IMG/VR virus record: IMGVR_UViG_3300009425_003618
Span: 1-64,000 of that record
DNA from: a virus
Length of the DNA stretch: 64,000 nucleotides
Strand: one strand, 5' to 3'
Made by a program: the position numbers and the translations under genes. Shown piece after piece: positions 1 to 64,000 of the stretch; within the stretch, counting starts at the first letter, position 1; each line of letters begins with the position of its first letter. The notes under the pieces are model-generated. The model made no database searches and was not told the origin of the DNA. It worked only from the letters and a program-made list of their open reading frames with translations.

Positions 1-2
1 AC

Positions 3-3000
3 ATCGTGCATTGGGATCATCGTTTTAATCTAAGCACTATCTTTGCCATTCAGTCAAATACACTAAAATTTACATGGGCAAATCGATTCTCCCCGAAGGA
101 CTACTGGGGGGATTTAGACGAAAAACAAGCTAAAGGCCACAACGACCTCGGAACCGGGTTCACAATAGATGGCGGGTTTATGATGCTAGGTACTGAAGAA
201 TTCGAAGAGAAGCTTTGTGGTAACGCTCCGAATGTTTCGTACAATTTTACCGAACTCCTAAACAGCTTAAGAAAAGCTGGAGTACCTATTGTTAATCATG
301 ATGGTTCGCAGGGGTCACACCTAAGAATCGAAAATCAAGACGTGGTGGATGCAAATGGCGAACAGACGTTCGATGGTAATGGTGACCCGATAACACAGAA
401 AGTTAAAATAGCAAACCCTGCGTGGCCTGATAAAAACCCAAGGTATCGGCAGAACTATATCGGGACTTTAAGAGAAGTCATGGAACAGTGGTGTGCTGTT
501 TTCAGTCTAGATTTTTATTACAAGGATAGGGATTCAGAGCAAGCGGGTTTTTACTTTTTAGATTTGAAGGTCGGAGCAGACATTACCGCTATTAGAGATG
601 TCGTTGACCCGACGACGACTCTTGGAAAAGAATTCGGAGCAACAAGCGACCAGAAGTCTGTAATCTTATCTTACAAAGAGTCTTCGACCTTAGAAAATAC
701 ATACATACAAGGCGTTATAACAAGCAATATAAAACCATTCTCGGTGAAAGAAAGGAAGAAGTCTGTAAAAAGGTACGTACCTATAATGCCTTTCCATCCT
801 TTGGATTTTGCATCACCGGAATGGTATGACGCTCCTTTCGAAACTATGCTGGGAGAAACGTTCAATTACCATCAATTGGCAAATTTTATACCTTACCACC
901 CAGAACCGTGGACATTCCCCGATAATTTCTCGCACAGAAAACGAATCCGCAGCAGGACAAATCGAGAAATCTGGGATATGGATATATCGATAGCATTGTC
1001 TCGGTTAGGTCAAGAATACAGGGATTTATATGTTGGCAACCGACTTTGTGAGGTCGCTTTAAGCGAGGTTGCGCCCGTAGAGACGTACCCGCCTGGCCAC
1101 AGTCGAGAGGGCTTGCCCAAGCAGTACCTTCAAGACGCGCAGGGTCACGCCATTCTTGGCTCGCCAGCCACGGATGCTCAAATAAAAGACCAGAGTATTC
1201 AATGTGTTAGCAGCAGATGGAACCATAACCCCGCCGCGCCCTATTCGCCGGGGTCGCGCCCAGACGCACGAGAAGAACAGGATTTTGATGCTCAGTGTGC
1301 TGCTCTCGGGTTTGATCAACTCGTCGAGATTAGCCATCACACGGTCAAGGAAAATATTATTGACCTTTTCCTTGCTAAGGCAGAGATCGAAGATATCAGC
1401 ATGGACCCTTCGCACTATAAAATGTTCTTGGGCTACTACGATGAAACAATCCACAAGCAACATGTAGCGTGGGAACAATCGTGCGCCGAGGCAATGTATG
1501 GGTTTGGTGCTATCTTCGGCGGGACAATCCCAGCTGGCCCCGAATTTGTGCCTCGTGATTACCATGGCGTAATGGACGGAAATCTAGGGTTTAGCAAGTG
1601 CCAAGAGGGCGTATCTATCCCGAAACTTTCCAACAGCTTTGAGCCAAACGTCGCCCAATATCCAATATATAACATCGAAATGGGACAAAGGCCGAGGGTT
1701 GCCCTCGAATCCATGAATGCCCCATTCAATAACATCCTGATTGAATCAGGCAACTATTTACCAACCGGACTATATATAGCTCAATTAGACAACCCATGGG
1801 GATTTACAAAAGATCATTTTGAAAAACGGTTTTGGGAAAAATTCCAAGATAATGCTTGTACCGAATTTAACGATTCGCTCAACATGATTCAGGAAGCTGG
1901 ATTTAATAGAGAGCCCGTGCTAGACGCGCAAGGACGACAAGTGATATTGCCGAATGGAAAACCACACACGAAAAAAGCCACAGCACAAGAAGAGCTACCG
2001 CAAAAAACTCAAAGCTGGAGCTTGAACATGTTCACCCCCAAGTTCTTCACGGATACGGAGAAAATTTTTGAAGCAGCTGACGGTTTAATAATGTCTCTTC
2101 ACAACAAGGGAGTAATCGTTGACGAGGTAACCGTCCCTCGATGGTCGGTAGATTACGGGACGCAAAGATTTTGTAAAAAAATCTCAGTAATGGTCATAAC
2201 AGATACAAGGGGAATCGGGCCTTTGGCAGATGGCACTTTTAAAACCAGACATCCCAACGTAATGTTTAATGCGGTTCCCCAAGTGCCACACTTTCCAGCT
2301 GGGGTAAATTACATGGCAAGACACCAAAGGGAATTATGGGAAATTTCCGAATACAAGAGACACCAGAAGGATGATATAAGGAATAGGTGTGATCGCGATC
2401 TGCTTTACGAATTCTGCGAAGATGCCATACAAAATCACCAAGGTACAGATTTTGCCCCAAGGGCTGGGTGGGGTCAAATAAGTAAAAGCAAATGCGCGAT
2501 AGACCCAACAGGTGTGTACAAGGAAGGCTGGGCGAGGGATTTAATTGGTGGGTATCCAATCCCCGATGCCAATGGGCATATCACCCCAAACTCCCCGACA
2601 CACAAAGGCCGAATAAACTCTAGAATAGTCGAGCTACAAATCGTAAGAAACCCGAATAATCCGCTTTGGCTTCCCACATCTGAGTTAGGCTCTTACCACA
2701 TCCAAGACTTGGAGGAGGAGCTTGAGCCGCTTAGTCAGAAAGAGCTTTATTACCCCATTGTTTACCCAGTAAATAATTTTGAAATACAGGCGGAAAATGG
2801 GACGATTTTCGATCCATGGACCCTAGTTGCGAATAATAAGACTGCGCCGCCATTCCAGTTATATAGCGGAATTTGGACAGCAAACGTAACTATCGAAGAC
2901 AGAAGACCTGAGCTGGTTGAAATTTACGGCCACCCTCCCATGATTTCCGAAAATTCCGCAGCAGGAATAAGGGTTATAAACAATGCAATTGATCCAGACT

Positions 3001-3371
3001 TGGGGCAATTCATTGACCCAGACGCTGGCGGATTCGTTACGCACATGTACGATAACGAGGGGAATGTTGTTAATAAAATTTCAGAATACCATAATTACAT
3101 CGCTGATGGAGACATCGCTGGCAAGGGCACAAACGGGCTCAACCATTATAATGTGCTTGTCCCCACCAAAAAGATAGAACTGCAATTAGCGGGTTCTCTT
3201 ATGGATTTCCCGAACTTTGCGGGGCAGGTTGACCCGAAGTACGGATTACAAAATCTAACCATTTCCCTCTCAGACGCGGGGGCTAAAACAAGTCTGTCTT
3301 TTTCTGATAGGCCCGCTAAAGCACCACAACAGGAAGCGATCCTTAATAAGATCGGACCAAGAACTATGTAA
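3..3371 (+). CDS. Large virion-like protein, 5'-truncated by the window edge
   Basis: This frame is open to the left edge, so the true start is probably outside the window. At least 1121 residues are present. I do not recognise a named domain. The protein is acidic to neutral, rich in Tyr, Asn, Pro and Gly, and has no signal peptide or membrane segment in the visible part. That composition, and its position two bases upstream of another long gene of the same style, fits a tail, baseplate or other virion structural protein. The role is inferred from size and context only. Base composition becomes more GC-rich around 1060-1300, which may mark an exchanged or inserted segment. Confidence 0.6.
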   Translation: MVHWDHRFNLSTIFAIQSNTLKFTWANRFSPKDYWGDLDEKQAKGHNDLGTGFTIDGGFMMLGTEEFEEKLCGNAPNVSYNFTELLNSLRKAGVPIVNHDGSQGSHLRIENQDVVDANGEQTFDGNGDPITQKVKIANPAWPDKNPRYRQNYIGTLREVMEQWCAVFSLDFYYKDRDSEQAGFYFLDLKVGADITAIRDVVDPTTTLGKEFGATSDQKSVILSYKESSTLENTYIQGVITSNIKPFSVKERKKSVKRYVPIMPFHPLDFASPEWYDAPFETMLGETFNYHQLANFIPYHPEPWTFPDNFSHRKRIRSRTNREIWDMDISIALSRLGQEYRDLYVGNRLCEVALSEVAPVETYPPGHSREGLPKQYLQDAQGHAILGSPATDAQIKDQSIQCVSSRWNHNPAAPYSPGSRPDAREEQDFDAQCAALGFDQLVEISHHTVKENIIDLFLAKAEIEDISMDPSHYKMFLGYYDETIHKQHVAWEQSCAEAMYGFGAIFGGTIPAGPEFVPRDYHGVMDGNLGFSKCQEGVSIPKLSNSFEPNVAQYPIYNIEMGQRPRVALESMNAPFNNILIESGNYLPTGLYIAQLDNPWGFTKDHFEKRFWEKFQDNACTEFNDSLNMIQEAGFNREPVLDAQGRQVILPNGKPHTKKATAQEELPQKTQSWSLNMFTPKFFTDTEKIFEAADGLIMSLHNKGVIVDEVTVPRWSVDYGTQRFCKKISVMVITDTRGIGPLADGTFKTRHPNVMFNAVPQVPHFPAGVNYMARHQRELWEISEYKRHQKDDIRNRCDRDLLYEFCEDAIQNHQGTDFAPRAGWGQISKSKCAIDPTGVYKEGWARDLIGGYPIPDANGHITPNSPTHKGRINSRIVELQIVRNPNNPLWLPTSELGSYHIQDLEEELEPLSQKELYYPIVYPVNNFEIQAENGTIFDPWTLVANNKTAPPFQLYSGIWTANVTIEDRRPELVEIYGHPPMISENSAAGIRVINNAIDPDLGQFIDPDAGGFVTHMYDNEGNVVNKISEYHNYIADGDIAGKGTNGLNHYNVLVPTKKIELQLAGSLMDFPNFAGQVDPKYGLQNLTISLSDAGAKTSLSFSDRPAKAPQQEAILNKIGPRTM

Positions 3372-3372
3372 A

Positions 3373-5565
3373 ATGCTACTCTCGGGGGAAAATTTTATTC
3401 TTACGCCAAAAACCCAAGACATGTCTTTTGTTTTTGAAAACGTTTATATAGATAAACCGGGCGTGGCGGAGATAGGGTTTTCTGGCGTAGGTAATAAATA
3501 CTTTTTTTTGTTTTCAGGGGGGAGGCTTATAGACCCCAATAACAACTTTGTCTATACCTGCGGACCAGGGGAGCCCTTGACAATTTCTGGGGATTTCAAT
3601 TCTTCAAAGCATAAATATTATATAGAGGATACACTAATTTCAGAGGGGGAAGACAGGGCGGCTTTTGGGGTTGAAAGATTTTATGCAAGCACAACAAATT
3701 GCAGCGTAGATATGGGGCTTCAGATGAGGTGTCCTGACATACCCTACGAAATCACATTTGACGAAACATTTATGGCAGGAGGTGCTCTCGGCGGGAAGGT
3801 AATAAACCATTCGCCCAGTATTCAATTTGACATTATAGAAAGCGAAATCGAGGAGCCTGGGTACGTAAAAAACTTTACTGGTATAGTAACTGGTATGCTT
3901 CCCCCTGGCCAGACTTTGAACTTCCAGCTTTTTGATGTGTCTGAATCGACCGCCTTTAAGGAGGCCGACGCAACCCTGAAGCTCAAAACAACCATAGGTC
4001 ATATCGAGAAAGACATTATCTCTACGAGAACTTCGGGATTTTTTAGAAGCATAGCTCACCTCGCAATATCCAGAGCCATGGATTCGATAGCTCCGTATTT
4101 TTCTGGGAGCGGAAATCATGAAAAATTTACTTGGTTAAATTACCATACTCAAGCCCAAACATATATAGTCAACTACTCCGTACTCAATGAAGATGGGGCT
4201 GAGACGGAAAAGCCGCTTTACGTTGCCTTGGAAACCAGTGGTAACTTAGCGGATCAGACCACAGCAACTGGTCAGTATGTTAGGTCATATTTTACTTATG
4301 ATTCTGGCTCTTATTATTGTACGGGCACAAACGAGGGACTCGATGATCCGATATGTGACGGGCAACTCGCGAGAAACTTGGGCAGCGGAAGTTACTCTGG
4401 AGTTCCAGATATAGAGTTTGTTACCTATAAAAACGTAACAGGAGCAGCTTTCAACTTAAACAATATTTTTTCAAATGATACTCCAGACAAAATCCCAATG
4501 CTTTTTTCTGGATACTCTGGCGAACACGGCGCGGATGCTGCTGGCTACTTCTTGACTGAGCCGTTTCAAGTTAATATAGGGACGGATTTCGGCGGGGATG
4601 GTATCAACTGGAAAAGGATCACTGGTTATGAAATGACGAATTTCGGAACTGGCTATACGAAATTGCCAGAGGTTTACGCCACCTCTGGAATCAGTGGAAT
4701 TCTAAAAGACTCTAATGGCAGCCTGACAATTCCAGTTCTGAGTGGTTTCACCACGGCCACTGACCTCAATGGCTATGGGACAGGTCATGACCTAGCATAC
4801 GACAAGAGCGTATTTACATATCAAAAATTTGAAGCATCCGCTAAAGGGGATAATTTAGCATCTTTTTTAACTGGGATTCCATATTTTGTCAATACCGGAA
4901 GTAATGTCTACGGATTATCTGGAATCCTTATAACAAACCCAGGGTCTGGTTACGATCCAACTCTATACATACCGACAATAAAAGTAGTTAGGCAACCCGA
5001 CGATCCACTTGGCGGAAGGGGCACTTGCGTAAACTACTCTCAATACACGTCACGAGCAACTTGCGAAGGTGCTGGTACGTGTTCAGATGCCCAATATAAC
5101 GACGATTATGAAGGTTGCATAAACGCGGGCGACACTTGGACTGCTAATCCCCATTATTGGATCGATCACGGAGACAATCTTTCGGGAGAGTTCTTTTGGA
5201 ATAAAGATGGGCAAATCTACGACTTCGATACGGCGTGGAATATCGAAACAGGCTTATTCGATCTGGGGGTAAGAACTGGAATAGATTTTAGGGAGTCCGG
5301 TTTTATAAGTAACAATAAGTATTCGAGACTCGGGTGGCTCCCGAAAGAGGAAAACCAGTTTTACGTGACGGTAAAATTTGACAATCTAGACATCGATGAG
5401 GCTATGGAGTCGAAATTAATCATTAGCGGGTCAGGCATCGCCGTAGAATACCCGCTTTCATTTACAAACAATATAAATGTTTTCACTGGATTGGGCTACT
5501 ACTCATCCGCAGCCTCCTCGTCACTCGGGGGGACATCATTTATTCAAAATTACTTTGGGGGATAG
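3373..5565 (+). CDS. Virion-like protein with two Cys-x-TW micro-modules
   Basis: This 730-residue protein starts one base after the preceding stop and no good Shine-Dalgarno is visible. It is Gly/Ser/Thr/Tyr-rich and looks beta-structured, as many phage tail and receptor-contact proteins do; no catalytic motif was seen. Residues about 549-593 hold two short cysteine modules, C-N-Y-S-Q-Y-T followed by A-T-C-E, and then a C...C pair ending in G-D-T-W-T. Related modules occur in the giant genes at 11309 and 19214, which links the three products. A structural role is an inference. Confidence 0.6.
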   Translation: MLLSGENFILTPKTQDMSFVFENVYIDKPGVAEIGFSGVGNKYFFLFSGGRLIDPNNNFVYTCGPGEPLTISGDFNSSKHKYYIEDTLISEGEDRAAFGVERFYASTTNCSVDMGLQMRCPDIPYEITFDETFMAGGALGGKVINHSPSIQFDIIESEIEEPGYVKNFTGIVTGMLPPGQTLNFQLFDVSESTAFKEADATLKLKTTIGHIEKDIISTRTSGFFRSIAHLAISRAMDSIAPYFSGSGNHEKFTWLNYHTQAQTYIVNYSVLNEDGAETEKPLYVALETSGNLADQTTATGQYVRSYFTYDSGSYYCTGTNEGLDDPICDGQLARNLGSGSYSGVPDIEFVTYKNVTGAAFNLNNIFSNDTPDKIPMLFSGYSGEHGADAAGYFLTEPFQVNIGTDFGGDGINWKRITGYEMTNFGTGYTKLPEVYATSGISGILKDSNGSLTIPVLSGFTTATDLNGYGTGHDLAYDKSVFTYQKFEASAKGDNLASFLTGIPYFVNTGSNVYGLSGILITNPGSGYDPTLYIPTIKVVRQPDDPLGGRGTCVNYSQYTSRATCEGAGTCSDAQYNDDYEGCINAGDTWTANPHYWIDHGDNLSGEFFWNKDGQIYDFDTAWNIETGLFDLGVRTGIDFRESGFISNNKYSRLGWLPKEENQFYVTVKFDNLDIDEAMESKLIISGSGIAVEYPLSFTNNINVFTGLGYYSSAASSSLGGTSFIQNYFGG

Positions 5566-5567
5566 AA

Positions 5568-6845
5568 ATGTTATCTAGAGAAGAAAGAGTAGAAAGCTAC
5601 GAAAAACAACTGCAACACGGCAACGCCGTACTACCGCACCTAGCGTCCATTGGTGATGATGTTCTGATGCGGGTCGTGGCGTGTGCTGGTGACCCTGGTG
5701 TATCAGAGCCATGGTTTTTCGATATATTAAGCAGATTTATTATTTGCATGAAGGAGCCAGTCAGTCATGTCCCGACGAATTCCAAAATGTTTAAACAGTT
5801 TTTTTTGGTAAAAAGACCCAGACACCTATGGGTAGATTCTTCAGGTGCTCCCGATGTCACCGAAGCTAATCTTCACGCGGGGACGAGAAGAAAGGATTAC
5901 TTGGGCAATGTAAATATTGGTCACCCAAACGGATACTCTGTCAATACTATACCGTTAATGGACACTGAGTACTCGGTTGGTGACCTCATATCGGCCAGAA
6001 AAGTCAAAGCCGAGTACGCTACAAATTCTAATATTTTTATTTCTGCTTTTGAAAATGGAGATTTTGACCAGTATTACGCTAACGTAGATTCGGTAAACGT
6101 GGGTGGAAAACGGACAGGAAAAAATTCAGTAATGGGCGGCAGCTACTTAGAAGAAGTCATGTCTTGGTCAAACGATTACTGGACTTCTCATGGCGGGGGC
6201 TTATCCAGGGAGCAGTTGCAAGCTGCCAACCGCATGAACCATGATTTTTTTCAACTTAAGCCATTAATGCCAGCCGCTGCGCGTTATGGTGCTCCAGTAA
6301 AACCTCCACGGGCCGAGGATACTTCACTGAATGTAAAGGGAAACCGACGCGGACAAGTGACCTCAACCCCGGGACCAAGGACGGTAGGAACCCCTACCGC
6401 TAACATGTATTGGATGATTCTGCATTACTACAGGATAGACGGAGCTATGCGCGAATTTCACCCCGCCTCCAGTGGGACTATTGACAAGTTGCAAAAAGGA
6501 GTTCACAGATACCAGACTGATGGAATCGGGCAGAATGCGCTTGGCCAACCCAAGCAAGGTAAACAGTTGTTTGGCATGGTTCTAGGAGAGGTCAAGGATT
6601 CGGGGGGCGCAGTAATGGCGACGGAAATCGTAGGAGACCACAGTTTCATTAATCAAAACATTCCATTTGGTCTCGTCGAGTGGGAGGATACAAATCAAGC
6701 TAATCGACAAAGAACGAACAGGGACGATTGTATGCCCTTGGTCATTGCGAGCCCTAATAATTTTCCGATACCGAAGGAAAGAAAGATAGGCTCGATTCTT
6801 TACAGCCCTGCTTACTCAACGGTTGTTGCTGCTCAGAACCCCTAA
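5568..6845 (+). CDS. Conserved-looking virion-associated protein, unknown function
   Basis: This 425-residue soluble protein begins at ATG with a GGGGGAT purine stretch just upstream. I recognise no family. It lacks a signal peptide and membrane segments and contains a Gly/Arg/Pro-rich stretch around residues 245-275 that may be a linker. It is the last gene of the first plus-strand structural block. Its TAA stop overlaps the TAG stop of the convergent gene by four bases (CTAA), so no intergenic terminator fits between them. A virion role is inferred from position. Confidence 0.55.
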   Translation: MLSREERVESYEKQLQHGNAVLPHLASIGDDVLMRVVACAGDPGVSEPWFFDILSRFIICMKEPVSHVPTNSKMFKQFFLVKRPRHLWVDSSGAPDVTEANLHAGTRRKDYLGNVNIGHPNGYSVNTIPLMDTEYSVGDLISARKVKAEYATNSNIFISAFENGDFDQYYANVDSVNVGGKRTGKNSVMGGSYLEEVMSWSNDYWTSHGGGLSREQLQAANRMNHDFFQLKPLMPAAARYGAPVKPPRAEDTSLNVKGNRRGQVTSTPGPRTVGTPTANMYWMILHYYRIDGAMREFHPASSGTIDKLQKGVHRYQTDGIGQNALGQPKQGKQLFGMVLGEVKDSGGAVMATEIVGDHSFINQNIPFGLVEWEDTNQANRQRTNRDDCMPLVIASPNNFPIPKERKIGSILYSPAYSTVVAAQNP

Positions 6846-7555
6846 ATCTTTTTAATTCTTTCTATTAGCTCAAAGACCTTTACCTTGGGTATGTCCTCTA
6901 GTTCGTTGATGGCCTTTTCATATCCTTCGTCGCTGAGTCGTTTTTTAATGTTCGCCAAGCTGACGTTTTTTGCCTTCATCGCTGCCTCCAGCAGGTTGTA
7001 AGGAGGTGAAAGAGTTCCCGTCTCGGACTCTTCTGAAACCCCTGTTTGACGAGGGAAGGATTCTCCGGGGAGTTCTTCTTTGCTTACAATGTTAATTTTT
7101 AGAAAATTTCTTACGCAACGAACGAAGGCTCTGTTTTCCGCAATCGGCCCAAGAAAATTCTTGGCAAAACTATTTGTATTATTTGGTGAAGCGTCTCCGA
7201 TGGCGGAGAAAGTTACCGCCTTACTCTCGGTTTCGTAATTTGGAATCCAGTCAATGGTGCAAGTAGTGACAACGTAATCGGGCGAAGGGCATTTTATTGC
7301 ATACTTTACGGAGGTGTATCCCCTAATTTGAGCTAGTTCTTTAATGCCTCCGAGGAGAATAATTAATTGAGTATCGGGAAGTCTAGTTACGTCAGTTTCA
7401 GATGTCTTGTTTCTATCTGGGACCAAGTGCTCCGTCTTTATCATCGCCCTCCAGTTAATAGTGTTGTCATCGTTGAAGGTGTAGTCAACGCCGTCAATTA
7501 ATCCATTATCGGTTCTTTTAAGAATTTCGAATTTAGCTTTTTTCTTGGGAGCCAT
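6842..7555 (-). CDS. Putative Rad52/ERF-type single-strand annealing protein
   Basis: The product has 237 residues. Residues about 118-158 read as an I-G-D-A-S-P-x-N motif, then P-I-A-E-N-R-A and a hydrophobic strand. This resembles the G-D-A-S-P ... A-E-x-R-A segment of phage recombination proteins that anneal single strands (Rad52/ERF-like). The N-terminus is very basic (M-A-P-K-K-K-A-K) and the C-terminal third looks like a separate helical module. It is transcribed alone from its own promoter at 7562-7589, whose -10 box leaves no room for a ribosome-binding site. The family call is tentative; a different DNA-binding role is possible. Confidence 0.45.
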   Translation of the reverse strand: MAPKKKAKFEILKRTDNGLIDGVDYTFNDDNTINWRAMIKTEHLVPDRNKTSETDVTRLPDTQLIILLGGIKELAQIRGYTSVKYAIKCPSPDYVVTTCTIDWIPNYETESKAVTFSAIGDASPNNTNSFAKNFLGPIAENRAFVRCVRNFLKINIVSKEELPGESFPRQTGVSEESETGTLSPPYNLLEAAMKAKNVSLANIKKRLSDEGYEKAINELEDIPKVKVFELIERIKKI

Positions 7556-7561
7556 GTAAGA

Positions 7562-7589
7562 ATCTTACCACAACCTTGATATTAGTCAA
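7562..7589 (-). promoter_or_regulatory. Sigma-70-type promoter of the annealing-protein gene, leaderless
   Basis: On the minus strand it reads TTGACT, 16 nt, TAAGAT, with a TG extended -10 and the AAGGTT box inside the spacer. The -10 box ends six bases before the ATG at 7555, so transcription should begin at or next to the A of the start codon. The -35 box overlaps the last codons of the gene at 7582. Confidence 0.8.
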
Positions 7590-8745
7590 GCAATTTAACT
7601 ATATGGTAATGATCCAAATCATCGAAAAATCTCCCCGAGGTATCTAGAGGCTCGTATTTCCCGTGGTCTGGTATGCCTTGTTGATATTTCGGGTGGCTGG
7701 AAAACTTCTTTTGGTTGGATAGAATTATCTTATTGGACTTATAGAACAAGTCGGGGGTATTTTTAATTTTTTTAATTAATTTTTTTTCTGGCTCATCAAC
7801 GAGATTGATTTGGCCAACGTCTAGGTAGTTAATCTTTTTATCCGTTAGCTCCTCCTCCGAAAGCCGAGACATCAATACAATTTTAAGCCCTATCTTTCTC
7901 GCTGCATGAGCGAACTCGGGGTTATCATCTTTTGTTACCTCGTAGAACAAGTGAGCGACATGCGCTCTGTATTTTTTAAGTAAATCAAGATTAATCTCCC
8001 TGTCCGTGACTACGGCGCAAGAGCAAGCATTCAGCTGTTTCTCTAAAATGGACTCATCAAAGTGGTAGTCCATTCTTAGTTCTATTGGTTGCGGCGGGTT
8101 ATGGACCGGATGAAATATGTCAGGAACGAAAACATGGAAATCATCTTCGCCACATTTTTCCCCAATAAAAACAGTTTCATAGGGCTTTTGGAAATCTAAT
8201 CCCAAGAGTCCGCAGACAGATTCAGCTATCATTTCTGGCTTTATGCTGTTTATCGTCTTAGGAGACTCCTCTAGTGAAAAATTAGGCTTAGTTGTCCGCT
8301 CGGGCTCAATAAGAACAACGTCATCTTCGTGAGACCAGTAAGGTCTTACGTTTTCAACGATGTTATTCGCGTAGAGTGCCACTATCTTTTTTCCAAAAGA
8401 GGAGGCGGCGTGAGCCCCGAAGCTGTCCGCGCCGAAATGTAATTCGCTTCTAGCTATTACATACGCAGCTTGGCCCAGATTTGTGTTCCCCGTGACGTTT
8501 AGACATCTTCTAAAACCTTTTTCGTCTCTTGCCCCAATTTGAAGAATAGAAATCTCATTTTTTGACAGTATCGGGAAGAGGATATCGATAACCTGTTGCC
8601 AAAAGTCGTAATTCTTACTTTTTGCATTCGAAAATGGTTGGAAGGAAACGTACTTGCCCGCTGGTAGGGGAAAATATTTTTCGTAAATGAGGGGCTTGTC
8701 TATTTTAGCTCCGCAAGCCAAGGCGTATGTTTCTACTAGATGCAT
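7582..8745 (-). CDS. GT9 (heptosyltransferase-like) C-terminal domain plus extra domain
   Basis: The 387-residue product opens with the helix M-H-L-V-E-T-Y-A-L-A. It continues with the nucleotide-sugar-binding half of a family 9 glycosyltransferase (ADP-heptose:LPS heptosyltransferase type): Y-V-S-F-Q-P-F-S near residue 35, then L-H-F-G-A-D-S-F-G-A-H near residue 100. The N-terminal GT9 half is not here; it forms the end of the gene upstream, which lies in the same reading frame and is separated only by a TAA stop. Residues about 200-387 form a second region I do not recognise. The gene is either a separately translated half-enzyme or the downstream part of a gene broken by a nonsense codon. 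Confidence 0.7.
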   Translation of the reverse strand: MHLVETYALACGAKIDKPLIYEKYFPLPAGKYVSFQPFSNAKSKNYDFWQQVIDILFPILSKNEISILQIGARDEKGFRRCLNVTGNTNLGQAAYVIARSELHFGADSFGAHAASSFGKKIVALYANNIVENVRPYWSHEDDVVLIEPERTTKPNFSLEESPKTINSIKPEMIAESVCGLLGLDFQKPYETVFIGEKCGEDDFHVFVPDIFHPVHNPPQPIELRMDYHFDESILEKQLNACSCAVVTDREINLDLLKKYRAHVAHLFYEVTKDDNPEFAHAARKIGLKIVLMSRLSEEELTDKKINYLDVGQINLVDEPEKKLIKKIKNTPDLFYKSNKIILSNQKKFSSHPKYQQGIPDHGKYEPLDTSGRFFDDLDHYHIVKLLD

Positions 8746-8757
8746 AACGTTCGTATC

Positions 8758-10677
8758 TTACACGTAACACAGGTCTTTGTATGCTATTTTATCTTTCCCG
8801 TTGTGTAAATAATTCAAGACTCTTTGGGTTCCTACGTGAGGAAGAAACGCTATCTCGAAGTAACCTTCGTGGTCCCCTCGCCCCTCTAACCAGAGAAGGT
8901 TATCCATCTGTGGAATATAGTTTATAACCTTATGCACGTAAGGGATGCCTTGTAAGACCTCTTGATATTGTGGTTGTGTAGCTACGTACAAATTATAGTC
9001 TGGGTATTGTTCTTTAATTGATTTAAATAAGCTTGTAGATAAGAAAACGTCCCCTATGCTTTGAGGCATAACGTAAAGGACTCGTTTACCCTTGTCTTCC
9101 TTGCCTAAAACATCCTCAAATGGAACTTTTTCTTTATTTTTATTTTCTTTAAGAGCCACTTGCCTGAAGTAATTTTCTATATCGCGTCGATTGGCTCCTT
9201 TCTTTAGTTCCCCCATCCAGTACTTGTAACCTTCGTCCTCTTTGTCTACATCCTTCATTAGGAGAATGTTGTGGTACATGTCGATCAACCAATCAGCATC
9301 ATCTTTGATTTCTGGAATTTCGTAAAAGGGATTTTTGTCATCTTCCTTCTCTAAGTCAAAACTGTACTCGGTAAACGGAGCTGAATCTATGAACTCCTCA
9401 AAGAATGAGCCAACAGAATTAATTGAGTAGTTTTCTACCGTCCATTCTTTCGCCTTTTTTCCCATCTTCTCCCGTTCCTCTTTGGTCATCTTCAGAACCT
9501 TATCGAGTTGCTCCTCTATGGAAGCTGGGTAAGTCGAGGCTTTAATAAATTGGGTTCCATGCTCTCTGTACTCCGCCCAGTCCAATGCCAAAGACCCAGC
9601 TTCGGGGACACACATATCTTCACCACAGCTATAATTTGTGACAAGGGTAATTAACTCGACTAATTTAGCCTCCTGTATGGGGATTTCTTGCCCCCCCGAG
9701 GTGAAGGGGTGGCAATACACGTCCATTAAATTGTAAATTTCATTAAGTTCTTTTTCTCCTACGCCATTTTGGGGCGAGGTTGTAACTAGCGATGCTTTCG
9801 TGGAGCAAGCGTGACAGTCAATGTCTTGCCCTACGTGAGGTTTTACTTCATAATTTAAGCAATTCCTGCAAACATAAGTGGTGATAATTTCACCGTCCTT
9901 TATCCCGTATTCCTTTGCCAAACGCGGGATTTCCCAGCCTTCGCCAAAGTGGGTGTGTAATAATAGGCGGGTTTTGGTTTCGGGATTCTTTTCTTTAAAT
10001 CTTTTATACCCCTCAAGAAGATTCGGTACAGATTTTCTTAATTGGTTTCTAAAAACAAACCCGACTACAAATGCATCTTTGGGAATCTTAAATCTTTTCC
10101 TTAGCTCTTCTTTATCCTTGTCGTCTAGGCGATAAAAATCTTTTTCATTAATAACCCCCGACACTTGTTTGACATGCTTGTGACCCAACTCGTGTAGGGC
10201 TTTGACTGCGAAATTACTCCATATCCAGTAATTTTTTATTTTGTCGGCCTTCTCTGTGGCTGATGGCAAAATCGGAAGAGAGTCTAAAGTCGTCCAAATT
10301 ACGGATGTCGTCTTCTGAAACCATTTGCGGTTAACTGCGAAATCTACGCCCCATATGTCCTGAGAAGCTATATATACGTCGGGCTTCTCATCTTGGATCA
10401 CCTTATCGAGGTAGTGCCCTCCATATCCAGCCTCCCTTGCTACGTTCGGGTCTCTTTGAAGCTCCTGCATTTCTTGCGGGTCATCAGGTAAACAACCCAC
10501 GGCCTTCCATGGGGTTCTTTTAAGCTCTGGATTTGAGTAATTCAAGCCCACGACATAATGAACTAGGTCGTATTTGCCCGTGTTGTGCAGGTACTCAAGT
10601 AGAATCCTTGCGTTCCGACCAAATCCCGTTTTAGCCAAACTGAAGTCAGTTTGGAAAACTACTTTTTTCTTTTTCAT
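8758..10677 (-). CDS. GT4 glycosyltransferase + DUF4214-like + GT9 N-terminal domain
   Basis: This 639-residue multidomain protein has, in order: a GT4-type glycosyltransferase (T-D-F-S-L-A-K-T-G-F-G-R-N at residue 10, F-V-F-R-N-Q-x-R-K near 207, a Q-E-I-P-I-Q-E-A donor-site motif near 330); a C-x-x-C ... C-x-x-C zinc-ribbon insertion at about 268-293; a helical repeat like DUF4214 (Y-K-Y-W-M-G-E-L-K-K-G) around 460-510; and, from residue 530, the first half of a GT9 domain (R-V-L-Y-V-M-P-Q-S-I-G-D-V-F-L). The protein stops at TAA exactly where the GT9 linker should continue, and the next gene supplies the remainder in the same frame. It probably transfers sugars onto a phage or host glycan. 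It follows the SSB-like gene by five bases. Confidence 0.75.
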   Translation of the reverse strand: MKKKKVVFQTDFSLAKTGFGRNARILLEYLHNTGKYDLVHYVVGLNYSNPELKRTPWKAVGCLPDDPQEMQELQRDPNVAREAGYGGHYLDKVIQDEKPDVYIASQDIWGVDFAVNRKWFQKTTSVIWTTLDSLPILPSATEKADKIKNYWIWSNFAVKALHELGHKHVKQVSGVINEKDFYRLDDKDKEELRKRFKIPKDAFVVGFVFRNQLRKSVPNLLEGYKRFKEKNPETKTRLLLHTHFGEGWEIPRLAKEYGIKDGEIITTYVCRNCLNYEVKPHVGQDIDCHACSTKASLVTTSPQNGVGEKELNEIYNLMDVYCHPFTSGGQEIPIQEAKLVELITLVTNYSCGEDMCVPEAGSLALDWAEYREHGTQFIKASTYPASIEEQLDKVLKMTKEEREKMGKKAKEWTVENYSINSVGSFFEEFIDSAPFTEYSFDLEKEDDKNPFYEIPEIKDDADWLIDMYHNILLMKDVDKEDEGYKYWMGELKKGANRRDIENYFRQVALKENKNKEKVPFEDVLGKEDKGKRVLYVMPQSIGDVFLSTSLFKSIKEQYPDYNLYVATQPQYQEVLQGIPYVHKVINYIPQMDNLLWLEGRGDHEGYFEIAFLPHVGTQRVLNYLHNGKDKIAYKDLCYV

Positions 10678-10682
10678 CGTAT

Positions 10683-11261
10683 TTAGAATACTACTTCATC
10701 GTCACCCTTTTGGATAGTCGGAACTTCTGGAATTTTGGGTGGGGGGCTTTTCCACGACTGAGGTGTCTTCCCTTGTGGTTTTGATTTTATTTTACTTACC
10801 TTGTAAGAAAAGAAAGAATTCATCATAAAAATAAGACATTCTCTCAAAGCTCTCGCTTCACCGAAATTAAAGGGGCACATAATCGTGATCTTTTTAGACG
10901 GATCATCCTTAGGCTCCTTAATGGCACTAAGGGAATAACCAGCGGGTTTGCCCTCTTTATCGTCATACCTCTTGAAAAATCCCTTGGTGATATGCTCCGC
11001 TTGTGGAAAGCTGTGGTAGCATTTCCATTCTCTGCCTCTGTCTAGGCAATCTAGGATACCGCCAATCTCATTTATATTTAATTTAATTTTAATAAATTTA
11101 GTTGGATTTTCTAAGTTAGCCTTAAAGGTCCCCGTTCTGGTCTTTGCGTTCCAATCGGCTTGCTGAATTATATTTGCATAAAAACACTCATGCTCTGGAT
11201 TAAACCAGAAAGAACAGGCTGCACCTGTATTTTTAGCATTTGGTTTGTAAAACTGTATCAT
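10683..11261 (-). CDS. Putative single-stranded DNA-binding protein
   Basis: The 192-residue protein begins M-I-Q-F-Y-K-P-N-A-K-N-T-G and has a compact N-terminal domain of about 135 residues. A basic, Pro/Ser-rich linker follows, and then an acidic tip ending G-D-D-E-V-V-F. An acidic tail closed by Phe is the hallmark used by bacterial and phage SSB proteins to recruit partners. The folded domain looks like the PC4-like SSBs of other aquatic phages, as far as I can recall. It heads the first minus-strand operon, from a strong promoter with a leader of about four bases. Placement beside an annealing protein fits a replication or recombination role. Confidence 0.55.
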   Translation of the reverse strand: MIQFYKPNAKNTGAACSFWFNPEHECFYANIIQQADWNAKTRTGTFKANLENPTKFIKIKLNINEIGGILDCLDRGREWKCYHSFPQAEHITKGFFKRYDDKEGKPAGYSLSAIKEPKDDPSKKITIMCPFNFGEARALRECLIFMMNSFFSYKVSKIKSKPQGKTPQSWKSPPPKIPEVPTIQKGDDEVVF

Positions 11262-11271
11262 AATATGTGTA

Positions 11272-11299
11272 ATTATATGTGTATTAGGTTAAAAGTCAA
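11272..11299 (-). promoter_or_regulatory. Strong sigma-70-type promoter for the SSB-like operon
   Basis: On the minus strand it reads TTGACT, 16 nt, TATAAT. The -10 box ends 10 bases before the ATG at 11261, so the predicted leader is about four nucleotides with no Shine-Dalgarno. It occupies almost all of the 47-bp divergent spacer between this operon and the giant plus-strand gene. Confidence 0.85.
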
Positions 11300-11308
11300 G
11301 GAAAAAGG

Positions 11309-14300
11309 ATGAGAATACCTCCATTTTACATTCGCCAGGATCACTCAGATCAATCCTGCTCGGATACCACCACTCGCGAGGGTAGCAACAGCCCCCTATA
11401 TGATAGTGAGGTAAAGTGTAAAAATGTTGGTGCAACATGGGGTTACTACCCCCCCTATGGATGGGAGGACTACCATAAGCAATCCCACATCCCAGACGAA
11501 GAGGGCCGTGATTTTTACTATACTGGCATCCACAGGATAGGCCACGATCAGGGTACTCATTTACCCATGAACTATAAGGGTGAGTGGGTAGCAACCCAAG
11601 GAACCACCACCAGCGAGGCGTACCACAAGGGTGACTTGGTTTTCGTAAAACCCGCTGCCGCAGGAAGTCTCCACCCAGAAACAATCTTTTATTACTGCCT
11701 AATAGATAACTCAGATTTAAGTGCTCCGCCCTCAAATAATTGGGAGAAGCAAAATCTCAAGTCTTATCTTTACGAGGGTCACGAGGGAGTAAACTCAGCG
11801 GCAGAACCAGGAGCGTACCACGCATACGATACCAAGGAGAGTAAAATTAGCCACAGGTACGAGGAAGGCGGGAACGCTACGGCTAGAGAAGCTGAAATGG
11901 GGGTGACGAATGTCAAGATTGGCCAAGGCGGAAACTCTCATTTCGAAACTTGGTACAACCAAGAGAATCGAGCGAACCAGTTTTACGTAGCTGACGCTGG
12001 TCATTTTTATACTTATGAAACCTGTCACGGTACGCGACCCGTCTGGCTTCAGGGGTTTAGCGGAAACAATAATTTTTATAATGCAACATATCCTGCTGGA
12101 TATTACGCACCCCCACACGGGGAACACGCGACCCTTACCTTGGTCGGATCAAATCCGGGTGAGGAAACCATCAATGCTTTAACATCAACAGATTTTGAAC
12201 TGGAGGACTTCATGGCTGGCGATTGTTGTCCAAGCTTGGACACCAAGCAGGAGCTAGAAATGTATGGGATAAGAACCGTGTTCCCCAAGAACGGAGCGAT
12301 GGTAACTTTCGATCAAAATAGGGGAGACGAACACGGCATCCACGCCCCCTACGAAGAGTGTCCACCTGATCTACCGCCACTGGTTTTTTTTGAGCGGGAA
12401 CTTTTCGGTTATCATCCCGGTTCAATAATGGCCCCGGGCGCAGGAACCTTCTACAACGACAACCCGTTTCCCAACGGCTTGGATATAGACGGTTGGTTCC
12501 ACCCACACGTATACGAAACTAAAAGGTGCTGGGCTCCGGGAGGATTAATATACAACGGGTACAAATTAAAAGGTGGATATCCTGAACTGACCTATCCCGT
12601 AATGGGAAGCAATGAAAGGAAGCTGGACGCAGGAATATGTAAAGCGCGAGAAGCCGAGACCTCTCAGCTTTTAGGATACAATTTTGAAGGCGTTCAAGGC
12701 GGTATGGGAACCGGACCTGGTGCGGCTGCAAATGATTCAGCTAGTTTTGCTACTTATGATCCGTTTATTTATTGGCATTTTATTTTTAGATACAACCATG
12801 ATTCGTTATGGGATGATACACAAAACACCCTAACTAACAAGGTGGTGAATTTCGGGGAGGGGGCGGGAACCATCGAAGATCATTTATGGGAGTATAGGCA
12901 ATGCCCGAGTACTCCAGATTTTTTACCTTGGTCTGCTGACTGCCCGATACACGCATGTCCATCTCATTATTTTGATATTCCCTATTATGCCGCCATAGGA
13001 AAATTCGGTTTTTATGGTGCTAGGTTTTTTAACACATGCAGCGTCCCCGCTGGGGTGGGAGACAACGAAGTCCAAGACCCTCACGCCGAATTTAATTACT
13101 ACTCAGCATTGAAGGCAAGTGCTGATGGAAAAAGTTTCAACGATCCGCCTATAACACTAAAAGGCAGGATCGATAGGACGGATCAAGTAGACTTTGTTGG
13201 AAGAATAAACAACGAGTGCTACAAGGTGACGTACGAGAAAACCTCAACTGATGATTTGCCCGTTGACTTGGTTCTCGGCACGACAAGACCGACTTGGGTG
13301 GATTCAGTTAAGACCATAGATATGGTATATTATGTTTACTATTGGAACTGGATAGGAAACTTAAAACAAGTACCGGGCGCAGGGGTTTGCTCCCCATATG
13401 ATTCATACACGACCCAAGCAACCTGCGAAGCCAACAACGGAACTTGGACCAAAAGTTCAGTTGATCTTGGTTCGATTATAGTCCCAATGACCGCGTGTGA
13501 GGATTGCGCTAACGGCGGGGCTAATGCCGTAGATGAGGCAAAAAAACAAGTACGAGATGCGTGGGCGGCTCTGTTTGGCGTGACGTGGGAGTCATTGCAG
13601 GGGCTCCTGGCTTCGGCTTCGGGGGGTGGTGTCGGGACAATTAACCACATTTCGGACACTTTTTGTGACGACAGTAATCCGAATTGTCTTCCTTTTTTAA
13701 AATACGGTTCCGTTGCATTCAACCCTCACAACATCCTCGATAGCCTTGGTGCTTGCGACGACCTTCTAAGGACTCACGCGGTAAGAATGGGGGCTGATAA
13801 CATCGGAGCAACAAAAGGTCAATACTCTACATTCGACCAAAGGGTTGATCTAGTTCGAGATTTTTCAGCGGGAGTCCAAGAATGTGACACGTATAGCGAG
13901 CCCTCCGTAACGGCGGGAACATGCGGTGAAGATCATTACGATTTTCTTTTAGAGATTGCCTCAAACGAACAACGAATAAACGAATTTTTCGTTGGCAACC
14001 ATGGGTTTTTCTTGTGGGCAAACTATGAGCATATCATAAATTCTCCTGAATATAAAAACTATTTAATAGGGGATTCCGTCGGTGACCCAGCAGAGGTGCA
14101 TTTTAAGCGTTGCTTATTTAGGCTTTACAGTGACTTCAACCAGCTACTCCTAAGTTTACCGAACTTTTTTGATGGGAACGATAGCCCCGTCATTTATTAC
14201 GAAAAAGCAATTAACGGCCTGTATGGCAACCAAGCATTGGATTACTCTAGGCAGGGGCTGTTTAATGACATGCTGTTTAGTAACAACCGATACAGACAAT

Positions 14301-17300
14301 TTTTAAGAGAGCTTGAGTGGCATGACCAAACGAATCTTTGGAACTTAGCAGAATCCATCCCAGGCCACGTAAACCAAATAGAGGCATGGGATAGAATATT
14401 AAAGACTTACGGACATTACATAGCTCAAAACGGCGGGGCTGTAAATCAGGGATGGTACAAAGAAGCAATTGAAGCAAAAGAATCAAGAATACTAACAAGA
14501 TACGTAGAAAACAAACTTAGAGGAAAAGCAATCGACTTGTATCCGACAAATCAGATTTCTTTTTCCACGGACAGTGCTGATCGTTACATAACCGGAAAAT
14601 ACTGGGGAAATTCTCAGTGGGGCCACAGCACGGTGGGGCATTACGCGGGAAGTTCGACGACCTACCCAGACCCGAACAACCCCCCCGATGGAAAATTGAC
14701 AAATGCTCGTTTCGACCCGCTGCCTGGTGGGTATGGCCCCCAGCGCGGAGACCCGAGCGAGCCCAACCCGAACGTAACAAGGACGTACTTTCACGGCACT
14801 TACGCCGCGAAGTCGTCAGTGACGGGCCACTTCGAAGATATAACAAACGCAAAAAACGGGGGAGGTGAACACTTTTACGCTGGGCTCTTCGTAGATTGGT
14901 CATGTGGTGGCGACATGCCATCGACAAGCTACACCGCAGGAGGACTTGCTGTAGCCGCCGAAGGTAAAGGAATCCCAAAGAAGCCTTGGGTAACGAAAGG
15001 CCACGCCGATGTTGGGAAGCTTAATCAGGGCTTTAGTTGTTTCTCTCCGCTTTTCATTCAACAGCCATTAAACTTGTCCTGTAAACTGGGCCAACGGCCA
15101 ACCTTCATGGCTCACGCGGTTGATTACCATACGATACCCGACGACAAGATTAACAAGGGGTATCCAGAAATTGACTATTGGACAAATAACTTAAAACTTA
15201 CCAATTCAAGGGGGGAACTAAAATACCCGATTAAATACCAATGGTATAGAATGCTGAGAAGACAACCGGATAATAATGACGCTTTACCCCCGAATGGCGC
15301 GTATTTCAATCCACCAAACCCCTCCATGAACGAGACATTTGATGAGTGGTTTTACGCAAATGAGCCAGTACTACAAAAAGCCTCGGTGACAGGCGAGTGG
15401 TCTTGTATGGAGGGAGTAAGCGGCGTGGGAACCGAAGATTGCACCATGTTTCATCCGCAAGTCAGTTACACCCATGACATGCTTGAGGGTGATGGGAAGT
15501 ATGAGGATAAGAAAGAAGAGGGCAGACAGTATCGGGAAGATCACTGGACTAAGCTCGTAGACTACAAAGGGGAGCTTCACAACATGGGGTCGGTGAAGAA
15601 ACAAGGCTGGCAGAGAATTTGGAAATCGTGGGCATATATCCAAGGGTCAATAAACGCATTCGGAAGAAATAACGGGACCGATCCCTATTACGGGGTGAAG
15701 CCAAACGTTGATCAAGTACACCAAACCGTTGTTGCGGCAGAAGGCGCGGGCCCGCTTGATAACCGTCACGCCATCCCATGTTTTGATATAGAAGCTGGTG
15801 CGGATGCGTACAACAAGATGATGATAGATGAGTATGGGATCAATTCCAATTATGGAGATGAAGAGTATGTATATTTTTGTGTAGCTTCGGGAAGATTCGG
15901 TTTTAGGCGCAGTGAATATGCTTCTCTGAACATAGAAGACTGGTTAAAACTCGATGTATCAATAAGGAATGGTGCTCCCATGACGATTCCGATGGATACT
16001 ATATCATTCGACTACACGAGGATAGATCAGGACCATGCTGTTTTCCCAGGGCTTCCGGGTGAGAACCAGATATCGGAAATAGGAGATCAAGCTCTTCTAA
16101 ACGCCTCCAGGGATAAAAACATTCACAAGAATTGCCCGAACACCGAATCAAGCTACGTAACGCCTTACAATATGGTGTTCCTTAAGATGGGGTGGGGTGC
16201 GCCCTTGAGTGATCATAATCGGTGGCAAGGTAACGGCCTAGAGAAGTCGGTGATTGGCATACCCCCTTTCGCGGGGACAATGCGCGACCAAAACCAAGCG
16301 GTCGAGCAAGAAGTAATGGAAGTCATGAACATGAGCAATAATTGCCGATCTTTTGCTTTTGTTGGGAGGGAGGGTTTTAGGGGGGCTACTAGGACATATA
16401 GACCACCCACACAACACAACCACCAAGGAACCAAAGCAGAAAGGGCGGGCTGGTTTGAATACGGGATGTTGTATTCTTTCGGCGGCGTACTTAGCCAAGC
16501 TGCGGGAAACGCTCTCTATAGCCAGCCTCAACTGCCTGTTTGCCGAGATTATTTTATGCCGAAAGGGTGTACGGCGCAAGGATTCCGCGCAGGGTTTCCA
16601 ATCGCCGATGGGGGAACTAAGGAGCAATTCACCCGCACGGTTACCGATATATGCGGCCAAACAACGACAGTCTCCTTCACCGAGTCGTTGTCAGCTCGGA
16701 TGGGTAACGTGGACGCTTCCGAGGAAAACGCGCTGGGGGGCGGCGACGCGGCTGCGTTGGCGGAGGGTGCTGCTTCAAATGCGTTTCATTACACCGCCGG
16801 TGATCGAGCGATTATTATAACCAGTTTGATGGCTGGTGTGCCTACGACCCGGATTAATCATCAGGGAGAACTCTACCCTTGGAATGAAAACGATACGGCT
16901 TACTGGTACGATACGCATCACACCATCGGCCATCACGGCAAAGGCGTAAGTTGGCAATTCTCGAATAATCTAGGGATAATTAAAAGATTCGGAAAATGCG
17001 CCCCGATGCCAGAGGGTGGGGACGAAACCTACGACTGGTCCGCTGGTAATATCGTGAGGACTGCCGAGACGGCAGCGGGATTCACGAGTATAATTTCGCA
17101 AGGAACTGCGGCACATAACAAGCTAAGATGGCTACCGAAGGATACAAGCGACTACTTTTTTTGGGCTTGGGGCAATTCGAGAGAGATGATGAGGGGCTGG
17201 CGGGCGGCAAAACAACTGATTGGCCCCTCCACTTTAGCGGGGATACAATGCGGCTTCCGCCAAGAAGGTTGTGGGAGATACATGCTATATTTTGTAGAGG

Positions 17301-19153
17301 CTTTACACAGGTATTACCAAACATGTGGGGAAAGCGAGAAAAAGAAAGAGATAAACCTGAGTTTTATTGCTCCTGGCCTGAGGCATGGAGCCGCTGGAAC
17401 TAACTACTTTTGGGGTGGTTTCCCAAGCAGCACTTACGTAAAAAGGTACGCAAAAGTTGGCCCTTACGCATATGAATGGAGGGTAAGCACACACAACAGA
17501 GATAGAAATGGGAATGGGATATCGGAGTCCTTCTATTCTACGAAATATGACCGCAACATGTATCTTTATGATCCTCCCGCCATTTACGGTTTATGGGCGA
17601 GGCAAACGGACCATCTCAAAACTTCGCCAAAGATTGATACGTTAAGGAAACTAAGAAGAAGAGCTCAGTGGTCTCCATGCCAAGGTGAGGTTAACGCAAA
17701 AAGCGGGCAGCCAAGTTGCGCCGGTCACACAAAGAACGGATACCGAGCAATCCCCTGGCAACTTGCGGGATTGAGGTTCGGTCCTCCTGGAGCGTCTAAG
17801 AACGGCGGGTGTGGGACTATGCGACTTGGTTGTGTTGACACCCCCCATTTGCCTCGTCGCCGCTCGTATAGTTCCAATAGTAATGAACCATGCAATTGGT
17901 ACAAGTACGCCATAAAATTGGGTCTCGACCATGGCAGTCATTATGGTTGCAACGAGAAACAATTATTAGAAGGAGTATGTTTCGATCCCTGCCTAAGTAT
18001 GAAGTATAATTATGGGTTTTTCCCTGGTGGCAAGCTATTAACCATTAATAATTATGTAAAATATAAAACCAGTAGACATGACGCTGAACCCCCTAAGGGC
18101 GTTGCAAATGCCGCTGGCGGAGTGCTCCCGAACGCTGGCCTCGCGGCTAGTAAGATACCCTCAAAGTCATCCCTCAACGCAAATAAATCACCACAAGCGC
18201 AAAAAGCACAAGCCGACTCTGGGGTTGCGGGCGCAGTGGTGAAAGCAGCAAACCCTTCGAGATTTTTAACTCAGTTAACTAATGATGTTCATGATGAAGA
18301 AATCGCTATAACCAAAAGCAAATCAATGAAGTTTGTCAGAATGTTGAGGGGGCCATGGGCTACCCCTTACAGAAGGATAAAAGCTGAAATAGCTGCGGCG
18401 GGACTAGGTTTACCCCCTGGAGGCAGGAAGACAAATTCGGATGTATTCAACTCGATTGCTACACCAGCGATCATAGGCCAGACTCATGAAGAACTCACTC
18501 TTGGTGGTGCTTTTTACAGTCAACCCGACAAGGTTACCTCCGCCCAAAGATACTCGGACACATCTGTTTCACCTTGTAACGCTTATGGCGCAGACCATTG
18601 CAACTATTTGACTCCGACAATTCATATAGGAATGGATACACAGTTCTCATTTATGACTAGCGATATCATGGCAAACGCAGCGTACTTGGGTGGGCAATAC
18701 TCTCTTTCAAAAGAAATTACAGTTGGGGGAGAAATGTCTAAACAATTCGCGGCAATGGCGAAGTGGCTGGCGTTTTTTCTAATTCCGGGCTCCGGGTCAA
18801 TCAAAGGTCTGGCTGCGGCGGGTAGGGTGGGCAGTCTCTCACACCTGAAACCACACGCCATTTCCGTATTAGTCAAGAAAGCTCTCTCCAACGCCAAAGT
18901 CGCGGGGCAGGTTGCGACGATGAGTGGCTTGATGGAAGCTTACATCGACGATAATTGTGGCGGGGATGATAGTGGATTTATGATGTCAACTTTCGCAACA
19001 GCTGTTTCATGGTTTCTGCCCAATATGCCCCCGACCCAATTGGAAGGGGAAATTATGCAAAGAAGTAGTAGCAGTATGCCAGGGCAGCTTACTAATGCGC
19101 TAATGGAGCAACTGGACGGGATGGCCACCAATGGTCAGATTCTGATTATCTAG
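11309..19153 (+). CDS. Giant 2614-residue virion-like protein
   Basis: This single uninterrupted frame of 7.8 kb has a good GGAAAAAGG ribosome-binding stretch before its ATG. I recognise no named domain. It is rich in Trp, Tyr, Gly, His and Asn over most of its length. Cys-x-TW modules lie at about residues 15-52 and 691-716. An Ala/Ser/Lys low-complexity linker spans roughly 2260-2316, and an Ala/Gly-rich hydrophobic segment lies near 2484-2510. No signal peptide is visible. Length, composition and pairing with the 1909-residue gene suggest a fibre, baseplate or ejected virion protein. A tape-measure role is less likely because long helical repeats are absent. Confidence 0.6.
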   Translation: MRIPPFYIRQDHSDQSCSDTTTREGSNSPLYDSEVKCKNVGATWGYYPPYGWEDYHKQSHIPDEEGRDFYYTGIHRIGHDQGTHLPMNYKGEWVATQGTTTSEAYHKGDLVFVKPAAAGSLHPETIFYYCLIDNSDLSAPPSNNWEKQNLKSYLYEGHEGVNSAAEPGAYHAYDTKESKISHRYEEGGNATAREAEMGVTNVKIGQGGNSHFETWYNQENRANQFYVADAGHFYTYETCHGTRPVWLQGFSGNNNFYNATYPAGYYAPPHGEHATLTLVGSNPGEETINALTSTDFELEDFMAGDCCPSLDTKQELEMYGIRTVFPKNGAMVTFDQNRGDEHGIHAPYEECPPDLPPLVFFERELFGYHPGSIMAPGAGTFYNDNPFPNGLDIDGWFHPHVYETKRCWAPGGLIYNGYKLKGGYPELTYPVMGSNERKLDAGICKAREAETSQLLGYNFEGVQGGMGTGPGAAANDSASFATYDPFIYWHFIFRYNHDSLWDDTQNTLTNKVVNFGEGAGTIEDHLWEYRQCPSTPDFLPWSADCPIHACPSHYFDIPYYAAIGKFGFYGARFFNTCSVPAGVGDNEVQDPHAEFNYYSALKASADGKSFNDPPITLKGRIDRTDQVDFVGRINNECYKVTYEKTSTDDLPVDLVLGTTRPTWVDSVKTIDMVYYVYYWNWIGNLKQVPGAGVCSPYDSYTTQATCEANNGTWTKSSVDLGSIIVPMTACEDCANGGANAVDEAKKQVRDAWAALFGVTWESLQGLLASASGGGVGTINHISDTFCDDSNPNCLPFLKYGSVAFNPHNILDSLGACDDLLRTHAVRMGADNIGATKGQYSTFDQRVDLVRDFSAGVQECDTYSEPSVTAGTCGEDHYDFLLEIASNEQRINEFFVGNHGFFLWANYEHIINSPEYKNYLIGDSVGDPAEVHFKRCLFRLYSDFNQLLLSLPNFFDGNDSPVIYYEKAINGLYGNQALDYSRQGLFNDMLFSNNRYRQFLRELEWHDQTNLWNLAESIPGHVNQIEAWDRILKTYGHYIAQNGGAVNQGWYKEAIEAKESRILTRYVENKLRGKAIDLYPTNQISFSTDSADRYITGKYWGNSQWGHSTVGHYAGSSTTYPDPNNPPDGKLTNARFDPLPGGYGPQRGDPSEPNPNVTRTYFHGTYAAKSSVTGHFEDITNAKNGGGEHFYAGLFVDWSCGGDMPSTSYTAGGLAVAAEGKGIPKKPWVTKGHADVGKLNQGFSCFSPLFIQQPLNLSCKLGQRPTFMAHAVDYHTIPDDKINKGYPEIDYWTNNLKLTNSRGELKYPIKYQWYRMLRRQPDNNDALPPNGAYFNPPNPSMNETFDEWFYANEPVLQKASVTGEWSCMEGVSGVGTEDCTMFHPQVSYTHDMLEGDGKYEDKKEEGRQYREDHWTKLVDYKGELHNMGSVKKQGWQRIWKSWAYIQGSINAFGRNNGTDPYYGVKPNVDQVHQTVVAAEGAGPLDNRHAIPCFDIEAGADAYNKMMIDEYGINSNYGDEEYVYFCVASGRFGFRRSEYASLNIEDWLKLDVSIRNGAPMTIPMDTISFDYTRIDQDHAVFPGLPGENQISEIGDQALLNASRDKNIHKNCPNTESSYVTPYNMVFLKMGWGAPLSDHNRWQGNGLEKSVIGIPPFAGTMRDQNQAVEQEVMEVMNMSNNCRSFAFVGREGFRGATRTYRPPTQHNHQGTKAERAGWFEYGMLYSFGGVLSQAAGNALYSQPQLPVCRDYFMPKGCTAQGFRAGFPIADGGTKEQFTRTVTDICGQTTTVSFTESLSARMGNVDASEENALGGGDAAALAEGAASNAFHYTAGDRAIIITSLMAGVPTTRINHQGELYPWNENDTAYWYDTHHTIGHHGKGVSWQFSNNLGIIKRFGKCAPMPEGGDETYDWSAGNIVRTAETAAGFTSIISQGTAAHNKLRWLPKDTSDYFFWAWGNSREMMRGWRAAKQLIGPSTLAGIQCGFRQEGCGRYMLYFVEALHRYYQTCGESEKKKEINLSFIAPGLRHGAAGTNYFWGGFPSSTYVKRYAKVGPYAYEWRVSTHNRDRNGNGISESFYSTKYDRNMYLYDPPAIYGLWARQTDHLKTSPKIDTLRKLRRRAQWSPCQGEVNAKSGQPSCAGHTKNGYRAIPWQLAGLRFGPPGASKNGGCGTMRLGCVDTPHLPRRRSYSSNSNEPCNWYKYAIKLGLDHGSHYGCNEKQLLEGVCFDPCLSMKYNYGFFPGGKLLTINNYVKYKTSRHDAEPPKGVANAAGGVLPNAGLAASKIPSKSSLNANKSPQAQKAQADSGVAGAVVKAANPSRFLTQLTNDVHDEEIAITKSKSMKFVRMLRGPWATPYRRIKAEIAAAGLGLPPGGRKTNSDVFNSIATPAIIGQTHEELTLGGAFYSQPDKVTSAQRYSDTSVSPCNAYGADHCNYLTPTIHIGMDTQFSFMTSDIMANAAYLGGQYSLSKEITVGGEMSKQFAAMAKWLAFFLIPGSGSIKGLAAAGRVGSLSHLKPHAISVLVKKALSNAKVAGQVATMSGLMEAYIDDNCGGDDSGFMMSTFATAVSWFLPNMPPTQLEGEIMQRSSSSMPGQLTNALMEQLDGMATNGQILII
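13381..13458 (+). repeat. Cys-x-TW micro-module (protein-level repeat)
   Basis: The encoded stretch reads C-S-P-Y-D-S-Y-T-T-Q-A-T-C-E and then N-G-T-W-T. Related modules lie at about 5019-5150 (two copies), 11350-11463 (a divergent form) and 20502-20615 (a loose form). They share a Cys pair, a Tyr-x-Thr/Ser stretch and a terminal Gly-x-Thr-Trp. They are similar as protein motifs rather than exact DNA repeats. Confidence 0.6.
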
Positions 19154-19176
19154 TCATTTTTTCTGCTTTGATTGTC

Positions 19177-19205
19177 TTGTAGTTGGATGCGTTTTGTTAT
19201 AGTAT
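19177..19205 (+). promoter_or_regulatory. Possible promoter and palindrome before the 1909-residue gene
   Basis: The 60-bp gap holds TTGTAG, 17 nt, TAGTAT. The overlapping palindrome GTTATA-G-TATAAC spans 19196-19208 and leaves only about eight bases to the ATG. The -35 box is a weak match, so the palindrome could instead be an operator. Confidence 0.35.
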
Positions 19206-19213
19206 AACAGGTA

Positions 19214-22200
19214 ATGAGTACACCCGCATACGACAGAATGCAATACCTGCTTAAGCAAACGCAGGAAGGAGGTGCTCTTGGGCCTAACTCCTCGGCTTAC
19301 AGTGCTCTTGCACAGGAGGGGTATGGGGGCGCGGAACAGTCAAGCAACCTTGAAGATGACCCAACATCCTTGAAAAGAATCTTGGGCTACGCAGCTTCCC
19401 TCACCCTTGGTCACTACGCGACTACTCTTGGCAAGAAAATGGAGATGAATGAGGTTCATCACAAAGCATGGGTAGCTTTCGCCGCCGTCTATCACGCGGT
19501 GGCAAGAGCCACCGACACCCAAGTTATTAAGGAGGCGATGTGGCTGGCAAGCATGAAACCTTCCAACTCATGGGACAATCTGGTGAACTCCGAGGGACTT
19601 AGCTCGAGCTCGGCTTTCGGGCTACGGGTTTCAGCGGTGGAGGGGTTTATCGAAGGCGGTCACGGAGAAGAGCTTGAAAGAGCCTTTGCCGTAGCTCTTG
19701 TCTCTATTTTCGCAGCACGGTTCGCTGTTGGTGAAAATTTAAAACCTATAGGATGTATGGCGGCGTATGGGGCTGTCTTTAATTGGTTTAATTTGCGGAG
19801 GAGATATCTTTTGCCTGACAACGACGAAAACGCCCCTCTGATGGGTCTCGGGACGGGTGGCCTAGAAAGGTTAATGTCGGATAACTATGCCCCCGTATTT
19901 CGAGAGATCAATATATTAAGCCCCCAGACCGCAAAGGCGAGATCGACAATGTTTGGTTTTGAAGATTTGACCGAGGTGTTCCAGTCGCCAGTTGATAATC
20001 AATTAGAAAAAGATGCAGAACTCCAAGTATACAAGATTGAAGGGGAAATCCATTACGACGAATGGTGGTGGTACAATACCCCCAGTTGCGAAGATGTAGA
20101 AGTACCTATAGAAAATCCACAGGGGAAAGTCACGGGGTATATGAACATTGGCCCAATTTCATTTCCATGTGTTGACGAGTCAAAAAACGTGACCCCTATT
20201 ACGGGCACAGCCTTTAAAAGAACTTTTGTGGAAGCTCCTCCAGTCTCTGGGACTTACGACAAGGTAAACTCGGAATACATACAAGGAAAAACCAAATATT
20301 TTTACCCAACGCAGGATTACGGGGGTGACTTAACTTACGGGTTAGAGGATTACTACGAGCCAGCTGATTGTAGATGGATAACAACCATGGGCCGAGTTGG
20401 GTCTGCTGCAAATCACGTCATAACAGACTCTTCTAATTATGAACCGTATTATTTCATAAATAATCTGGAAAACGGTGAAGGGTCTCCCTTCCCAGGTTGG
20501 CATTGTAAGCTCAGTTTGGACGAAGGTTGGTGTCGGTCAAATGATCTTCATCTTATCGAAGGGGACTGTACTAGTCATGGACATGAGTGGGTCAAACCTG
20601 CGGCTTCCTGTATTCACCCAGCCCCTCCTCCACCGTCAGCCTTCCCGAATGAGGGTCCAGTAAGGGACATGAGCTTAAGACACAGTTTACGGATGGAAGA
20701 CCATGACGCTTCTGTAAATTATTGGGACGATTTGAGATCATGGGAATGGACCGGATTCGTAATGGCTCCATTACAATTTACAGACCTGAGGTATAACACC
20801 CTTTATAAAGATCACTACTCCAACCCCGTGCTAAACGGCCCAAACTTAGGTAGAAGGGCGTTCTCTTTCAAAAATGCTTCCACCGCCCAAGTCGTTGATG
20901 GAACATGCGGGCCTCCTCAACAATTTTCAAACCCTAACGATTCAAACCAATCGTACAACTTCAATGGCGGGCCGATGGTCTACGCCCAAGTGTGGACGCA
21001 GAACAGAACCAAGCGACAACAAACAAAGATTGGCTTATTCGTTGGAAATCCTTACAGGTATTGGGAAGACCCTTATGGAACTTTTGATCTCCACAGGACT
21101 GGCGGTTGGAATTTCCCGATAATAAAAGAAGCATATGGGCAAGGCTGGGCCGAGACGGTTGGTGGTTTCGTTAATATAGATTTTCATGGCACTAAAATTT
21201 CACCCAACTATAACGAGGGGGGAGACAGGCAATACAAATACCAAGGAGAAGAAGAGTCCTTTTTCGTTGGAACGGGGATAGACCCTCAAACAAACGAAAG
21301 ATACTCTGGCTTATGGAAAGGGGGGGGCGAATACGGGCCTTCATCTACGCCTTGGTTGCCCTATGACCCTGATCCCCCCGACCCATTTCATTACAATCAA
21401 GAACTGATTACTCCTCATAAGTTCTTTGGTATGGGGGATGGGTGTGTAGGCATACCAACGGAAACAGAGTGGTCGTTGAATGCGGGACAAAGATATTCTT
21501 ACCATAGCATAAACCTAACGGGGATAACTCACCCGTATCTAAAAACAATTACAGGTGTCATAGCTGAAGAGGTTAATAAGTATACAAATGGCGTAGAAGA
21601 ATTCTTTAAACCAGGCATACTGGGGCAGCATGGAGACAATTACTGGGATGATTTTGTCACTGGATGGATAAATACGGGAGACTACGCGGGGGAATCCGTC
21701 CACTGCTTGCACCTAAGAACTGGATACTCAACAACCCCAGGCTCACCCAAAACGAAGGTATACCATTGGTTGGGTACAGGTCAGTTCGATGTCCATTATA
21801 ATTTTCCGTATAAAGGCGTAGATTGCCTAATAAACCACGGACCAATATCTCCATACCCAAACATGAGTAAATGTTGCGATCTCTTTGCCCCGCCTTTTAA
21901 CGGGTGGACGGGCAATGCGATTTGTTACCCGACTACGACAACGACGATTGACCCATCAGCGACTACCACAACTTGCGATCCTTACGAGATGTGCACGACC
22001 ACGACACTGGACCCGATGGCTCAGTACGAATGCGATGACGGAATAAAGGTAACTTGCCCAGACGGCCTAGCACCAACTGAGTTCTACAATTCGGAAATCG
22101 GGCTCTGTGATTGGGATATGTGCACAATGGCCGGTTGCTATACCAAAGCCGATTGGTGGGATGACGTTATCATGTGGGACTCTGGCATCTTCCCTCACGA

Positions 22201-24943
22201 AAGAGATTGGGCGGAGCGAAAGCACAGACAAAGGAATGAAAATCCACCCAGGTATTGGTACGGACCCTACGCAAGCACCCATTTCACGTTTTTATATCCC
22301 AACGCTCAAGCTGTGTTGGACATCCACTACCCTTCGGGGTTACGGGATGAATTCCCCGTGACGGGTTTCCCAGAAAAAATAACATTTGACGTAGAAATAG
22401 AAGAATATCTAGTAAAAGACGTGGTTTCTGGTGGGTATATAGATGAAGATGGGGCAATCGTTTGGGATGAAATTTTAAAAAGCGAAGAAGGCGGACCTGC
22501 GCCATCTTTTACAACTGGAAACTCGGGACAGCACGGTATCCCGTGGAATTTGGTTGATGAAAATTACGTACCGCTAATTGAAAGATCATCAGACTGGCCG
22601 CCTCTACCAGGGGAAACCACCCCACCGTACACGAAGGTTCCTGGGATAGGCGAATGGCACGATCAGGTAGTAAACTACGCCCTTGCGAATGGGAGAAATT
22701 TTTCAACCTACGATCACCCGACTCGATTTGATAGGGGTAACCAATACGCTACTGGAGTAACTTACGGGTACGGAACGACGACCTCTAATGCTTCCTATGG
22801 TCAATTGCATTTTCCAGTTGGGGGATTTAATCTTTACTCGAAATATTCGTTCTCACAGGAAACCACTTACGCTAGACCCACATTTACTCTTAACACCCTT
22901 GAGAATAATACGACTAGCTTGTTGAAGTCTTTGAGTCTCGGCAATGAAGTATTCTATGACTGTGGGGGCAACGGGCTTAAGATATTCGATCCAAACCTGC
23001 CTCTGGACGAGTGGGGCGGTGGCGATCAGATGAGGCATGCTTATGATTACTATGACCCTATCTACTTCATGCCCATGCAAAGTAATCTGAGGGAAACGGG
23101 CGTATATAATCAGGGCGGTCTTGCTCGGGAAAATGAGCCCTTCACGGGAACACTGGTTCACCCAAAGCAAATATACGGTGACCGTTGGATGGGTTTAAGA
23201 CCACAGTCAGTGTTTAGTAAATTTACTTACGAACTTGAGTCAGGCTATAATGACGCGAGCGTCAACTCTTACGTTGCGGGAAGCCCAGGTGACCTAATCA
23301 CAGCTGAGACTGGCCGACACGGGACTCACGAAATCCTTTACAACAGCGAATATGATCCGACTTGTGCAGAGATAATTGGCGGATGGGATGAAACTGCGGG
23401 TATGGGGGGAGGCATGTGGTGCGGAAATATCTCCGAGTGCTATGATACGTGTACCGGGGTTTCAGGTCCACCACGTCCCCACGAAGTAAGGCTTACGGAA
23501 CATCCCTGTCTGAATTTCGAATTAGGCGATGAGGATGGCTCTTTCATCACGAGCAAGGATAATAGGGTTTGGCTGTTTAATTTAGACGCATCAGGAGTAG
23601 ACATGCACGTCAGAGCACCCGATTGCCTTTCGGGGTATCTCTTTAACGTTGGGGATAATCCTGGGGGCGGTGCATTGATGGGCGGCACGATGTCTACTCC
23701 AGGAGACCTCCTTGATGACCTGGGATTTGGTGGCGGCTCCCTCAACTCCCATGCGGCTACCGCAGCCCTAGGGTTCCGCATAACAGGAACAAGCATGTTA
23801 TGGAGCCTTGAGGAGGGAGCAGCCGTTCCAACGGAAGGAAATAAACAGATAGACTTCTTCAAGCCTGGGTGGGTGCAGGACCATAAAGTGGTTAGTTATA
23901 ATGGGGCTATTTACGAAAAAGAGGGGATACTTTACGAAAAACCATCCGACGAAGGGTGGAAAATGGGAGAAGATGCCCAAGGAAATGTCACGGGATACGA
24001 AACTCTACTCCGGTACGGGACTAGAATGGCAGTTAGTGCTGGTTCATCTGGACCTCAAAACAAATTAAGGGTATCTGGCTGGAAAGAAACATCTAGGGTC
24101 GCGATCAAGCTTTCGAATTTTGAAATCGCAAATTACGGGGCGTTCCCTCACGATTCTTATTTTTCGATGGAGGAAAGTGGTAACGCCATGGTAACGGGCC
24201 GGTTGGATCATGTATGCGCGGCTGAAGCGTCCATTTATTCAGAAGGTATAGTGCTGGAAGACAAAAGTGATGACCCGTTGAGGGATGTATTGGACTACCC
24301 TCATTACGCCTCGCCGACAATCAAGAGGCCGGGGGTTGAGCTTCCTTCGGGGAACTATATATATGGCGAGTATACCCCTGACGAAGAAGTAGTACCAATG
24401 AAACATATTTCCTTGGCTCCATCTAGAATGATGGTAAGAAAGCTTGAATGGTTCATTATGGGCACAGGCCAAGAGAATTACTTTGAGTTATTTAAGGGAG
24501 AACCTCACTTCTACAACAGGTACATCTGGCCCACTCGAAGCGACATGTCTCAGTGGAACGGGGGAACGTTATCGTGGGAAAGTTCACCCCCGGTAGATGC
24601 CGTAACGTACCCGCTTACTGAACTGATGATCTCCGCTCAAGCAGGTCAACCGACCCCCGACAAGGCTCAAAGCGAATTTATCCAAAGAAACTATGCATTA
24701 ACGCAACATATCGCTTTCTATGACGGTGTTGTGCTAGACCCGACGATAAATAAGGAGTGGCGGGTAGATTTGGACATTAAGTTCTCCGTCCAGCCGAAGA
24801 CTTCCTACTTTGTTGCCCAGGGTACATCCGTATTGGATGTTATGAACGAGATTGTCCCTGCCGCCAAACAAACGCTATGGGAAGATGGTTCTGACTCTAG
24901 CGAAGGGGGCGAAGAAGGGGTGGTCGGGATAATTAGTGATTAA
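19214..24943 (+). CDS. Giant 1909-residue virion-like protein with Thr-rich linker
   Basis: This is a single 5.7-kb frame. The first 250 residues are Ala-rich and helical with moderately hydrophobic stretches; the rest is Gly/Tyr/Trp/Asn-rich and looks beta-structured. A Thr-rich, mucin-like linker (runs of T-T-T-T) with surrounding cysteines spans about residues 900-985, and a Cys/His cluster lies at about 430-470. No known domain was recognised. Its stop codon overlaps that of the convergent polymerase gene by four bases (TTAA). Together with the 2614-residue neighbour it probably builds a host-contact structure of the virion; this is inference from size, composition and position. Confidence 0.6.
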   Translation: MSTPAYDRMQYLLKQTQEGGALGPNSSAYSALAQEGYGGAEQSSNLEDDPTSLKRILGYAASLTLGHYATTLGKKMEMNEVHHKAWVAFAAVYHAVARATDTQVIKEAMWLASMKPSNSWDNLVNSEGLSSSSAFGLRVSAVEGFIEGGHGEELERAFAVALVSIFAARFAVGENLKPIGCMAAYGAVFNWFNLRRRYLLPDNDENAPLMGLGTGGLERLMSDNYAPVFREINILSPQTAKARSTMFGFEDLTEVFQSPVDNQLEKDAELQVYKIEGEIHYDEWWWYNTPSCEDVEVPIENPQGKVTGYMNIGPISFPCVDESKNVTPITGTAFKRTFVEAPPVSGTYDKVNSEYIQGKTKYFYPTQDYGGDLTYGLEDYYEPADCRWITTMGRVGSAANHVITDSSNYEPYYFINNLENGEGSPFPGWHCKLSLDEGWCRSNDLHLIEGDCTSHGHEWVKPAASCIHPAPPPPSAFPNEGPVRDMSLRHSLRMEDHDASVNYWDDLRSWEWTGFVMAPLQFTDLRYNTLYKDHYSNPVLNGPNLGRRAFSFKNASTAQVVDGTCGPPQQFSNPNDSNQSYNFNGGPMVYAQVWTQNRTKRQQTKIGLFVGNPYRYWEDPYGTFDLHRTGGWNFPIIKEAYGQGWAETVGGFVNIDFHGTKISPNYNEGGDRQYKYQGEEESFFVGTGIDPQTNERYSGLWKGGGEYGPSSTPWLPYDPDPPDPFHYNQELITPHKFFGMGDGCVGIPTETEWSLNAGQRYSYHSINLTGITHPYLKTITGVIAEEVNKYTNGVEEFFKPGILGQHGDNYWDDFVTGWINTGDYAGESVHCLHLRTGYSTTPGSPKTKVYHWLGTGQFDVHYNFPYKGVDCLINHGPISPYPNMSKCCDLFAPPFNGWTGNAICYPTTTTTIDPSATTTTCDPYEMCTTTTLDPMAQYECDDGIKVTCPDGLAPTEFYNSEIGLCDWDMCTMAGCYTKADWWDDVIMWDSGIFPHERDWAERKHRQRNENPPRYWYGPYASTHFTFLYPNAQAVLDIHYPSGLRDEFPVTGFPEKITFDVEIEEYLVKDVVSGGYIDEDGAIVWDEILKSEEGGPAPSFTTGNSGQHGIPWNLVDENYVPLIERSSDWPPLPGETTPPYTKVPGIGEWHDQVVNYALANGRNFSTYDHPTRFDRGNQYATGVTYGYGTTTSNASYGQLHFPVGGFNLYSKYSFSQETTYARPTFTLNTLENNTTSLLKSLSLGNEVFYDCGGNGLKIFDPNLPLDEWGGGDQMRHAYDYYDPIYFMPMQSNLRETGVYNQGGLARENEPFTGTLVHPKQIYGDRWMGLRPQSVFSKFTYELESGYNDASVNSYVAGSPGDLITAETGRHGTHEILYNSEYDPTCAEIIGGWDETAGMGGGMWCGNISECYDTCTGVSGPPRPHEVRLTEHPCLNFELGDEDGSFITSKDNRVWLFNLDASGVDMHVRAPDCLSGYLFNVGDNPGGGALMGGTMSTPGDLLDDLGFGGGSLNSHAATAALGFRITGTSMLWSLEEGAAVPTEGNKQIDFFKPGWVQDHKVVSYNGAIYEKEGILYEKPSDEGWKMGEDAQGNVTGYETLLRYGTRMAVSAGSSGPQNKLRVSGWKETSRVAIKLSNFEIANYGAFPHDSYFSMEESGNAMVTGRLDHVCAAEASIYSEGIVLEDKSDDPLRDVLDYPHYASPTIKRPGVELPSGNYIYGEYTPDEEVVPMKHISLAPSRMMVRKLEWFIMGTGQENYFELFKGEPHFYNRYIWPTRSDMSQWNGGTLSWESSPPVDAVTYPLTELMISAQAGQPTPDKAQSEFIQRNYALTQHIAFYDGVVLDPTINKEWRVDLDIKFSVQPKTSYFVAQGTSVLDVMNEIVPAAKQTLWEDGSDSSEGGEEGVVGIISD

Positions 24944-27549
24944 CTTGATTTTTTCTTTGCTGATTTCATGTCAGAATACTTTGTGTAGATTTTGTTTGTC
25001 TGCACAATAATTCTGTCAGCAAATATGGTATTATCATCCTGCTTCTGTCCCACCACTACTACAATATTTTTATCTTCTGGAAGAACTCCGTTATTCTCAT
25101 CTTCGCACATCTCAACCTTATCATTGAAAAGCATGACCTTGACTCTCCCTGTTTCGTCGTCTACCTCCGTGATAAGGTAGCGGTTCCCATTCTTTGATGT
25201 CCTTAGTGCTGGCTTGCTGACCACAGTGCCTATGAAGGTAACCTTGCGACCCTTTCTTTGCTCGTTTACCTCACCCAGCCCCATTAAATCGGGGCTTTTT
25301 TCTATGAAAATATCTTTTAGGGCTTTGCCGTATGTATATCCCAGTAAGTGTTTTTCATAATACCAATTCGCGAAGCTTTCTGACTTGCTGTTTTGGTCGT
25401 AAATAGCTTTATATGGAAGAGACTTTTTCTTAATGGTCTCGTGACGAGATTCTTTAACGCACGGCTTCACCACCCCTTTTTGTGTGACCTCGGTTTTAGA
25501 TAGTAGGGTTTTAAATATTTGAACCAAGTCGTCCCTGTGTTGTCCAGCCAGCCCCAAACATAATCTCTTCTCCCTCTCTGTTAAGACGTTCCAAAGTTGC
25601 GCCTCGTACGCTACCTTTGATCGAGATTGCTTAAACCCCTGCAAAGCTCCCGAGTGAATCAGAGCGCATAAGATGCTTACCGTAAGTCCAGCCTCCTTGG
25701 CTGCTTCAAATACTTCTAGTTTCGTCGAGCTATCTTTTTTGAAGTCATTTAATTTCTGAATAGACTTATCGGAAATCCCTTTTATAGATATAAGGCCAAA
25801 CCTAATGTCTTCCCCTTCCATGGAGAAATCCATTTTAGATTTGATGATGTTCGGCGGCAGCAAGGTTATGTTAAAGCTCGCCATCTCCTTTTGGATTTTT
25901 GAAATTTCGCTTATAGAGTCTCCCTCGTGGCGGGTCATCTTAAGTAAACTAAGAAAAAATTGCTGTGGATACTTGAACTTTAGATAGATCGTCGAGGCTG
26001 ACAAGGCAGCATAAGAAATTGAGTGCGACTTATTGAAGGAGTAATTCGCCGAGTCTTCGAGAATCTTCCAGAGAATGTCTCCGATGTCGGGGTCGAGATT
26101 TTGTTCTTTAACCCTGTCCTTGATTTTCTTTTTCCATTTTTTTACTTCCGCTCTTTTCTTTTTACCGACAATACGACGCAACAGTTCAGCCTCGTCGAGA
26201 GTGAAGCCGATCTTGTTCGCCATCTGCATCATCTGCTCCTGATACAAGCAGACACCACCTGTTGATGCCAAAATGTCATCAAAGAATGGGTGTATGGATT
26301 CTTTCACCCCATTGTTTGAGTAGTTAGCATACTGGTCAACAAAAGCTAACGCACCTGGGCGAGCCAAAGCCAGCACAGCACTTAGCTCTTCTAGATTTTT
26401 AGGCATTACCTTTCGGCAAACCTTGTAATTAGTGTCAGCTTCAATCTGAAATAAACCGTGAGGGGTTTTTAGGTCTTGAAGGTTCCGATAGATTTCCTTT
26501 TCATTGAAATCAACATCTTCAACTTCGATACCAAGGCTTTTGCATACGTCATCTATGACTGATACAGACCTTAGGCCCAGTAAGTCCAACTTGACATTGG
26601 TCAAGGAGGTCCAATTCATGTCGTAAGAAGAGATAGATGCCTTCTCTGAGGAAAGTTCTGTTGGGCAGCTATCGTCCATATCTTCAAATGACAAGGACAA
26701 GGCGGAAGCGTGGACCCCTTTGTTTTTAATTAAGCCCCTCAGTTTTAGGGCGATATCATAAGACCGTCTATTCTCATCGCACCATTCTTGTAGCTCGCTT
26801 ACCTCGTCATAAGCTTCTGAAATGTCCATAACCTTACCAAAAACCTTTGGTATCATAGATGAGACAAGGTTCATCTCCTGCTCCGTTTTACTCCCTACGA
26901 TTTTACCACACTCTTTTACACAGAGTTTTCCGCTAAGAGTGTTGAATGTAATGATTTTGGATGTCCGACCTTGAAATTTGTCTTCCAGATACTTAATTAC
27001 GTTTTGTCGGTTGTAGTAACAAATATCCAAATCAACGTCGCACATTAGGGAGCCATCAAGATAAGTTATACCCTTCACCACCTTCTTTTTTGCTCGAATC
27101 TTCGAGATAAACCTCTCGAAATAAAGACCGTACTTAATCGGGTCAACCTTGGTCACCCCAATCAGGTAAAGTATAAGGCTCCCCGCTGCACTGCCACGGC
27201 CAAGGCCCGTTGGTATATCGTTTCGTTCGCAGTAATTAATTACATCCCAAACTAAAAGTATATAATCAACAAAACCTAAATCTTTTAAAGTAGATAACTC
27301 ATACTTAGCCCTATCAACATACTCATTAAAATTAGGGTCTTTTTTATTTATTTTTAAATTTTTAAATCCAGTGTTAGCTAATGAACGCAAGAAATCGTAA
27401 TTGCTAATGTCTTCACTGACACCAATCTCTCTTTTGTACTTATCCTCTATCTCGAAAGTAGGTAAACGTACCCCGTGCAAGGGGAGGTCTATGCCTTTAA
27501 AGTGAGACTTAAAATCTATATCTCTATTTCCCATTTTAACTTGTTCCAT
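24940..27549 (-). CDS. dnaE: DNA polymerase III alpha subunit, palm-to-OB part (split gene)
   Basis: This 869-residue product carries the polymerase core of a C-family (bacterial PolIII) enzyme. Seen in order are P-T-G-L-G-R-G-S-A-A-G-S at about 113-124, V-D-P-I-K-Y-G-L-Y-F-E-R-F at about 135-147, the metal-binding D-V-D-L-D at 171-175, a K-L-D-L-L-G-L motif near 330 with the third catalytic Asp, the Y-Q-E-Q-M-M fingers region, and an OB fold near 775-845. It lacks the PHP domain, which is encoded two genes upstream. The two products together give about 1127 residues, the normal length of DnaE. The start could also be the Met at residue 6. It must assemble with the separate PHP product or act without it. 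Confidence 0.93.
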   Translation of the reverse strand: MEQVKMGNRDIDFKSHFKGIDLPLHGVRLPTFEIEDKYKREIGVSEDISNYDFLRSLANTGFKNLKINKKDPNFNEYVDRAKYELSTLKDLGFVDYILLVWDVINYCERNDIPTGLGRGSAAGSLILYLIGVTKVDPIKYGLYFERFISKIRAKKKVVKGITYLDGSLMCDVDLDICYYNRQNVIKYLEDKFQGRTSKIITFNTLSGKLCVKECGKIVGSKTEQEMNLVSSMIPKVFGKVMDISEAYDEVSELQEWCDENRRSYDIALKLRGLIKNKGVHASALSLSFEDMDDSCPTELSSEKASISSYDMNWTSLTNVKLDLLGLRSVSVIDDVCKSLGIEVEDVDFNEKEIYRNLQDLKTPHGLFQIEADTNYKVCRKVMPKNLEELSAVLALARPGALAFVDQYANYSNNGVKESIHPFFDDILASTGGVCLYQEQMMQMANKIGFTLDEAELLRRIVGKKKRAEVKKWKKKIKDRVKEQNLDPDIGDILWKILEDSANYSFNKSHSISYAALSASTIYLKFKYPQQFFLSLLKMTRHEGDSISEISKIQKEMASFNITLLPPNIIKSKMDFSMEGEDIRFGLISIKGISDKSIQKLNDFKKDSSTKLEVFEAAKEAGLTVSILCALIHSGALQGFKQSRSKVAYEAQLWNVLTEREKRLCLGLAGQHRDDLVQIFKTLLSKTEVTQKGVVKPCVKESRHETIKKKSLPYKAIYDQNSKSESFANWYYEKHLLGYTYGKALKDIFIEKSPDLMGLGEVNEQRKGRKVTFIGTVVSKPALRTSKNGNRYLITEVDDETGRVKVMLFNDKVEMCEDENNGVLPEDKNIVVVVGQKQDDNTIFADRIIVQTNKIYTKYSDMKSAKKKSS

Positions 27550-28157
27550 ACTTTTAGGTTTAGCTCTAAATCAACAATAGCATTATGCAGACTATCGTAG
27601 TCGTGGTCGAGCTTGTACCCCTTCGCTAAGGCCATCAGGTTCGTTCTAACGCCCTTTTTACGTGTATTGGCCATTCGGTACTGGTACTCCAGTAAAGTGC
27701 CCTCACCCTCATTGTAGGGCATCCCCATCTTTAACCCTCTGGCTAGGGCATTTGTATCTAAAATCTTAGGCATTATACTCTTATAATCGCAGTTATTAAG
27801 CCTGTAATAATCTCGGAGTAAGTAAAGGTCGAAGTGGAGCATGTTATGTGCAATGATCCAATCAGCTTTATCAAGCCAATCCTTGATGGTCGGGAAGGCT
27901 TGTTCAGGGGGGATACCCTTCTTCTCCATCGTTCTTTCGCTGTATTTGGTGATCCTAGCTGCCGCCTCACCGATTTTAAGGTCTGTATCCCACTTAATGT
28001 AAAAGTCTTTCTCGGCAGTTTTCTTGCCGTCCACAGCCTTAATCATGGCAATCTGCCAAGGGAGATTGAAGGAACTACTTAAGCACAAATTAAAGGTCTC
28101 GCAATCTATGAGAACATAAGTCTTAGACTTATCGAATCGGAGGAGGTGTTCACGCAT
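27516..28157 (-). CDS. dnaQ: DnaQ-type 3'-5' proofreading exonuclease (DEDDh)
   Basis: From the ATG at 28157 the protein has 213 residues. It shows all DEDDh motifs: L-I-D-C-E-T (D18, E20), H-N-M-L-H-F-D (D110) and L-H-N-A-I-V-D (H191, D196). It would remove misincorporated 3' nucleotides for the phage polymerase. The gene sits exactly between the two halves of the polymerase gene, in a different reading frame. It overlaps the PHP gene by eight bases and the core gene by 34. An upstream in-frame start at 28202 would lengthen the first overlap to 53 bases; 28157 is preferred because a GGGGG-rich purine stretch precedes it. Confidence 0.92.
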   Translation of the reverse strand: MREHLLRFDKSKTYVLIDCETFNLCLSSSFNLPWQIAMIKAVDGKKTAEKDFYIKWDTDLKIGEAAARITKYSERTMEKKGIPPEQAFPTIKDWLDKADWIIAHNMLHFDLYLLRDYYRLNNCDYKSIMPKILDTNALARGLKMGMPYNEGEGTLLEYQYRMANTRKKGVRTNLMALAKGYKLDHDYDSLHNAIVDLELNLKVWNKLKWEIEI

Positions 28158-28926
28158 GGGAACCCCCTGTTTCCCCCATCCAGCTTTCGAAGCAGAATTC
28201 ATCGCTGCACATGTGGTCTATATTCGGTTTCTCTAGGCTGGACCTATTGTTAATGCATCTAAAGGTAAGGTAAGCTAAAAAATCATCCCTGTTCTTGTAG
28301 AAAATGCTTTTAATTTTTTGTACGGAATGACCAGAGGACTCGATATAATTTAAAACCCTGTCTCTAATGAGGTCATCGAATGGGACATCGTTGTCTTCTA
28401 GCAGAAACACGGGGTCGCAAAAGTCGAACTCGGGTATGCATGTTGCACCCTCTAGGGAATTTCGATGCAAGAAAGAATCATAAAATGGCACACACAACAT
28501 CAGGTCATCATTATTCCAAAATGTTTTTAGGGTTTTGAAGTCCATGTTTGGCACGTAGTAGAACCCCTCTTTGGCAGCGAAGCTCCAAATTTTTATCAAT
28601 CTTTTATAACCCTCCGTATTCTTGGCAAAAATGATATACTTACAACGAGACTTAAGGGCTTCCTCGTCTTTTTCTCCAATATCACACAAGAAGCTCAACC
28701 TAAGTCCAAAGTTAAGTTTTACTTTGTTGTCTTTGCTGTTTTGGTAAGCCTCCAAAAAGCCGCCGAAAGAATCCTCCACAAGGAAAAGCTCGTCTATATT
28801 ATTTTCTAGAAGGATATCGAAAATAGAGGCGGGCGCGTCTGAGGCTTGCCCACCAGGAGCACCCAAGGTCAGTATAGACCTACCCAAAGAGTAATGAGAC
28901 TTGAATACTGGAATTGTTGCGGTCAC
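28150..28926 (-). CDS. dnaE: DNA polymerase III alpha subunit, PHP domain (split gene)
   Basis: This product of about 258 residues matches the N-terminal PHP region of DnaE. It has Y-S-L near the start, G-F-Y-Y-V-P-N-M-D in the middle (DnaE has G-F-Y-Y-K-P-R-I-D), and near the end an R-C-I-N-N-R-S-S-L segment followed by F-C-F-E-S, the end of the PHP/thumb linker. It ends where DnaE would continue into the palm. The expected first metal-binding His (H-S-D-Y-S in DnaE) reads K-S-H-Y-S here, so the PHP metal site is probably degenerate. GTG at 28926 is chosen because a promoter covers the upstream alternative TTG at 28965 and places the transcript start next to this GTG. Confidence 0.85.
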   Translation of the reverse strand: MTATIPVFKSHYSLGRSILTLGAPGGQASDAPASIFDILLENNIDELFLVEDSFGGFLEAYQNSKDNKVKLNFGLRLSFLCDIGEKDEEALKSRCKYIIFAKNTEGYKRLIKIWSFAAKEGFYYVPNMDFKTLKTFWNNDDLMLCVPFYDSFLHRNSLEGATCIPEFDFCDPVFLLEDNDVPFDDLIRDRVLNYIESSGHSVQKIKSIFYKNRDDFLAYLTFRCINNRSSLEKPNIDHMCSDEFCFESWMGETGGSHA

Positions 28927-28933
28927 GGAGAAT

Positions 28934-28961
28934 AGTATACCATATACTCGTTTTTTGTCAA
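28934..28961 (-). promoter_or_regulatory. Consensus promoter of the split polymerase genes, leaderless
   Basis: On the minus strand it reads TTGACA, 16 nt, TATACT with a TG extended -10. The -10 box lies in the palindrome AGTATA-TGG-TATACT, a possible repressor site. The predicted start of transcription, near 28927, abuts the GTG at 28926. The -35 box overlaps the stop of the upstream nuclease gene. Confidence 0.85.
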
Positions 28962-29941
28962 GCAAATTTTGGACAGCCCTTATAGGTCATCTTAACTAAC
29001 TTCTCTCCCTTTTTCGGTTTCAAGTCTTCTTGATTCAGGCTGGTTTTCCTGACCTTATCCTTCGGGTCTTTTATCGCGTAGTAGACTCGACCGAACTTGT
29101 ACGGACAGGCCCACATTTCAGTCCCGTCTTTTTTGAGGTGACCCTCGTACTTAGCAAAGCCGCAGTTGAGACAACCACCCCACCCGCCATCAGATGGTTT
29201 TGGTTTGTCGGCTGCAAAATTGGAAACCGCAGAATCTTCATTGTAGTTTATGAGCTTCTTGTAAAATTCTTCAAGGTAGGCTTCAAACCCCTTGAGGGCA
29301 TCATCGCTAAATTCTAATTTTTGTAAGGTAGCTTTCGGGAAACGCAAGAAAACGAATTTGACTATGGGTTTGAGTTTTGGCCAAAGTTTTTTTGCCGCCA
29401 AGCTATACATCATGGCTTGGACATTTGAATCTAGATCATCGCCTTTGAATTTTTTCTTGCTGGTTTTATAGTCGTGGATTTCAACTATCTTTTCTTTTTT
29501 AAAGACAGCTATCTTGTCCATTAGGCCATAAACTCTATAGTCGTAATCCTCGCCCGTGATATCGAAATTAAATTCTGGCTCTAGGAGCTCGGAGCATCCA
29601 TCAACGTAGAAATCCTCATTAAGACCAACGAGAATCATCTTGTTCATTAGGAGATATTGGTCTTCGTTCAGTCCGTACTTTTTAATTCCATCGAGCATAT
29701 GCTTCTCGGCTAGTGTAGATGCCTCAAAGGTTTTGTTCGCGACTATTAGATCGTAATGTTCTTTGTTCTCTGGAAGTTGGAGTATTTCAAAAAGCTCGTG
29801 ACATATGCTACCCATCGCTAAGGCATCACTGGGTGGTTGGGGAATTTTGAGGTGATAGTTACACCAATAAGCCCAAGAGCAAGACTCCATGGACTTGATC
29901 CGTGACGCGGATAAATAATCTCCTTTGGGTTTATTACGCAT
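28958..29941 (-). CDS. PD-(D/E)XK nuclease, Cas4/RecB-like with four-Cys cluster
   Basis: The 327-residue protein reads Y-L-S-A-S-R-I-K-S-M-E-S-C near the N-terminus. It then has an active site with G-L-M-D-K-I and I-H-D-Y-K-T-S and a downstream Q-A-M-M-Y-S-L-A helix. These are the Asp, Asp-x-Lys and Gln motifs of RecB/Cas4-family nucleases. Cysteines near the N-terminus (C16 and C22 region) and at the C-terminus (C-x-x-C, W-A-C-P-Y, G-C-P-K-F) could hold an iron-sulfur cluster, as in Cas4 and AddB. It probably processes DNA ends in recombination or replication. It overlaps the primase gene by eight bases and is the last gene of the operon read from 34188 before a new promoter. Confidence 0.85.
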   Translation of the reverse strand: MRNKPKGDYLSASRIKSMESCSWAYWCNYHLKIPQPPSDALAMGSICHELFEILQLPENKEHYDLIVANKTFEASTLAEKHMLDGIKKYGLNEDQYLLMNKMILVGLNEDFYVDGCSELLEPEFNFDITGEDYDYRVYGLMDKIAVFKKEKIVEIHDYKTSKKKFKGDDLDSNVQAMMYSLAAKKLWPKLKPIVKFVFLRFPKATLQKLEFSDDALKGFEAYLEEFYKKLINYNEDSAVSNFAADKPKPSDGGWGGCLNCGFAKYEGHLKKDGTEMWACPYKFGRVYYAIKDPKDKVRKTSLNQEDLKPKKGEKLVKMTYKGCPKFA

Positions 29942-30866
29942 AGTTAAAAAGGGAAGAGTGCCACTGTCTGATTTCGGCCTCAGTCATGTCACCGAAATCA
30001 TTTTTACTAGGTAACGCTACTTGAATTTGGCTAGGGTCGAAATGGAGATATAATTTTTGAGAGGCTTCTTTGGCCGCCCTGTTGCCAGCTCCGTTTACTG
30101 TGTCGTCATTGTTAAATGAAATAAAAATTTTCTTTACGTCTAGCTTAATTAAGAGGGTCGTTATCGACTTACTTACGGTAAGGCCAAAAGTAACAATCGT
30201 GTTTTCGACCCCAGCGTCCCACAGAGCGAGCATATCTCCAATGCTTTCGACAAGGATTACTTCTTTTTTAGATTGTATTTGTTTTAGGTTGTACTTAACG
30301 GGAAAGCACCAATTAGATACTGACCCTATGTGTTTCCATTTCGCGATTTTGAAATCTTCAGGTATTTTGTTCACGTATCTACCGCTAAATCCGACTATCT
30401 CATCTCTGGAATTAAAAATAGGAAAGACATATCGATTTTTCATCTGGCCTTCTGATGCCACGCCCCCATTGAAGGTCTCCGTGGCTTCAATTGAAACGCC
30501 TCTCGACTCCCAGTAAGAATGGTCTTTACTTAGCTTAAGTAGTAGCTCCTTCGGGTATTTTTTGACAGAATCTACTTTCGGTTTTGGTCGGTTGCTGGTA
30601 TGGGGCGAACCGTCCGGTAGCCTAGACTTAATCCATTCTTTTGTTTCTGTTATATCTTCTTGGCTTAACGAAATTCGTACAAGTTCTTCAAATTTTCCGC
30701 CACGTCTTTCTTTGTGGTCGTACCAAACGCCAGAATCTTTATCAATAGAAAGGACATCGGGGCTGTCTGAGTCGCGGTAAAGGGGTCTTGCCCTGAAGCT
30801 GTCGCCTCTATCAAGCAGTTCATAGCCGATTTCTACCAGAATTTCTTCTATTTTTTCACTTATCAT
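29934..30866 (-). CDS. DnaG-like primase with Toprim domain, no zinc finger
   Basis: The 310-residue protein has a short N-terminal domain with W-Y-D-H-K-E-R-R-G-G, where DnaG/phage primases carry a zinc-ribbon fold, but without the Cys/His ligands. A primase-like central part follows (V-F-P-I-F-N-S, F-S-G-R-Y), and then a Toprim domain with V-E-S-I-G-D and F-N-N-D-D ... G-N-R-A-A. It would lay RNA primers for the phage fork beside the DnaB helicase, whose gene overlaps it by four bases (ATGA-type coupling). It is much shorter than bacterial DnaG and lacks the C-terminal helicase-binding domain. Confidence 0.85.
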   Translation of the reverse strand: MISEKIEEILVEIGYELLDRGDSFRARPLYRDSDSPDVLSIDKDSGVWYDHKERRGGKFEELVRISLSQEDITETKEWIKSRLPDGSPHTSNRPKPKVDSVKKYPKELLLKLSKDHSYWESRGVSIEATETFNGGVASEGQMKNRYVFPIFNSRDEIVGFSGRYVNKIPEDFKIAKWKHIGSVSNWCFPVKYNLKQIQSKKEVILVESIGDMLALWDAGVENTIVTFGLTVSKSITTLLIKLDVKKIFISFNNDDTVNGAGNRAAKEASQKLYLHFDPSQIQVALPSKNDFGDMTEAEIRQWHSSLFNYA

Positions 30867-32353
30867 AGTAGCTCCCCATCGTTGGCGTTCCTGTCTTCTG
30901 AGCTTAGTTGCATCCTCTCTTCGTCTGCTATGTCGTGAAGGGTTCCTCTTTCTTCAACGTTGAAGTTCTCAATTTCAAGGTTGATGTAATTGTTGTAAAA
31001 TTTTTCGTTACCATTCGGGTCTCTTCTTCTAACTAAATCTTGATGACCCATCGCGTGTCGCCCCTGGTATCTTGCTTTTAGGTTAACGAGCATGTGAGTC
31101 CCCCTTTCTTCCCCGTCCCACTGGATTTCTTCTCTAGTTTTTTGGGCTAAGAAAAATGTAAAATCTGAAAACCATTGAACGCGATCAGACGAAGCGATTA
31201 CAGAAGAGTCAATATTATCTCCAAGCTTCCTTCCTTCCCCTCCTCGGTTAGATTGCATGGCTATAACCACGGGAACTTTAAGTTCTATGGCAAGGCGTTT
31301 GAGCTTCTTGACTTTTTCACCCATGATCTGCCACTCAGCCCAGTTATTCGATGTCTTGTCGCTGCCTATCTCAAGAAAATCAAAAGCTATAACACAAGGC
31401 TTGTCTCTGCCAATCTCGGATAGCTTCCATTTCCTTGCGATTGAGCAAATTTCATCAATATTTTTATCCCCTACGTGGTAGTGGTGAACTAGTTTTTTTT
31501 CTAGATACTTTTTGACCTTTTCAAAACCCTCGTTGGTTTTCTTGTAGAGCTCCTTGTTCTTGCTCCATTGACCAGTTTCAAGATACCACATGGGGACTTT
31601 ACTAATGGAAGCAAACATCCGCATCTCCACATCCAGTGTCGGCATCTCTGTGTCTAGCACGAGAGTCTTGGTCCCGTTTAGTTCTCCAGTTTTTCTGGCT
31701 AGGTCACTAAGGAAGGTAGTTTTGCCATTCCCAGCGCGAGCGACTATTGTGTAGAGGCACTTCGGCCTCAAGCCCCCGAACAATCTGTTAAAATTTTCAT
31801 AAGGAATCTGAAGCCCCACCTCTTGTGTCGGCTCGTTCCCCCTTAGCTCAATCTCTTCGATGATACCCTCTAGCAGGGGTCTTGGTTTTGTGTCTAGGGA
31901 ATAAAATTCGTTTACATTCTCAGCATATAGCTCGTCACATTCAGCTATCACTGATGAAATGGGCTTATCTAGGGTTTTACCAAGGTGGCTGATAATTTTA
32001 CCAGCATTCCTTTCCACATCTCTTCTTATTTTTTTGTCCTTTAGATCACACGCAGCTTGCACCGTGGCTTTAGGGGATATTTGGGTAAACGAAATAGAAT
32101 CTATGTAATCAAAGATGTTGATGTCGTCTTTAAAGGAAATCCCGAGGTTCTTAATCTTCTGGGCGACGGTAACGTTTGCGATTTCCCCACCTTCAAAAAC
32201 GGTGCTCTTAATGCACGAGAAAATTGTAGAATGAACGTCTGAATAAAAATCTTTTTCCGAAATAATTACATCAATATCTGCAAAAATCCGAGGGTTATTG
32301 ATTAAGCCCCCCAACACATGCTTCTCTGTCTGGTACGAGTATAGTTTTGTCAT
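30863..32353 (-). CDS. dnaB: DnaB-type replicative helicase
   Basis: The 496-residue protein has the DnaB layout. An N-terminal helical domain (E-K-H-V-L-G-G-L-I at residue 10) is followed by a RecA-like motor. The Walker A motif A-R-A-G-N-G-K-T-T lies at about 205-213, Walker B near F-D-F-L-E-I-G, and the DNA-binding H4 region reads A-M-Q-S-N-R-G-G-E-G with D-S-S-V-I-A-S-S-D. It unwinds the fork 5' to 3' as a hexamer. It is coupled to the primase gene downstream and overlaps the endonuclease gene upstream by four bases, so helicase and primase are made together. Confidence 0.95.
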   Translation of the reverse strand: MTKLYSYQTEKHVLGGLINNPRIFADIDVIISEKDFYSDVHSTIFSCIKSTVFEGGEIANVTVAQKIKNLGISFKDDINIFDYIDSISFTQISPKATVQAACDLKDKKIRRDVERNAGKIISHLGKTLDKPISSVIAECDELYAENVNEFYSLDTKPRPLLEGIIEEIELRGNEPTQEVGLQIPYENFNRLFGGLRPKCLYTIVARAGNGKTTFLSDLARKTGELNGTKTLVLDTEMPTLDVEMRMFASISKVPMWYLETGQWSKNKELYKKTNEGFEKVKKYLEKKLVHHYHVGDKNIDEICSIARKWKLSEIGRDKPCVIAFDFLEIGSDKTSNNWAEWQIMGEKVKKLKRLAIELKVPVVIAMQSNRGGEGRKLGDNIDSSVIASSDRVQWFSDFTFFLAQKTREEIQWDGEERGTHMLVNLKARYQGRHAMGHQDLVRRRDPNGNEKFYNNYINLEIENFNVEERGTLHDIADEERMQLSSEDRNANDGELL

Positions 32354-32766
32354 ATTTTAATTCCGCATTTTGCCTCTATCAACTGATAACTAAGCTGGGG
32401 CACTTCATCTTGCTCTATTTCTATTACTTCGAAGTCATTCGACTCTAGCCAGTCGAGTTTTTTACAGTCCCTCTTTATGGACTGTAGGAATTTCTGCCTA
32501 GAGCCGCCATGGAAGAACTTGTTAAAGGTCGAATGCTGCTTCCCGTTCACTTCAACCGCGATCTTCTTGGTTGCGTTAAGTATATCCACCTTCAGTCTTG
32601 TTCCGTACACTGGGAACTCTTCGTAGACAATGTGATTCTTCCAGTACTCTTTTAGAAATTGTTTTGTTGCAAATTGTATCTTTGATCTCGATTTTTTATC
32701 CCAATCAATGAGGTACTTACTTACGTTTCGGCTCATTAGTCTACCTGTCACGCTGTGTAGCCTCAT
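32350..32766 (-). CDS. Small PD-(D/E)XK endonuclease
   Basis: This is a 138-residue basic protein. The core reads V-Y-G-T-R-L-K-V-D-I, then I-A-V-E-V-N-G-K-Q-H, then R-D-C-K-K-L-D-W-L and V-I-E-I-E. This Asp ... Glu-x-x-x-Lys-x-His pattern fits the very-short-patch-repair/DUF559-like branch of PD-(D/E)XK nucleases. It may resolve or nick recombination intermediates made by the adjacent RecA, but the substrate cannot be read from sequence. Start and stop overlap both neighbours by four bases, so it is translated as part of the recombination operon. Confidence 0.75.
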   Translation of the reverse strand: MRLHSVTGRLMSRNVSKYLIDWDKKSRSKIQFATKQFLKEYWKNHIVYEEFPVYGTRLKVDILNATKKIAVEVNGKQHSTFNKFFHGGSRQKFLQSIKRDCKKLDWLESNDFEVIEIEQDEVPQLSYQLIEAKCGIKI

Positions 32767-33839
32767 AAAAGTTTTTTAAATTTATCCACCAGAAATTCGG
32801 TGACCTTTTCTTTATCTTCAAGGTAGGAGACTAAGTTGCTCATCCCTTGGTGCTTCGGCTTTAGGTCGGTGTCTCCTATTTCTTCGACAAGCTCCTTGTC
32901 AAACTCAAACCACCCAGCGGCCTTTTTCTTGATGAATTCGAACTGAAGACAAAGGTTTATTAGCTCGTACTCGGTCCAGATGGAGCCGCCCATTTCTCCA
33001 TATTTTATGGGCACGTCTACAATTTGGCCTGTCTTTTCATTCCTAGTCTTGGTAAATCTTAGCGAGCAATAGTGACCGATTCTTTTACCTTTCGCATCTA
33101 TCGATGCTCCACTTGGGTTCTCCCATATATAAAGATTAGTCCACAAGGGCTTAATCTCCGCGATTAAAGAGCTATAAAAATTTAAGGCTTTCCCTCCCGA
33201 CTGAGTGGTTCCTCCCGACGGAGCCATTGACCCCATGTTCATCTTGTAACGAGTTTGAGAGAGCACGATCAAGGCGTGACCGTTCTTTGTCAGTGGCAAG
33301 GTCGTGGCTTTTCCTACATGAGAAAAAACTACCGCTGATCCAGCTACCTTTTGGCCTTCGTCAAATTTCTTACCGAGGTCTGCTTTTTTAATTAAGGCAT
33401 CGGTAGAGTCGATAACGAACAAATACCTATACGTTTCCTTATCTTCTCCCTTGCTGTTCTCGGTGATGAGCTCCTTAATCATCCCCATTGATGTCTCTAG
33501 TATGTTTGAATCAAAGCAGCACCATTTATTTTCGCTTTGGTCAATCCCTGAGCGTTCAACAAGTTCTGGGGTGAGTCGTCCCTCGGCATTTATATAAAAA
33601 ACGAAACCGTTCGGGATTGTTTCTTGGAAAACTTTAGCCAAGTTCAGGGCGAAGCTGGTCTTCCCGCTCTCTGGCTCTCCCGACATCCTAAATATACCTG
33701 GACGTATCCCCCCGTCTAAGAAAAGGTCTAGCTGTAAGCTTCCTGTGCTGCACTTCCAATCAACCCTTTCGAGGTCGTTGTAGTGGTCTCCCTTGAACCT
33801 CTTGTCTTGGAGGAGCGAATTAATTCTTTTTTGACTCAT
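32763..33839 (-). CDS. recA: RecA/UvsX-type recombinase
   Basis: The 358-residue protein has a RecA core with Walker A G-E-P-E-S-G-K-T at 54-61, Walker B Y-L-F-V-I-D-S-T-D, and the loop 2 region with S-G-G-K-A-L-N-F-Y. It forms filaments on single-stranded DNA and drives strand exchange. Both in phages and in bacteria it works with SSB and nucleases, all of which are in this window. It overlaps the small basic gene upstream by 20 bases and the nuclease gene downstream by four. Confidence 0.93.
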   Translation of the reverse strand: MSQKRINSLLQDKRFKGDHYNDLERVDWKCSTGSLQLDLFLDGGIRPGIFRMSGEPESGKTSFALNLAKVFQETIPNGFVFYINAEGRLTPELVERSGIDQSENKWCCFDSNILETSMGMIKELITENSKGEDKETYRYLFVIDSTDALIKKADLGKKFDEGQKVAGSAVVFSHVGKATTLPLTKNGHALIVLSQTRYKMNMGSMAPSGGTTQSGGKALNFYSSLIAEIKPLWTNLYIWENPSGASIDAKGKRIGHYCSLRFTKTRNEKTGQIVDVPIKYGEMGGSIWTEYELINLCLQFEFIKKKAAGWFEFDKELVEEIGDTDLKPKHQGMSNLVSYLEDKEKVTEFLVDKFKKLL

Positions 33840-34188
33840 TTAAAATTTCTATTAGGGTTTTCTTTCTTTTCGCGTAGCTCTTTTTCCCGATCCTTCTCTC
33901 TTGCGTCTTGTATTCTTTCGGTTTTTTAGGGGAATACTTCATCATTTTCCCCCTAACTCTCAATGCATACTTCCCTTCGTCGCTTAGGAGCCATGCTAGA
34001 GAATTCAATTTGAAATCAAGCTCTACTTGATTCCAGAAACGTACATCAGGACAGGAATTAAAAAGTTTTTTTGCTAATTTAATTTCCTTTGCCCACTTAC
34101 CCTTTGTGAAGCCGTCTACATTCTTGAGGAATTTGTTTACCATGAAATGATAAAATCCTTTGGGGGCAGATGTACCTTTCTCTCTCAT
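33820..34188 (-). CDS. Small basic protein heading the replication operon
   Basis: This 122-residue protein is strongly basic, especially in the last 45 residues (K-K-P-K-E-Y-K, R-R-I-G-K-K-S-Y-A-K-R-K-K). I recognise no family. As the first gene of the RecA-DnaB-primase-nuclease operon it could be a DNA-binding mediator or loader, by analogy with UvsY-type helpers, but nothing in the sequence proves this. It starts about seven bases after the predicted transcript start and has no Shine-Dalgarno. Confidence 0.65.
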   Translation of the reverse strand: MREKGTSAPKGFYHFMVNKFLKNVDGFTKGKWAKEIKLAKKLFNSCPDVRFWNQVELDFKLNSLAWLLSDEGKYALRVRGKMMKYSPKKPKEYKTQERRIGKKSYAKRKKTLIEILNESKKN

Positions 34189-34201
34189 AAATCACAATAA
34201 G

Positions 34202-34230
34202 AGTGTAACGGAGACCTAGAAAAAAGTCAA
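34202..34230 (-). promoter_or_regulatory. Promoter of the recombination/replication operon
   Basis: On the minus strand it reads TTGACT, 17 nt, TACACT. Transcription should start near 34195, seven bases before the ATG at 34188. The -35 box overlaps the stop codon of gmd. Confidence 0.75.
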
Positions 34231-35291
34231 GGTTTTTTTATGTCGTGCTTTACCATCTTTTGAACGAGCCCCTTAAAGTTCGTTTTGGGTTTCCATTTTA
34301 ACTCCTTTCTAATCGGAGCGGAATCGCCCACCAAAAGTTCCACCTCTGCTGGCCTGTAGAACTCTGGGTTAACTTTTACTAAGGGAATTGAGTCTTTCTG
34401 GTAGGAGTGAAGAAAGACTGAGCTTTGATCCTTGCCAACCCACTTAGCGTCTATGCCAGCACAGCCAAAAGCCTCCTCAACGAACTCTCTGATTGAATGA
34501 GCTTCTCCGCTGGCGAGAATATAATCTTTGGGCTTTTTTTGCCTTAGCATTAACCATACCCCCCTTACGAAATCCTCACTATCACTCCAGTCTCTTTTGG
34601 CATCAAGATTCCCGAGCTCTATCGGGTCAAATTCAGGAAGTGTACCGTGACGGCTCCTCCACTTATCCACATCTTTCATTTCGTGGTAAATGCGAGCGAC
34701 TCCTTTCGTGATCTTTCTTGTAACGAATTCTTCCCCCCGCCTGATGCCTTCGTGATTAAATAATATCCCGTGGACAGCAAAGATTCCGTAGCTTTCCCTG
34801 TAGACTTTAACCACATGTCTTGCCGTGCATTTTGAGGCTCCGTATGGGCTCCTAGGTTTTAGTGGGTGCAAGATGTCTTGAGGACAGTAGTCAACATTCC
34901 CAAACTCTTCGCTGCTCCCCGCGCTATAAAATCTACAATTTGGCTTATATATTTTTATGGCCTCCAAGCATCTTATCACCCCAAGAGCATTCGTCTCAAA
35001 AATTTGGAGCGGCATATCCCAGCTGCACCCGACAAAAGAATTAGCACCAAAATTAATAAAATACTGAGGCTTTATCTTTTTCACTAATCTGTTTATGGAA
35101 ATTTCATCAGTAAGGTCTCCATCAACCAACTCGAAGCGGGAGGATTTGGAAAATGTTTCTATGTTTCTGAAATTCGGCGTAGCACTTCGGCGCATCATGC
35201 CGTATATCTTGTGCCTGGAATTCTTCAACAAGAACTCGGCCATGTTCGATCCGTCTTGCCCAAGAATACCCGTGATAATAACGTTCGCCAT
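34227..35291 (-). CDS. gmd: GDP-mannose 4,6-dehydratase
   Basis: This 354-residue short-chain dehydrogenase-type enzyme has the Gmd signature: an NAD(P)-binding G-I-L-G-Q-D-G-S at 8-15, G-M-M-R-R-S at 31-36, S-S-E-E-F-G at about 126-131 and the catalytic Y150-G-A-S-K154. It converts GDP-mannose to GDP-4-keto-6-deoxymannose, precursor of GDP-fucose, rhamnose or perosamine-type sugars. No reductase or aminotransferase for the next step is visible here, so the host may supply it. It is the last gene of the glycan operon, adjoining a methyltransferase gene with no gap. Confidence 0.93.
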   Translation of the reverse strand: MANVIITGILGQDGSNMAEFLLKNSRHKIYGMMRRSATPNFRNIETFSKSSRFELVDGDLTDEISINRLVKKIKPQYFINFGANSFVGCSWDMPLQIFETNALGVIRCLEAIKIYKPNCRFYSAGSSEEFGNVDYCPQDILHPLKPRSPYGASKCTARHVVKVYRESYGIFAVHGILFNHEGIRRGEEFVTRKITKGVARIYHEMKDVDKWRSRHGTLPEFDPIELGNLDAKRDWSDSEDFVRGVWLMLRQKKPKDYILASGEAHSIREFVEEAFGCAGIDAKWVGKDQSSVFLHSYQKDSIPLVKVNPEFYRPAEVELLVGDSAPIRKELKWKPKTNFKGLVQKMVKHDIKKP

Positions 35292-35924
35292 TTAGCCTTT
35301 CTTAAAAACAGCAGTTAGATAGCTTGCGTACCCGACTTTTTCTCCCCTTATAGTGTCTTCTATGTTCGAGTAATGGATTACGGTGTACCCTTGTCTCAGC
35401 ATAAACCTAGTAAGTGTTTCGTCGTTAAAATGCCAGATGTGTTCGTTGGGTTTTCTGTGTTTCCAATTTTCGAACCACTCTTCTGAAAAGTAATGACACC
35501 AAGGGGTCGTTATAAGTAGGTATTTACACTGTATCTTCTCAAGAAAATCTAAATCAGTCATGTGTTCCAGACTGTTGTGGAAAGTAACAACGTCATAGTA
35601 TGCGCCCGTAGCATTACTCACAGATTTGATATTCGATTTCGGTGGCAAGGGGTAGGCTGGGCCGATATCAAAACCATAGCAGTCTTTAACGACTGTGGAG
35701 CATCTTTCTAAAAAATTACCCACGCCGTAGCCTACATCCAAAAGCTTAACTATCGGTTGGTTGATGACCCCTAAAAGGAGACCCAATCGCAGACAAGATA
35801 GTTCATCCTCTTGCCCTCCAAGACTATTGCTGTACCTTACAGCGTATTCCTCGTCGTAAGTTGGGGGGGTGGGCTCTGTCTGCTTAATGACTCCAGACCT
35901 GAATTTTTCGTAACCGTCTATCAT
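35292..35924 (-). CDS. SAM-dependent methyltransferase
   Basis: The 210-residue protein has a Rossmann-type methyltransferase core. The SAM-binding motif is L-L-D-V-G-Y-G-V-G-N-F-L near residue 62, an acidic G-F-D-I-G strand end follows, and V-V-T-F-H-N-S-L-E-H-M matches motif II/III of class I sugar or small-molecule methyltransferases. The substrate is unknown; the setting among sugar genes suggests O- or C-methylation of a nucleotide sugar or glycan. Its start overlaps the nucleotidyltransferase gene stop by four bases. Confidence 0.8.
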   Translation of the reverse strand: MIDGYEKFRSGVIKQTEPTPPTYDEEYAVRYSNSLGGQEDELSCLRLGLLLGVINQPIVKLLDVGYGVGNFLERCSTVVKDCYGFDIGPAYPLPPKSNIKSVSNATGAYYDVVTFHNSLEHMTDLDFLEKIQCKYLLITTPWCHYFSEEWFENWKHRKPNEHIWHFNDETLTRFMLRQGYTVIHYSNIEDTIRGEKVGYASYLTAVFKKG

Positions 35925-36328
35925 GCTTGTTCCTTCGATAATAAATTTGTAGTTGAGTATCCCTCTTTGTAATTAAAAATTTTCACCTCACAGAGGTCAT
36001 TCCCCACTACGTCTTCTTTTTTATAGTCTCCACCCTTGACTACTATGTCTGGTTTGACTTTTTTTATCAACTCATAAGGAGTATCTTCTTCAAAGATCAA
36101 GACTTCATCCACGAATTTCAAGCTTTGAAGAACGTATTTCCTATCCTTTTGGCTGTTTATGGGCCTATTCTTGCCCTTAAGTTTCCTGACGCTACTGTCT
36201 GAATTTAAGCCTACAACAACCTTTCCGCCAAGGTAGCAGCCGCTACAAACTAGACTATCGCAATATTTCAAGAGTTCTATGTGACCCCTGTGCAAAATAT
36301 CAAAGCAGCCATTCGTGAAGACTGTCAT
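35921..36328 (-). CDS. HldE/RfaE C-terminal-type sugar-1-phosphate nucleotidyltransferase
   Basis: The 135-residue protein begins T-V-F-T-N-G-C-F-D-I-L-H-R-G-H, the H-x-G-H nucleotidyltransferase motif. It continues with V-V-G-L-N-S-D-S-S-V-R-K-L-K-G-K-N-R-P-I, E-D-T-P-Y-E-L-I and V-K-G-G-D-Y, ending with Y-S-T-T-N. All these match the adenylyltransferase half of HldE, which makes ADP-heptose from heptose-1-phosphate. The kinase half is absent. With several GT9 (ADP-heptose transferase-like) genes nearby, a phage heptose pathway is plausible. A glycerol-phosphate cytidylyltransferase role is the main alternative, though the K-G-G-D-Y segment favours HldE. Confidence 0.87.
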   Translation of the reverse strand: MTVFTNGCFDILHRGHIELLKYCDSLVCSGCYLGGKVVVGLNSDSSVRKLKGKNRPINSQKDRKYVLQSLKFVDEVLIFEEDTPYELIKKVKPDIVVKGGDYKKEDVVGNDLCEVKIFNYKEGYSTTNLLSKEQA

Positions 36329-36918
36329 TTTTTTCTAACTACAAAATCAATTTGGCATATCGCCAAACCGAGAGTCTGGTCTTGATGAAAGTTGCGGAAA
36401 CTAAAATTTTCCAAGACCGTCTCTGCCAATACTTTTTCAACGAGCCCCTCTTGCTCGAACTTCTCGATAAACTTTAAGACGTTTACGCTTTTTGGTAAGT
36501 CAGATTCCCATTCGAGAGTCCATGAAGAGTAATGCGGGGCAAATTGACTCGGCCACATACATTTTTCGTAAAGGATTTCGTGAGGGACACTGGTGAAAAG
36601 TATCCCCCCCGGTTTGCAAACCCTGATCCAGTGCCTGAAGGAGCCATATGGATCGTCCATGTGTTCCAGGCAGTGGGAGCTATACACGAAGTCAAAAGAG
36701 TCATCTTCTAGGTTGGAGCAGGTGTTGCCGTCGTTTATAAGCTCGGTCCCCTCTTCGTTGTCGTACTCAACCAGTTCGGTTATCCCGTTAAAAATTGTTT
36801 GAGAAAGGGGGGCTTTCCCGCAACCTATGTCCAGGCCTCGACCCTGGAAAAAGTTGCCGTATCCCTTTTTTACCCTGTATTCGTATGATTTATTTGTTTC
36901 GTTTCCCATGGTTAGCAA
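36325..36918 (-). CDS. SAM-dependent methyltransferase (type 11)
   Basis: The 197-residue protein has SAM motif G-L-D-I-G-C-G-K near residue 28, then F-D-F-V-Y-S-S-H-C-L-E-H-M and L-F-T-S-V-P-H after a K-P-G-G. These are the standard motifs of the Methyltransf_11 family. Sugar or lipid-carrier methylation is likely in this operon, but the acceptor cannot be read. It overlaps both neighbours by four to seven bases, showing tight translational coupling. Confidence 0.8.
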   Translation of the reverse strand: MLTMGNETNKSYEYRVKKGYGNFFQGRGLDIGCGKAPLSQTIFNGITELVEYDNEEGTELINDGNTCSNLEDDSFDFVYSSHCLEHMDDPYGSFRHWIRVCKPGGILFTSVPHEILYEKCMWPSQFAPHYSSWTLEWESDLPKSVNVLKFIEKFEQEGLVEKVLAETVLENFSFRNFHQDQTLGLAICQIDFVVRKK

Positions 36919-37760
36919 AATAGTTTGGTGTATTTATCTTTATTGTTTCTCACATATTCTGGTAATACGTTTTCGTCTTCTATTTTTTTTACTTTAACTG
37001 AGTTGTCGCCCGGGTGGTTTATGTTCCAAAACCCCTCCTCGAAGACTCTTCTATTAAAAATCTTTTCCATTTCTTCTTCGGATGGTACGTCTGATTTGTC
37101 GAAGGGCTCGATGCAGGACAGTGATTTTTCTCTTACTTTTTCGGGGCCACCCATAAAGCTGAAGTGCCAGCCCCTTGGTGTGGAGTGGTTGGATGTGGTG
37201 TTTCTTACGCTCCACAGCTCTTGCGGAGAGTACATTCTTAGGGCTGCCCTTGTTACCCCTAAGCTATGTCTTGATGTTTTTTTCACCTCAGTCTCCTCTT
37301 TCACGTCATAGCATTGCATGTTCAGGAAATAAGAAAATGTATTTTGGGTGAAGGAGGTTATTGTCTCGTGTTTTATTTTTTTCGTATTTGCTTCTAGCTC
37401 TGTCAAATTTGGTATCTCGTCTAAGTCTGATATAAGTATAACATCATCGCCTTTCAAGTTCAAGGACTCAACCCCTATGGTCGCTCCGTTCCTTTGAAAA
37501 TTCTCCATTCCCCAGTCATCATTAACTTGTCGGAAATCACCCACAGGGCAAGAGTCCTTTTCTAGTTTAACGTGAACTATTTTATTTAAAAACTTATTAA
37601 ATTTTTCTTTATTCTCTTCAAATACGAAGGGCTTATCTTTTAGGGTCTGGGTTTTAGCTGCTTCCACTAAGACAAAATTATCCACGTAAGGGTCAAGGAT
37701 GTTAAGTCTTATTTCTAAAAGCTCCAGCTCGTTAAAGAATGAGAAACAATCGACAATCAT
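36912..37760 (-). CDS. GT17-family glycosyltransferase
   Basis: The 282-residue protein reads I-V-D-C-F-S-F-F-N-E-L-E-L-L-E-I-R-L at the N-terminus, then F-V-L-V-E-A and, centrally, D-D-V-I-L-I-S-D-L-D-E-I-P. This combination is typical of family 17 transferases (beta-1,4-mannosyl-glycoprotein N-acetylglucosaminyltransferase type), in which the D-x-D binds the metal and nucleotide sugar. The eukaryotic substrate should not be assumed. It probably adds a GlcNAc-like residue within the phage glycan pathway. Its start overlaps the next upstream gene by four bases. Confidence 0.87.
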   Translation of the reverse strand: MIVDCFSFFNELELLEIRLNILDPYVDNFVLVEAAKTQTLKDKPFVFEENKEKFNKFLNKIVHVKLEKDSCPVGDFRQVNDDWGMENFQRNGATIGVESLNLKGDDVILISDLDEIPNLTELEANTKKIKHETITSFTQNTFSYFLNMQCYDVKEETEVKKTSRHSLGVTRAALRMYSPQELWSVRNTTSNHSTPRGWHFSFMGGPEKVREKSLSCIEPFDKSDVPSEEEMEKIFNRRVFEEGFWNINHPGDNSVKVKKIEDENVLPEYVRNNKDKYTKLFC

Positions 37761-38494
37761 ATCTTGTGCAGTGCGTTTGTTATTCCAATGTCGTAATCAA
37801 ACTCGTTAAAGTACTCAGAATCAAAATCAATCCAATCGTCAAAGCCCTCCCTAAATGGGTGGAACTTCTTTAACTGATCTTTATCGAAGTGGCTGTCTTG
37901 GATAATGACCTTTTTTCTGACCCGTGGATAGCACCTTGCCACATGATACATGGCTGAGTCAAGGCCAATAAAAATTTGACTGCTCGCAATCACTTTAGCA
38001 CTTTCCCAAAAGTTCGCCCCCCTAAAATCTATAAATGGTGTCGCTTTATCTGACGAGCCGCCGACTTGCATGATGGTCCATTTCTCGTATTTCTGACGGA
38101 TAGTTTCTATAATTTCGTCAGACAAGCTCCCCCTGCTTTTGCCGGTGCAGTGAACTGTCACCATCGGTGGTTTAAAATCTTGCGGGATATCTTCGTAGAT
38201 ATACAATCGGGGGTGGCGTAGGAACATCTTCATGTCCAAGGCGGCACACCATCTCTCTGATTTTGATAAGAAGGGGTCACTCCAGTCTGGGTTGTGCGGG
38301 AAATCATAGTTCCAAAGGTCTATAATTTTGTCTGCCTGTTTGTCTCGTACAACAAATGGATTATGATCCCAGACAAAACTTTTCGAAACATCCACGAGTT
38401 TCTCACCGTGCGTTCGGTAAAAATTCTCCGGTATACAGGCGAACTGGAGAGCGTCTCCGCTAACGTTGTTTGGGGTTATGATGCCTAAGCTCAT
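37757..38494 (-). CDS. GT9-like glycosyltransferase (short form)
   Basis: This 245-residue protein has the C-terminal half of a GT9/GT-B fold. It shows V-T-V-H-C-T-G-K near residue 130, I-M-Q-V-G-G after it, and I-F-I-G-L-D-S-A-M-Y-H-V-A-R near residue 180, which matches the nucleotide-binding G-x-D-S-x-x-x-H signature. The N-terminal acceptor domain is short and unusual. It most likely transfers a heptose- or hexose-type sugar. It follows the next GT9-like gene by five bases. Confidence 0.65.
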   Translation of the reverse strand: MSLGIITPNNVSGDALQFACIPENFYRTHGEKLVDVSKSFVWDHNPFVVRDKQADKIIDLWNYDFPHNPDWSDPFLSKSERWCAALDMKMFLRHPRLYIYEDIPQDFKPPMVTVHCTGKSRGSLSDEIIETIRQKYEKWTIMQVGGSSDKATPFIDFRGANFWESAKVIASSQIFIGLDSAMYHVARCYPRVRKKVIIQDSHFDKDQLKKFHPFREGFDDWIDFDSEYFNEFDYDIGITNALHKI

Positions 38495-38499
38495 GCGGC

Positions 38500-39441
38500 T
38501 TACCGTTTGGTTTTTTCTTCGTTGACCGTGTATTTTCTTCTCACTAGTTGGGTGTCTATATCTGTAATGTAAGGCAGCAGGGAGTAACCTCCGTCTTTAA
38601 GGATTCTCTCCGCTACTTGAGCCACGTAAACAGCATCAAAATTTAAAGGGAAAGAATGGTGAGGAAAAGGCAGCCACCTTATTTGATGAGAAGGGATTGA
38701 TTGGTGCGGTTTGTCGGAGTGAGACGAGAAAGTCAGCGTCGGCACATTAGCTCCATAGGCCAGACACCGAAAACCAGAGTCGGTGGAAACCATTAATTTT
38801 GATTTAGTTATTATGTCGAAAGCTTTGCTAACGGTTGTGTTAATTAGCTTAACGTTGTCGCTTAAACATTTTTCATAAAAGTGATTTGTTTCAGGGGTCG
38901 AAATGATAACGCAGGGAAGAGTCTTGGATAACTCGCCGACAAGGCGGGTCACGTACCAGTCTTCCAGCCTGTGTCCAACGGAGGTTTCAGAAACGAGGTG
39001 GAGCGTAATGAATTCGTCCGGTAAATTCTCCTCGTATGTTTCTGATATCTTTGGCTTAGGGAAGAAATAAAAATACCTCAACCAATCATAATCATGCTGC
39101 ATCCATTTTAGGGAGTCTATATGAAGATCGTAGAATTTGTCATAGGATTTCATCTCCTTGACGATTTCGTCTGGGACATTTTCTAGAGCACCGTAGTAAT
39201 TGTCTTCACCAAATTGACAGTCTACCCAGAACTCTTTGTGTTTTTTATTTTGTATTACCTTTATATCTTCGTAAAGATAATGGTAAGCACAAAGGATTCC
39301 TTCTTTTTGAAAGGTGTTACCTTCCGTGTCGGAGTAAGCCGTTATTTTGGCCGACGGGTACTTGTCTAGTATCGCTGGAACAAATCTGTTAGCAAGCAAA
39401 TGATCGCCTAGCCCACCTTCTAGTCTGACGCTTATGTTCAT
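38500..39441 (-). CDS. GT9-like glycosyltransferase
   Basis: The 313-residue protein begins I-S-V-R-L-E-G-G-L-G-D-H-L-L-A-N-R, the glycine-rich acceptor-side loop of GT9. It carries I-T-L-H-L-V-S-E near residue 150 and L-M-V-S-T-D-S-G-F-R-C-L-A near residue 215, the donor-site T-D-S-G motif. A heptosyltransferase-like activity is the best guess and matches the HldE-type gene in the same operon. Its start overlaps the stop of the SET gene by one base. Confidence 0.7.
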   Translation of the reverse strand: MNISVRLEGGLGDHLLANRFVPAILDKYPSAKITAYSDTEGNTFQKEGILCAYHYLYEDIKVIQNKKHKEFWVDCQFGEDNYYGALENVPDEIVKEMKSYDKFYDLHIDSLKWMQHDYDWLRYFYFFPKPKISETYEENLPDEFITLHLVSETSVGHRLEDWYVTRLVGELSKTLPCVIISTPETNHFYEKCLSDNVKLINTTVSKAFDIITKSKLMVSTDSGFRCLAYGANVPTLTFSSHSDKPHQSIPSHQIRWLPFPHHSFPLNFDAVYVAQVAERILKDGGYSLLPYITDIDTQLVRRKYTVNEEKTKR

Positions 39442-40556
39442 TAGCCATTATGGTTCACGAATAACACATCTTTTTCTACCTCTTTCTTCGTCTTGATATC
39501 AACGTAGCTAATTTTAAACTTAATCGTATTAAACCTAGTCTGCTTGAACTCCTTCAATTTCATGAAAGTGAACTTCAGGCCGAATCCCGCTGATGGCTCT
39601 GGAAAATCGAAGGAGTGCTTTTCCTCTCCGTCGTCGATAACTGATATTCGTTTGATCTTTATCCTTCCGTGGGAAGCCTGAAGGCTTTCGAGGATTTGTA
39701 CTACCCCAGCCTCCTTATAGCGCATGGTTTTTTCTGCTTCAGTGGCGAACCTAAGATTTCTTAAAAGTATTCCGAGTTGCCCGCTTTCGCCTATGGCTGC
39801 ATACTCCAGACCAAAACCGAACACTTCATCAGTGTTAAAGGTTTCCCCAGTTTCGCAAACCATGTAGCCATAGAAGGTGAAGATTTCATCCTCTGGTTCG
39901 ATGTCTGTTAACGCCCTAAAGAGCATCGTCTTTTCCTTGACCTCCCATGAGGCGTTATTTAATCCGTTTGCTGAATTGTATATGGGACCATAGCCGAGAG
40001 GTAGGCATTGATAACTGTTGCCTGTCCTCTTTTCTGCGGGGGTGTTGGGCGGAAACCACTTAAAGTAATACTTACTTGGGTGCTTAAAACCAAACATTTG
40101 CTTTACTTCTTCGCGGTGTAATTCCTCTTCGGATATAAAGCTTTCGTCCTTTAGAATGTGGTACAACTTGTCGGTTACGCCCTGTATCCGAGGCCATAAA
40201 ATAACAGGCACTTCCTCCAAGATTTCCCCATGCTTTATCGACTCAGTTGCAAAAACACCGAACCCTTCCAGCGGAGATTGTCTTACCTCCATTTTATCGT
40301 AGCAATTAGGCAAGGACGTGGATGCGCCAAGCGGGCGGCTAGGGTCACCGATAAGGGGTTTAGGCTCAAGGGCTCCTATCATGCGGTGGGTTCCGGGTGG
40401 GACCGTGGGGGGGATGTAGGGCTCGTTAGGTTTTTCTTGGGGTAAGATTTTTCCCAGCGGCTCGGACTCCTCCTTTTTCTGTTCTTCAGTTTGCATGGGG
40501 GTGTCCCTTTCCTTTACATTTTTTTGAGTATGTTTTCTTTGCTTCTTCTTTGACAT
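39441..40556 (-). CDS. SET-domain protein (lysine methyltransferase-like)
   Basis: The 371-residue protein starts with about 85 residues of charged, Pro-rich, disordered sequence, followed by a SET domain. V-R-Q-S-P-L-E-G-F-G-V-F-A-T-E-S-I begins near 90, Y-G-P-I-Y-N-S-A-N with N-A-S-W lies near 195, and E-D-E-I-F-T-F-Y-G-Y closes the pseudoknot. SET enzymes transfer methyl from SAM to protein lysines. A C-terminal beta-rich domain of about 110 residues is unassigned. The start is fixed by a strong GAGGAG site six bases upstream, so the 71-base overlap with the FmdB-like gene is real. The target could be a phage or host protein. Confidence 0.85.
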   Translation of the reverse strand: MSKKKQRKHTQKNVKERDTPMQTEEQKKEESEPLGKILPQEKPNEPYIPPTVPPGTHRMIGALEPKPLIGDPSRPLGASTSLPNCYDKMEVRQSPLEGFGVFATESIKHGEILEEVPVILWPRIQGVTDKLYHILKDESFISEEELHREEVKQMFGFKHPSKYYFKWFPPNTPAEKRTGNSYQCLPLGYGPIYNSANGLNNASWEVKEKTMLFRALTDIEPEDEIFTFYGYMVCETGETFNTDEVFGFGLEYAAIGESGQLGILLRNLRFATEAEKTMRYKEAGVVQILESLQASHGRIKIKRISVIDDGEEKHSFDFPEPSAGFGLKFTFMKLKEFKQTRFNTIKFKISYVDIKTKKEVEKDVLFVNHNG

Positions 40557-40833
40557 GATCTACTCCTCTTGTCCTTTTTCTTTTCTCGCTAAGTTGCGCG
40601 GACAAGTCCCACATCTCTCCTAGATTATAGTTTTTATCCTTCGTCTTTCTTACGAAATCTTCACAAGTTGTGTCAGCGTCGATAAGGCTATTGTTTACGG
40701 CCATATTTGGGTTTGACCAAACCCTAACCCACTCGATACCGTCTTCACCCACAAAAGAGTGGGGCTCGTTCATTCGCTGAACAACCTCCATTAGCTCCTC
40801 TGTTTTTGGGTGTCGAAAGACGTAGACGGGCAT
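40486..40833 (-). CDS. FmdB-like small protein lacking zinc ligands
   Basis: The 115-residue protein begins M-P-V-Y-V-F-R-H-P. This resembles the FmdB/zinc-ribbon regulator family start (M-P-x-Y-x-F), and the following E-V-V-Q-R-M-N-E-P-H fits the same family. The Cys-x-x-Cys pairs are absent; the only two cysteines are scattered. The C-terminal half is basic and helical. A regulatory or nucleic-acid-binding role is possible but not demonstrated. Its last 71 bases overlap the start of the SET gene. Confidence 0.6.
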   Translation of the reverse strand: MPVYVFRHPKTEELMEVVQRMNEPHSFVGEDGIEWVRVWSNPNMAVNNSLIDADTTCEDFVRKTKDKNYNLGEMWDLSAQLSEKRKRTRGVDHVKEEAKKTYSKKCKGKGHPHAN

Positions 40834-40835
40834 GG

Positions 40836-41630
40836 TTACGGTGTCGGGTTATTCGCTTCTCGAATGTCTGGGTTACCTTCAGGGAATTGGGTCATCGCTG
40901 ACATCTTTTGCTCTTCCTCTTTATCGCCTTCTGGTGTTCCAGTAACGTACAAGTTAAATAATTCTTCACATTTTGTTTTAGCAAATAATAGAAGAAATGA
41001 TCCCTCGACTTCTTTTGACTCGGCAAAGAACGAGTCTTGAAAACCCGCGCTCTTCATGTGTTCGACTAGTTGGCTTAATTTGTCTTCCTTGATCTTGGTT
41101 TCAAGGCATACAAAGTTGCATTTGTTAACTCTTTCAGAGGACATTAGTATCTCTGCCTCCGCGTACCCGATGCTCATTTTCATTAAGTCTATTTCAGTTT
41201 CGGGAATTGATGTTAGCAACTCATCTAGGGTCACAAAAAAACTCAAATCCGAAGGAGCACCATCCTCATCTGAACGAAGCCCTACGTGAGCAAGGTAAAA
41301 GAAATTGTTTTCGTTTTTTGGGTATTCGAGTTGAGCGAATCTTGTTTCAGTGTAAACCCCCAGCCTTAACAGGGAAGCCTTGTCACTGAAAGCTTCGAGA
41401 TTTTTACTCATTACCCTGTAGCTGTCACCGAAAGGCTCCACCGAGTAAACCTTGTCGGCCCCGCGCATCAAACAAAGAAGGGAGAAGGTTCCTATGTGAG
41501 CACCAATATCCAGAACAGTAACTTTTTCTTTTTCGGGTAACGTTTTTAGCCTGTAGTTGTTGGCGTAAAACACCTTATCTAAGATGTACTGGTCGTCGGT
41601 AAATGTTCTTATTGATATTTCTGGTGTCAT
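40836..41630 (-). CDS. FkbM-family methyltransferase
   Basis: The 264-residue protein has SAM motif V-T-V-L-D-I-G-A-H-I-G-T-F-S near residue 38, then V-Y-S-V-E-P-F-G-D-S-Y, and an I-D-L-M-K-M-S-I-G-Y-A-E strand. This is the FkbM pattern (V-D-x-G-A-x-x-G ... E-P-x-P ... L-K-I-D-x-E-G). FkbM enzymes O-methylate sugars and related hydroxyls. The usual catalytic-region Asp-x-Glu-Gly reads S-I-G-Y-A-E here, a small deviation. It overlaps the GT4 gene by four bases and so belongs to the glycan operon. Confidence 0.82.
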   Translation of the reverse strand: MTPEISIRTFTDDQYILDKVFYANNYRLKTLPEKEKVTVLDIGAHIGTFSLLCLMRGADKVYSVEPFGDSYRVMSKNLEAFSDKASLLRLGVYTETRFAQLEYPKNENNFFYLAHVGLRSDEDGAPSDLSFFVTLDELLTSIPETEIDLMKMSIGYAEAEILMSSERVNKCNFVCLETKIKEDKLSQLVEHMKSAGFQDSFFAESKEVEGSFLLLFAKTKCEELFNLYVTGTPEGDKEEEQKMSAMTQFPEGNPDIREANNPTP

Positions 41631-42724
41631 AGCTTGGATAGGATATTATTTAATAGTTTTTCTTTTGTGAATTCTTCTTGCAGCTTCACGCCCTCCTCGT
41701 TTAGGGGGTTGCTTTCAACTTTCTTAATAGTCTCTTCACAGGCGGAGATGAAATCGTCCTCATCAAAATCAAAGATTTGCCCTTGGTTATGGTTTCCGCC
41801 TTTGTGGAAGAACACGCCGTCCGTGGAGTCTATTTTCCCGCTGGGCTCTACCAGTGTTGCGTTCTTTTCGTTCGCCCACCCCTTGTATCCATGAGCATTC
41901 ATTATTACTCCGTGTTTCCCGATCCCAATGGAGTGGAATTCTGGTAACCCCCACCCCTCTCCACCTGACATACCTATAACAATGTGGGCGGAATTCAGGA
42001 AGTCGTTATATACTTCGTTTTCACCCATGTAATTTAGGAAGTTGATATTGAAATAGTTTTCCCCATCAAGAGCGTTATGAACGAAGCCGTTGTTTTGTTC
42101 GGGGTTTAGGAAGTGATTATAAAGCGCACAGTGCAGGGTATACTTTTTGTTGTTGCCCCATTTTTTAGCCCAAGCCTTCAAGACCTTATCGTGTCTCTTG
42201 CGCTTTTCCATTTTGCCCACCAAGCTGAAGACTATCCTGTCATCATCGAAATATTTTTTATCTGTAGCCTTAAAATTAAAGTCATCAAAAGCTAAGGGGA
42301 TATATTCGCAATCCGCACCAGAGCTTCTAAAAACATCGCAGGTATATTTTGAAGTAAAAAAGGTTTTATTATTTTTAGCTATGTTTAATTCTGTTTTCGT
42401 GGGCGAATCTAATTCGTAAAAGGACAGGAGGGACTGGTCCTTTGAGAAGGACTCCATTGAGCCCATTAAATGCCACAGTTTAAGGATGGGGGTGTCTCTC
42501 GAATGATTCTCTAATGCGTCAGCCGTCCTTTTCTGAAGCCATAACTCGAATAGGTCATCTTTTTGCTGGGTAGAAAGATCAACCTGACCGCCAAGGGGAA
42601 ACAGCTTCAAGTCAGGCAAATCCTCCCCTGACAAGACTTTTTTATGATAAGTCTTGAGCAGGAGAGTTGAGATTTGCCCGAATGAAACGGAGTTTATAGG
42701 TACGTTAAACGCTATGGAACTCAT
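41627..42724 (-). CDS. GT4-like glycosyltransferase
   Basis: The 365-residue protein has a GT-B fold with V-F-S-L-V-G-K-M-E-K-R-K-R near residue 170, where donor phosphate is bound. The C-terminal G-M-S-G-G-E-G-W-G-L-P-E-F lies near residue 255, the family 4 E-x-x-x-x-x-x-E region. It begins M-S-S-I-A-F-N-V-P-I-N-S-V-S-F-G-Q, with the N-terminal loop of the same fold. It is the first gene of the glycan operon, so it may add the first or a branching sugar. The donor is unknown. Confidence 0.8.
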   Translation of the reverse strand: MSSIAFNVPINSVSFGQISTLLLKTYHKKVLSGEDLPDLKLFPLGGQVDLSTQQKDDLFELWLQKRTADALENHSRDTPILKLWHLMGSMESFSKDQSLLSFYELDSPTKTELNIAKNNKTFFTSKYTCDVFRSSGADCEYIPLAFDDFNFKATDKKYFDDDRIVFSLVGKMEKRKRHDKVLKAWAKKWGNNKKYTLHCALYNHFLNPEQNNGFVHNALDGENYFNINFLNYMGENEVYNDFLNSAHIVIGMSGGEGWGLPEFHSIGIGKHGVIMNAHGYKGWANEKNATLVEPSGKIDSTDGVFFHKGGNHNQGQIFDFDEDDFISACEETIKKVESNPLNEEGVKLQEEFTKEKLLNNILSKL

Positions 42725-42744
42725 TTAATAGGTCGTTAGGGGCG

Positions 42745-43032
42745 TTAGATTAACTCTTCTTCCACAACGGTGGTTGCTTCTATCACGGGCTGCTTAACCG
42801 TCTCGTTTTGCGTATTGTTTGAGTTGGTGGGGTCAGTAGACTTGTAGACCCTGTAGTCGGGATGAGTATCCTTTTTCTTATGTTTGTTGGTGAAGATAAC
42901 CACCTTCACTTTGTTGTCATCACCATCAGTGAAGTGACCAGAAAAATATTTCTGGTTCGGACTCTCTTTTACCCACAAAGCACCTATTTCGCGCTTTGCC
43001 CATTCGTTTTGTTCTGAGTTTTGTTCAGTCAT
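42745..43032 (-). CDS. DUF736-like small protein
   Basis: The 95-residue protein reads W-A-K-R-E-I-G-A-L-W-V-K-E-S, then Y-F-S-G-H-F and V-V-I-F-T-N-K-H-K-K. This pattern is found in small DUF736-type proteins of phages and plasmids. No function is known for the family as far as I recall. It has its own consensus promoter inside the end of the sigma gene, giving a leader of about three bases. The C-terminal 30 residues are Thr/Asn/Val/Glu-rich and probably disordered. Confidence 0.7.
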   Translation of the reverse strand: MTEQNSEQNEWAKREIGALWVKESPNQKYFSGHFTDGDDNKVKVVIFTNKHKKKDTHPDYRVYKSTDPTNSNNTQNETVKQPVIEATTVVEEELI

Positions 43033-43041
43033 ATCGTAGGG

Positions 43042-43070
43042 ATAATACTATTGTTCTGGAAACGTGTCAA
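43042..43070 (-). promoter_or_regulatory. Consensus promoter within the 3' end of the sigma-factor gene
   Basis: On the minus strand it reads TTGACA, 17 nt, TATTAT. The predicted start near 43035 lies three bases from the ATG at 43032. It could drive the DUF736-like gene and the whole glycan operon. Confidence 0.8.
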
Positions 43071-43677
43071 TGTTTATTTTTCCTTTAAGTCTATTTTTTA
43101 AGATACCGAGCCCCTTCTTGTGTAGGTTGATCGCGGTTTGTATGCTCATACTGAGGCTTTCTGATATGTTTTTCCAAGTTCCATCTTTTTTTGTATCGTA
43201 AAAATATCTCATGCGAAAGATTTTTTTTATCCTAGAGTCTTTCAGATCATCTAGTGTCGATAGCATTATCTCAAACTCTTCTGACAGGTTATTGGTGTGG
43301 TCGGGGGCAAATTGGCTATCTTCTATGAAATCGTGAAGCTCTTCTGTGTCAGCGTTAAATATATATTTTTTTGAATTTACATAGTTCAAGCACGTAAATT
43401 TAGCATAATTACCTAGCCACGTTGAAAATTTTGTTTTCCTTGATGGATCGAATGACTGAGCACACTTTAATACTATTAAATCTTTTTCAGCGTACACATC
43501 TTCTGGCTGTACGCCTGACTTTATCAGGGCGTATTTGTATTTTTGGCAGATTTTGTAGTATACATTCTCATATCTTCGGCAAAGCTCCAGAAAACTATCT
43601 TCACACCCGTGTATTTTCAGCCTTTTCGTAAGCTGAGAGTCCGTTTTCTTTTCTATTGAGCCACGTAATGAAGGCAT
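43048..43677 (-). CDS. Sigma-70-family transcription factor
   Basis: The 209-residue protein has a region 2-like core. D-L-I-V-L-K-C-A-Q-S-F-D-P-S-R-K-T-K-F-S-T-W-L-G matches region 2.1-2.2, where core polymerase binds and the -10 is read. A region 4-like helix-turn-helix near the end contains W-K-N-I-S-E-S-L-S-M-S-I-Q-T-A-I. This is the size of an ECF or phage sigma factor. It probably redirects host RNA polymerase to a class of phage promoters; the gTGTAAT-type sites in this window are candidates. Its start lies 77 bases inside the dNMP kinase gene. Confidence 0.8.
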   Translation of the reverse strand: MPSLRGSIEKKTDSQLTKRLKIHGCEDSFLELCRRYENVYYKICQKYKYALIKSGVQPEDVYAEKDLIVLKCAQSFDPSRKTKFSTWLGNYAKFTCLNYVNSKKYIFNADTEELHDFIEDSQFAPDHTNNLSEEFEIMLSTLDDLKDSRIKKIFRMRYFYDTKKDGTWKNISESLSMSIQTAINLHKKGLGILKNRLKGKINIDTFPEQ

Positions 43678-44230
43678 CTATATGGGGGTCAAGTTGTCTG
43701 TCTATATCTCCTTTAGCTCTTTCCCACTCAACAGTGTAGTCCGCCTGAGCTTCTATCAAGGGGTCGTTCCTTCGCTCCTCTTCGTTTATTGGCTTTCTGT
43801 AGTGGTTGTAGCTAGTGAAGCCACGGTCAATGTGTTCATACATAGAAATATGAACAAGGAGCCCGCCCAGCTCCTCCTTCAGCCAGTAAACCTCGTCTTT
43901 GGGAAAGTCGTCATATCTTATATCTGTAATTACGACGACTGAACTAGCTAGATTATTTTTTATTTCTTTATTTAATTTATTAATCCAGTGGCGACCCTCA
44001 GAAAGGTTTCTCTTAAATGCTCCGTGGAACACCAGAAGGGGGCGAATCGAATCCTTTTCTTCGCGAGTACAGGTTAGTGGGTTGACACCATATTGATCCT
44101 CTAAAAACGGAGCAACCTCTTCTTTCAGCGCGTCCGCGAGGGAGAACTTTTGACAATTCAATTTTTCGGAAAGCAAACTGAAGAATAAATCTTTTCCTGC
44201 TCCCGCAACACCAGATAAGCCTATGATCAT
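43601..44230 (-). CDS. Deoxynucleoside monophosphate kinase
   Basis: The 209-residue P-loop kinase begins M-I-I-G-L-S-G-V-A-G-A-G-K-D, with the nucleotide-binding loop at 5-14. The lid and base regions include H-W-I-N-K-L-N and V-I-T-D-I-R-Y-D-D-F. This is the layout of phage dNMP kinases such as T4 gene 1. It phosphorylates dNMPs for DNA synthesis and complements NrdAB, ThyX and dCMP deaminase in this window. The 3' end overlaps the sigma gene by 77 bases. It has its own leaderless-type promoter after a 480-bp gap. Confidence 0.83.
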   Translation of the reverse strand: MIIGLSGVAGAGKDLFFSLLSEKLNCQKFSLADALKEEVAPFLEDQYGVNPLTCTREEKDSIRPLLVFHGAFKRNLSEGRHWINKLNKEIKNNLASSVVVITDIRYDDFPKDEVYWLKEELGGLLVHISMYEHIDRGFTSYNHYRKPINEEERRNDPLIEAQADYTVEWERAKGDIDRQLDPHIDAFITWLNRKENGLSAYEKAENTRV

Positions 44231-44234
44231 CTTA

Positions 44235-44240
44235 AGTATA
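44235..44240 (-). promoter_or_regulatory. -10 box (TATACT) of the dNMP kinase gene, leaderless type
   Basis: TATACT on the minus strand ends five bases before the ATG at 44230. The best -35 match, TTAACT, is 19 nt upstream, which is poor. The very short distance agrees with other operon heads in the window. Confidence 0.55.
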
Positions 44241-44305
44241 CTATTACGGTTACGGGATTAGTTAAAGCTAAAAGATGGTGTGGTAATTTTTTCTTTAAGC
44301 ATAAA

Positions 44306-44338
44306 CACAACACCCCCCACCGAAGGGGGGATGCTGTG
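44306..44338. terminator. Long C6/G6 hairpin, probable terminator on the minus strand
   Basis: CACAACACCCCCC pairs with GGGGGGATGCTGTG with two internal mismatches. Read on the minus strand it is followed by TTTATGCTT, a short U stretch. It lies between the structured gap and the dNMP kinase promoter and would separate the two transcription units. Confidence 0.6.
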
Positions 44339-44379
44339 TAGCGTGTGCTGCTTTTTCTTTGAAGCCCTATGTTTTTAAA

Positions 44380-44700
44380 ATGGATGGGTTGTTCCACGAC
44401 ACGCTGCAAATCAGTTTAAAACTGAGCCTAACTACCGTTTTTTTGGCGGGAGAGACCGTACCACAGAAAACTCCGCTTACGTTAGGCCACCTAGCTTTCG
44501 CTAACGATGGGGTAAACCTTGGCACTTAACCAAGTGTCTTTTGATTACATGCAGTTTGTAATCAGCCGTCCCTTGATTCGGCAGTAGGCTAACTGCCACG
44601 CTTACTTTGCTTCAGCTATCTTAGGAAAACTCTTCAGATTTCTCTCCGCGAGCTTAAAGAGGGCCACCCTCTTTTTGGACGGACTAAGGATAACAGCATC
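44380..44700 (-). ncRNA. Candidate structured non-coding RNA in a 480-bp gene-free gap
   Basis: No credible protein is encoded here, but several inverted repeats stand out. Local hairpins are TCAGTTT/AAAACTGA (44411-44425), CTTGG/CCAAG (44519-44535), TGATTACA/TGTAATCA (44552-44574), GGCAGT/ACTGCC (44580-44597) and AAAGAGGG/CCCTCTTT (44656-44674). Long-range pairs are GCCTAAC with GTTAGGC (44426 and 44480) and CCGTCC with GGACGG (44576 and 44676). The strand is uncertain; minus is preferred because flanking genes and the end hairpin at 44306 run that way. It does not match tRNA, tmRNA or group I intron landmarks that I know. Confidence 0.5.
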
Positions 44701-44710
44701 TTGATTGTCG

Positions 44711-45202
44711 TCAACTATTTTTTTCATCGTCGTCCAAGCCAGCCTCTTCCTTGTATTTTTCCTTGTAGAAGTTCAGGATGTGAAGGACGTTAAGTACGTC
44801 TTTTGAGTTAAGGTCGGCGGGGTCGCTCCAATCGCTTTTATCTTCAATGAGTTCGCAGAAACAGTTGATTTCTCTTGATATGTAGCTTGCCATTTGAGCG
44901 GTGACATCAATGCTTTGCGAGTTGGAATCCAAAGGCTTCTTTAGTATGTAAATTACCTTAGTCTCGCTGTCTTTCAACTCCTTGTTCCAAGTCGTCTGTT
45001 GCTGGCGAGTGAGAAGCTCACTTTTGCACCAATCGTCTAACGCACACTGGACCGCCCCCTTGTCTCTCGCTGGAAACTCTGTTATGAGTGTGATCTTTCG
45101 GAAGTCTTCCTCCATAATAAAGGAATCGCTTTCCTTGAAAAATTCCCAGAGTTTACTGTAAGCTTCGAAAACTGTCATATTTATTGTATTGAGAATTGTC
45201 AT
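44711..45202 (-). CDS. Unknown 163-residue acidic protein
   Basis: I recognise no family. The protein is soluble with a helical N-terminal half and a very acidic end (D-D-D-E-K). A second possible start is the Met at residue 9. It stands alone on the minus strand, divergent from the dCMP deaminase gene and upstream of the 480-bp structured gap. No promoter on its own strand was clear. Similar small regulators of unknown role are common beside phage metabolic genes. Confidence 0.55.
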   Translation of the reverse strand: MTILNTINMTVFEAYSKLWEFFKESDSFIMEEDFRKITLITEFPARDKGAVQCALDDWCKSELLTRQQQTTWNKELKDSETKVIYILKKPLDSNSQSIDVTAQMASYISREINCFCELIEDKSDWSDPADLNSKDVLNVLHILNFYKEKYKEEAGLDDDEKNS

Positions 45203-45218
45203 TTTTTCGTAAAGAAAG

Positions 45219-45247
45219 TTGACTTTTGGGCATAAGTTTAATATTGT
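45219..45247 (+). promoter_or_regulatory. Promoter of the dCMP deaminase operon
   Basis: TTGACT, 17 nt, TATTGT. The -10 box ends nine bases before the ATG at 45257, giving a leader of about three nucleotides and no Shine-Dalgarno. Confidence 0.75.
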
Positions 45248-45256
45248 GCTTCCACG

Positions 45257-45676
45257 ATGTCAGAAGAAGAGAGAATAGATTGGTACGAATACTCCATGCT
45301 TCTGGCTTTTGCAGCGGCGAAGAGAAGCGAAGACCCCTATAGGAAGGTGGGTGCTTGTGCCCTTAATAAAGACAAAATGGTAGTTGGCCTTGGCTACAAC
45401 GGGCTGGCTTCAGGCAGGGATGCGCCAGAGGGCTTCTGGAGGGACAGAGACTCTCGTCGGCAATACATGATCCACGCGGAGACGAACTGCCTTTCTTTGT
45501 GTAAGAGGGGTGAGGTCGAGTTGCTGACTGTCACGCTTTTGCCTTGCTCTTATTGCGCCACCATGATAGCAGCTTACGGAGTTAAGGAGGTCCTATATCA
45601 TGAAGAGTACGAAAATGACCAAGCGGCTAAAGATATTTTTAGTTTCTACAATATAGATATGCTAAAGTTTGATTGA
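45257..45676 (+). CDS. dCMP/CMP deaminase
   Basis: The 139-residue zinc deaminase shows H73-A-E75 and P-C97-S-Y-C100, the zinc ligands and catalytic Glu of the cytidine/deoxycytidylate deaminase family, with the V-G-A-C-A strand at 31. It deaminates dCMP to dUMP, the substrate of the ThyX encoded at the right end of the window. It opens a plus-strand operon that continues through the carrier protein and ribonucleotide reductase. The size matches phage dCMP deaminases. Confidence 0.9.
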   Translation: MSEEERIDWYEYSMLLAFAAAKRSEDPYRKVGACALNKDKMVVGLGYNGLASGRDAPEGFWRDRDSRRQYMIHAETNCLSLCKRGEVELLTVTLLPCSYCATMIAAYGVKEVLYHEEYENDQAAKDIFSFYNIDMLKFD

Positions 45677-45677
45677 T

Positions 45678-46043
45678 ATGGAAATACTACACCCCACCTT
45701 CATAACGGTTGTCTTGATGTACATTTGGTTTGAGACGGAGGCTTTTGTTGATTATTGCGACACCTTTAATTTAGGGGGGGTGATGTTTGGCCTAGCTAAA
45801 TACAAGGAGAAAAAAGAGCGGATGCCCATGGTTGACTATCATACCTTTTTACTAATGGATGCCCCCGGCTCGTTCTTCATCAAGCTGATAACTTGCCCAG
45901 TGTGCTTAATCGTATGGATTGCTCCGTTGACTTCTTTTTTGTATAATGAAACCATGTCTTTCCCTATAATATTCATGGAGATACTGTTCTCGTGGACGGC
46001 ATTCTTCGCGTTAAAGACCCTAGTTAAAACATCGGACGGATAA
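45678..46043 (+). CDS. Small membrane protein with a CPxC motif
   Basis: From the ATG at 45678 (one base after the deaminase stop) the protein has 121 residues. Hydrophobic segments lie near residues 5-20, about 75-95 (around I-T-C-P-V-C-L-I-V-W) and 95-115. The C-x-x-C in a membrane segment could be redox-active or bind metal. Similar small CPxC membrane proteins of unknown role occur in aquatic phages, as far as I recall. An upstream TTG start at 45669 is possible but less likely. Confidence 0.65.
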   Translation: MEILHPTFITVVLMYIWFETEAFVDYCDTFNLGGVMFGLAKYKEKKERMPMVDYHTFLLMDAPGSFFIKLITCPVCLIVWIAPLTSFLYNETMSFPIIFMEILFSWTAFFALKTLVKTSDG

Positions 46044-46044
46044 A

Positions 46045-46713
46045 ATGGCCAATCACCCAGCTATAGATAGAATTCTAAGACAAATAAACGCAGAGGACAT
46101 GAAGGAGGAGCTTATGGCTCCCGAGAATTCTCTGGGAAGAATTATGGAGGAGGAGTCGGAGGCGGCTGCCGAGCGACCCGAGCCCCTAAAAGATGTCAGC
46201 GAGGTTTTTTCAGATGAAATTTTACAAGAGACAAAGGAGGGCATAGATATTATTGAGGAAGAGCGGAAGAAGAAAGAAGAAGAGGGAGCCAAAGAATCTC
46301 GGGAGATTATGGAAAAAATAGAAGCCGGGGCCGAGCTTGCTGATTTCGCCCCGCCAGAGACCAAGGAAACGTTAGGTCAAAATATATCGCCCGACGTGAA
46401 AGAGTATCTTGATTCCGAGAAAGAGGAATATGCGTTTCATTCTTGCTTTGACTTAAGGGACTTCTTCCGTGATAATAGAGACAGCTTTGATGAGTGGGCT
46501 CACCCAGCGATAGACTCGGTGCTTTCTGCCGTGGACACGATTACCTCTGGTTGCAGATGCAAGCTTAAAGAGAGAAGAAAGATGGTTGAGGACTACTACG
46601 TTACATTCATCACGCAAAACCAGCACAACTCACTGATCGGCACAATGAAAGAAGTTTTAAAAACCAAAAAAATCAAATTCTTCTCTGAAGAGAAACTATT
46701 TCTTGATATATGA
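46045..46713 (+). CDS. Acidic protein of unknown function
   Basis: The 222-residue protein is about a third Glu/Asp/Lys in its first 130 residues, with a probable coiled coil (E-E-E-R-K-K-K-E-E-E) and no hydrophobic core there. The last 90 residues look folded, with C-R-C-K-L-K-E-R-R and a Y-Y-V-T-F-I-T-Q-N-Q-H stretch. I recognise no family. It lies two bases after the membrane protein and overlaps the acyl carrier protein gene by four bases, so it may be a partner of that carrier. Confidence 0.6.
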   Translation: MANHPAIDRILRQINAEDMKEELMAPENSLGRIMEEESEAAAERPEPLKDVSEVFSDEILQETKEGIDIIEEERKKKEEEGAKESREIMEKIEAGAELADFAPPETKETLGQNISPDVKEYLDSEKEEYAFHSCFDLRDFFRDNRDSFDEWAHPAIDSVLSAVDTITSGCRCKLKERRKMVEDYYVTFITQNQHNSLIGTMKEVLKTKKIKFFSEEKLFLDI

Positions 46714-46997
46714 GACTTGAAGATGTCAAACAACGCTTGCTCGGGCTCCTAAAAGACCACTACGCTTTTGAAGATCACGAGCTTAACGATGCTTTCGGGG
46801 GCTCGGTGCTGAAGGAGCTGGACGTGGACTCCATTGCCCTGCTTGAGCTTTTTCTCGTCATCGAGGAGGGGTTCGACCTTGATCAGAGGCTGTCCGATAG
46901 GCTTGACATGAAATCATTAATGGACAGCAAGGCGGACGACCTAATCGATACCGTCTCTATGGAGATTCTTAAGATGTGGAAGGAAGGCTTAAAATAA
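46710..46997 (+). CDS. Acyl carrier protein-like protein
   Basis: The 95-residue protein is acidic and helical with the phosphopantetheine site L-D-V-D-S-I-A-L-L-E-L-F-L near residue 37. It is followed by I-E-E-G-F-D-L and a D-M-K-S-L helix, the arrangement of ACP helices II and III. The Ser of D-S-I would carry 4'-phosphopantetheine. A holo-ACP synthase gene, able to attach that group, lies at 54637. The cargo is unknown: an acyl chain for lipid or glycan modification is possible. It is translated right after the acidic protein. Confidence 0.82.
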   Translation: MRLEDVKQRLLGLLKDHYAFEDHELNDAFGGSVLKELDVDSIALLELFLVIEEGFDLDQRLSDRLDMKSLMDSKADDLIDTVSMEILKMWKEGLK

Positions 46998-47021
46998 AAG
47001 AGACTCATCGGGCTTTTTTTC

Positions 47022-47049
47022 TTCTCTTTGAGTAAGGTTGTGATATGAT
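47022..47049 (+). promoter_or_regulatory. Promoter before nrdB with the AAGGTT box
   Basis: TATGAT with a TG extended -10 is preceded by TAAGGTT in the spacer; the -35 (TTCTCT) is weak. Transcription should start near 47056, five bases before the ATG. Confidence 0.6.
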
Positions 47050-47060
47050 TCTTCCAACAA

Positions 47061-48023
47061 ATGGAAGAACCTATCCTTACAAACAACCCGAACCGTTTCG
47101 TTGTTTTCCCAATTAAACACCCAGACATCTGGGATTTTTATAAAAAAGCAGAGGCGAGCTTCTGGACAGCGGAAGAGGTTGACCTTTCGGACGACCTAGA
47201 ACAATACGACTCGCTAGAGCCCGGGGAGAAACATTTCATCAATAACGTGCTCGCTTTTTTCGCTGCTTCCGACGGGATAGTTAATGAAAATCTTGCAGAA
47301 AATTTTGTTAACGAGGTTCAGTATCCAGAAGCTAAATTTTTTTACGGCTTCCAAATCATGATGGAGAATATCCACAGCGAGATGTACTCTTTATTGATCG
47401 ACACTTACGTAAAAGACCCCGCCGAGCAGCATAAATATTTCAATGCGGTAGATGAGATTCCCTGCGTAAAGAAAAAGGCAGTGTGGGCCTTGGACTGGAT
47501 TCACTCCGCGAGTTTCGCTGAAAGGTTGATTGCGTTTGCTGCGGTAGAAGGGATTTTTTTTAGTGGCAGCTTCTGTTCTATTTTTTGGCTAAAGAAAAGG
47601 GGGCTGCTTCCTGGTTTTAGTTTCTCAAACGAGCTTATTAGTAGGGACGAGGGGCTGCATTGTGATTTCGCCTGTCACCTCCACAACCATCATGTGGTTA
47701 ACAAGGTTCCAAAAGAAAGGATTCAGGAAATTATTTCCTTAGCGTTAGATATCGAGAAAGAGTTCATCACCGACTCGTTGCCCGTTGACCTAATTGGAAT
47801 GAATTGCAACTTGATGAAACAATATCTTGAGTTCGTAGCCGACAGACTTTTGGTGGACCTGAAATGTAAAAAAATATACGGGACTCAAAACCCATTCGAC
47901 TTTATGCAAAATATTGCGTTGCAAAACAAAACAAACTTTTTTGAGAAAAGGGTGGCTGAATATGCAAAGGCAAACGTCGGAGGAAAAGCGAGTGCAGAAT
48001 TAAACTTTGATGCGGAATTTTAA
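47061..48023 (+). CDS. nrdB: Ribonucleotide reductase beta subunit, class I
   Basis: The 320-residue protein has the R2 iron ligands and radical region. W-T-A-E-E-V-D-L-S lies near residue 36. [11 protein letters not shown] near residue 103 carries the radical Tyr candidate, and S-R-D-E-G-L-H-C-D near residue 196 carries the second Glu/His set. The [15 protein letters not shown] stretch resembles eukaryotic-type R2 more than E. coli NrdB. It generates the radical used by NrdA two bases downstream. Confidence 0.95.
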
Positions 48024-48025
48024 AA

Positions 48026-50380
48026 ATGGAAGTCTTAAAACGTAACGGCAGCACAGAGCCCGTAAAATTAGATAAAATAACGGCCAGGATAAAGAAGCAG
48101 ACCTATGACCTTAATCAAGACCACGTAGACTACATGGAGGTGGTTAAAAAAACCATCTCTGGCCTGTACGACGGCATAACCACCACAGAGTTAGACAGTC
48201 TTGCGGCGGAGACAGCGGCAAGCCTATCGTCTACCCACCCAGACTATTCTTTTTTAGCGTCCAGGATTGCTTTAACGAGGCTTTACAAGTCCTTGGTTAA
48301 GCCTTTCTCGAAGAATGCGAAAAGAATTTATGAGGATGGATTTATTTCTGAAGAGGTTTACGAGGTTATCAAGAATAATGCTCGAAAAATCAACTCTCTG
48401 ATCGTCGGGGATAGAGACTTTAATATAGACTATTTTGGCTTCAAGACGCTGGAGAGGAGCTACCTTTTAAAGGTCGGTGGAGAAATAGCTGAATGCCCAC
48501 AATACATGTACATGAGGGTAGCTTTGGGTATTTGGGGCGACGATTGGGACAACGTACAAAAAACATACGACATGCTTTCAGAGGGGATGTTCACACACGC
48601 AACCCCTACCTTGTTTAATTCTGGAACCCCATGCAACCAGCTTGCTTCGTGCTTCCTTATAGGGAATAAGTCGGACAGTATTGATGGATTATTTGATACG
48701 CTTAAGGACGTTGCTCATATATCAAAATGGGCTGGAGGGATCGGTTTGCATGTTCACAATGTGAGAGCTAAGGGCAGCTTCATTAAAGGCACAGGAGGGC
48801 AATCTGACGGCCTTATACCCATGATGAGAACCTATAACGAGGTTGCTCGATGGATAAATCAAGGAGGCAAACGCAAGGGGTCTTTTGCCATATACCTTGA
48901 GCCGTGGCATTCGGATATTTTTGAGTTCGTAGAGCTTAGAAAAAACCACGGGAAAGAAGAGATGAGGGCTAGGGATTTATTTTTGGCACTTTGGATTCCC
49001 GACTTGTTCATGGAAAGAGTCAAGAACGATGAGGAGTGGAGTCTATTTTGCCCCAACGAGGCCCCGAATCTTTCGGACATGTTTGACACCCCGAAAGGGA
49101 AGAAATTTACAAAGCTATACCTTAAGTACGAGGAAGAAGGGTTAGCCAAAAAGAAAGTTAAGGCGCGAGACTTGTGGACGGAGATTTTAAAAGCTCAAAT
49201 GGAGACAGGAACGCCGTACATTTTATATAAAGATGCAGCAAATAATAAATCGAACCAGAAAAACGTAGGGACAATAAAGTCTAGCAATTTATGTACCGAG
49301 ATAATTGAGTTCTCTGACCACAAAGAGCAAGCTGTTTGTAACCTAGCGAGCATTGTCCTTAATAAATTAGTGGAGGTTCCAAGCGGGCAGGTTCGGTCTC
49401 AAGACAAGTCTAAGAGAACCTTTAATTTTGAAGAGCTAGAGGGCGTAGCCTATCAAGTTGCCCTAAATTTGAACAGGGTGATTGACGTTACCTTTTACCC
49501 GACGAAAGAAGCAGAAAAATCGAACCTTCGTCATAGACCAATTGGGATCGGGGTTCAAGGTCTGGCGGATACGTTTGCCATGCTAGGTTACCCATTCGAA
49601 TCTGATGAGGCCGCGAGTTTAAATAAAGAAATTTTTGCAGCCATTTACCACGGGGCAATGCGAGCGTCTATTGACTTAGCTAAAAAACATGGCCCCTACG
49701 ATTCTTTTAAGGGGTCACCCCTTTCCGAGGGCAAGTTTCAATTTGATCTATGGAAGCAAGAACCTTCCGAAAGCTGGGACTGGGAGGCTTTGAAAAAAAA
49801 GCTACTCAAACACGGAGCAAGAAACTCACTCCTGTTAGCTCCAATGCCGACAGCATCAACGGCCCAGATACTAGGGAATAACGAATGCTTCGAGCCGTTT
49901 ACAAGCAACCTTTACAAAAGGAATACTCTTGGCGGGGAATTCGTCGTGATTAACAAGCATCTAATCCAAGATTTGATTAACTTGGAATTATGGGACGAAT
50001 CCATGAAGCTTAAGCTTTACGAAAGTGATGGCTCCGTCCAGAACATTGACGAGATACCAGAGGAGATAAAGTCCCTTTACAAAACTGTGTGGGAAATTTC
50101 CCAAAAACACATCATTGATATGTCGGCTTCACGAGGTATATACGTTTGTCAGTCACAGTCAATGAACTTGTTTATGGCAGACCCCAGCATAGGTAAATTA
50201 AATTCGGCTCATTTTTACGGGTGGGAAAAGGGCTTAAAGACTGGCATGTACTATCTAAGGACTCAGCCAAAAGCGTTCGCCTTAAAGGGGTTAGGGGTAA
50301 GTTCCGACAAGGGGGAGGAGGAAGCGGCCCTAAGCTGTTCCATAGAAACACCAGAAAATTGTGAATCTTGTAGTTCTTGA
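48026..50380 (+). CDS. nrdA: Ribonucleotide reductase alpha subunit, class I
   Basis: The 784-residue R1 begins with an ATP-cone (V-L-K-R-N-G-S-T-E-P-V) that allows allosteric shut-off. The active-site cysteines lie in N-Q-L-A-S-C-F-L and N-L-C-T-E-I. The C-terminal C-E-S-C-S-S tail carries the redox pair that thioredoxin or glutaredoxin reduces. It converts NDPs to dNDPs. Length and motifs match the eukaryotic-like branch, in agreement with nrdB. The gene pair appears to share the promoter at 47022. No intron or intein is visible. Confidence 0.95.
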   Translation: MEVLKRNGSTEPVKLDKITARIKKQTYDLNQDHVDYMEVVKKTISGLYDGITTTELDSLAAETAASLSSTHPDYSFLASRIALTRLYKSLVKPFSKNAKRIYEDGFISEEVYEVIKNNARKINSLIVGDRDFNIDYFGFKTLERSYLLKVGGEIAECPQYMYMRVALGIWGDDWDNVQKTYDMLSEGMFTHATPTLFNSGTPCNQLASCFLIGNKSDSIDGLFDTLKDVAHISKWAGGIGLHVHNVRAKGSFIKGTGGQSDGLIPMMRTYNEVARWINQGGKRKGSFAIYLEPWHSDIFEFVELRKNHGKEEMRARDLFLALWIPDLFMERVKNDEEWSLFCPNEAPNLSDMFDTPKGKKFTKLYLKYEEEGLAKKKVKARDLWTEILKAQMETGTPYILYKDAANNKSNQKNVGTIKSSNLCTEIIEFSDHKEQAVCNLASIVLNKLVEVPSGQVRSQDKSKRTFNFEELEGVAYQVALNLNRVIDVTFYPTKEAEKSNLRHRPIGIGVQGLADTFAMLGYPFESDEAASLNKEIFAAIYHGAMRASIDLAKKHGPYDSFKGSPLSEGKFQFDLWKQEPSESWDWEALKKKLLKHGARNSLLLAPMPTASTAQILGNNECFEPFTSNLYKRNTLGGEFVVINKHLIQDLINLELWDESMKLKLYESDGSVQNIDEIPEEIKSLYKTVWEISQKHIIDMSASRGIYVCQSQSMNLFMADPSIGKLNSAHFYGWEKGLKTGMYYLRTQPKAFALKGLGVSSDKGEEEAALSCSIETPENCESCSS

Positions 50381-50491
50381 GTGTAATATAGAGTACAGAA
50401 GGTAGATGAAAGAAACAGGTCTTAATACGAGACAACTTTATCTGAGTAAGAAACTGGATTTTATACTTCTTATTTTTTAATTGATGCCATT

Positions 50492-50519
50492 TTGACGCAT
50501 TTAAGTATCACTTTAAAAG
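50492..50519 (+). promoter_or_regulatory. Promoter-like site with inverted repeat before hsp20
   Basis: TTGACG, 16 nt, TAAAAG lies in the 230-bp gap after nrdA. The GACGC and GCGTC arms of an inverted repeat (50494 and 50519) flank the spacer and -10, a possible operator. The leader to the Hsp20 ATG would be about 85 nt. The rest of the gap (50381-50611) shows a TGTAAT box at 50382 and nothing else clear. Confidence 0.5.
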
Positions 50520-50611
50520 CGTCATAAAGACACTCCCCTATGCTTTTCTTTAAAAAACCCCAAGAAAACCTAGCTTTTTAAGTGGCATAGTTCTTGCGGA
50601 AGTAAGTGACT

Positions 50612-50983
50612 ATGCATATACTACCAATACTAAGCAGAATGAACGAACTAATGACCGAAGACGAGGATTCCAACAACTACCGGAGGAGCTCCAGCTATTG
50701 CAGAGACGATAGTTTAAATAGATTTGTAGAGGATAAAAACTTTTTCAAATTAAAATTAAATATCGCAGGAGCAGACAAAGAAAGTATAGACATCTCCCAC
50801 GACGACAATACGTTGGTAGTTTTAGCCAGATGTGATGACGGAGTTGACTATCATTACAGATGCCACCTCTCAAATGAGAGGGCTGAAGTTAAAAAAACGG
50901 AAGCAAAATACGAGAACGGAATCCTTAATCTGATTATCCCGAAGCATGAAAAGGCCAAGCCGCTGTCCATTAAGGTTGACTGA
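50612..50983 (+). CDS. Small heat-shock protein (Hsp20/alpha-crystallin)
   Basis: From the ATG at 50612, which has GGAAG nine bases upstream, the protein has 123 residues. After a charged N-terminal tail it has an alpha-crystallin domain: F-K-L-K-L-N-I-A-G-A-D-K-E-S-I near residue 43, V-V-L-A-R and E-N-G-I-L-N-L-I-I-P-K near the end. The C-terminal I-x-I/V anchor reads S-I-K-V-D. Such chaperones hold unfolding proteins and occur in several T4-like cyanophages. It may support assembly of the giant virion proteins. Confidence 0.87.
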   Translation: MHILPILSRMNELMTEDEDSNNYRRSSSYCRDDSLNRFVEDKNFFKLKLNIAGADKESIDISHDDNTLVVLARCDDGVDYHYRCHLSNERAEVKKTEAKYENGILNLIIPKHEKAKPLSIKVD

Positions 50984-51003
50984 AGATAAGGTTAAGCTAT
51001 GAT
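50976..51003 (+). promoter_or_regulatory. Promoter of the first tRNAs, with AAGGTT box
   Basis: TTGACT, 16 nt with TAAGGTT, TATGAT. Transcription should start near 51010, five bases before tRNA-Gly. The -35 box overlaps the end of the hsp20 coding sequence. Confidence 0.85.
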
Positions 51004-51014
51004 TGCGGTCCGTT

Positions 51015-51088
51015 GCGGGTGTCGTATAATGGTATTACTCCAGCCTTCCAAGCTGATAACGCGAGTTCGATTCTCGCCACCCGCTCCA
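51015..51088 (+). tRNA. tRNA-Gly (TCC)
   Basis: The acceptor arms GCGGGTG and CACCCGC pair fully. The anticodon loop is CTTCCAA in an intact stem, the T-arm TTCGATT loop is present, and CCA is encoded at the 3' end. Confidence 0.95.
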
Positions 51089-51091
51089 GTC

Positions 51092-51168
51092 GCTCTTGTA
51101 GCTCAATTGGATAGAGCATCGGTTTTCTAAACCGAGGGTTCTGGGTTCGAGTCCCAGCGGGAGTACCA
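51092..51168 (+). tRNA. tRNA-Arg (TCT)
   Basis: The acceptor GCTCTTG pairs with CGGGAGT using several G-U pairs. The loop TTTCTAA gives anticodon TCT, for AGA/AGG codons. CCA is encoded. Confidence 0.93.
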
Positions 51169-51181
51169 CCTTGGGAAAGAT

Positions 51182-51424
51182 ATGAGTGAAAGAACTAAAA
51201 AATACTTTGAGACGGGAAAGGGGAAGAAAGCTTTGAATAAAGCGAGGAAGGCATACGACCAAAGAGACCCCGAGAAAAGAAGGAAACAAAAGAGGGACTA
51301 CATGCGTCGGAAAAGGGCAGAAGACCCTGATGCTTGGAAATATAAAAATTTACAACCATCCGTTGTGAAACAAGAGAAAAAAACAGACCAAAATGAAAAA
51401 CAAAAATACAAGCGAAAGCTGTGA
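51182..51424 (+). CDS. Small very basic protein
   Basis: The 80-residue protein has more than a third Lys/Arg, with a helical R-K-A-Y-D-Q-R-D-P-E-K-R-R-K-Q-K-R stretch. It has no hydrophobic core. It is likely a nucleic-acid-binding protein, but no family was recognised. It starts 13 bases after tRNA-Arg, with a GGGAAAGA site upstream, and overlaps the next gene by 32 bases. Confidence 0.6.
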   Translation: MSERTKKYFETGKGKKALNKARKAYDQRDPEKRRKQKRDYMRRKRAEDPDAWKYKNLQPSVVKQEKKTDQNEKQKYKRKL

Positions 51425-51716
51425 TACCCAAACGGAGACTTGCAGCACGACAAAAGAAAATAGATTAACAACGGTTAAGACTGTTTATGCTAGGGCTGCT
51501 GTAGTTCTGCTGGCTCTCAACTTCGGCCTTACTGGTTACGTGGTTTACAATATGAACCAAAACACACAGGCTCAAATTGATGGTCTTACAGAGGGTGCGT
51601 CCATGAGGGGGGCGACGACTCCGGGAACGACCACGACGGATCAAACCCCCCAAACCGCTGGCACTCAAACAGAGCAGGGAACAACACCTTCTCCTGTCAC
51701 CACGAGAGACCAATAG
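51393..51716 (+). CDS. Single-pass membrane protein with Thr-rich tail
   Basis: The 107-residue protein has a polar N-terminus with two cysteines, one membrane helix at about residues 35-53 (A-A-V-V-L-L-A-L-N-F-G-L-T-G-Y), and a Thr/Gln/Pro-rich C-terminal tail of about 45 residues. That layout could place the tail in the periplasm. No family was recognised. Its TAG stop ends one base before tRNA-Val, so the messenger and tRNA are probably on one transcript. Confidence 0.6.
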   Translation: MKNKNTSESCDTQTETCSTTKENRLTTVKTVYARAAVVLLALNFGLTGYVVYNMNQNTQAQIDGLTEGASMRGATTPGTTTTDQTPQTAGTQTEQGTTPSPVTTRDQ

Positions 51717-51717
51717 A

Positions 51718-51792
51718 GCGAGCATAGCTCAGTGGAAGAGCAACTGGTTTACACCCAGTAGGTCGTAGGTTCGAATCCTTCTGCTCGTACCA
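51718..51792 (+). tRNA. tRNA-Val (TAC)
   Basis: The acceptor GCGAGCA pairs with TGCTCGT. The anticodon loop is TTTACAC with an ACTGG/CCAGT stem, the T-loop is TTCGAAT, and CCA is encoded. Confidence 0.95.
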
Positions 51793-51816
51793 CCTCTATT
51801 TTGGTGTAATAACAAC

Positions 51817-51838
51817 ACGCCCTTTGGTGGGCGTTTTT
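51817..51838 (+). terminator. Rho-independent terminator after tRNA-Val
   Basis: ACGCCC, a six-base loop and GGGCGT are followed by TTTTT. It ends just before the ATG at 51842, so that gene is probably read from readthrough or an internal start. Confidence 0.8.
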
Positions 51839-51841
51839 ATT

Positions 51842-52108
51842 ATGAAAACCAAAAAAACAAGGAAAAAAGGTAAAAAGAGCTCAAAACTTTCTTTTTTAAG
51901 GAAGTCTTGGGACAAACTAAAACATGGTGGAGAGTCTCTTTTGGGCTGGCTAGAGTGGCATACACGTCTAGTGGGAGCATTAGGACTTATTGTTGCTGGT
52001 TGGGTGCTATTATGCCCAGCGGTTTCTCTTGAAGCTACTCTGGCTTGGGGGGCAATTGTTGTTGGTGGGTATCACCTACTAATGGAGCTGAAAGACAGGC
52101 TCCTATAA
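51842..52108 (+). CDS. Small membrane protein with basic N-terminus
   Basis: The 88-residue protein has a very basic cytosolic start (K-T-K-K-T-R-K-K-G-K-K) and two hydrophobic segments at about residues 42-60 and 65-80. It may be holin-like in layout, but no family was recognised. The ATG lies three bases beyond the U-run of the preceding terminator, and no ribosome-binding site is evident. A GTG 18 bases upstream would lie inside the terminator and is disfavoured. Confidence 0.55.
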   Translation: MKTKKTRKKGKKSSKLSFLRKSWDKLKHGGESLLGWLEWHTRLVGALGLIVAGWVLLCPAVSLEATLAWGAIVVGGYHLLMELKDRLL

Positions 52109-52134
52109 GCCGCAAGACACCAATTATTAAACTT

Positions 52135-52160
52135 AAGCCCTACTTCGGTGGGGCTTTTTT
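52135..52160 (+). terminator. Rho-independent terminator with TTCG loop
   Basis: AAGCCC-T-AC and GT-G-GGGCTT close a TTCG tetraloop, followed by nine T. It ends one transcription unit immediately before the next promoter. Confidence 0.9.
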
Positions 52161-52161
52161 T

Positions 52162-52189
52162 TTGACTCAGAATAAGGTTATGGTAAAAT
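52162..52189 (+). promoter_or_regulatory. Promoter of the Thr-Ala-Leu tRNA cluster, with AAGGTT box
   Basis: TTGACT, 16 nt containing TAAGGTT, and TAAAAT with a TG extended -10. Transcription should begin near 52196, two bases before tRNA-Thr. Confidence 0.87.
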
Positions 52190-52197
52190 ATCTTGAG

Positions 52198-52273
52198 GCT
52201 TGAGTAGCTTTAATGGTAGAGCACGGGTCTTGTAAACCTGAGGTTATCGGTTCGAGTCCGGTCTCAAGCTCCA
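52198..52273 (+). tRNA. tRNA-Thr (TGT)
   Basis: The acceptor GCTTGAG pairs with CTCAAGC. The loop CTTGTAA gives anticodon TGT. The T-loop is TTCGAGT and CCA is encoded. Confidence 0.95.
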
Positions 52274-52274
52274 C

Positions 52275-52350
<76 letters not shown>

Positions 52351-52356
52351 AATTTT

Positions 52357-52443
52357 GGCGAAGTGGTGGAATTGGTATACACAACAGACTTAAAATCTGT
52401 CGGCGGTATCGCTATGCGGGTTCGAGCCCCGCCTTCGCTACCA
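52357..52443 (+). tRNA. tRNA-Leu (TAA)
   Basis: This class II tRNA has a long variable arm. The acceptor GGCGAAG pairs with CTTCGCT, the loop CTTAAAA gives anticodon TAA, and CCA is encoded. Confidence 0.95.
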
Positions 52444-52453
52444 GAAAATTATT

Positions 52454-52909
52454 ATGACAAAACAACGAAATAGAGAAGATACCGAAGATCGAACGACTCT
52501 TTACAGGGATGCTCGGTGGAAGCAGGGATGGCCAGCACGATGTTGCCAAGACGTGGATCAGGTCGAGTATTCTATAGTAGATGGCAAGGTAGTTCACGTT
52601 GCTGTCCTCGAATTAACCAGAAGAGACCCGCACCCCAAGTTTAAAACACCGCCGCAAAGTTATTTTGATTCTATTTTGGATAGATTTAATTCTGATTTTC
52701 AAGGGAGGTTTGCCGCGCAAACAGCCGAGAAGCTGGGTGTGGAAGCGTACATAATCCTTTTCGATGATGACGTGGAGAGATTATGGGTATACAATCTCTC
52801 CAGAGAGAAAGGATTTCTGGAGTTCTCAAAAGAAGAATACTTTCAATGGCTAAGGGGTAAACATGATAGGAAAATAAATGAAGTTTTACGAAGTGCAAGA
52901 GTAGACTAG
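52454..52909 (+). CDS. Unknown 151-residue protein
   Basis: The protein looks alpha/beta. Its strands V-D-Q-V-E-Y-S-I and V-A-V-L-E-L-T-R faintly recall a restriction-endonuclease-like core, but the expected Lys after the second Glu is missing, so nuclease activity is unlikely. The N-terminus is polar with a Trp/Arg-rich patch. It begins 10 bases after tRNA-Leu and may share that transcript. No family was recognised. Confidence 0.55.
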   Translation: MTKQRNREDTEDRTTLYRDARWKQGWPARCCQDVDQVEYSIVDGKVVHVAVLELTRRDPHPKFKTPPQSYFDSILDRFNSDFQGRFAAQTAEKLGVEAYIILFDDDVERLWVYNLSREKGFLEFSKEEYFQWLRGKHDRKINEVLRSARVD

Positions 52910-52921
52910 GAGAATAAAATT

Positions 52922-53083
52922 ATGGGACACAAAATACTAGACGTTAAAGCGGACATTCACGAAGATGTTGAAGCGTATTTTAATAAGAGGGAGCAGGAGC
53001 ATCGTTGTTGGAGTACGTTAGCAGAAATCAGAGAAGATGTACTCGACATTGTAGACAAACATTTTGAAAAGATAGAAAGATAA
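52922..53083 (+). CDS. Small acidic protein, 53 residues
   Basis: This frame starts M-G-H-K-I-L-D-V-K-A-D-I and has a good AGGAG site eight bases upstream of its ATG. It is helical, acidic and His/Glu-rich, with no recognised family. It lies 12 bases downstream of the 151-residue gene and is probably translated from the same message. Confidence 0.55.
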   Translation: MGHKILDVKADIHEDVEAYFNKREQEHRCWSTLAEIREDVLDIVDKHFEKIER

Positions 53084-53110
53084 ATTACGCTACGGGGTGT
53101 AATCTAGTGT

Positions 53111-53737
53111 GTGAGACTAGGGAACATTCTTTTCATTCATATTCCTAGAACTGGGGGAACTCATTTTGAGAAACTCTTAGGCTTCAAGGGGCACGACTCC
53201 CCGCCTCGTTGCGGCAACGCAGATTACCCCACAAACCATAAGGAAATCATGGGGTGGGACAAGCATCTAGGCATTATGTTGCAACATGCGACGTATCCAG
53301 AGATGGTCAAACACGGCCTTTACAAACCTGAAGAAGAACTAGTTACAGTCTCCATAATTAGAGACCCATACCAAAGAGCGGTTTCTTTATTCAAATATTA
53401 CGGGGGGGACAAAAAGTGGAAATCTTTTAATAATTTTTTGAAGATTTTATCCTCCAGCCTTCATACTCGGTACTTTTACTATCCACAGTGCGAATATTTA
53501 ATTCAGGAAGAGGAGGTAGTCATTAAAAATCTAATTAGATTCGAGAACTACCAAGAGGACATGGAGAGATTCAGTGATGAAAACAATCTTGATCTACAAG
53601 TCACTTTCGATTCGGCGATGCAAAAAGAAAAAACAGAAAAGAATTTAAAAAAATATTACATCAACCCAGAACATACGAAAACAGTGGAGAGGGTTTATGC
53701 TAGGGATTTCGAGCTGCTTGGCTACCCTCACCTGTAA
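53111..53737 (+). CDS. Sulfotransferase (PAPS-dependent, family 2-like)
   Basis: The 208-residue protein has a 5'-phosphosulfate-binding loop I-L-F-I-H-I-P-R-T-G-G-T-H-F-E near residue 6 and a 3'-phosphate-binding segment S-I-I-R-D-P-Y-Q-R-A-V-S-L near residue 81. These are the two signatures of the Sulfotransfer_2 family. It should transfer sulfate from PAPS, probably to a sugar hydroxyl. GTG is the most likely start. It converges with a second sulfotransferase gene two bases away on the other strand. Confidence 0.85.
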   Translation: MRLGNILFIHIPRTGGTHFEKLLGFKGHDSPPRCGNADYPTNHKEIMGWDKHLGIMLQHATYPEMVKHGLYKPEEELVTVSIIRDPYQRAVSLFKYYGGDKKWKSFNNFLKILSSSLHTRYFYYPQCEYLIQEEEVVIKNLIRFENYQEDMERFSDENNLDLQVTFDSAMQKEKTEKNLKKYYINPEHTKTVERVYARDFELLGYPHL

Positions 53738-53739
53738 GC

Positions 53740-54312
53740 CTAGTGAGACTTGCTGAACTTATACCCGAAATACTTGATATCTTTTGCGTATTTTTCCGCA
53801 ACGATTTGTTTTGTTTCATCATCGTAATATTCGGTATAGTGTTTGTGTTCTGTTTTGTTTTCGTGGGGAAGTTCTTGTTGGGGGATTCCAATTTTGTCGC
53901 AGATTATGTTGAAATCTTCTTGAAGGTTTTCGAACCTTCCTATGAAGTCTACAAGTTGTACGCCATCTAAAAACAACTGATCATACTGAGGGTTTCCTTT
54001 ATCTTCCAATGAACCTTCCCCTTCAATATTATTTTCAAATTGCAAAACCCAACATCTAAATGATAAATCATCTCCTTTTAAAGTGTCGCCCGCGATTTGC
54101 TTACGCCACATATAATGACCAAGCATTTTATTCCACGGATTTCTTACAAACGAAAAAGTAAAATACTCATTCCACACATCCGCGCCGAACTGCTTAATGT
54201 AGCGAGAACATTTTCTGTGGTCATACCTTCGATGATTAAAATGTGACTCAATAGACGTACCTGCGGTACGATTTATATGAACAAAAATAAATTTATGATT
54301 ATGATCAATCAT
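53740..54312 (-). CDS. Second sulfotransferase (PAPS-dependent, family 2-like)
   Basis: The 190-residue protein shows F-I-F-V-H-I-N-R-T-A-G-T-S-I-E near residue 8 and F-S-F-V-R-N-P-W-N-K-M near residue 51, the same two PAPS-binding motifs as the neighbour. The two proteins are only distantly similar in between, so they are not a recent duplication. It lies tail to tail with the first enzyme. Chondroitin-sulfotransferase-type folds are the closest fit. Substrate unknown; glycan sulfation is the likely use. Confidence 0.85.
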   Translation of the reverse strand: MIDHNHKFIFVHINRTAGTSIESHFNHRRYDHRKCSRYIKQFGADVWNEYFTFSFVRNPWNKMLGHYMWRKQIAGDTLKGDDLSFRCWVLQFENNIEGEGSLEDKGNPQYDQLFLDGVQLVDFIGRFENLQEDFNIICDKIGIPQQELPHENKTEHKHYTEYYDDETKQIVAEKYAKDIKYFGYKFSKSH

Positions 54313-54345
54313 TTTCTTTGCTCTCTAAATTTATAACCGAAATAC

Positions 54346-54561
54346 TTACCCGTCTTTGATCTTTCTTTTTTGATCTTTTAAAAATTTTTTAGTAACAGTA
54401 AACGCCGCTTTGCATTCTTTACATTCCATTACTTCTTTGCATTTGTGCTCATCTTCGCAGGTATCTTCCTTATTATACTTACACCCTACTTCTGGCATTG
54501 TCGTTTTGATAAGCCTAGCTTTTTCGCTCGGGACACAGTATGGACAGGCGTAGTAGTACAT
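54346..54561 (-). CDS. Small Cys-rich zinc-ribbon-like protein
   Basis: From the ATG at 54561 the protein has 71 residues. It contains A-C-P-Y-C, V-G-C, D-T-C-E-D-E-H-K-C and M-E-C-K-E-C, eight cysteines in pairs suggesting two zinc sites. The C-terminus is basic. The start is chosen because a TGTAAT -10 box ends nine bases upstream; the longer form from 54633 would run through this box. It may be a nucleic-acid-binding regulator. It lies 33 bases upstream of the second sulfotransferase gene, in the same direction. Confidence 0.6.
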   Translation of the reverse strand: MYYYACPYCVPSEKARLIKTTMPEVGCKYNKEDTCEDEHKCKEVMECKECKAAFTVTKKFLKDQKRKIKDG

Positions 54562-54569
54562 GTAAAGTA

Positions 54570-54575
54570 TTACAC
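54570..54575 (-). promoter_or_regulatory. TGTAAT -10-like box of the Cys-rich gene
   Basis: GTGTAAT on the minus strand lies nine bases before the ATG at 54561, with no good -35. It belongs to the recurring gTGTAAT set. Confidence 0.4.
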
Positions 54576-54590
54576 TTTTTTTGATTTTTC

Positions 54591-54619
54591 TTGAGTTTTT
54601 TCGAGAAAATTGGTACACT
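54591..54619 (+). promoter_or_regulatory. Promoter of acpS
   Basis: TTGAGT, 17 nt, TACACT with a TG extended -10. The -10 box ends 17 bases before the ATG at 54637, giving a leader of about 11 nt. Confidence 0.65.
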
Positions 54620-54636
54620 TTTAGTGGATTCAAAAA

Positions 54637-55020
54637 ATGATCATAGGAGTAGGAACAGATGCAATAAGCATACCCCGAGTAAGGGGGATGAAGAAAAGGT
54701 GGGGTAATAAATTCTTAAATAGAGTCTTTACCTCCTCAGAGAAGAAGTACTGTAATCAATTCAGCGACCCCTCTCAACATTACGCCGTTCGCTTCGCAGC
54801 CAAAGAAGCCGCCTCGAAAGCTCTAGGGGTCGGCTTTGGCGGAGAGTTAGACTGGAAAGATATCGTAGTGAGCAACAACAAGGAAGGGAAGCCCTTCATT
54901 AAGTTTAGAAATGCTGTGGCAAAAAAAATAAAAAAGAATGGGTACAAATGTCACCTTTCGATGTCTCACTGCACTGATTACGCGGTAGCCGTTACCATAC
55001 TTGAGTTAGAGCCAAATTAA
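54637..55020 (+). CDS. acpS: Holo-acyl carrier protein synthase
   Basis: The 127-residue protein starts M-I-I-G-V-G-T-D-A-I-S-I-P-R-V, the AcpS Mg-binding Asp motif. It continues with V-F-T-S-S-E-K-K-Y-C and F-A-A-K-E-A-A-S-K-A-L-G, the catalytic Glu/Lys helix. It transfers 4'-phosphopantetheine from CoA to the Ser of an acyl carrier protein. A carrier gene is at 46710, so the phage encodes both substrate and modifying enzyme. The length and all core motifs are intact, which argues against decay. Confidence 0.93.
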   Translation: MIIGVGTDAISIPRVRGMKKRWGNKFLNRVFTSSEKKYCNQFSDPSQHYAVRFAAKEAASKALGVGFGGELDWKDIVVSNNKEGKPFIKFRNAVAKKIKKNGYKCHLSMSHCTDYAVAVTILELEPN

Positions 55021-55057
55021 TCCCCAACATGCCCTTGTTTTGCGTGTAAATAAGGGT

Positions 55058-55342
55058 ATGGATTACCAAATACTTGTTAATATAGCCGTAGGTATCGTTA
55101 CGCTTATGGGGGGGTGGGTTTTCAAGATGATTCTTGGGCACGTAAACGAAATTAAAGAGGAGCATCACGACCTAATGATAAGACATCACGCTGATGTTGA
55201 CAAAATCAGAGAGAAGCACAACGACTTAGCCCTTTCGCTTCCAGACAAGTACGTTAGCAAGGATGACTTTAGGATGTTTTCTGAGCGGATGAACGATAGG
55301 TTTGATAGGATCGAGGAGAAGCTCGACAATCTTAAAAAGTGA
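55058..55342 (+). CDS. Membrane-anchored coiled-coil protein, holin/XhlA-like
   Basis: From the ATG at 55058 the protein has 94 residues. One membrane helix lies at about residues 5-25 (I-A-V-G-I-V-T-L-M-G-G-W-V-F), followed by a long charged coiled coil ending K-L-D-N-L-K-K. This layout is seen in phage hemolysin XhlA-type and holin-accessory proteins. A GTG 18 bases upstream is possible, but a TGTAAA box ends only seven bases before the ATG. It overlaps the 3' end of the opposing gene by 11 bases. Confidence 0.6.
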   Translation: MDYQILVNIAVGIVTLMGGWVFKMILGHVNEIKEEHHDLMIRHHADVDKIREKHNDLALSLPDKYVSKDDFRMFSERMNDRFDRIEEKLDNLKK

Positions 55343-55664
55343 TTTCCCTTAAAGACTTTAACTGACCTAGTAGGTTCGTCGTGTTTTCGCATCTAATGTG
55401 TCTTGTCAGGATCGTCCTGGGGTAAGATAACGACGTGTCTATTCTTACTCCTTCTTCGTTTTCTTCTGGTGTAATGATGTCGTCCACGAAGTCGTACCAG
55501 CCTCTTTTCTTCAAAAAATGATAATAGAAGTCTATTAGCTCCTTATCTGCCTCTAGGGCGATATCGTAGCCTAGGTCTTTTTGAGCAATCATTGTAAGCA
55601 AACGGAAGTATAACCCTTCGGAAGGGGGGTCTGTGCTCAGGCTGGCGGATATAATTAGATTCAC
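55332..55664 (-). CDS. Unknown 110-residue protein
   Basis: The soluble protein contains Y-D-I-A-L-E-A-D-K-E-L-I-D-F-Y-Y-H-F-L-K-K-R-G-W and looks helical. No family was recognised. The GTG start at 55664 is supported by a TGTAAT box at 55675-55680, ten bases upstream, and by the absence of a better start. Confidence 0.55.
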   Translation of the reverse strand: MNLIISASLSTDPPSEGLYFRLLTMIAQKDLGYDIALEADKELIDFYYHFLKKRGWYDFVDDIITPEENEEGVRIDTSLSYPRTILTRHIRCENTTNLLGQLKSLREITF

Positions 55665-55674
55665 CTCAATAAAA

Positions 55675-55680
55675 ATTACA
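55675..55680 (-). promoter_or_regulatory. TGTAAT -10-like box
   Basis: GTGTAAT on the minus strand is about ten bases before the GTG start at 55664. The -35 is weak. It belongs to the recurring gTGTAAT set. Confidence 0.4.
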
Positions 55681-55738
55681 CTTCTTTAGGCAGATTTTTT
55701 AGAACTTTTAAGTGGGGAAATCTACAATAAAGCAGGTT

Positions 55739-56704
55739 ATGAGAACTATCAACCTTTTCACACTAACTTTGGTTTTTGCCTTGAGCTCTTTCTCGGCAGA
55801 AAAAAAGCAATCTACGGCAGAACATCTTCAGAATGTATCTGTGACAATTAGATCAGAAGGCGCATATAGCGCGGGCGAAGGCTCGGGGGTAATCTTCACC
55901 AGGAAGGACTCTAATGGGAATTTGGTGAACTTCGTTTGGACCGCCGCGCATGTCGTGGATAACTTAAGAAAGGAAAGAAAAGTGCTGGTTGACGGTAAGC
56001 CTGAGACCATTGTGGAATTCAAAGACCCCGTAATTATTAAGGAGATTAGGCAAAATGGCAGAACCGTTGGTCGTCTTCAGATGGATGCAGAAGTACTAAA
56101 GTATAGTGACGCTACGGACGGACACGATTTAGCACTGTTACGAGTTCGTAAGTATAATTTTGTAACTGGTAGCGTTGTATTCTATCTTGAGAAAGAGATT
56201 CCGAAATTAGGAACAGACCTCCTGCACGTCGGCTCCCTGCTTGGTCAATTAGGCGCGAACAGTATGACGGACGGGATTTATTCGCAGCACGGTAGAATTT
56301 TAAAACAAATAAACAAACACGTATTTGACCAAACAACCTGCGTAGCGTTCCCAGGTTCTAGTGGGGGTGGAGTATTCTTGAAGCATGACGGTAACGTTAG
56401 GTACGTGGGAATGCTTGTTCGGGGTGCTGGAGAAGGGTTTAACCTTATCGTTCCCATTCGTCGCATGATTACCTACTGCGAGAAACACAAGATCGAATGG
56501 GCTATAGACGCTAAGGTGGCAATGCCTAGTGAAGACGATCTTAAAAAAACGCCCATTGAGCACGGCCCAAAGGAGGTAAAGGAAGATGGAGAAACAAAGG
56601 ATGAAAAAAAGAGTCTGACCGAAAAGCAGTTTCCATTCAGGCTAAGAGTTTTAGATTTAAAAACCAACAACCCTATTAAAATTGAAGACAGGCTTAAAAG
56701 ATGA
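55739..56704 (+). CDS. Secreted trypsin-like serine protease
   Basis: From the ATG at 55739 the protein has 321 residues with a signal peptide (L-F-T-L-T-L-V-F-A-L-S-S-F-S-A, cleavage near 20). The chymotrypsin-fold triad is present: W-T-A-A-H71-V-V, D-G-H-D130-L-A-L-L and P-G-S-S208-G-G-G. The C-terminal 60 residues are charged and non-catalytic. It would act in the periplasm or outside the cell. A TACAAT -10 box (55723-55728) gives a leader of about four bases. Its stop overlaps the start of the next gene (ATGA), so a small Cys-rich lipoprotein is co-translated. Confidence 0.87.
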   Translation: MRTINLFTLTLVFALSSFSAEKKQSTAEHLQNVSVTIRSEGAYSAGEGSGVIFTRKDSNGNLVNFVWTAAHVVDNLRKERKVLVDGKPETIVEFKDPVIIKEIRQNGRTVGRLQMDAEVLKYSDATDGHDLALLRVRKYNFVTGSVVFYLEKEIPKLGTDLLHVGSLLGQLGANSMTDGIYSQHGRILKQINKHVFDQTTCVAFPGSSGGGVFLKHDGNVRYVGMLVRGAGEGFNLIVPIRRMITYCEKHKIEWAIDAKVAMPSEDDLKKTPIEHGPKEVKEDGETKDEKKSLTEKQFPFRLRVLDLKTNNPIKIEDRLKR

Positions 56705-56853
56705 AAAAATTAATAACTTTACTATTCGTTTCAGCATTTGCTATTGGCTGCAACTGGGGGGGCTCAGGCTGTCCCAACTGTGACTGCGACTCTCTTTGTT
56801 GTGAGTCGGGTGTTTGTTCGACGGCTGAGTGTGGGTGTTCTTGTAAGAAGTAA
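56701..56853 (+). CDS. Cysteine-rich lipoprotein, 50 residues
   Basis: This short gene encodes M-K-K-L-I-T-L-L-F-V and then F-A-I-G-C, a clear lipobox, so Cys17 should be lipidated. The mature part is about 34 residues with ten cysteines in C-P-N-C-D-C, L-C-C, V-C and E-C-G-C-S-C patterns. It may be a disulfide-tied anchor or a metal-binding tail. It is translationally coupled to the protease by ATGA and is followed by a strong terminator. Confidence 0.75.
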   Translation: MKKLITLLFVSAFAIGCNWGGSGCPNCDCDSLCCESGVCSTAECGCSCKK

Positions 56854-56909
56854 TTTCAGGTCATTGTTACCACCAATATAGGCCCGAAAGTAGGCGAGTA
56901 GTTAAAGGG

Positions 56910-56941
56910 GGCGTGGCACGAAAGTGTTGCGCCTTCTTTTT
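56910..56941 (+). terminator. Rho-independent terminator with GAAA loop
   Basis: GGCGTGGCAC and GTGTTGCGCC close a GAAA tetraloop, with a T-rich run to 56941. It ends the protease-lipoprotein operon. Confidence 0.85.
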
Positions 56942-56946
56942 AAATT

Positions 56947-57135
56947 ATGAATGAAAATAAGAAAACATGGCTGACACCTGTAGACCCTTACTACACCATA
57001 GAGATAGATTTTTCTGACGATATTGAGTCGATCAGAGAACAAATAGAGGAGCTTAAAGATCAGCACAAAAAAAGAGCCAGCCCCAACGAGGAGGCTGACC
57101 CCAGTGAAGAAGCCAACACAAGCACAAAAGAGTAA
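56947..57135 (+). CDS. Small acidic protein
   Basis: The 62-residue protein is acidic with a short helix (I-E-E-L-K-D-Q-H-K-K-R) and a Glu/Ser-rich tail. It starts five bases after the terminator, with no ribosome-binding site, and ends one base before the stop of the opposing gene. No family was recognised, and being coding at all is only moderately sure. Confidence 0.45.
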   Translation: MNENKKTWLTPVDPYYTIEIDFSDDIESIREQIEELKDQHKKRASPNEEADPSEEANTSTKE

Positions 57136-57136
57136 A

Positions 57137-57865
57137 TTACCTCTTCATTTCGGGCATCATGCCCTTAATCTCATCAACTAGCCCATACTGGAGACACTGA
57201 TCTGCGTCTATCCACCAGTCTTTTCGGTCCCAGTTTCTTTTAATTTTGAGTCTAGTTAATTTAGACCTTGAAACAAAAATATCCACACAGCGTTCTTCAA
57301 TTCTTTTGACAAGTTTAACCTCGTCTTCCACCTCGTACGTTTTCCCGATGGCTCCGAAAGCGGCCCTGTGAATCATCATCCAACACTGGTGGCCTATCCA
57401 TCGGCGGTCCCCAGCTTGCAGCAAAATTCCAGCCATCGAAGCTGCCATGCCCAAGGAGCCGGTTGTTATCTTGTGCTTTCGGCTCCTCAAGTCTTGAATA
57501 AAGTCGAACAACTCAAAACCATCAATGATGCTTCCCCCGGGGGACGAAAAAACAATTTCCATATCACATTTTGGGGATAACCTTGACCACTCCGTTAGCT
57601 TGCTCATACATTTTCTTACAGAAGTTTCCCCGACAGACCCAGAGAACCTGTAAAGGTGATTCATCTCGTCGTCAGCTGATGCCCTGTCGAACTTTCTCCT
57701 TGCGTCAAGATATTTTAGCTCTGATTCGTGAGCGTCGAACTGGGCCTTCTTCGCCTCTGCATTGACCTTGACTGCTTCGGCTGCTTTTAGTGCCGTTTCA
57801 GCTTCTTTCAGTTCGATGTCAGCCGCGATCTCCTTTTTCGTTCTGGTATCTATTTCTTCACTCAT
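57137..57865 (-). CDS. ClpP-like serine protease with coiled-coil extension
   Basis: The 242-residue protein begins with a charged coiled coil of about 65 residues (Ala/Lys/Glu-rich), followed by a ClpP/SppA-type fold. S-S-P-G-G-S-I-I-D-G-F lies near 108, the nucleophile motif G-M-A-A-S-M-A-G near 142, W-M-M-I-H-R-A near 170 with the catalytic His, and an Asp near the end. Phage ClpP-like enzymes mature proheads or act on host proteins. No capsid gene is nearby, so the target is open. It overlaps the membrane protein gene upstream by four bases. Confidence 0.8.
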   Translation of the reverse strand: MSEEIDTRTKKEIAADIELKEAETALKAAEAVKVNAEAKKAQFDAHESELKYLDARRKFDRASADDEMNHLYRFSGSVGETSVRKCMSKLTEWSRLSPKCDMEIVFSSPGGSIIDGFELFDFIQDLRSRKHKITTGSLGMAASMAGILLQAGDRRWIGHQCWMMIHRAAFGAIGKTYEVEDEVKLVKRIEERCVDIFVSRSKLTRLKIKRNWDRKDWWIDADQCLQYGLVDEIKGMMPEMKR

Positions 57866-58296
57866 AATTTATTCCTCTCTTCAATGTGCGCCGCCTCTGA
57901 GCGACCTGGGTTTGGTCTCGGCTCTTTGGGCGGCCAATGGCCAATCTTTTTTAAGTAGTTTATTAAGTCGTTAATTAAGCTACTTTGGTCATTTAACGCT
58001 CCCTTTACCTGATCAAGGGTTTCATCGTACTTGTTAATGGTTTGTCCTTGGATGTTGATTACCTCGAATTGATCTTCAATAGCTCTTTCGCAGTCGTCTA
58101 TCGCCAAGTTTAGTAAGGTATTTTCTCTTTTTACTTGGAGAATTTTTTTAGCGTGGGACACTTCCTGAGAAACCCAAAAGGTAACGAAGATGACTGTTAG
58201 AATTATTGAAAAATAGACAGTTACCTCGTGATGAGTGAGGAAATCGCCTGTCTTTCGTGTAAGATTCTTAAGTTTGAAGCCAATATCTTTCATCAC
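57862..58296 (-). CDS. Membrane-anchored coiled-coil protein, possible inner spanin
   Basis: The 144-residue protein has a basic N-terminus, one membrane helix at about 28-48 (V-Y-F-S-I-I-L-T-V-I-F-V-T-F-W-V) and a long coiled coil at 50-120. It ends in a Pro-rich tail (W-P-P-K-E-P-R-P-N-P). An N-terminal anchor, a coiled coil and a Pro-rich end are what an i-spanin looks like. A small lipoprotein gene lies just upstream and could be the outer partner. This is a layout-based guess, with no sequence family evidence. Confidence 0.5.
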   Translation of the reverse strand: MMKDIGFKLKNLTRKTGDFLTHHEVTVYFSIILTVIFVTFWVSQEVSHAKKILQVKRENTLLNLAIDDCERAIEDQFEVINIQGQTINKYDETLDQVKGALNDQSSLINDLINYLKKIGHWPPKEPRPNPGRSEAAHIEERNKL

Positions 58297-58316
58297 AAAC
58301 TTAATTACACGTAAAT

Positions 58317-58346
58317 AGAAAAAAACCCCGCTCGGAAAAGCGAGGT
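58317..58346 (-). terminator. Rho-independent terminator downstream of the small lipoprotein gene
   Basis: On the minus strand ACCTCGCT and AGCGGGGT close a six-base loop with one A-C mismatch, followed by seven T. Confidence 0.85.
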
Positions 58347-58375
58347 TGTGTTTAATTAAATTAATTTAAATTAAT

Positions 58376-58573
58376 TTACTTTTTCTTGGTCTTGGTAGTC
58401 GTGGTCGTACCCACCGAAGCCTTAATGAGGGGCAGGGTCACGCTTGCTCCCTCCGCGTCGGCTGATGCCCCTAAGACTGTGCTGTCGTTGGCTTTGGGGC
58501 CAAGGGTTACGGTGCTTGTACAACCCGCTCCGAAGAGCATGATTGCTGCTGCTGTAGCTACTAGTGTTTTCAT
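58376..58573 (-). CDS. Small lipoprotein, possible outer spanin
   Basis: The 65-residue precursor has a signal and lipobox (I-M-L-F-G-A-G-C18). The mature part is about 48 residues of Thr/Ala/Ser-rich, low-complexity sequence ending K-T-K-K-K. Its message starts with a hairpin 42 bases upstream. Because a terminator follows, it is read separately from the membrane protein downstream. An o-spanin role is possible; a virion-independent surface lipoprotein is as likely. Confidence 0.6.
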   Translation of the reverse strand: MKTLVATAAAIMLFGAGCTSTVTLGPKANDSTVLGASADAEGASVTLPLIKASVGTTTTTKTKKK

Positions 58574-58595
58574 GTGTGTTTTTTTATGTTAACAA

Positions 58596-58649
58596 CTGAC
58601 TATTTTTAGTCAGGATCACAAATTATACATAAACCTTTCCCCACGTCAA
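58596..58649 (-). promoter_or_regulatory. Promoter plus 5' hairpin of the lipoprotein gene
   Basis: On the minus strand TTGACG (58649-58644), 16 nt, TATAAT (58627-58622). Transcription should start near 58615, directly before the hairpin CTGACT-N6-AGTCAG (58613-58596). The hairpin may stabilise the mRNA 5' end or act as an operator. Confidence 0.75.
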
Positions 58650-58664
58650 GTGTAATATAAACAT

Positions 58665-58850
58665 ATGGCTCCTCAAGTGATAGTTAATGGCTTAATTGTC
58701 GAAATACTTTCCGAGAAAGTGAAAATTTTCGATATTGCTGGGGACTTAACGAAGGCGGAGGCTTTGCTAATTGCGAAATATCTTCATGCCGAAGCGTTTA
58801 TTTCGGGGGACAGTATCGTGCTTGAGATAGTGACAGATAAGAATATTTAA
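58665..58850 (+). CDS. Small unknown protein
   Basis: The 61-residue protein looks compact (V-I-V-N-G-L-I-V-E-I-L, then an A-E-A-L-L-I-A-K-Y-L helix). It starts about two bases after the predicted transcript start (a TGTAAT box ends at 58656), so no Shine-Dalgarno is expected. No family was recognised. It lies in a run of mini-genes up to 60067. Confidence 0.55.
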   Translation: MAPQVIVNGLIVEILSEKVKIFDIAGDLTKAEALLIAKYLHAEAFISGDSIVLEIVTDKNI

Positions 58851-58879
58851 TTGATTTTTTTAAATTTAAAAAGTATCAT
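58851..58879 (+). promoter_or_regulatory. Promoter of the mini-gene operon
   Basis: TTGATT, 17 nt, TATCAT. The -10 box ends 12 bases before the ATG at 58891, giving a leader of about five nucleotides. Confidence 0.65.
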
Positions 58880-58890
58880 AATATACAGAG

Positions 58891-59178
58891 ATGGGAAAAA
58901 AGACTCCAATTATAGAATTGCACTTGATACACCCCCATCATACCAGAAAAAGGAAGTTTGCTTGCTCTGAGTGTGGGATGGTGTATAATTTGAAAGATTA
59001 CAGAGTGCTATTCGACAGCCATAAGATTAGCTACTTTTCTGAAGAGGATGGGAAGTTTAAGATTTGCCACGATTGTGTCATGAGTTTTTCAACGGACGAA
59101 AAAAAAAGACTGAAAGTGCCAAAGCTCATAGTTAAACTGATTTTACCAGAAGAAGAGGTGATTTTGAAATTCCAATGA
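58891..59178 (+). CDS. Zinc-ribbon protein
   Basis: The 95-residue protein has F-A-C-S-E-C-G and, 36 residues on, K-I-C-H-D-C, the two Cys pairs of a zinc ribbon. His-rich and basic stretches precede them. It could bind DNA or RNA as a regulator. It overlaps the next gene by four bases. Confidence 0.65.
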   Translation: MGKKTPIIELHLIHPHHTRKRKFACSECGMVYNLKDYRVLFDSHKISYFSEEDGKFKICHDCVMSFSTDEKKRLKVPKLIVKLILPEEEVILKFQ

Positions 59179-59408
59179 AAGACAAGCTAAAATTCAAACA
59201 AGCGATGTTCCAGTACTCTATGCTGGAGGGCAGTGTAAGCTGGTGGGAAAAACGGCTGAACATACTTTTGACCGAAATAGAGAGACTACCACACAATCAC
59301 CCGTCGATTCCCAAAAAGAGGGGACAAATAGCATTCGTCTTACAAAGACTTTCCTTGGAAGAAAAGAATATAGCAACCTATTTTAAAGACAATGAAGAAA
59401 CCAGCTAA
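59175..59408 (+). CDS. Small helical unknown protein
   Basis: The 77-residue protein is mostly helical (F-K-Q-A-M-F-Q-Y-S-M-L, then K-R-L-N-I-L-L-T-E-I). No family was recognised. It is linked to both neighbours by short overlaps of four and 17 bases. Confidence 0.5.
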   Translation: MKDKLKFKQAMFQYSMLEGSVSWWEKRLNILLTEIERLPHNHPSIPKKRGQIAFVLQRLSLEEKNIATYFKDNEETS

Positions 59409-59568
59409 AAGAAAATCCTCAAAAAAATGTTACGTTGTAGTATCCAAGAAGAAAAAACACATTTACGGAGCCTTCCCCTTCACGGAAGAGGGACTTAAAA
59501 AAGCTAAAGAATATTCCAAAACTCTTAAAAAGGAGAACAAGGAAGAGTTCCTTGTCGTAGAGCCGTGA
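59392..59568 (+). CDS. Tiny basic protein, 58 residues
   Basis: This frame encodes M-K-K-P-A-K-R-K-S-S-K-K and then E-E-G-L-K-K-A-K-E-Y. It is very basic at the start and has a short alpha/beta core. It overlaps the previous gene by 17 bases and the next by four. No family was recognised. Confidence 0.5.
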   Translation: MKKPAKRKSSKKCYVVVSKKKKHIYGAFPFTEEGLKKAKEYSKTLKKENKEEFLVVEP

Positions 59569-59732
59569 GAAAAGAATACCATAAGTTGCTTGATCAAATC
59601 ATTGAGAACGCTGAAATCATGGACAAAAGAGAGAAGGGAGAGTCCATGAAGACTCACAAAGGAGATCAAGCGATTGGCGAAAGCTGGATGGTTCACCATC
59701 TTAAATTGTTAAAAGAACTTTCTGAAGAATAA
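59565..59732 (+). CDS. Tiny unknown protein, 55 residues
   Basis: This GTG-start frame encodes a small helical protein (L-L-D-Q-I-I-E-N-A-E, then W-M-V-H-H-L-K-L-L). Its stop and the next start share bases (TAATG). No family was recognised. Confidence 0.5.
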   Translation: MRKEYHKLLDQIIENAEIMDKREKGESMKTHKGDQAIGESWMVHHLKLLKELSEE

Positions 59733-60067
59733 TGATTACCGTGGGAGCAGTCAGGGAACTTGCCTACATGTCACAACATTTAGGTGTCCCCTTGTATATA
59801 GCCATCGACGCTGGGGGTAAACACCTAAGCTTAAAAGTCGAAGAAAATAGCGTACACATTAGTTACCAAGGACAAAGGATTTGGGAGGAGAACATATACG
59901 GGGAAGGTAATTGGTTCGGTATAGAATCCTGCGATTCGGTTGCAAAAATAATAAACTGCATAAACGACGGAGAACCTTGGGCGGAAAAATACGGTTGGGA
60001 AAAAACCGACACTACGATAAAACATGTGCCCTTTGACGAGGCTCTTCAGAACGCGGAGGAGTCATGA
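59732..60067 (+). CDS. Unknown 111-residue protein
   Basis: The protein looks alpha/beta with a Trp/Gly-rich middle (W-E-E-N-I-Y-G-E-G-N-W-F-G). No family was recognised. Its end overlaps the GT29-like gene by four bases (ATGA), so both are translated together. Confidence 0.5.
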   Translation: MITVGAVRELAYMSQHLGVPLYIAIDAGGKHLSLKVEENSVHISYQGQRIWEENIYGEGNWFGIESCDSVAKIINCINDGEPWAEKYGWEKTDTTIKHVPFDEALQNAEES

Positions 60068-60744
60068 ATGACGTAGTTCTAATAGGTAACGGGCCATCGG
60101 TTAAAAAATACGAATACGGTGACCTTATTGATTCTTACAAAACCGTGGTTCGATTTAATTGGTATCATATAGATGGGTACGAAAAACACGTTGGCACTAA
60201 AACAGATATTTGGTTTACTTCGATTTATGACCCCATCAGGGCGAAGAAAAAATACGACCATGTTATTGAGCATTCTTGGGAGTGGAAACATAGAAATGAT
60301 AAAGTTTACCAGAAGCTCAAGGACGCGGAAATCCCCGCAGCCAAGACCTTTCATAAATTAATCTTTGATATCAAACAGTACATGGATGCGAAGATAGGGC
60401 TCCGAAGAAGCGTGATGGTCCCCGGGGGAGAGTATAATGTTTGGTCAACGGGGGCACTGGCGGCGTGGTGGATGTTAAGTCATCCGCAACACAACTATGA
60501 AAAACTTCTTCTGTGCGAGGTCAGCAAACGAATCCCTTCCTTTGACAAAATCGATATGTTTGGTTTTGATTGGTGGGATATGACTAAGGGCGATTACTAC
60601 CACCACGGAGATTCTCAAGCGGTAGGTCAGAACCACAAGCCCAAATTCGAACTAGAATTTTTCAGGTTTCTCTGGGAAGATGACAGAATCCATGACTTGA
60701 ATCCTGAGTCTGATTTCCATCACGCTCCCCTTTCCAATGACTAA
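60064..60744 (+). CDS. GT29-like (sialyltransferase-type) glycosyltransferase
   Basis: The 226-residue protein reads V-V-L-I-G-N-G-P-S-V near residue 4 and D-S-Y-K-T-V-V-R-F-N-W-Y near residue 22. It then has S-T-G-A-L-A-A-W-W-M-L and I-D-M-F-G-F-D-W-W-D. This matches the sialylmotif pattern of GT29 (G-N-G-P-S-L ... V-x-R-x-N ... S-T-G). The donor may be CMP-sialic acid or a related sugar. No matching sialic acid synthesis genes are in the window, so the host or another phage region would supply the donor. Confidence 0.75.
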   Translation: MNDVVLIGNGPSVKKYEYGDLIDSYKTVVRFNWYHIDGYEKHVGTKTDIWFTSIYDPIRAKKKYDHVIEHSWEWKHRNDKVYQKLKDAEIPAAKTFHKLIFDIKQYMDAKIGLRRSVMVPGGEYNVWSTGALAAWWMLSHPQHNYEKLLLCEVSKRIPSFDKIDMFGFDWWDMTKGDYYHHGDSQAVGQNHKPKFELEFFRFLWEDDRIHDLNPESDFHHAPLSND

Positions 60745-60972
60745 ATGTCTCGTAACTGGCGGGTCCCTGTTGTGGGTCTTTTTTAAAAGCCAAGAGAAAC
60801 AACGAACCCCTAAAGGTGTACGGGGACGGGCCTCAGGAGAGGGGTTTCGTCCGCATTGACGACGTGGTTAAGTGTAATATTTTAAGTGCTTTTTCCAAGA
60901 ATAAAGGAGCCTTAGGCTCTATAATAGATGTGGGGACAGGCAACGAGACCAAATCATGGGTTACAAACCAAA
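60745..60972 (+). promoter_or_regulatory. Gene-free 228-bp gap with stem-loop and promoter
   Basis: A stem-loop is formed by ACGAACCCC (60802-60810) and GGGGTTTCGT (60841-60850), with a CCTCAGG segment in its loop. Downstream lies TTGACG, 16 nt, TATTTT (60856-60883), overlapping a gTGTAAT box at 60872. A small GAGCC-TTA-GGCTC hairpin follows near 60910. The leader to the next ATG would be about 83 nt, unlike the ultra-short leaders elsewhere. Confidence 0.55.
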
Positions 60973-61164
60973 ATGAACCCGAAACAATCAGATAAAAAGA
61001 TTGATAAGATAGTGGGATTAATAGAAACCCTAGATTACAGTTTCTTTTCGTCCGACAACGAAGACTCGGCCATGCGCTCCCTTACCACCTCCATCATTGG
61101 CCTCGAAGAGTATCAGTCAATCATCGAACGAGACGATGCTATTAAACAACTTAAGAAAGGATAA
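60973..61164 (+). CDS. Small unknown protein
   Basis: From the ATG at 60973 the 63-residue protein is acidic and helical (I-D-K-I-V-G-L-I-E-T-L). The upstream in-frame start at 60928 is disfavoured because it lies just past the hairpin with a non-protein-like first stretch. No family was recognised. A terminator follows six bases later. Confidence 0.5.
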   Translation: MNPKQSDKKIDKIVGLIETLDYSFFSSDNEDSAMRSLTTSIIGLEEYQSIIERDDAIKQLKKG

Positions 61165-61169
61165 AATTT

Positions 61170-61190
61170 GAGAGCAAATAAGCTCTCTTT
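61170..61190 (+). terminator. Rho-independent terminator
   Basis: GAGAGC, a six-base loop and GCTCTC are followed by TTT. It ends the small gene before the structured segment. Confidence 0.7.
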
Positions 61191-61192
61191 CT

Positions 61193-61301
61193 GCCCATGC
61201 CCCTTGGTATCCCTAGACATATCGTTGCGCCACAAATCTGCACGATAGGGTTGTTACGCAGACTTGAGTCGTTTGTAGGCGATGGACAACGGGGGCATGG
61301 G
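61193..61301 (+). ncRNA. Candidate 109-nt hairpin RNA
   Basis: The ends pair perfectly: CCCATGCCCC (61194-61203) with GGGGCATGGG (61292-61301). Inside, CGCC-ACAAA-TCTGC (61228-61241) pairs with GCAGA (61258-61262), TTTGT and GGCG (61272-61281), giving a long interrupted stem with a central loop. Nothing codes here. It lies between a terminator and the next promoter, so it may be a separate small RNA, a large terminator or an insulator. The strand is a guess. Confidence 0.45.
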
Positions 61302-61307
61302 TTTTCC

Positions 61308-61335
61308 TTGACCTGAGGTAAGGTTACAGTACAAT
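61308..61335 (+). promoter_or_regulatory. Promoter with AAGGTT box, leaderless type
   Basis: TTGACC, 16 nt containing TAAGGTT, TACAAT. Transcription should start near 61342, two bases before the ATG at 61344. Confidence 0.8.
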
Positions 61336-61343
61336 TGGTGACA

Positions 61344-61568
61344 ATGAGCACGTTTAAATTCAACACCGAAGACACGAAGAGGGAAAGGGAAGATAAATTC
61401 GTCTTCCCTCCCGAACTAGCTGAAGAAGATCGTTTCTTGGCGGAAATTTTAGCGGAGCTTGCCCCTTATGTAAGGGCAATGCAAACGTCGGAAGGAAAGC
61501 TCTCCGAAGAGAGAAGGACGTACCTTCTCAGCGAGGTTAAAAAAGTTTTTGAAACAGAAAAAAAATAA
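61344..61568 (+). CDS. Small acidic helical protein
   Basis: From the ATG at 61344 the 74-residue protein is charged and helical (L-A-E-I-L-A-E-L-A-P). No family was recognised. The upstream TTG at 61335 overlaps the -10 box, so it is not used as the start. Confidence 0.55.
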   Translation: MSTFKFNTEDTKREREDKFVFPPELAEEDRFLAEILAELAPYVRAMQTSEGKLSEERRTYLLSEVKKVFETEKK

Positions 61569-61613
61569 ATTTTTCCCCCGAAAAAGAATAAGCTTTATGG
61601 TGGACGATATACA

Positions 61614-61793
61614 ATGAAAAGCGAGCTCAGACAAATCGTAAAAGGTGTCCTCGAATCTGAATCGGAGAGACAGGCGAACCTAGCTTCAGAAGCTTGTCGG
61701 GAAAAGCTGGCCTTGGAAATAGAGGAAAAAATAAAAAGCAAGTTCCACGTCTTTAGGATAAACAGGGCACTGAAGGGGGGCGGAGGCTTATGA
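61614..61793 (+). CDS. Small unknown protein, 59 residues
   Basis: This frame encodes M-K-S-E-L-R-Q-I-V-K-G-V-L and then a Glu/Ala-rich helix, ending in a G-G-G-G tail. It overlaps the following gene by four bases (ATGA). No family was recognised. Confidence 0.5.
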   Translation: MKSELRQIVKGVLESESERQANLASEACREKLALEIEEKIKSKFHVFRINRALKGGGGL

Positions 61794-62272
61794 GCGAGAA
61801 AAAAGAAAAACAGCAGGAGATGAAGCTGAAGGTCAACAATGCCGTGGAAGAATCCAGACGGACCGGCAAGAAGGTTGAAGTTCCCATCGGGCAAATCAAG
61901 CAGGAGGAGAGAAAAAAACTTAAAGGCAAAAAGGTAGACAGAGAAAAGCTAGACGGCTCAAACCTTGAGACCTGTCTCAAAGAGAGGGCCGAAAAACAGG
62001 AGGAGGGTAACTGTGGGAATTTTAAAATTACAAACAAAGAATTAAACAAAGACGGAGAGTACGACTACGAATTTAAGTGTGACGAAACCTTCGTGGCTTT
62101 CGCCCAGCATAGTCTGGGTTTAGAGGACGGCATCTCACCCGCAGAATTGAAGAAGTTTTGTATGAATATTTTATTGGCCAAAGAATCCGACCAGCTTGGA
62201 GAAGGGTACAAAGTAAGAGAGCTCGAAAAAAACAAGGTCAAGGAGCCCAAATTCTACAAGAAATATAAATGA
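61790..62272 (+). CDS. Unknown 160-residue protein
   Basis: The first half is a highly charged coiled coil (Lys/Glu-rich). The second half looks folded, with three cysteines and [12 protein letters not shown]. No family was recognised. Both neighbours overlap by four bases, so it is translated within the FKBP operon. Confidence 0.55.
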
Positions 62273-62613
62273 GTGAAGAAGTAACAACTCCAAGTGGGCT
62301 GAAGTATACTGTCAGCGAAACAGGCGAAGGCGAAAAAGTCGGCGCGAATAAAAAAGTAAAAGTACATTACACTGGCTCCTTTACCGATGGCACAGTATTT
62401 GATAGTTCTGTGCAGAGAGGCGTACCATTCGAGTTCGTGGTCGGCGTTGGGCAGGTTATCAAAGGCTGGGATGAGGCACTGTCTGACATGAAAAAAGGAG
62501 AGAAGCGGACCTTGACTATCCCCCCTGACTTGGGGTACGGAGCGAGTGGGCATCCACCAGTTATCCCTCCTAGTTCTGTTTTGATGTTCGATGTGGAACT
62601 GTTAGATTTTTAG
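62269..62613 (+). CDS. FKBP-type peptidyl-prolyl isomerase
   Basis: The 114-residue protein has [36 protein letters not shown] and [12 protein letters not shown]. This is the complete small FKBP fold with its Tyr/Phe/Asp/Trp pocket residues. It speeds proline isomerisation during folding. No signal peptide is present, so it is cytosolic. Phage FKBPs are rare; it may aid folding of the giant structural proteins or of a host target. Confidence 0.93.
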
Positions 62614-62615
62614 CA

Positions 62616-63131
62616 ATGAACAGAAGAGATTTCATTAAAGCAGCGGTTCCCGTGGCGGCTATACCAGCCATTGCAATTACTTGTAAATACGAGGACGACG
62701 AAAAGGGGCCAGAGAAGGAGTCCATGTGGAAGAACTGGGACTATAGAGTCTATTGTTACGAGCGTGGGCAAGGCGAGTGGTTGTTTAGCGAGAATACTAG
62801 GGGCAGCTTTGCTCACCAAAGAGAGTATATGACTTTCGATGAGGAAAATGACCTTACTTGGAATAGCTATGCTGGCTGGATGGACGGTGGCAAATTACAT
62901 TTTTCATCTTTCGATGATGCTACTGATTTTGTTGACTGTCACGTTAGAGCTAAAGACGATACTAATCTTATAGACTCTATTTATGACGTTTATTTCATCA
63001 GCAGAAGAGACCCAGAAAGAGCAGTGGAAATAAAAGTAGCCCACTACTGGTTTAACGGAGACTCAGGCAGGGCTGTCGTGTGGGAGCAAAATGGATTTAA
63101 TGGAAATTTTAACAAAGTAGAAAGTGCTTAG
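62616..63131 (+). CDS. Protein with twin-arginine (Tat) signal
   Basis: The 171-residue protein starts M-N-R-R-D-F-I-K-A-A, a canonical Tat motif, and then has a moderately hydrophobic A-V-P-V-A-A-I-P-A-I-A stretch and a Cys at residue 23. The rest is Trp/Tyr/Asp-rich with a beta-looking fold and no recognised domain. Tat substrates fold before export and often bind a cofactor. It begins two bases after the FKBP stop, which suggests that the two are made together. The C-I-like I-T-C end could also be a lipobox, less likely. Confidence 0.75.
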   Translation: MNRRDFIKAAVPVAAIPAIAITCKYEDDEKGPEKESMWKNWDYRVYCYERGQGEWLFSENTRGSFAHQREYMTFDEENDLTWNSYAGWMDGGKLHFSSFDDATDFVDCHVRAKDDTNLIDSIYDVYFISRRDPERAVEIKVAHYWFNGDSGRAVVWEQNGFNGNFNKVESA

Positions 63132-63136
63132 AGATT

Positions 63137-63307
63137 ATGCCGAATGAAGCCAAAGAGTTAAAAGCAGTAAAAAAACACCTAGAAGACGCAGCCATATACA
63201 ACTTGGAGTCCGAGATAGTCTGGGCCGCAGTAAAGATAGCAAAAGAGAAGCCAAAAGAGGACTTCCATCAAATATTTAAAGAAGCACGAGATGAGTGGGA
63301 CATATAA
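63137..63307 (+). CDS. Small helical protein, 56 residues
   Basis: This frame encodes M-P-N-E-A-K-E-L-K-A-V-K-K-H-L and ends R-D-E-W-D-I. It is helical, with a W-A-A-V-K-I-A-K segment. It overlaps the MazG-like gene by 17 bases. No family was recognised. Confidence 0.5.
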   Translation: MPNEAKELKAVKKHLEDAAIYNLESEIVWAAVKIAKEKPKEDFHQIFKEARDEWDI

Positions 63308-63566
63308 AGGAAAAGAAGAACCGAGAAAACAGTACGACTACCTTAAATGCATTGAGGAGTTGAATGAACTTGCGACAGTATTAATGCAGCAGTTCAACAA
63401 ACCTCACAAAGATTTATCGGGGGGCGTTGTCGAAGAGCTTGGAGATGTTTACTACAGGTTAGACAACATAATGGACTACTATGATGGGGATTTAGTTTCA
63501 GCTAGAAAATTATACAAAGCTGATAAATGTGATCCAGTTAGATCACGAAAGACAGATGCATGTTAA
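63291..63566 (+). CDS. MazG-like nucleotide pyrophosphohydrolase
   Basis: The 91-residue protein shows K-C-I-E-E-L-N-E-L-A and then V-V-E-E-L-G-D-V-Y-Y-R-L-D, the E-x-x-E and E-x-x-D metal-binding helices of the all-alpha NTP pyrophosphatase (MazG/phosphoribosyl-ATP pyrophosphohydrolase) superfamily. It may remove non-canonical dNTPs or alter the host (p)ppGpp level. It overlaps thyX by 11 bases, tying it to dTMP synthesis. Confidence 0.75.
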   Translation: MSGTYKGKEEPRKQYDYLKCIEELNELATVLMQQFNKPHKDLSGGVVEELGDVYYRLDNIMDYYDGDLVSARKLYKADKCDPVRSRKTDAC

Positions 63567-64000
63567 ACTGGTATCGCTTACACAACCTCACGTAAAGGGG
63601 TATGATGATAAGCTCATGAGCGCGGAGGATATAATCGCCTACTGTGCTAGAGTTTCTAACCCGAGCAATCAGCAAAACGTAAAGACTGCTCCCAAGCTTC
63701 TAAAATTCTTAATTAAACACGGGCATTGGTCGCCCTTTGAACTCGCGAACATGTGTGTTGAAATTAGAACGAGTAGAGGAATCGCGGCCCAGATTTTGCG
63801 TCACCGTAGTTTTAGTTTTCAGGAATTCAGCCAACGATACAGTGAAGCTCAACAACTTGAAGAATTAGAGCTTCGTTCCCCCGCTGAGAAAAACAGGCAA
63901 AGCAGTAGCGATGCCTTAGATAAGAAGCACGAAGCTTACAAAATTGCGAATGCTTCCATGGAGGCGGCGATGAATTCGTACAAGCACCTACTTGAGATTG
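63556..64000 (+). CDS. thyX: Flavin-dependent thymidylate synthase, 3'-truncated by the window edge
   Basis: The frame starts M-H-V-K-L-V-S-L-T-Q and runs to the edge for about 148 residues. It contains the ThyX signature R82-H-R-S-F-S-F-Q-E-F-S-Q-R-Y (R-H-R-x-x-S-x-x-x-x-S-x-R-Y), G-H-W-S-P-F-E and A-R-V-S-N. ThyX makes dTMP from dUMP using methylene-tetrahydrofolate and FAD. The dUMP can come from the dCMP deaminase encoded at 45257. Confidence 0.95.
   Translation, partial: MHVKLVSLTQPHVKGYDDKLMSAEDIIAYCARVSNPSNQQNVKTAPKLLKFLIKHGHWSPFELANMCVEIRTSRGIAAQILRHRSFSFQEFSQRYSEAQQLEELELRSPAEKNRQSSSDALDKKHEAYKIANASMEAAMNSYKHLLEI

Follow-up and report, generated by a model that had tools for sequence, protein, structure and literature searches.

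In the 64,000-nucleotide window analysed here (positions 1 to 64,000 of IMG/VR record IMGVR_UViG_3300009425_003618), three consecutive open frames on the minus strand encode, in this order, a free-standing DnaE PHP domain (PHP), a DEDDh 3'-5' exonuclease (EXO), and a PHP-less DnaE polymerase with palm, thumb, fingers, HhH and OB domains (PALM). PHP (28150..28926) starts with a GTG at 28926 and encodes 258 residues; the mechanical start of its open reading frame is a TTG at 28965, which gives 271 residues. EXO (27516..28157) spans 228 residues from its first ATG and 213 from the ATG at residue 16, where tblastn matches start in many relatives, with the latter start giving an 8-base overlap with the PHP stop (ATGCGTGA, 28150..28157, minus strand, gap value -8). 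PALM (24940..27549) encodes 869 residues and overlaps the end of EXO by 34 bases (27516..27549, minus strand), or by 19 bases (gap value -19) from an alternative ATG at 27534 that gives 864 residues, the position at which the first start codon of the PALM frame sits in the close relative L027. All three frames, with EXO between and overlapping both neighbours, are thus as the first-pass annotation described them, and its observation that PHP and PALM together approach the length of DnaE also holds (258 + 869 = 1127 residues, compared with 1160 for E. coli DnaE). Running directly into these genes is a set of upstream replication genes (28958..33839, minus strand), assigned by family matches as RecA/UvsX-like, a small DUF559/HNH-like gene resting on weak matches, a DnaB-like helicase, a primase, and a Cas4/RecB-like exonuclease.

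PHP matches the Pfam PHP family (1.2e-7) and positions 44-242 of TIGR00594, and its AF2 model (pLDDT 82.8) superposes on the PHP domains of bacterial DnaE with VIA Z scores of 21-22, covering residues 4-249 of the E. coli enzyme, 5-259 of Taq, and 8-274 of Mtb. The protein is well conserved, with 31 invariant columns in all 26 aligned rows, the rows of this and the other two alignments (A1-A3) being hand-picked representatives free of internal stops and begun at the tblastn match, with that of L027 trimmed before its 198-residue extension. The metal-ligand motifs HxH, TDH, GCE, and NDxH are missing from PHP in 9/9 split rows compared and are kept in several fused phage DnaEs and in the Rhodococcus phage Trina, in a sequence alignment that is uncertain near the N-terminus; some are also missing from E. 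coli, an Acinetobacter row, and the Enterococcus phage Efs. The free PHP is therefore probably catalytically dead, as judged from its sequence, and from the loss of the metal-ligand motifs we infer a scaffold role. This fits PMC3666897, in which variant PHP domains correlate with proofreading by a separate exonuclease, and a structural role is assigned to the PHP domain of E. coli Pol III.

EXO matches RNase_T (2.9e-13) and PHROG 192, DNA polymerase exonuclease subunit (6.9e-21), with the DEDDh residues D18, E20, D110, H191, and D196 invariant in 28/28 aligned rows. No relative of solved structure was found for the EXO profile at E 0.001, and a tblastn search of the 'phages' collection with EXO returned no matches at E 1e-5. 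As defined in PMC3666897, a bona fide Pol III epsilon carries both the DEDDh residues and a C-terminal tail for binding alpha. EXO has the former and lacks the latter, with at most 5 residues past the last profile match in 177/177 loci and a common end point in the 28 aligned rows, so that its contact would need to differ from that of E. coli.

PALM matches DNA_pol3_alpha (4.2e-55), the finger domain (6.1e-33), and HHH_6 (1.9e-13), with its OB match falling below the Pfam cut-off. D171, D173, and D322, the three catalytic palm aspartates, are invariant in 26/26 rows and align with the matching aspartates of Taq DnaE. The AF2 model of PALM (pLDDT 77.9) matches Taq residues 287-1122, with OB-fold matches at PALM residues 754-852, and begins at E. 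coli DnaE 272-276 in most E. coli rows; in two DnaE rows the match reaches further upstream (to Taq 266 in 3e0d_A and to E. coli 242 in 4jom), since the opening residues of the model, which have low confidence, were included in those alignments. As PALM ends near residue 1122 of the 1220-residue Taq chain, it lacks the extreme C-terminal portion of bacterial DnaE. The break therefore lies between PHP, which covers E. coli DnaE 4-249, and PALM, which covers it from about 272, and the linker of fused DnaEs is present in neither. In the 'phages' collection, tblastn of PALM matched 1319 records, with identities, among the matches listed (two lists of 60 rows), of at most 31.0% wherever more than half of the query is covered; one short match, over 7% of the query, reaches 44.8%.

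By Pfam and structure matches, the domain order of PALM, ending in a C-terminal OB fold, is that of DnaE, whilst the N-terminal PHP expected in the same chain is encoded by a separate gene in 177/177 listed loci. In PolC, the polymerase, PHP, and DEDDh exonuclease also belong together, however the exonuclease lies within the PHP of a single chain, rather than between genes and beside a DnaE-type polymerase. Because EXO has its own gene, which follows a whole PHP, and the polymerase is DnaE-type with a C-terminal OB fold, PolC identity was rejected; the earlier label 'PolC-like' is likewise not retained, the PHP model falling on PolC 338-785 with only ~230 residues matched.

Profile searches returned more than 500 relatives per query, of which at most the best 80 loci per search were examined. 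After removal of three copies of the window record (L055, L231, and L232), these gave 205 clusters having no exact 150-mer in common, between which close kinship is still possible: 177 non-redundant viral or MAG loci with all three genes, 14 from the 'phages' collection, and 14 incomplete. The search for the same gene order that the first-pass annotation had proposed finds identical PHP-EXO-PALM order and strand in 177/177 of the listed loci with all three genes, with none fused; PHP and polymerase share one frame in 6 clusters, all from the 'phages' collection. Among the incomplete loci, 12 reach contig ends, one (L073) shows no PHP within 1.3 kb upstream of EXO, and in another (L146) the polymerase gene is remote, lying ~9.3 kb from PHP. 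Assembly error was rejected, as 177 clusters share the break and a 91% identical relative (L001) shows it for the EXO-PALM junction only; numerous independent assemblies contradict a single continuous frame, and a fused DnaE with the exonuclease elsewhere occurs only in distant phages outside the lineage (such as KPP12 and Persimmon) and in 0/177 loci. The three-gene arrangement was not found described in titles or abstract openings, within partial coverage of the literature.

The window genes overlap, out of frame with one another, by 8 and 19/34 bases, which would permit the pieces to be joined by programmed ribosomal frameshifting or read-through, as suggested previously. The relatives make this very improbable, with 130 of the 177 loci having a gap of more than 60 bases at one or both junctions, up to 3.4 kb, in addition to the remote polymerase of L146. 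Gaps exceed 300 bases at the PHP-EXO junction in 79 loci and at the EXO-PALM junction in 22, and many are occupied by other genes (among the first 54 loci, duplicates removed). Both EXO and PALM also have their own starts: a start codon lies close to the domain start in 177/177 and 176/177 loci respectively, with a Shine-Dalgarno-like motif in 65/177 and 48/177, compared with 86/843 internal control windows, and only 8/177 upstream of PHP.

Joining after translation can also be considered, since cyanobacteria likewise carry dnaE in two genes, the halves of which, being intein-split in contrast to the genes here, are rejoined by splicing. Precedents are the intein-split cyanobacterial DnaE (PMC3919608) and the PolB of phage MIJ3, split with an intein (PMC6892783). 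The present proteins, however, leave no room for inteins, which makes trans-splicing unlikely, to a degree that we regard as negligible: at most 25 residues follow the last PHP profile match in 175/177 loci (198 in L027 and 182 in L186), and the polymerase could be extended at its N-terminus by no more than 25 residues in 170/177, and by 53 at the maximum. The window proteins have 7 residues beyond the PHP profile match and 12 ahead of the polymerase profile, and no intein families were found among their Pfam matches or those of the L027 extension.

The PHP-EXO junction carries an HNH match in one relative (L051) and a T5orf172 match in another (L018), and in part of the clade the space separating EXO from PALM holds a family of 67-105 aa proteins; most other junction inserts scanned gave no informative family match, and no endonuclease gene lies at the break in the window. 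The junctions may be sites where endonuclease and other genes still come and go. Among the 68 relatives for which 4 kb or more of upstream sequence is available, a Cas4-like gene is found in 65, a primase in 63, DnaB in 57, and a RecA-like gene in 38, with counts for the farther genes limited by locus length. The conserved gene order may in part reflect a conserved operon, rather than a physical complex.

TIGR00594 matches in 10/10 long records of unknown completeness comprise PHP and PALM pieces only, with no second, fused DnaE found, and searches for PolA (PF00476) and PolB (PF00136) returned 0/10 with working controls; within these records, the split replicase is the sole family A, B, or C polymerase found. 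A DnaN-type sliding clamp (PF02767) was also found in 0/10 with a working control, whilst the PF02916 search returned 0/10 but its control was likewise silent, so that this result carries no weight.

A comparable break occurs in Trina (NC_042040), whose adjoining genes gp101 and gp102, both annotated as DnaE alpha, likewise divide dnaE at the PHP/palm boundary. In contrast to the present locus, no exonuclease gene lies between them, and the Trina PHP retains the ligand motifs and the linker segment, placing its break further downstream. In our tree, the 24 split rows fall on one side of a branch (100/99) and Trina joins the fused DnaE of Persimmon (100/99), which suggests that the Trina split is an independent event. 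Branches are very long for GeobE3, KPP12, and Pleione, the composition of several rows is odd, three rows are less than half filled, and the root serves for drawing only, so that the tree gives neither the nearest fused DnaE nor the direction of change. The Pseudomonas phage KPP12 (Pbunavirus) resembles the window in having a gene annotated as a 3'-5' exonuclease directly upstream of the polymerase (gp55-gp54), however its polymerase gene is undivided and, at 3108 bases, has sufficient length for a fused DnaE. A phage nucleotide reductase gene is interrupted by a homing endonuclease gene and yields two functional peptides (PMC10448857), and PolA is split in the marine OM43 phages MEP401/402 (PMC10580990). 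As here, an important phage enzyme is in pieces with another gene between, but these are other enzymes, and the present cut lies between domains and holds an exonuclease gene. The E. coli DnaE-DnaQ pair also combines a DnaE-type polymerase, a PHP with lost ligands, and a separate DEDDh exonuclease; it differs in that alpha is a single chain and epsilon has a C-terminal PHP-binding tail, neither of which is seen here.

The split DnaE with an exonuclease gene at the break is thus confirmed. The first-pass claim that the three peptides form one replicase is probably correct, and we consider it likely that the three genes encode a single DnaE-type C-family replicase in three chains, with a probably dead PHP as scaffold and EXO as proofreader. 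PALM would carry the polymerase active site. PHP, the former N-terminal domain, would bind PALM in trans and serve as its structural scaffold, and EXO would proofread for PALM whilst attached to PHP, to the polymerase, or to both, much like epsilon in bacteria. It may instead be that PHP is a relic or has another task, that PALM is self-sufficient, and that EXO serves, for example, recombination, as the lost ligand motifs, the missing epsilon-type tail, and the other genes that can separate the three would allow. We think this unlikely, as a useless PHP gene would vanish, whereas PHP is kept with its invariant columns and lies upstream in the same locus in every listed case. The three-chain replicase may have arisen when a fused dnaE was broken long ago in the linker joining PHP and palm, perhaps via gene insertion at that site.

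More tentatively, and with somewhat less than even confidence, the dead PHP could be an exchangeable adaptor that holds the tail-less EXO on a PHP-less DnaE, with proofreading attached and released apart from polymerisation, this being the normal replicase of a large clade of phages known only from metagenomes, and the 67-105 aa family an extra small subunit in part of it. As the PHP domain is now a separate gene that is still kept without its metal motifs, its structural role is directly testable. The split type spans hundreds of viral contigs (more than 500 relatives per profile search), and annotation that relies on one full-length DnaE model will overlook it or give it the wrong label. The DNA polymerase of a large phage group, known only from metagenomes, appears to be made as three separate proteins.

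The DnaE-type polymerase of this virus is divided between two genes, with an exonuclease frame lying between them and overlapping both, as the first-pass annotation had described. All three frames lie on the minus strand; the window is itself part of a 68,074-base virus record. The PHP domain gene (28926-28150; 258 aa from GTG) overlaps the DEDDh exonuclease gene (28157-27516; 213 aa) by 8 bases, and the latter overlaps the PHP-less polymerase gene (27549 or 27534 to 24940; 869 or 864 aa) by 34 or 19 bases depending on the start chosen, with Pfam, PHROGs, and NCBIfam concordant on the identity of each protein. When modelled with AlphaFold2 (pLDDT 82.8), the PHP protein superposes on DnaE over E. 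coli residues 4-249, Taq residues 5-259, and M. tuberculosis residues 8-274 (VIA Z ~22), and alignment of the polymerase model (pLDDT 77.9) starts at residues 272, 287, and 301 respectively in the best rows, with two rows beginning earlier through alignment of low-confidence residues. As modelled, the two proteins are complementary parts of DnaE, with the PHP-palm linker missing from both, in agreement with sequence comparison to fused DnaEs.

Upstream of the PHP gene, on the same strand, lie RecA-like, small DUF559/HNH-like, DnaB-like, primase, and Cas4-like genes. The small gene (32350-32766, between the RecA-like and DnaB-like genes) has weak DUF559, HNH, and homing-endonuclease matches, and may encode a resident rather than mobile enzyme, since 49 of the 68 relatives whose loci extend ≥4 kb upstream have it in this position. 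Immediately past the polymerase gene lie two very long plus-strand ORFs (2614 and 1909 aa; 11309-24943). At 47061-52443, genes for both ribonucleotide reductase subunits, small and large, precede six tRNA genes.

Relatives were collected from viral contigs, searched with single sequences and with profiles, and from GTDB genome contigs, searched once with a profile, with 14 further regions taken from a phages collection. The set, 230 loci at an earlier stage, finally comprised 304 loci and the window, giving 205 clusters after merging loci that share any exact 150-mer; the clade is larger than this, as at most the best 80 of more than 500 relatives were examined per profile query. Setting aside the 14 phages-collection clusters, 177 of 191 contain all three genes, invariably in the order PHP, exonuclease, polymerase on one strand and never with a fused PHP-polymerase; PHP identity to the window's protein falls to 32% among them. 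Among the 14 incomplete clusters, 12 run into contig ends, L073 has no PHP in the 1.3 kb before the exonuclease gene, and in L146 a distance of ~9.3 kb separates the polymerase gene from PHP, both on one strand. The ten matches among genome contigs come from MAGs whose host labels disagree, and these contigs may be mis-binned viral sequence. The polymerase piece itself occupies two open frames in L224 (9623-12607), L155, L158, and L184, through further splitting or sequence error, and DnaE, with its breaks elsewhere, is scattered across multiple open frames in L057, L058, L061, and L062 (Alicyclobacillus phage KKP_3916, Rossellomorea phage phiT1, and two fecal phage contigs).

Frameshifting in the overlaps had been put forward as a means of joining the peptides. 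Across the 177 loci, the PHP-exonuclease junction is an overlap in 70, a gap of 0-60 bases in 23, 61-300 bases in 5, and >300 bases in 79, and the exonuclease-polymerase junction is an overlap in 74, with 12, 68, and 22 in the same gap classes and one unmeasured; in 130 loci, one or both gaps are longer than 60 bases. A start codon lies close to the domain start of the exonuclease in all 177 and of the polymerase in 176, with Shine-Dalgarno-like motifs ahead of 65 and 48 respectively, compared with 86 of 843 control windows, and ahead of PHP in only 8. The PHP protein continues ≤25 residues past its last profile match in 175 loci, and the polymerase begins ≤25 residues ahead of its profile in 170 (maximum 53), ends too short to provide room for an intein. 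Given these gaps, own start codons, and short ends, joining by frameshifting or an intein is very unlikely.

Junction inserts vary among loci, and include HNH-like (L051), T5orf172 (L018), and cupin (L016) genes, larger genes, and unassigned ORFs of ~150-190 aa that are PD-(D/E)XK-like by eye only; the window has no insert at its junctions. Both junctions of L021 (1530-6013) hold large non-replication genes, glycosyltransferase- and carbamoyltransferase-like by eye. PHP carries an in-frame C-terminal extension in L027 and L186 (198 and 182 aa respectively), that of L027 (protein at 3985-5400) matching PHROG 18407, which has no assigned function. One family of short ORFs (67-105 aa), whose product is a candidate small replicase subunit, stands between the exonuclease and polymerase genes in 69 of 177 loci (e.g. 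L006:5793-5996, L004:5781-5996) and before PHP in L035, with no member found in the window. Barth et al. (PMC10448857) mention a reductase gene that a homing endonuclease gene divided into two functional peptides, and it is plausible that the split here began by gene insertion.

Split phage polymerases of families A and B are already known (PMC10580990, PMC6892783), and dnaE is annotated as two genes in the Rhodococcus phage Trina; our literature search turned up no account of a clade whose standard arrangement is three genes with the exonuclease in the gap. In a 39-row tree, the 24 split rows all fall on one side of a single branch (100/99) and Trina groups with Persimmon, a phage with a fused DnaE (100/99), which suggests that a PHP/palm split arose at least twice; the tree's long branches and arbitrary root constrain any reading beyond this.

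The active-site residues of the polymerase and exonuclease are invariant in the aligned rows. PHP motif positions are replaced in all nine split rows compared and retained in several fused phage DnaEs and Trina, with some also lost in E. coli, an Acinetobacter row, and Enterococcus phage Efs. According to Barros et al. (PMC3666897), PHP domains that have lost their metal ligands go with a separate proofreading exonuclease, the PHP domain helps to keep E. coli Pol III stable and active, and a bona fide epsilon must have a tail. In contrast, the exonuclease here ends ≤5 residues past its last core-profile match in all 177 loci and has no epsilon-type tail, so that it is epsilon-like only in its inferred role. 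In each of ten long records (140-203 kb, possibly incomplete genomes), TIGR00594 matches just the two DnaE pieces, PF00476 and PF00136 have no match, and a terminase match is present (nine above cut-off). As no other family A, B, or C polymerase was found in these ten records, the two-piece DnaE is most likely the replicase of the phage.
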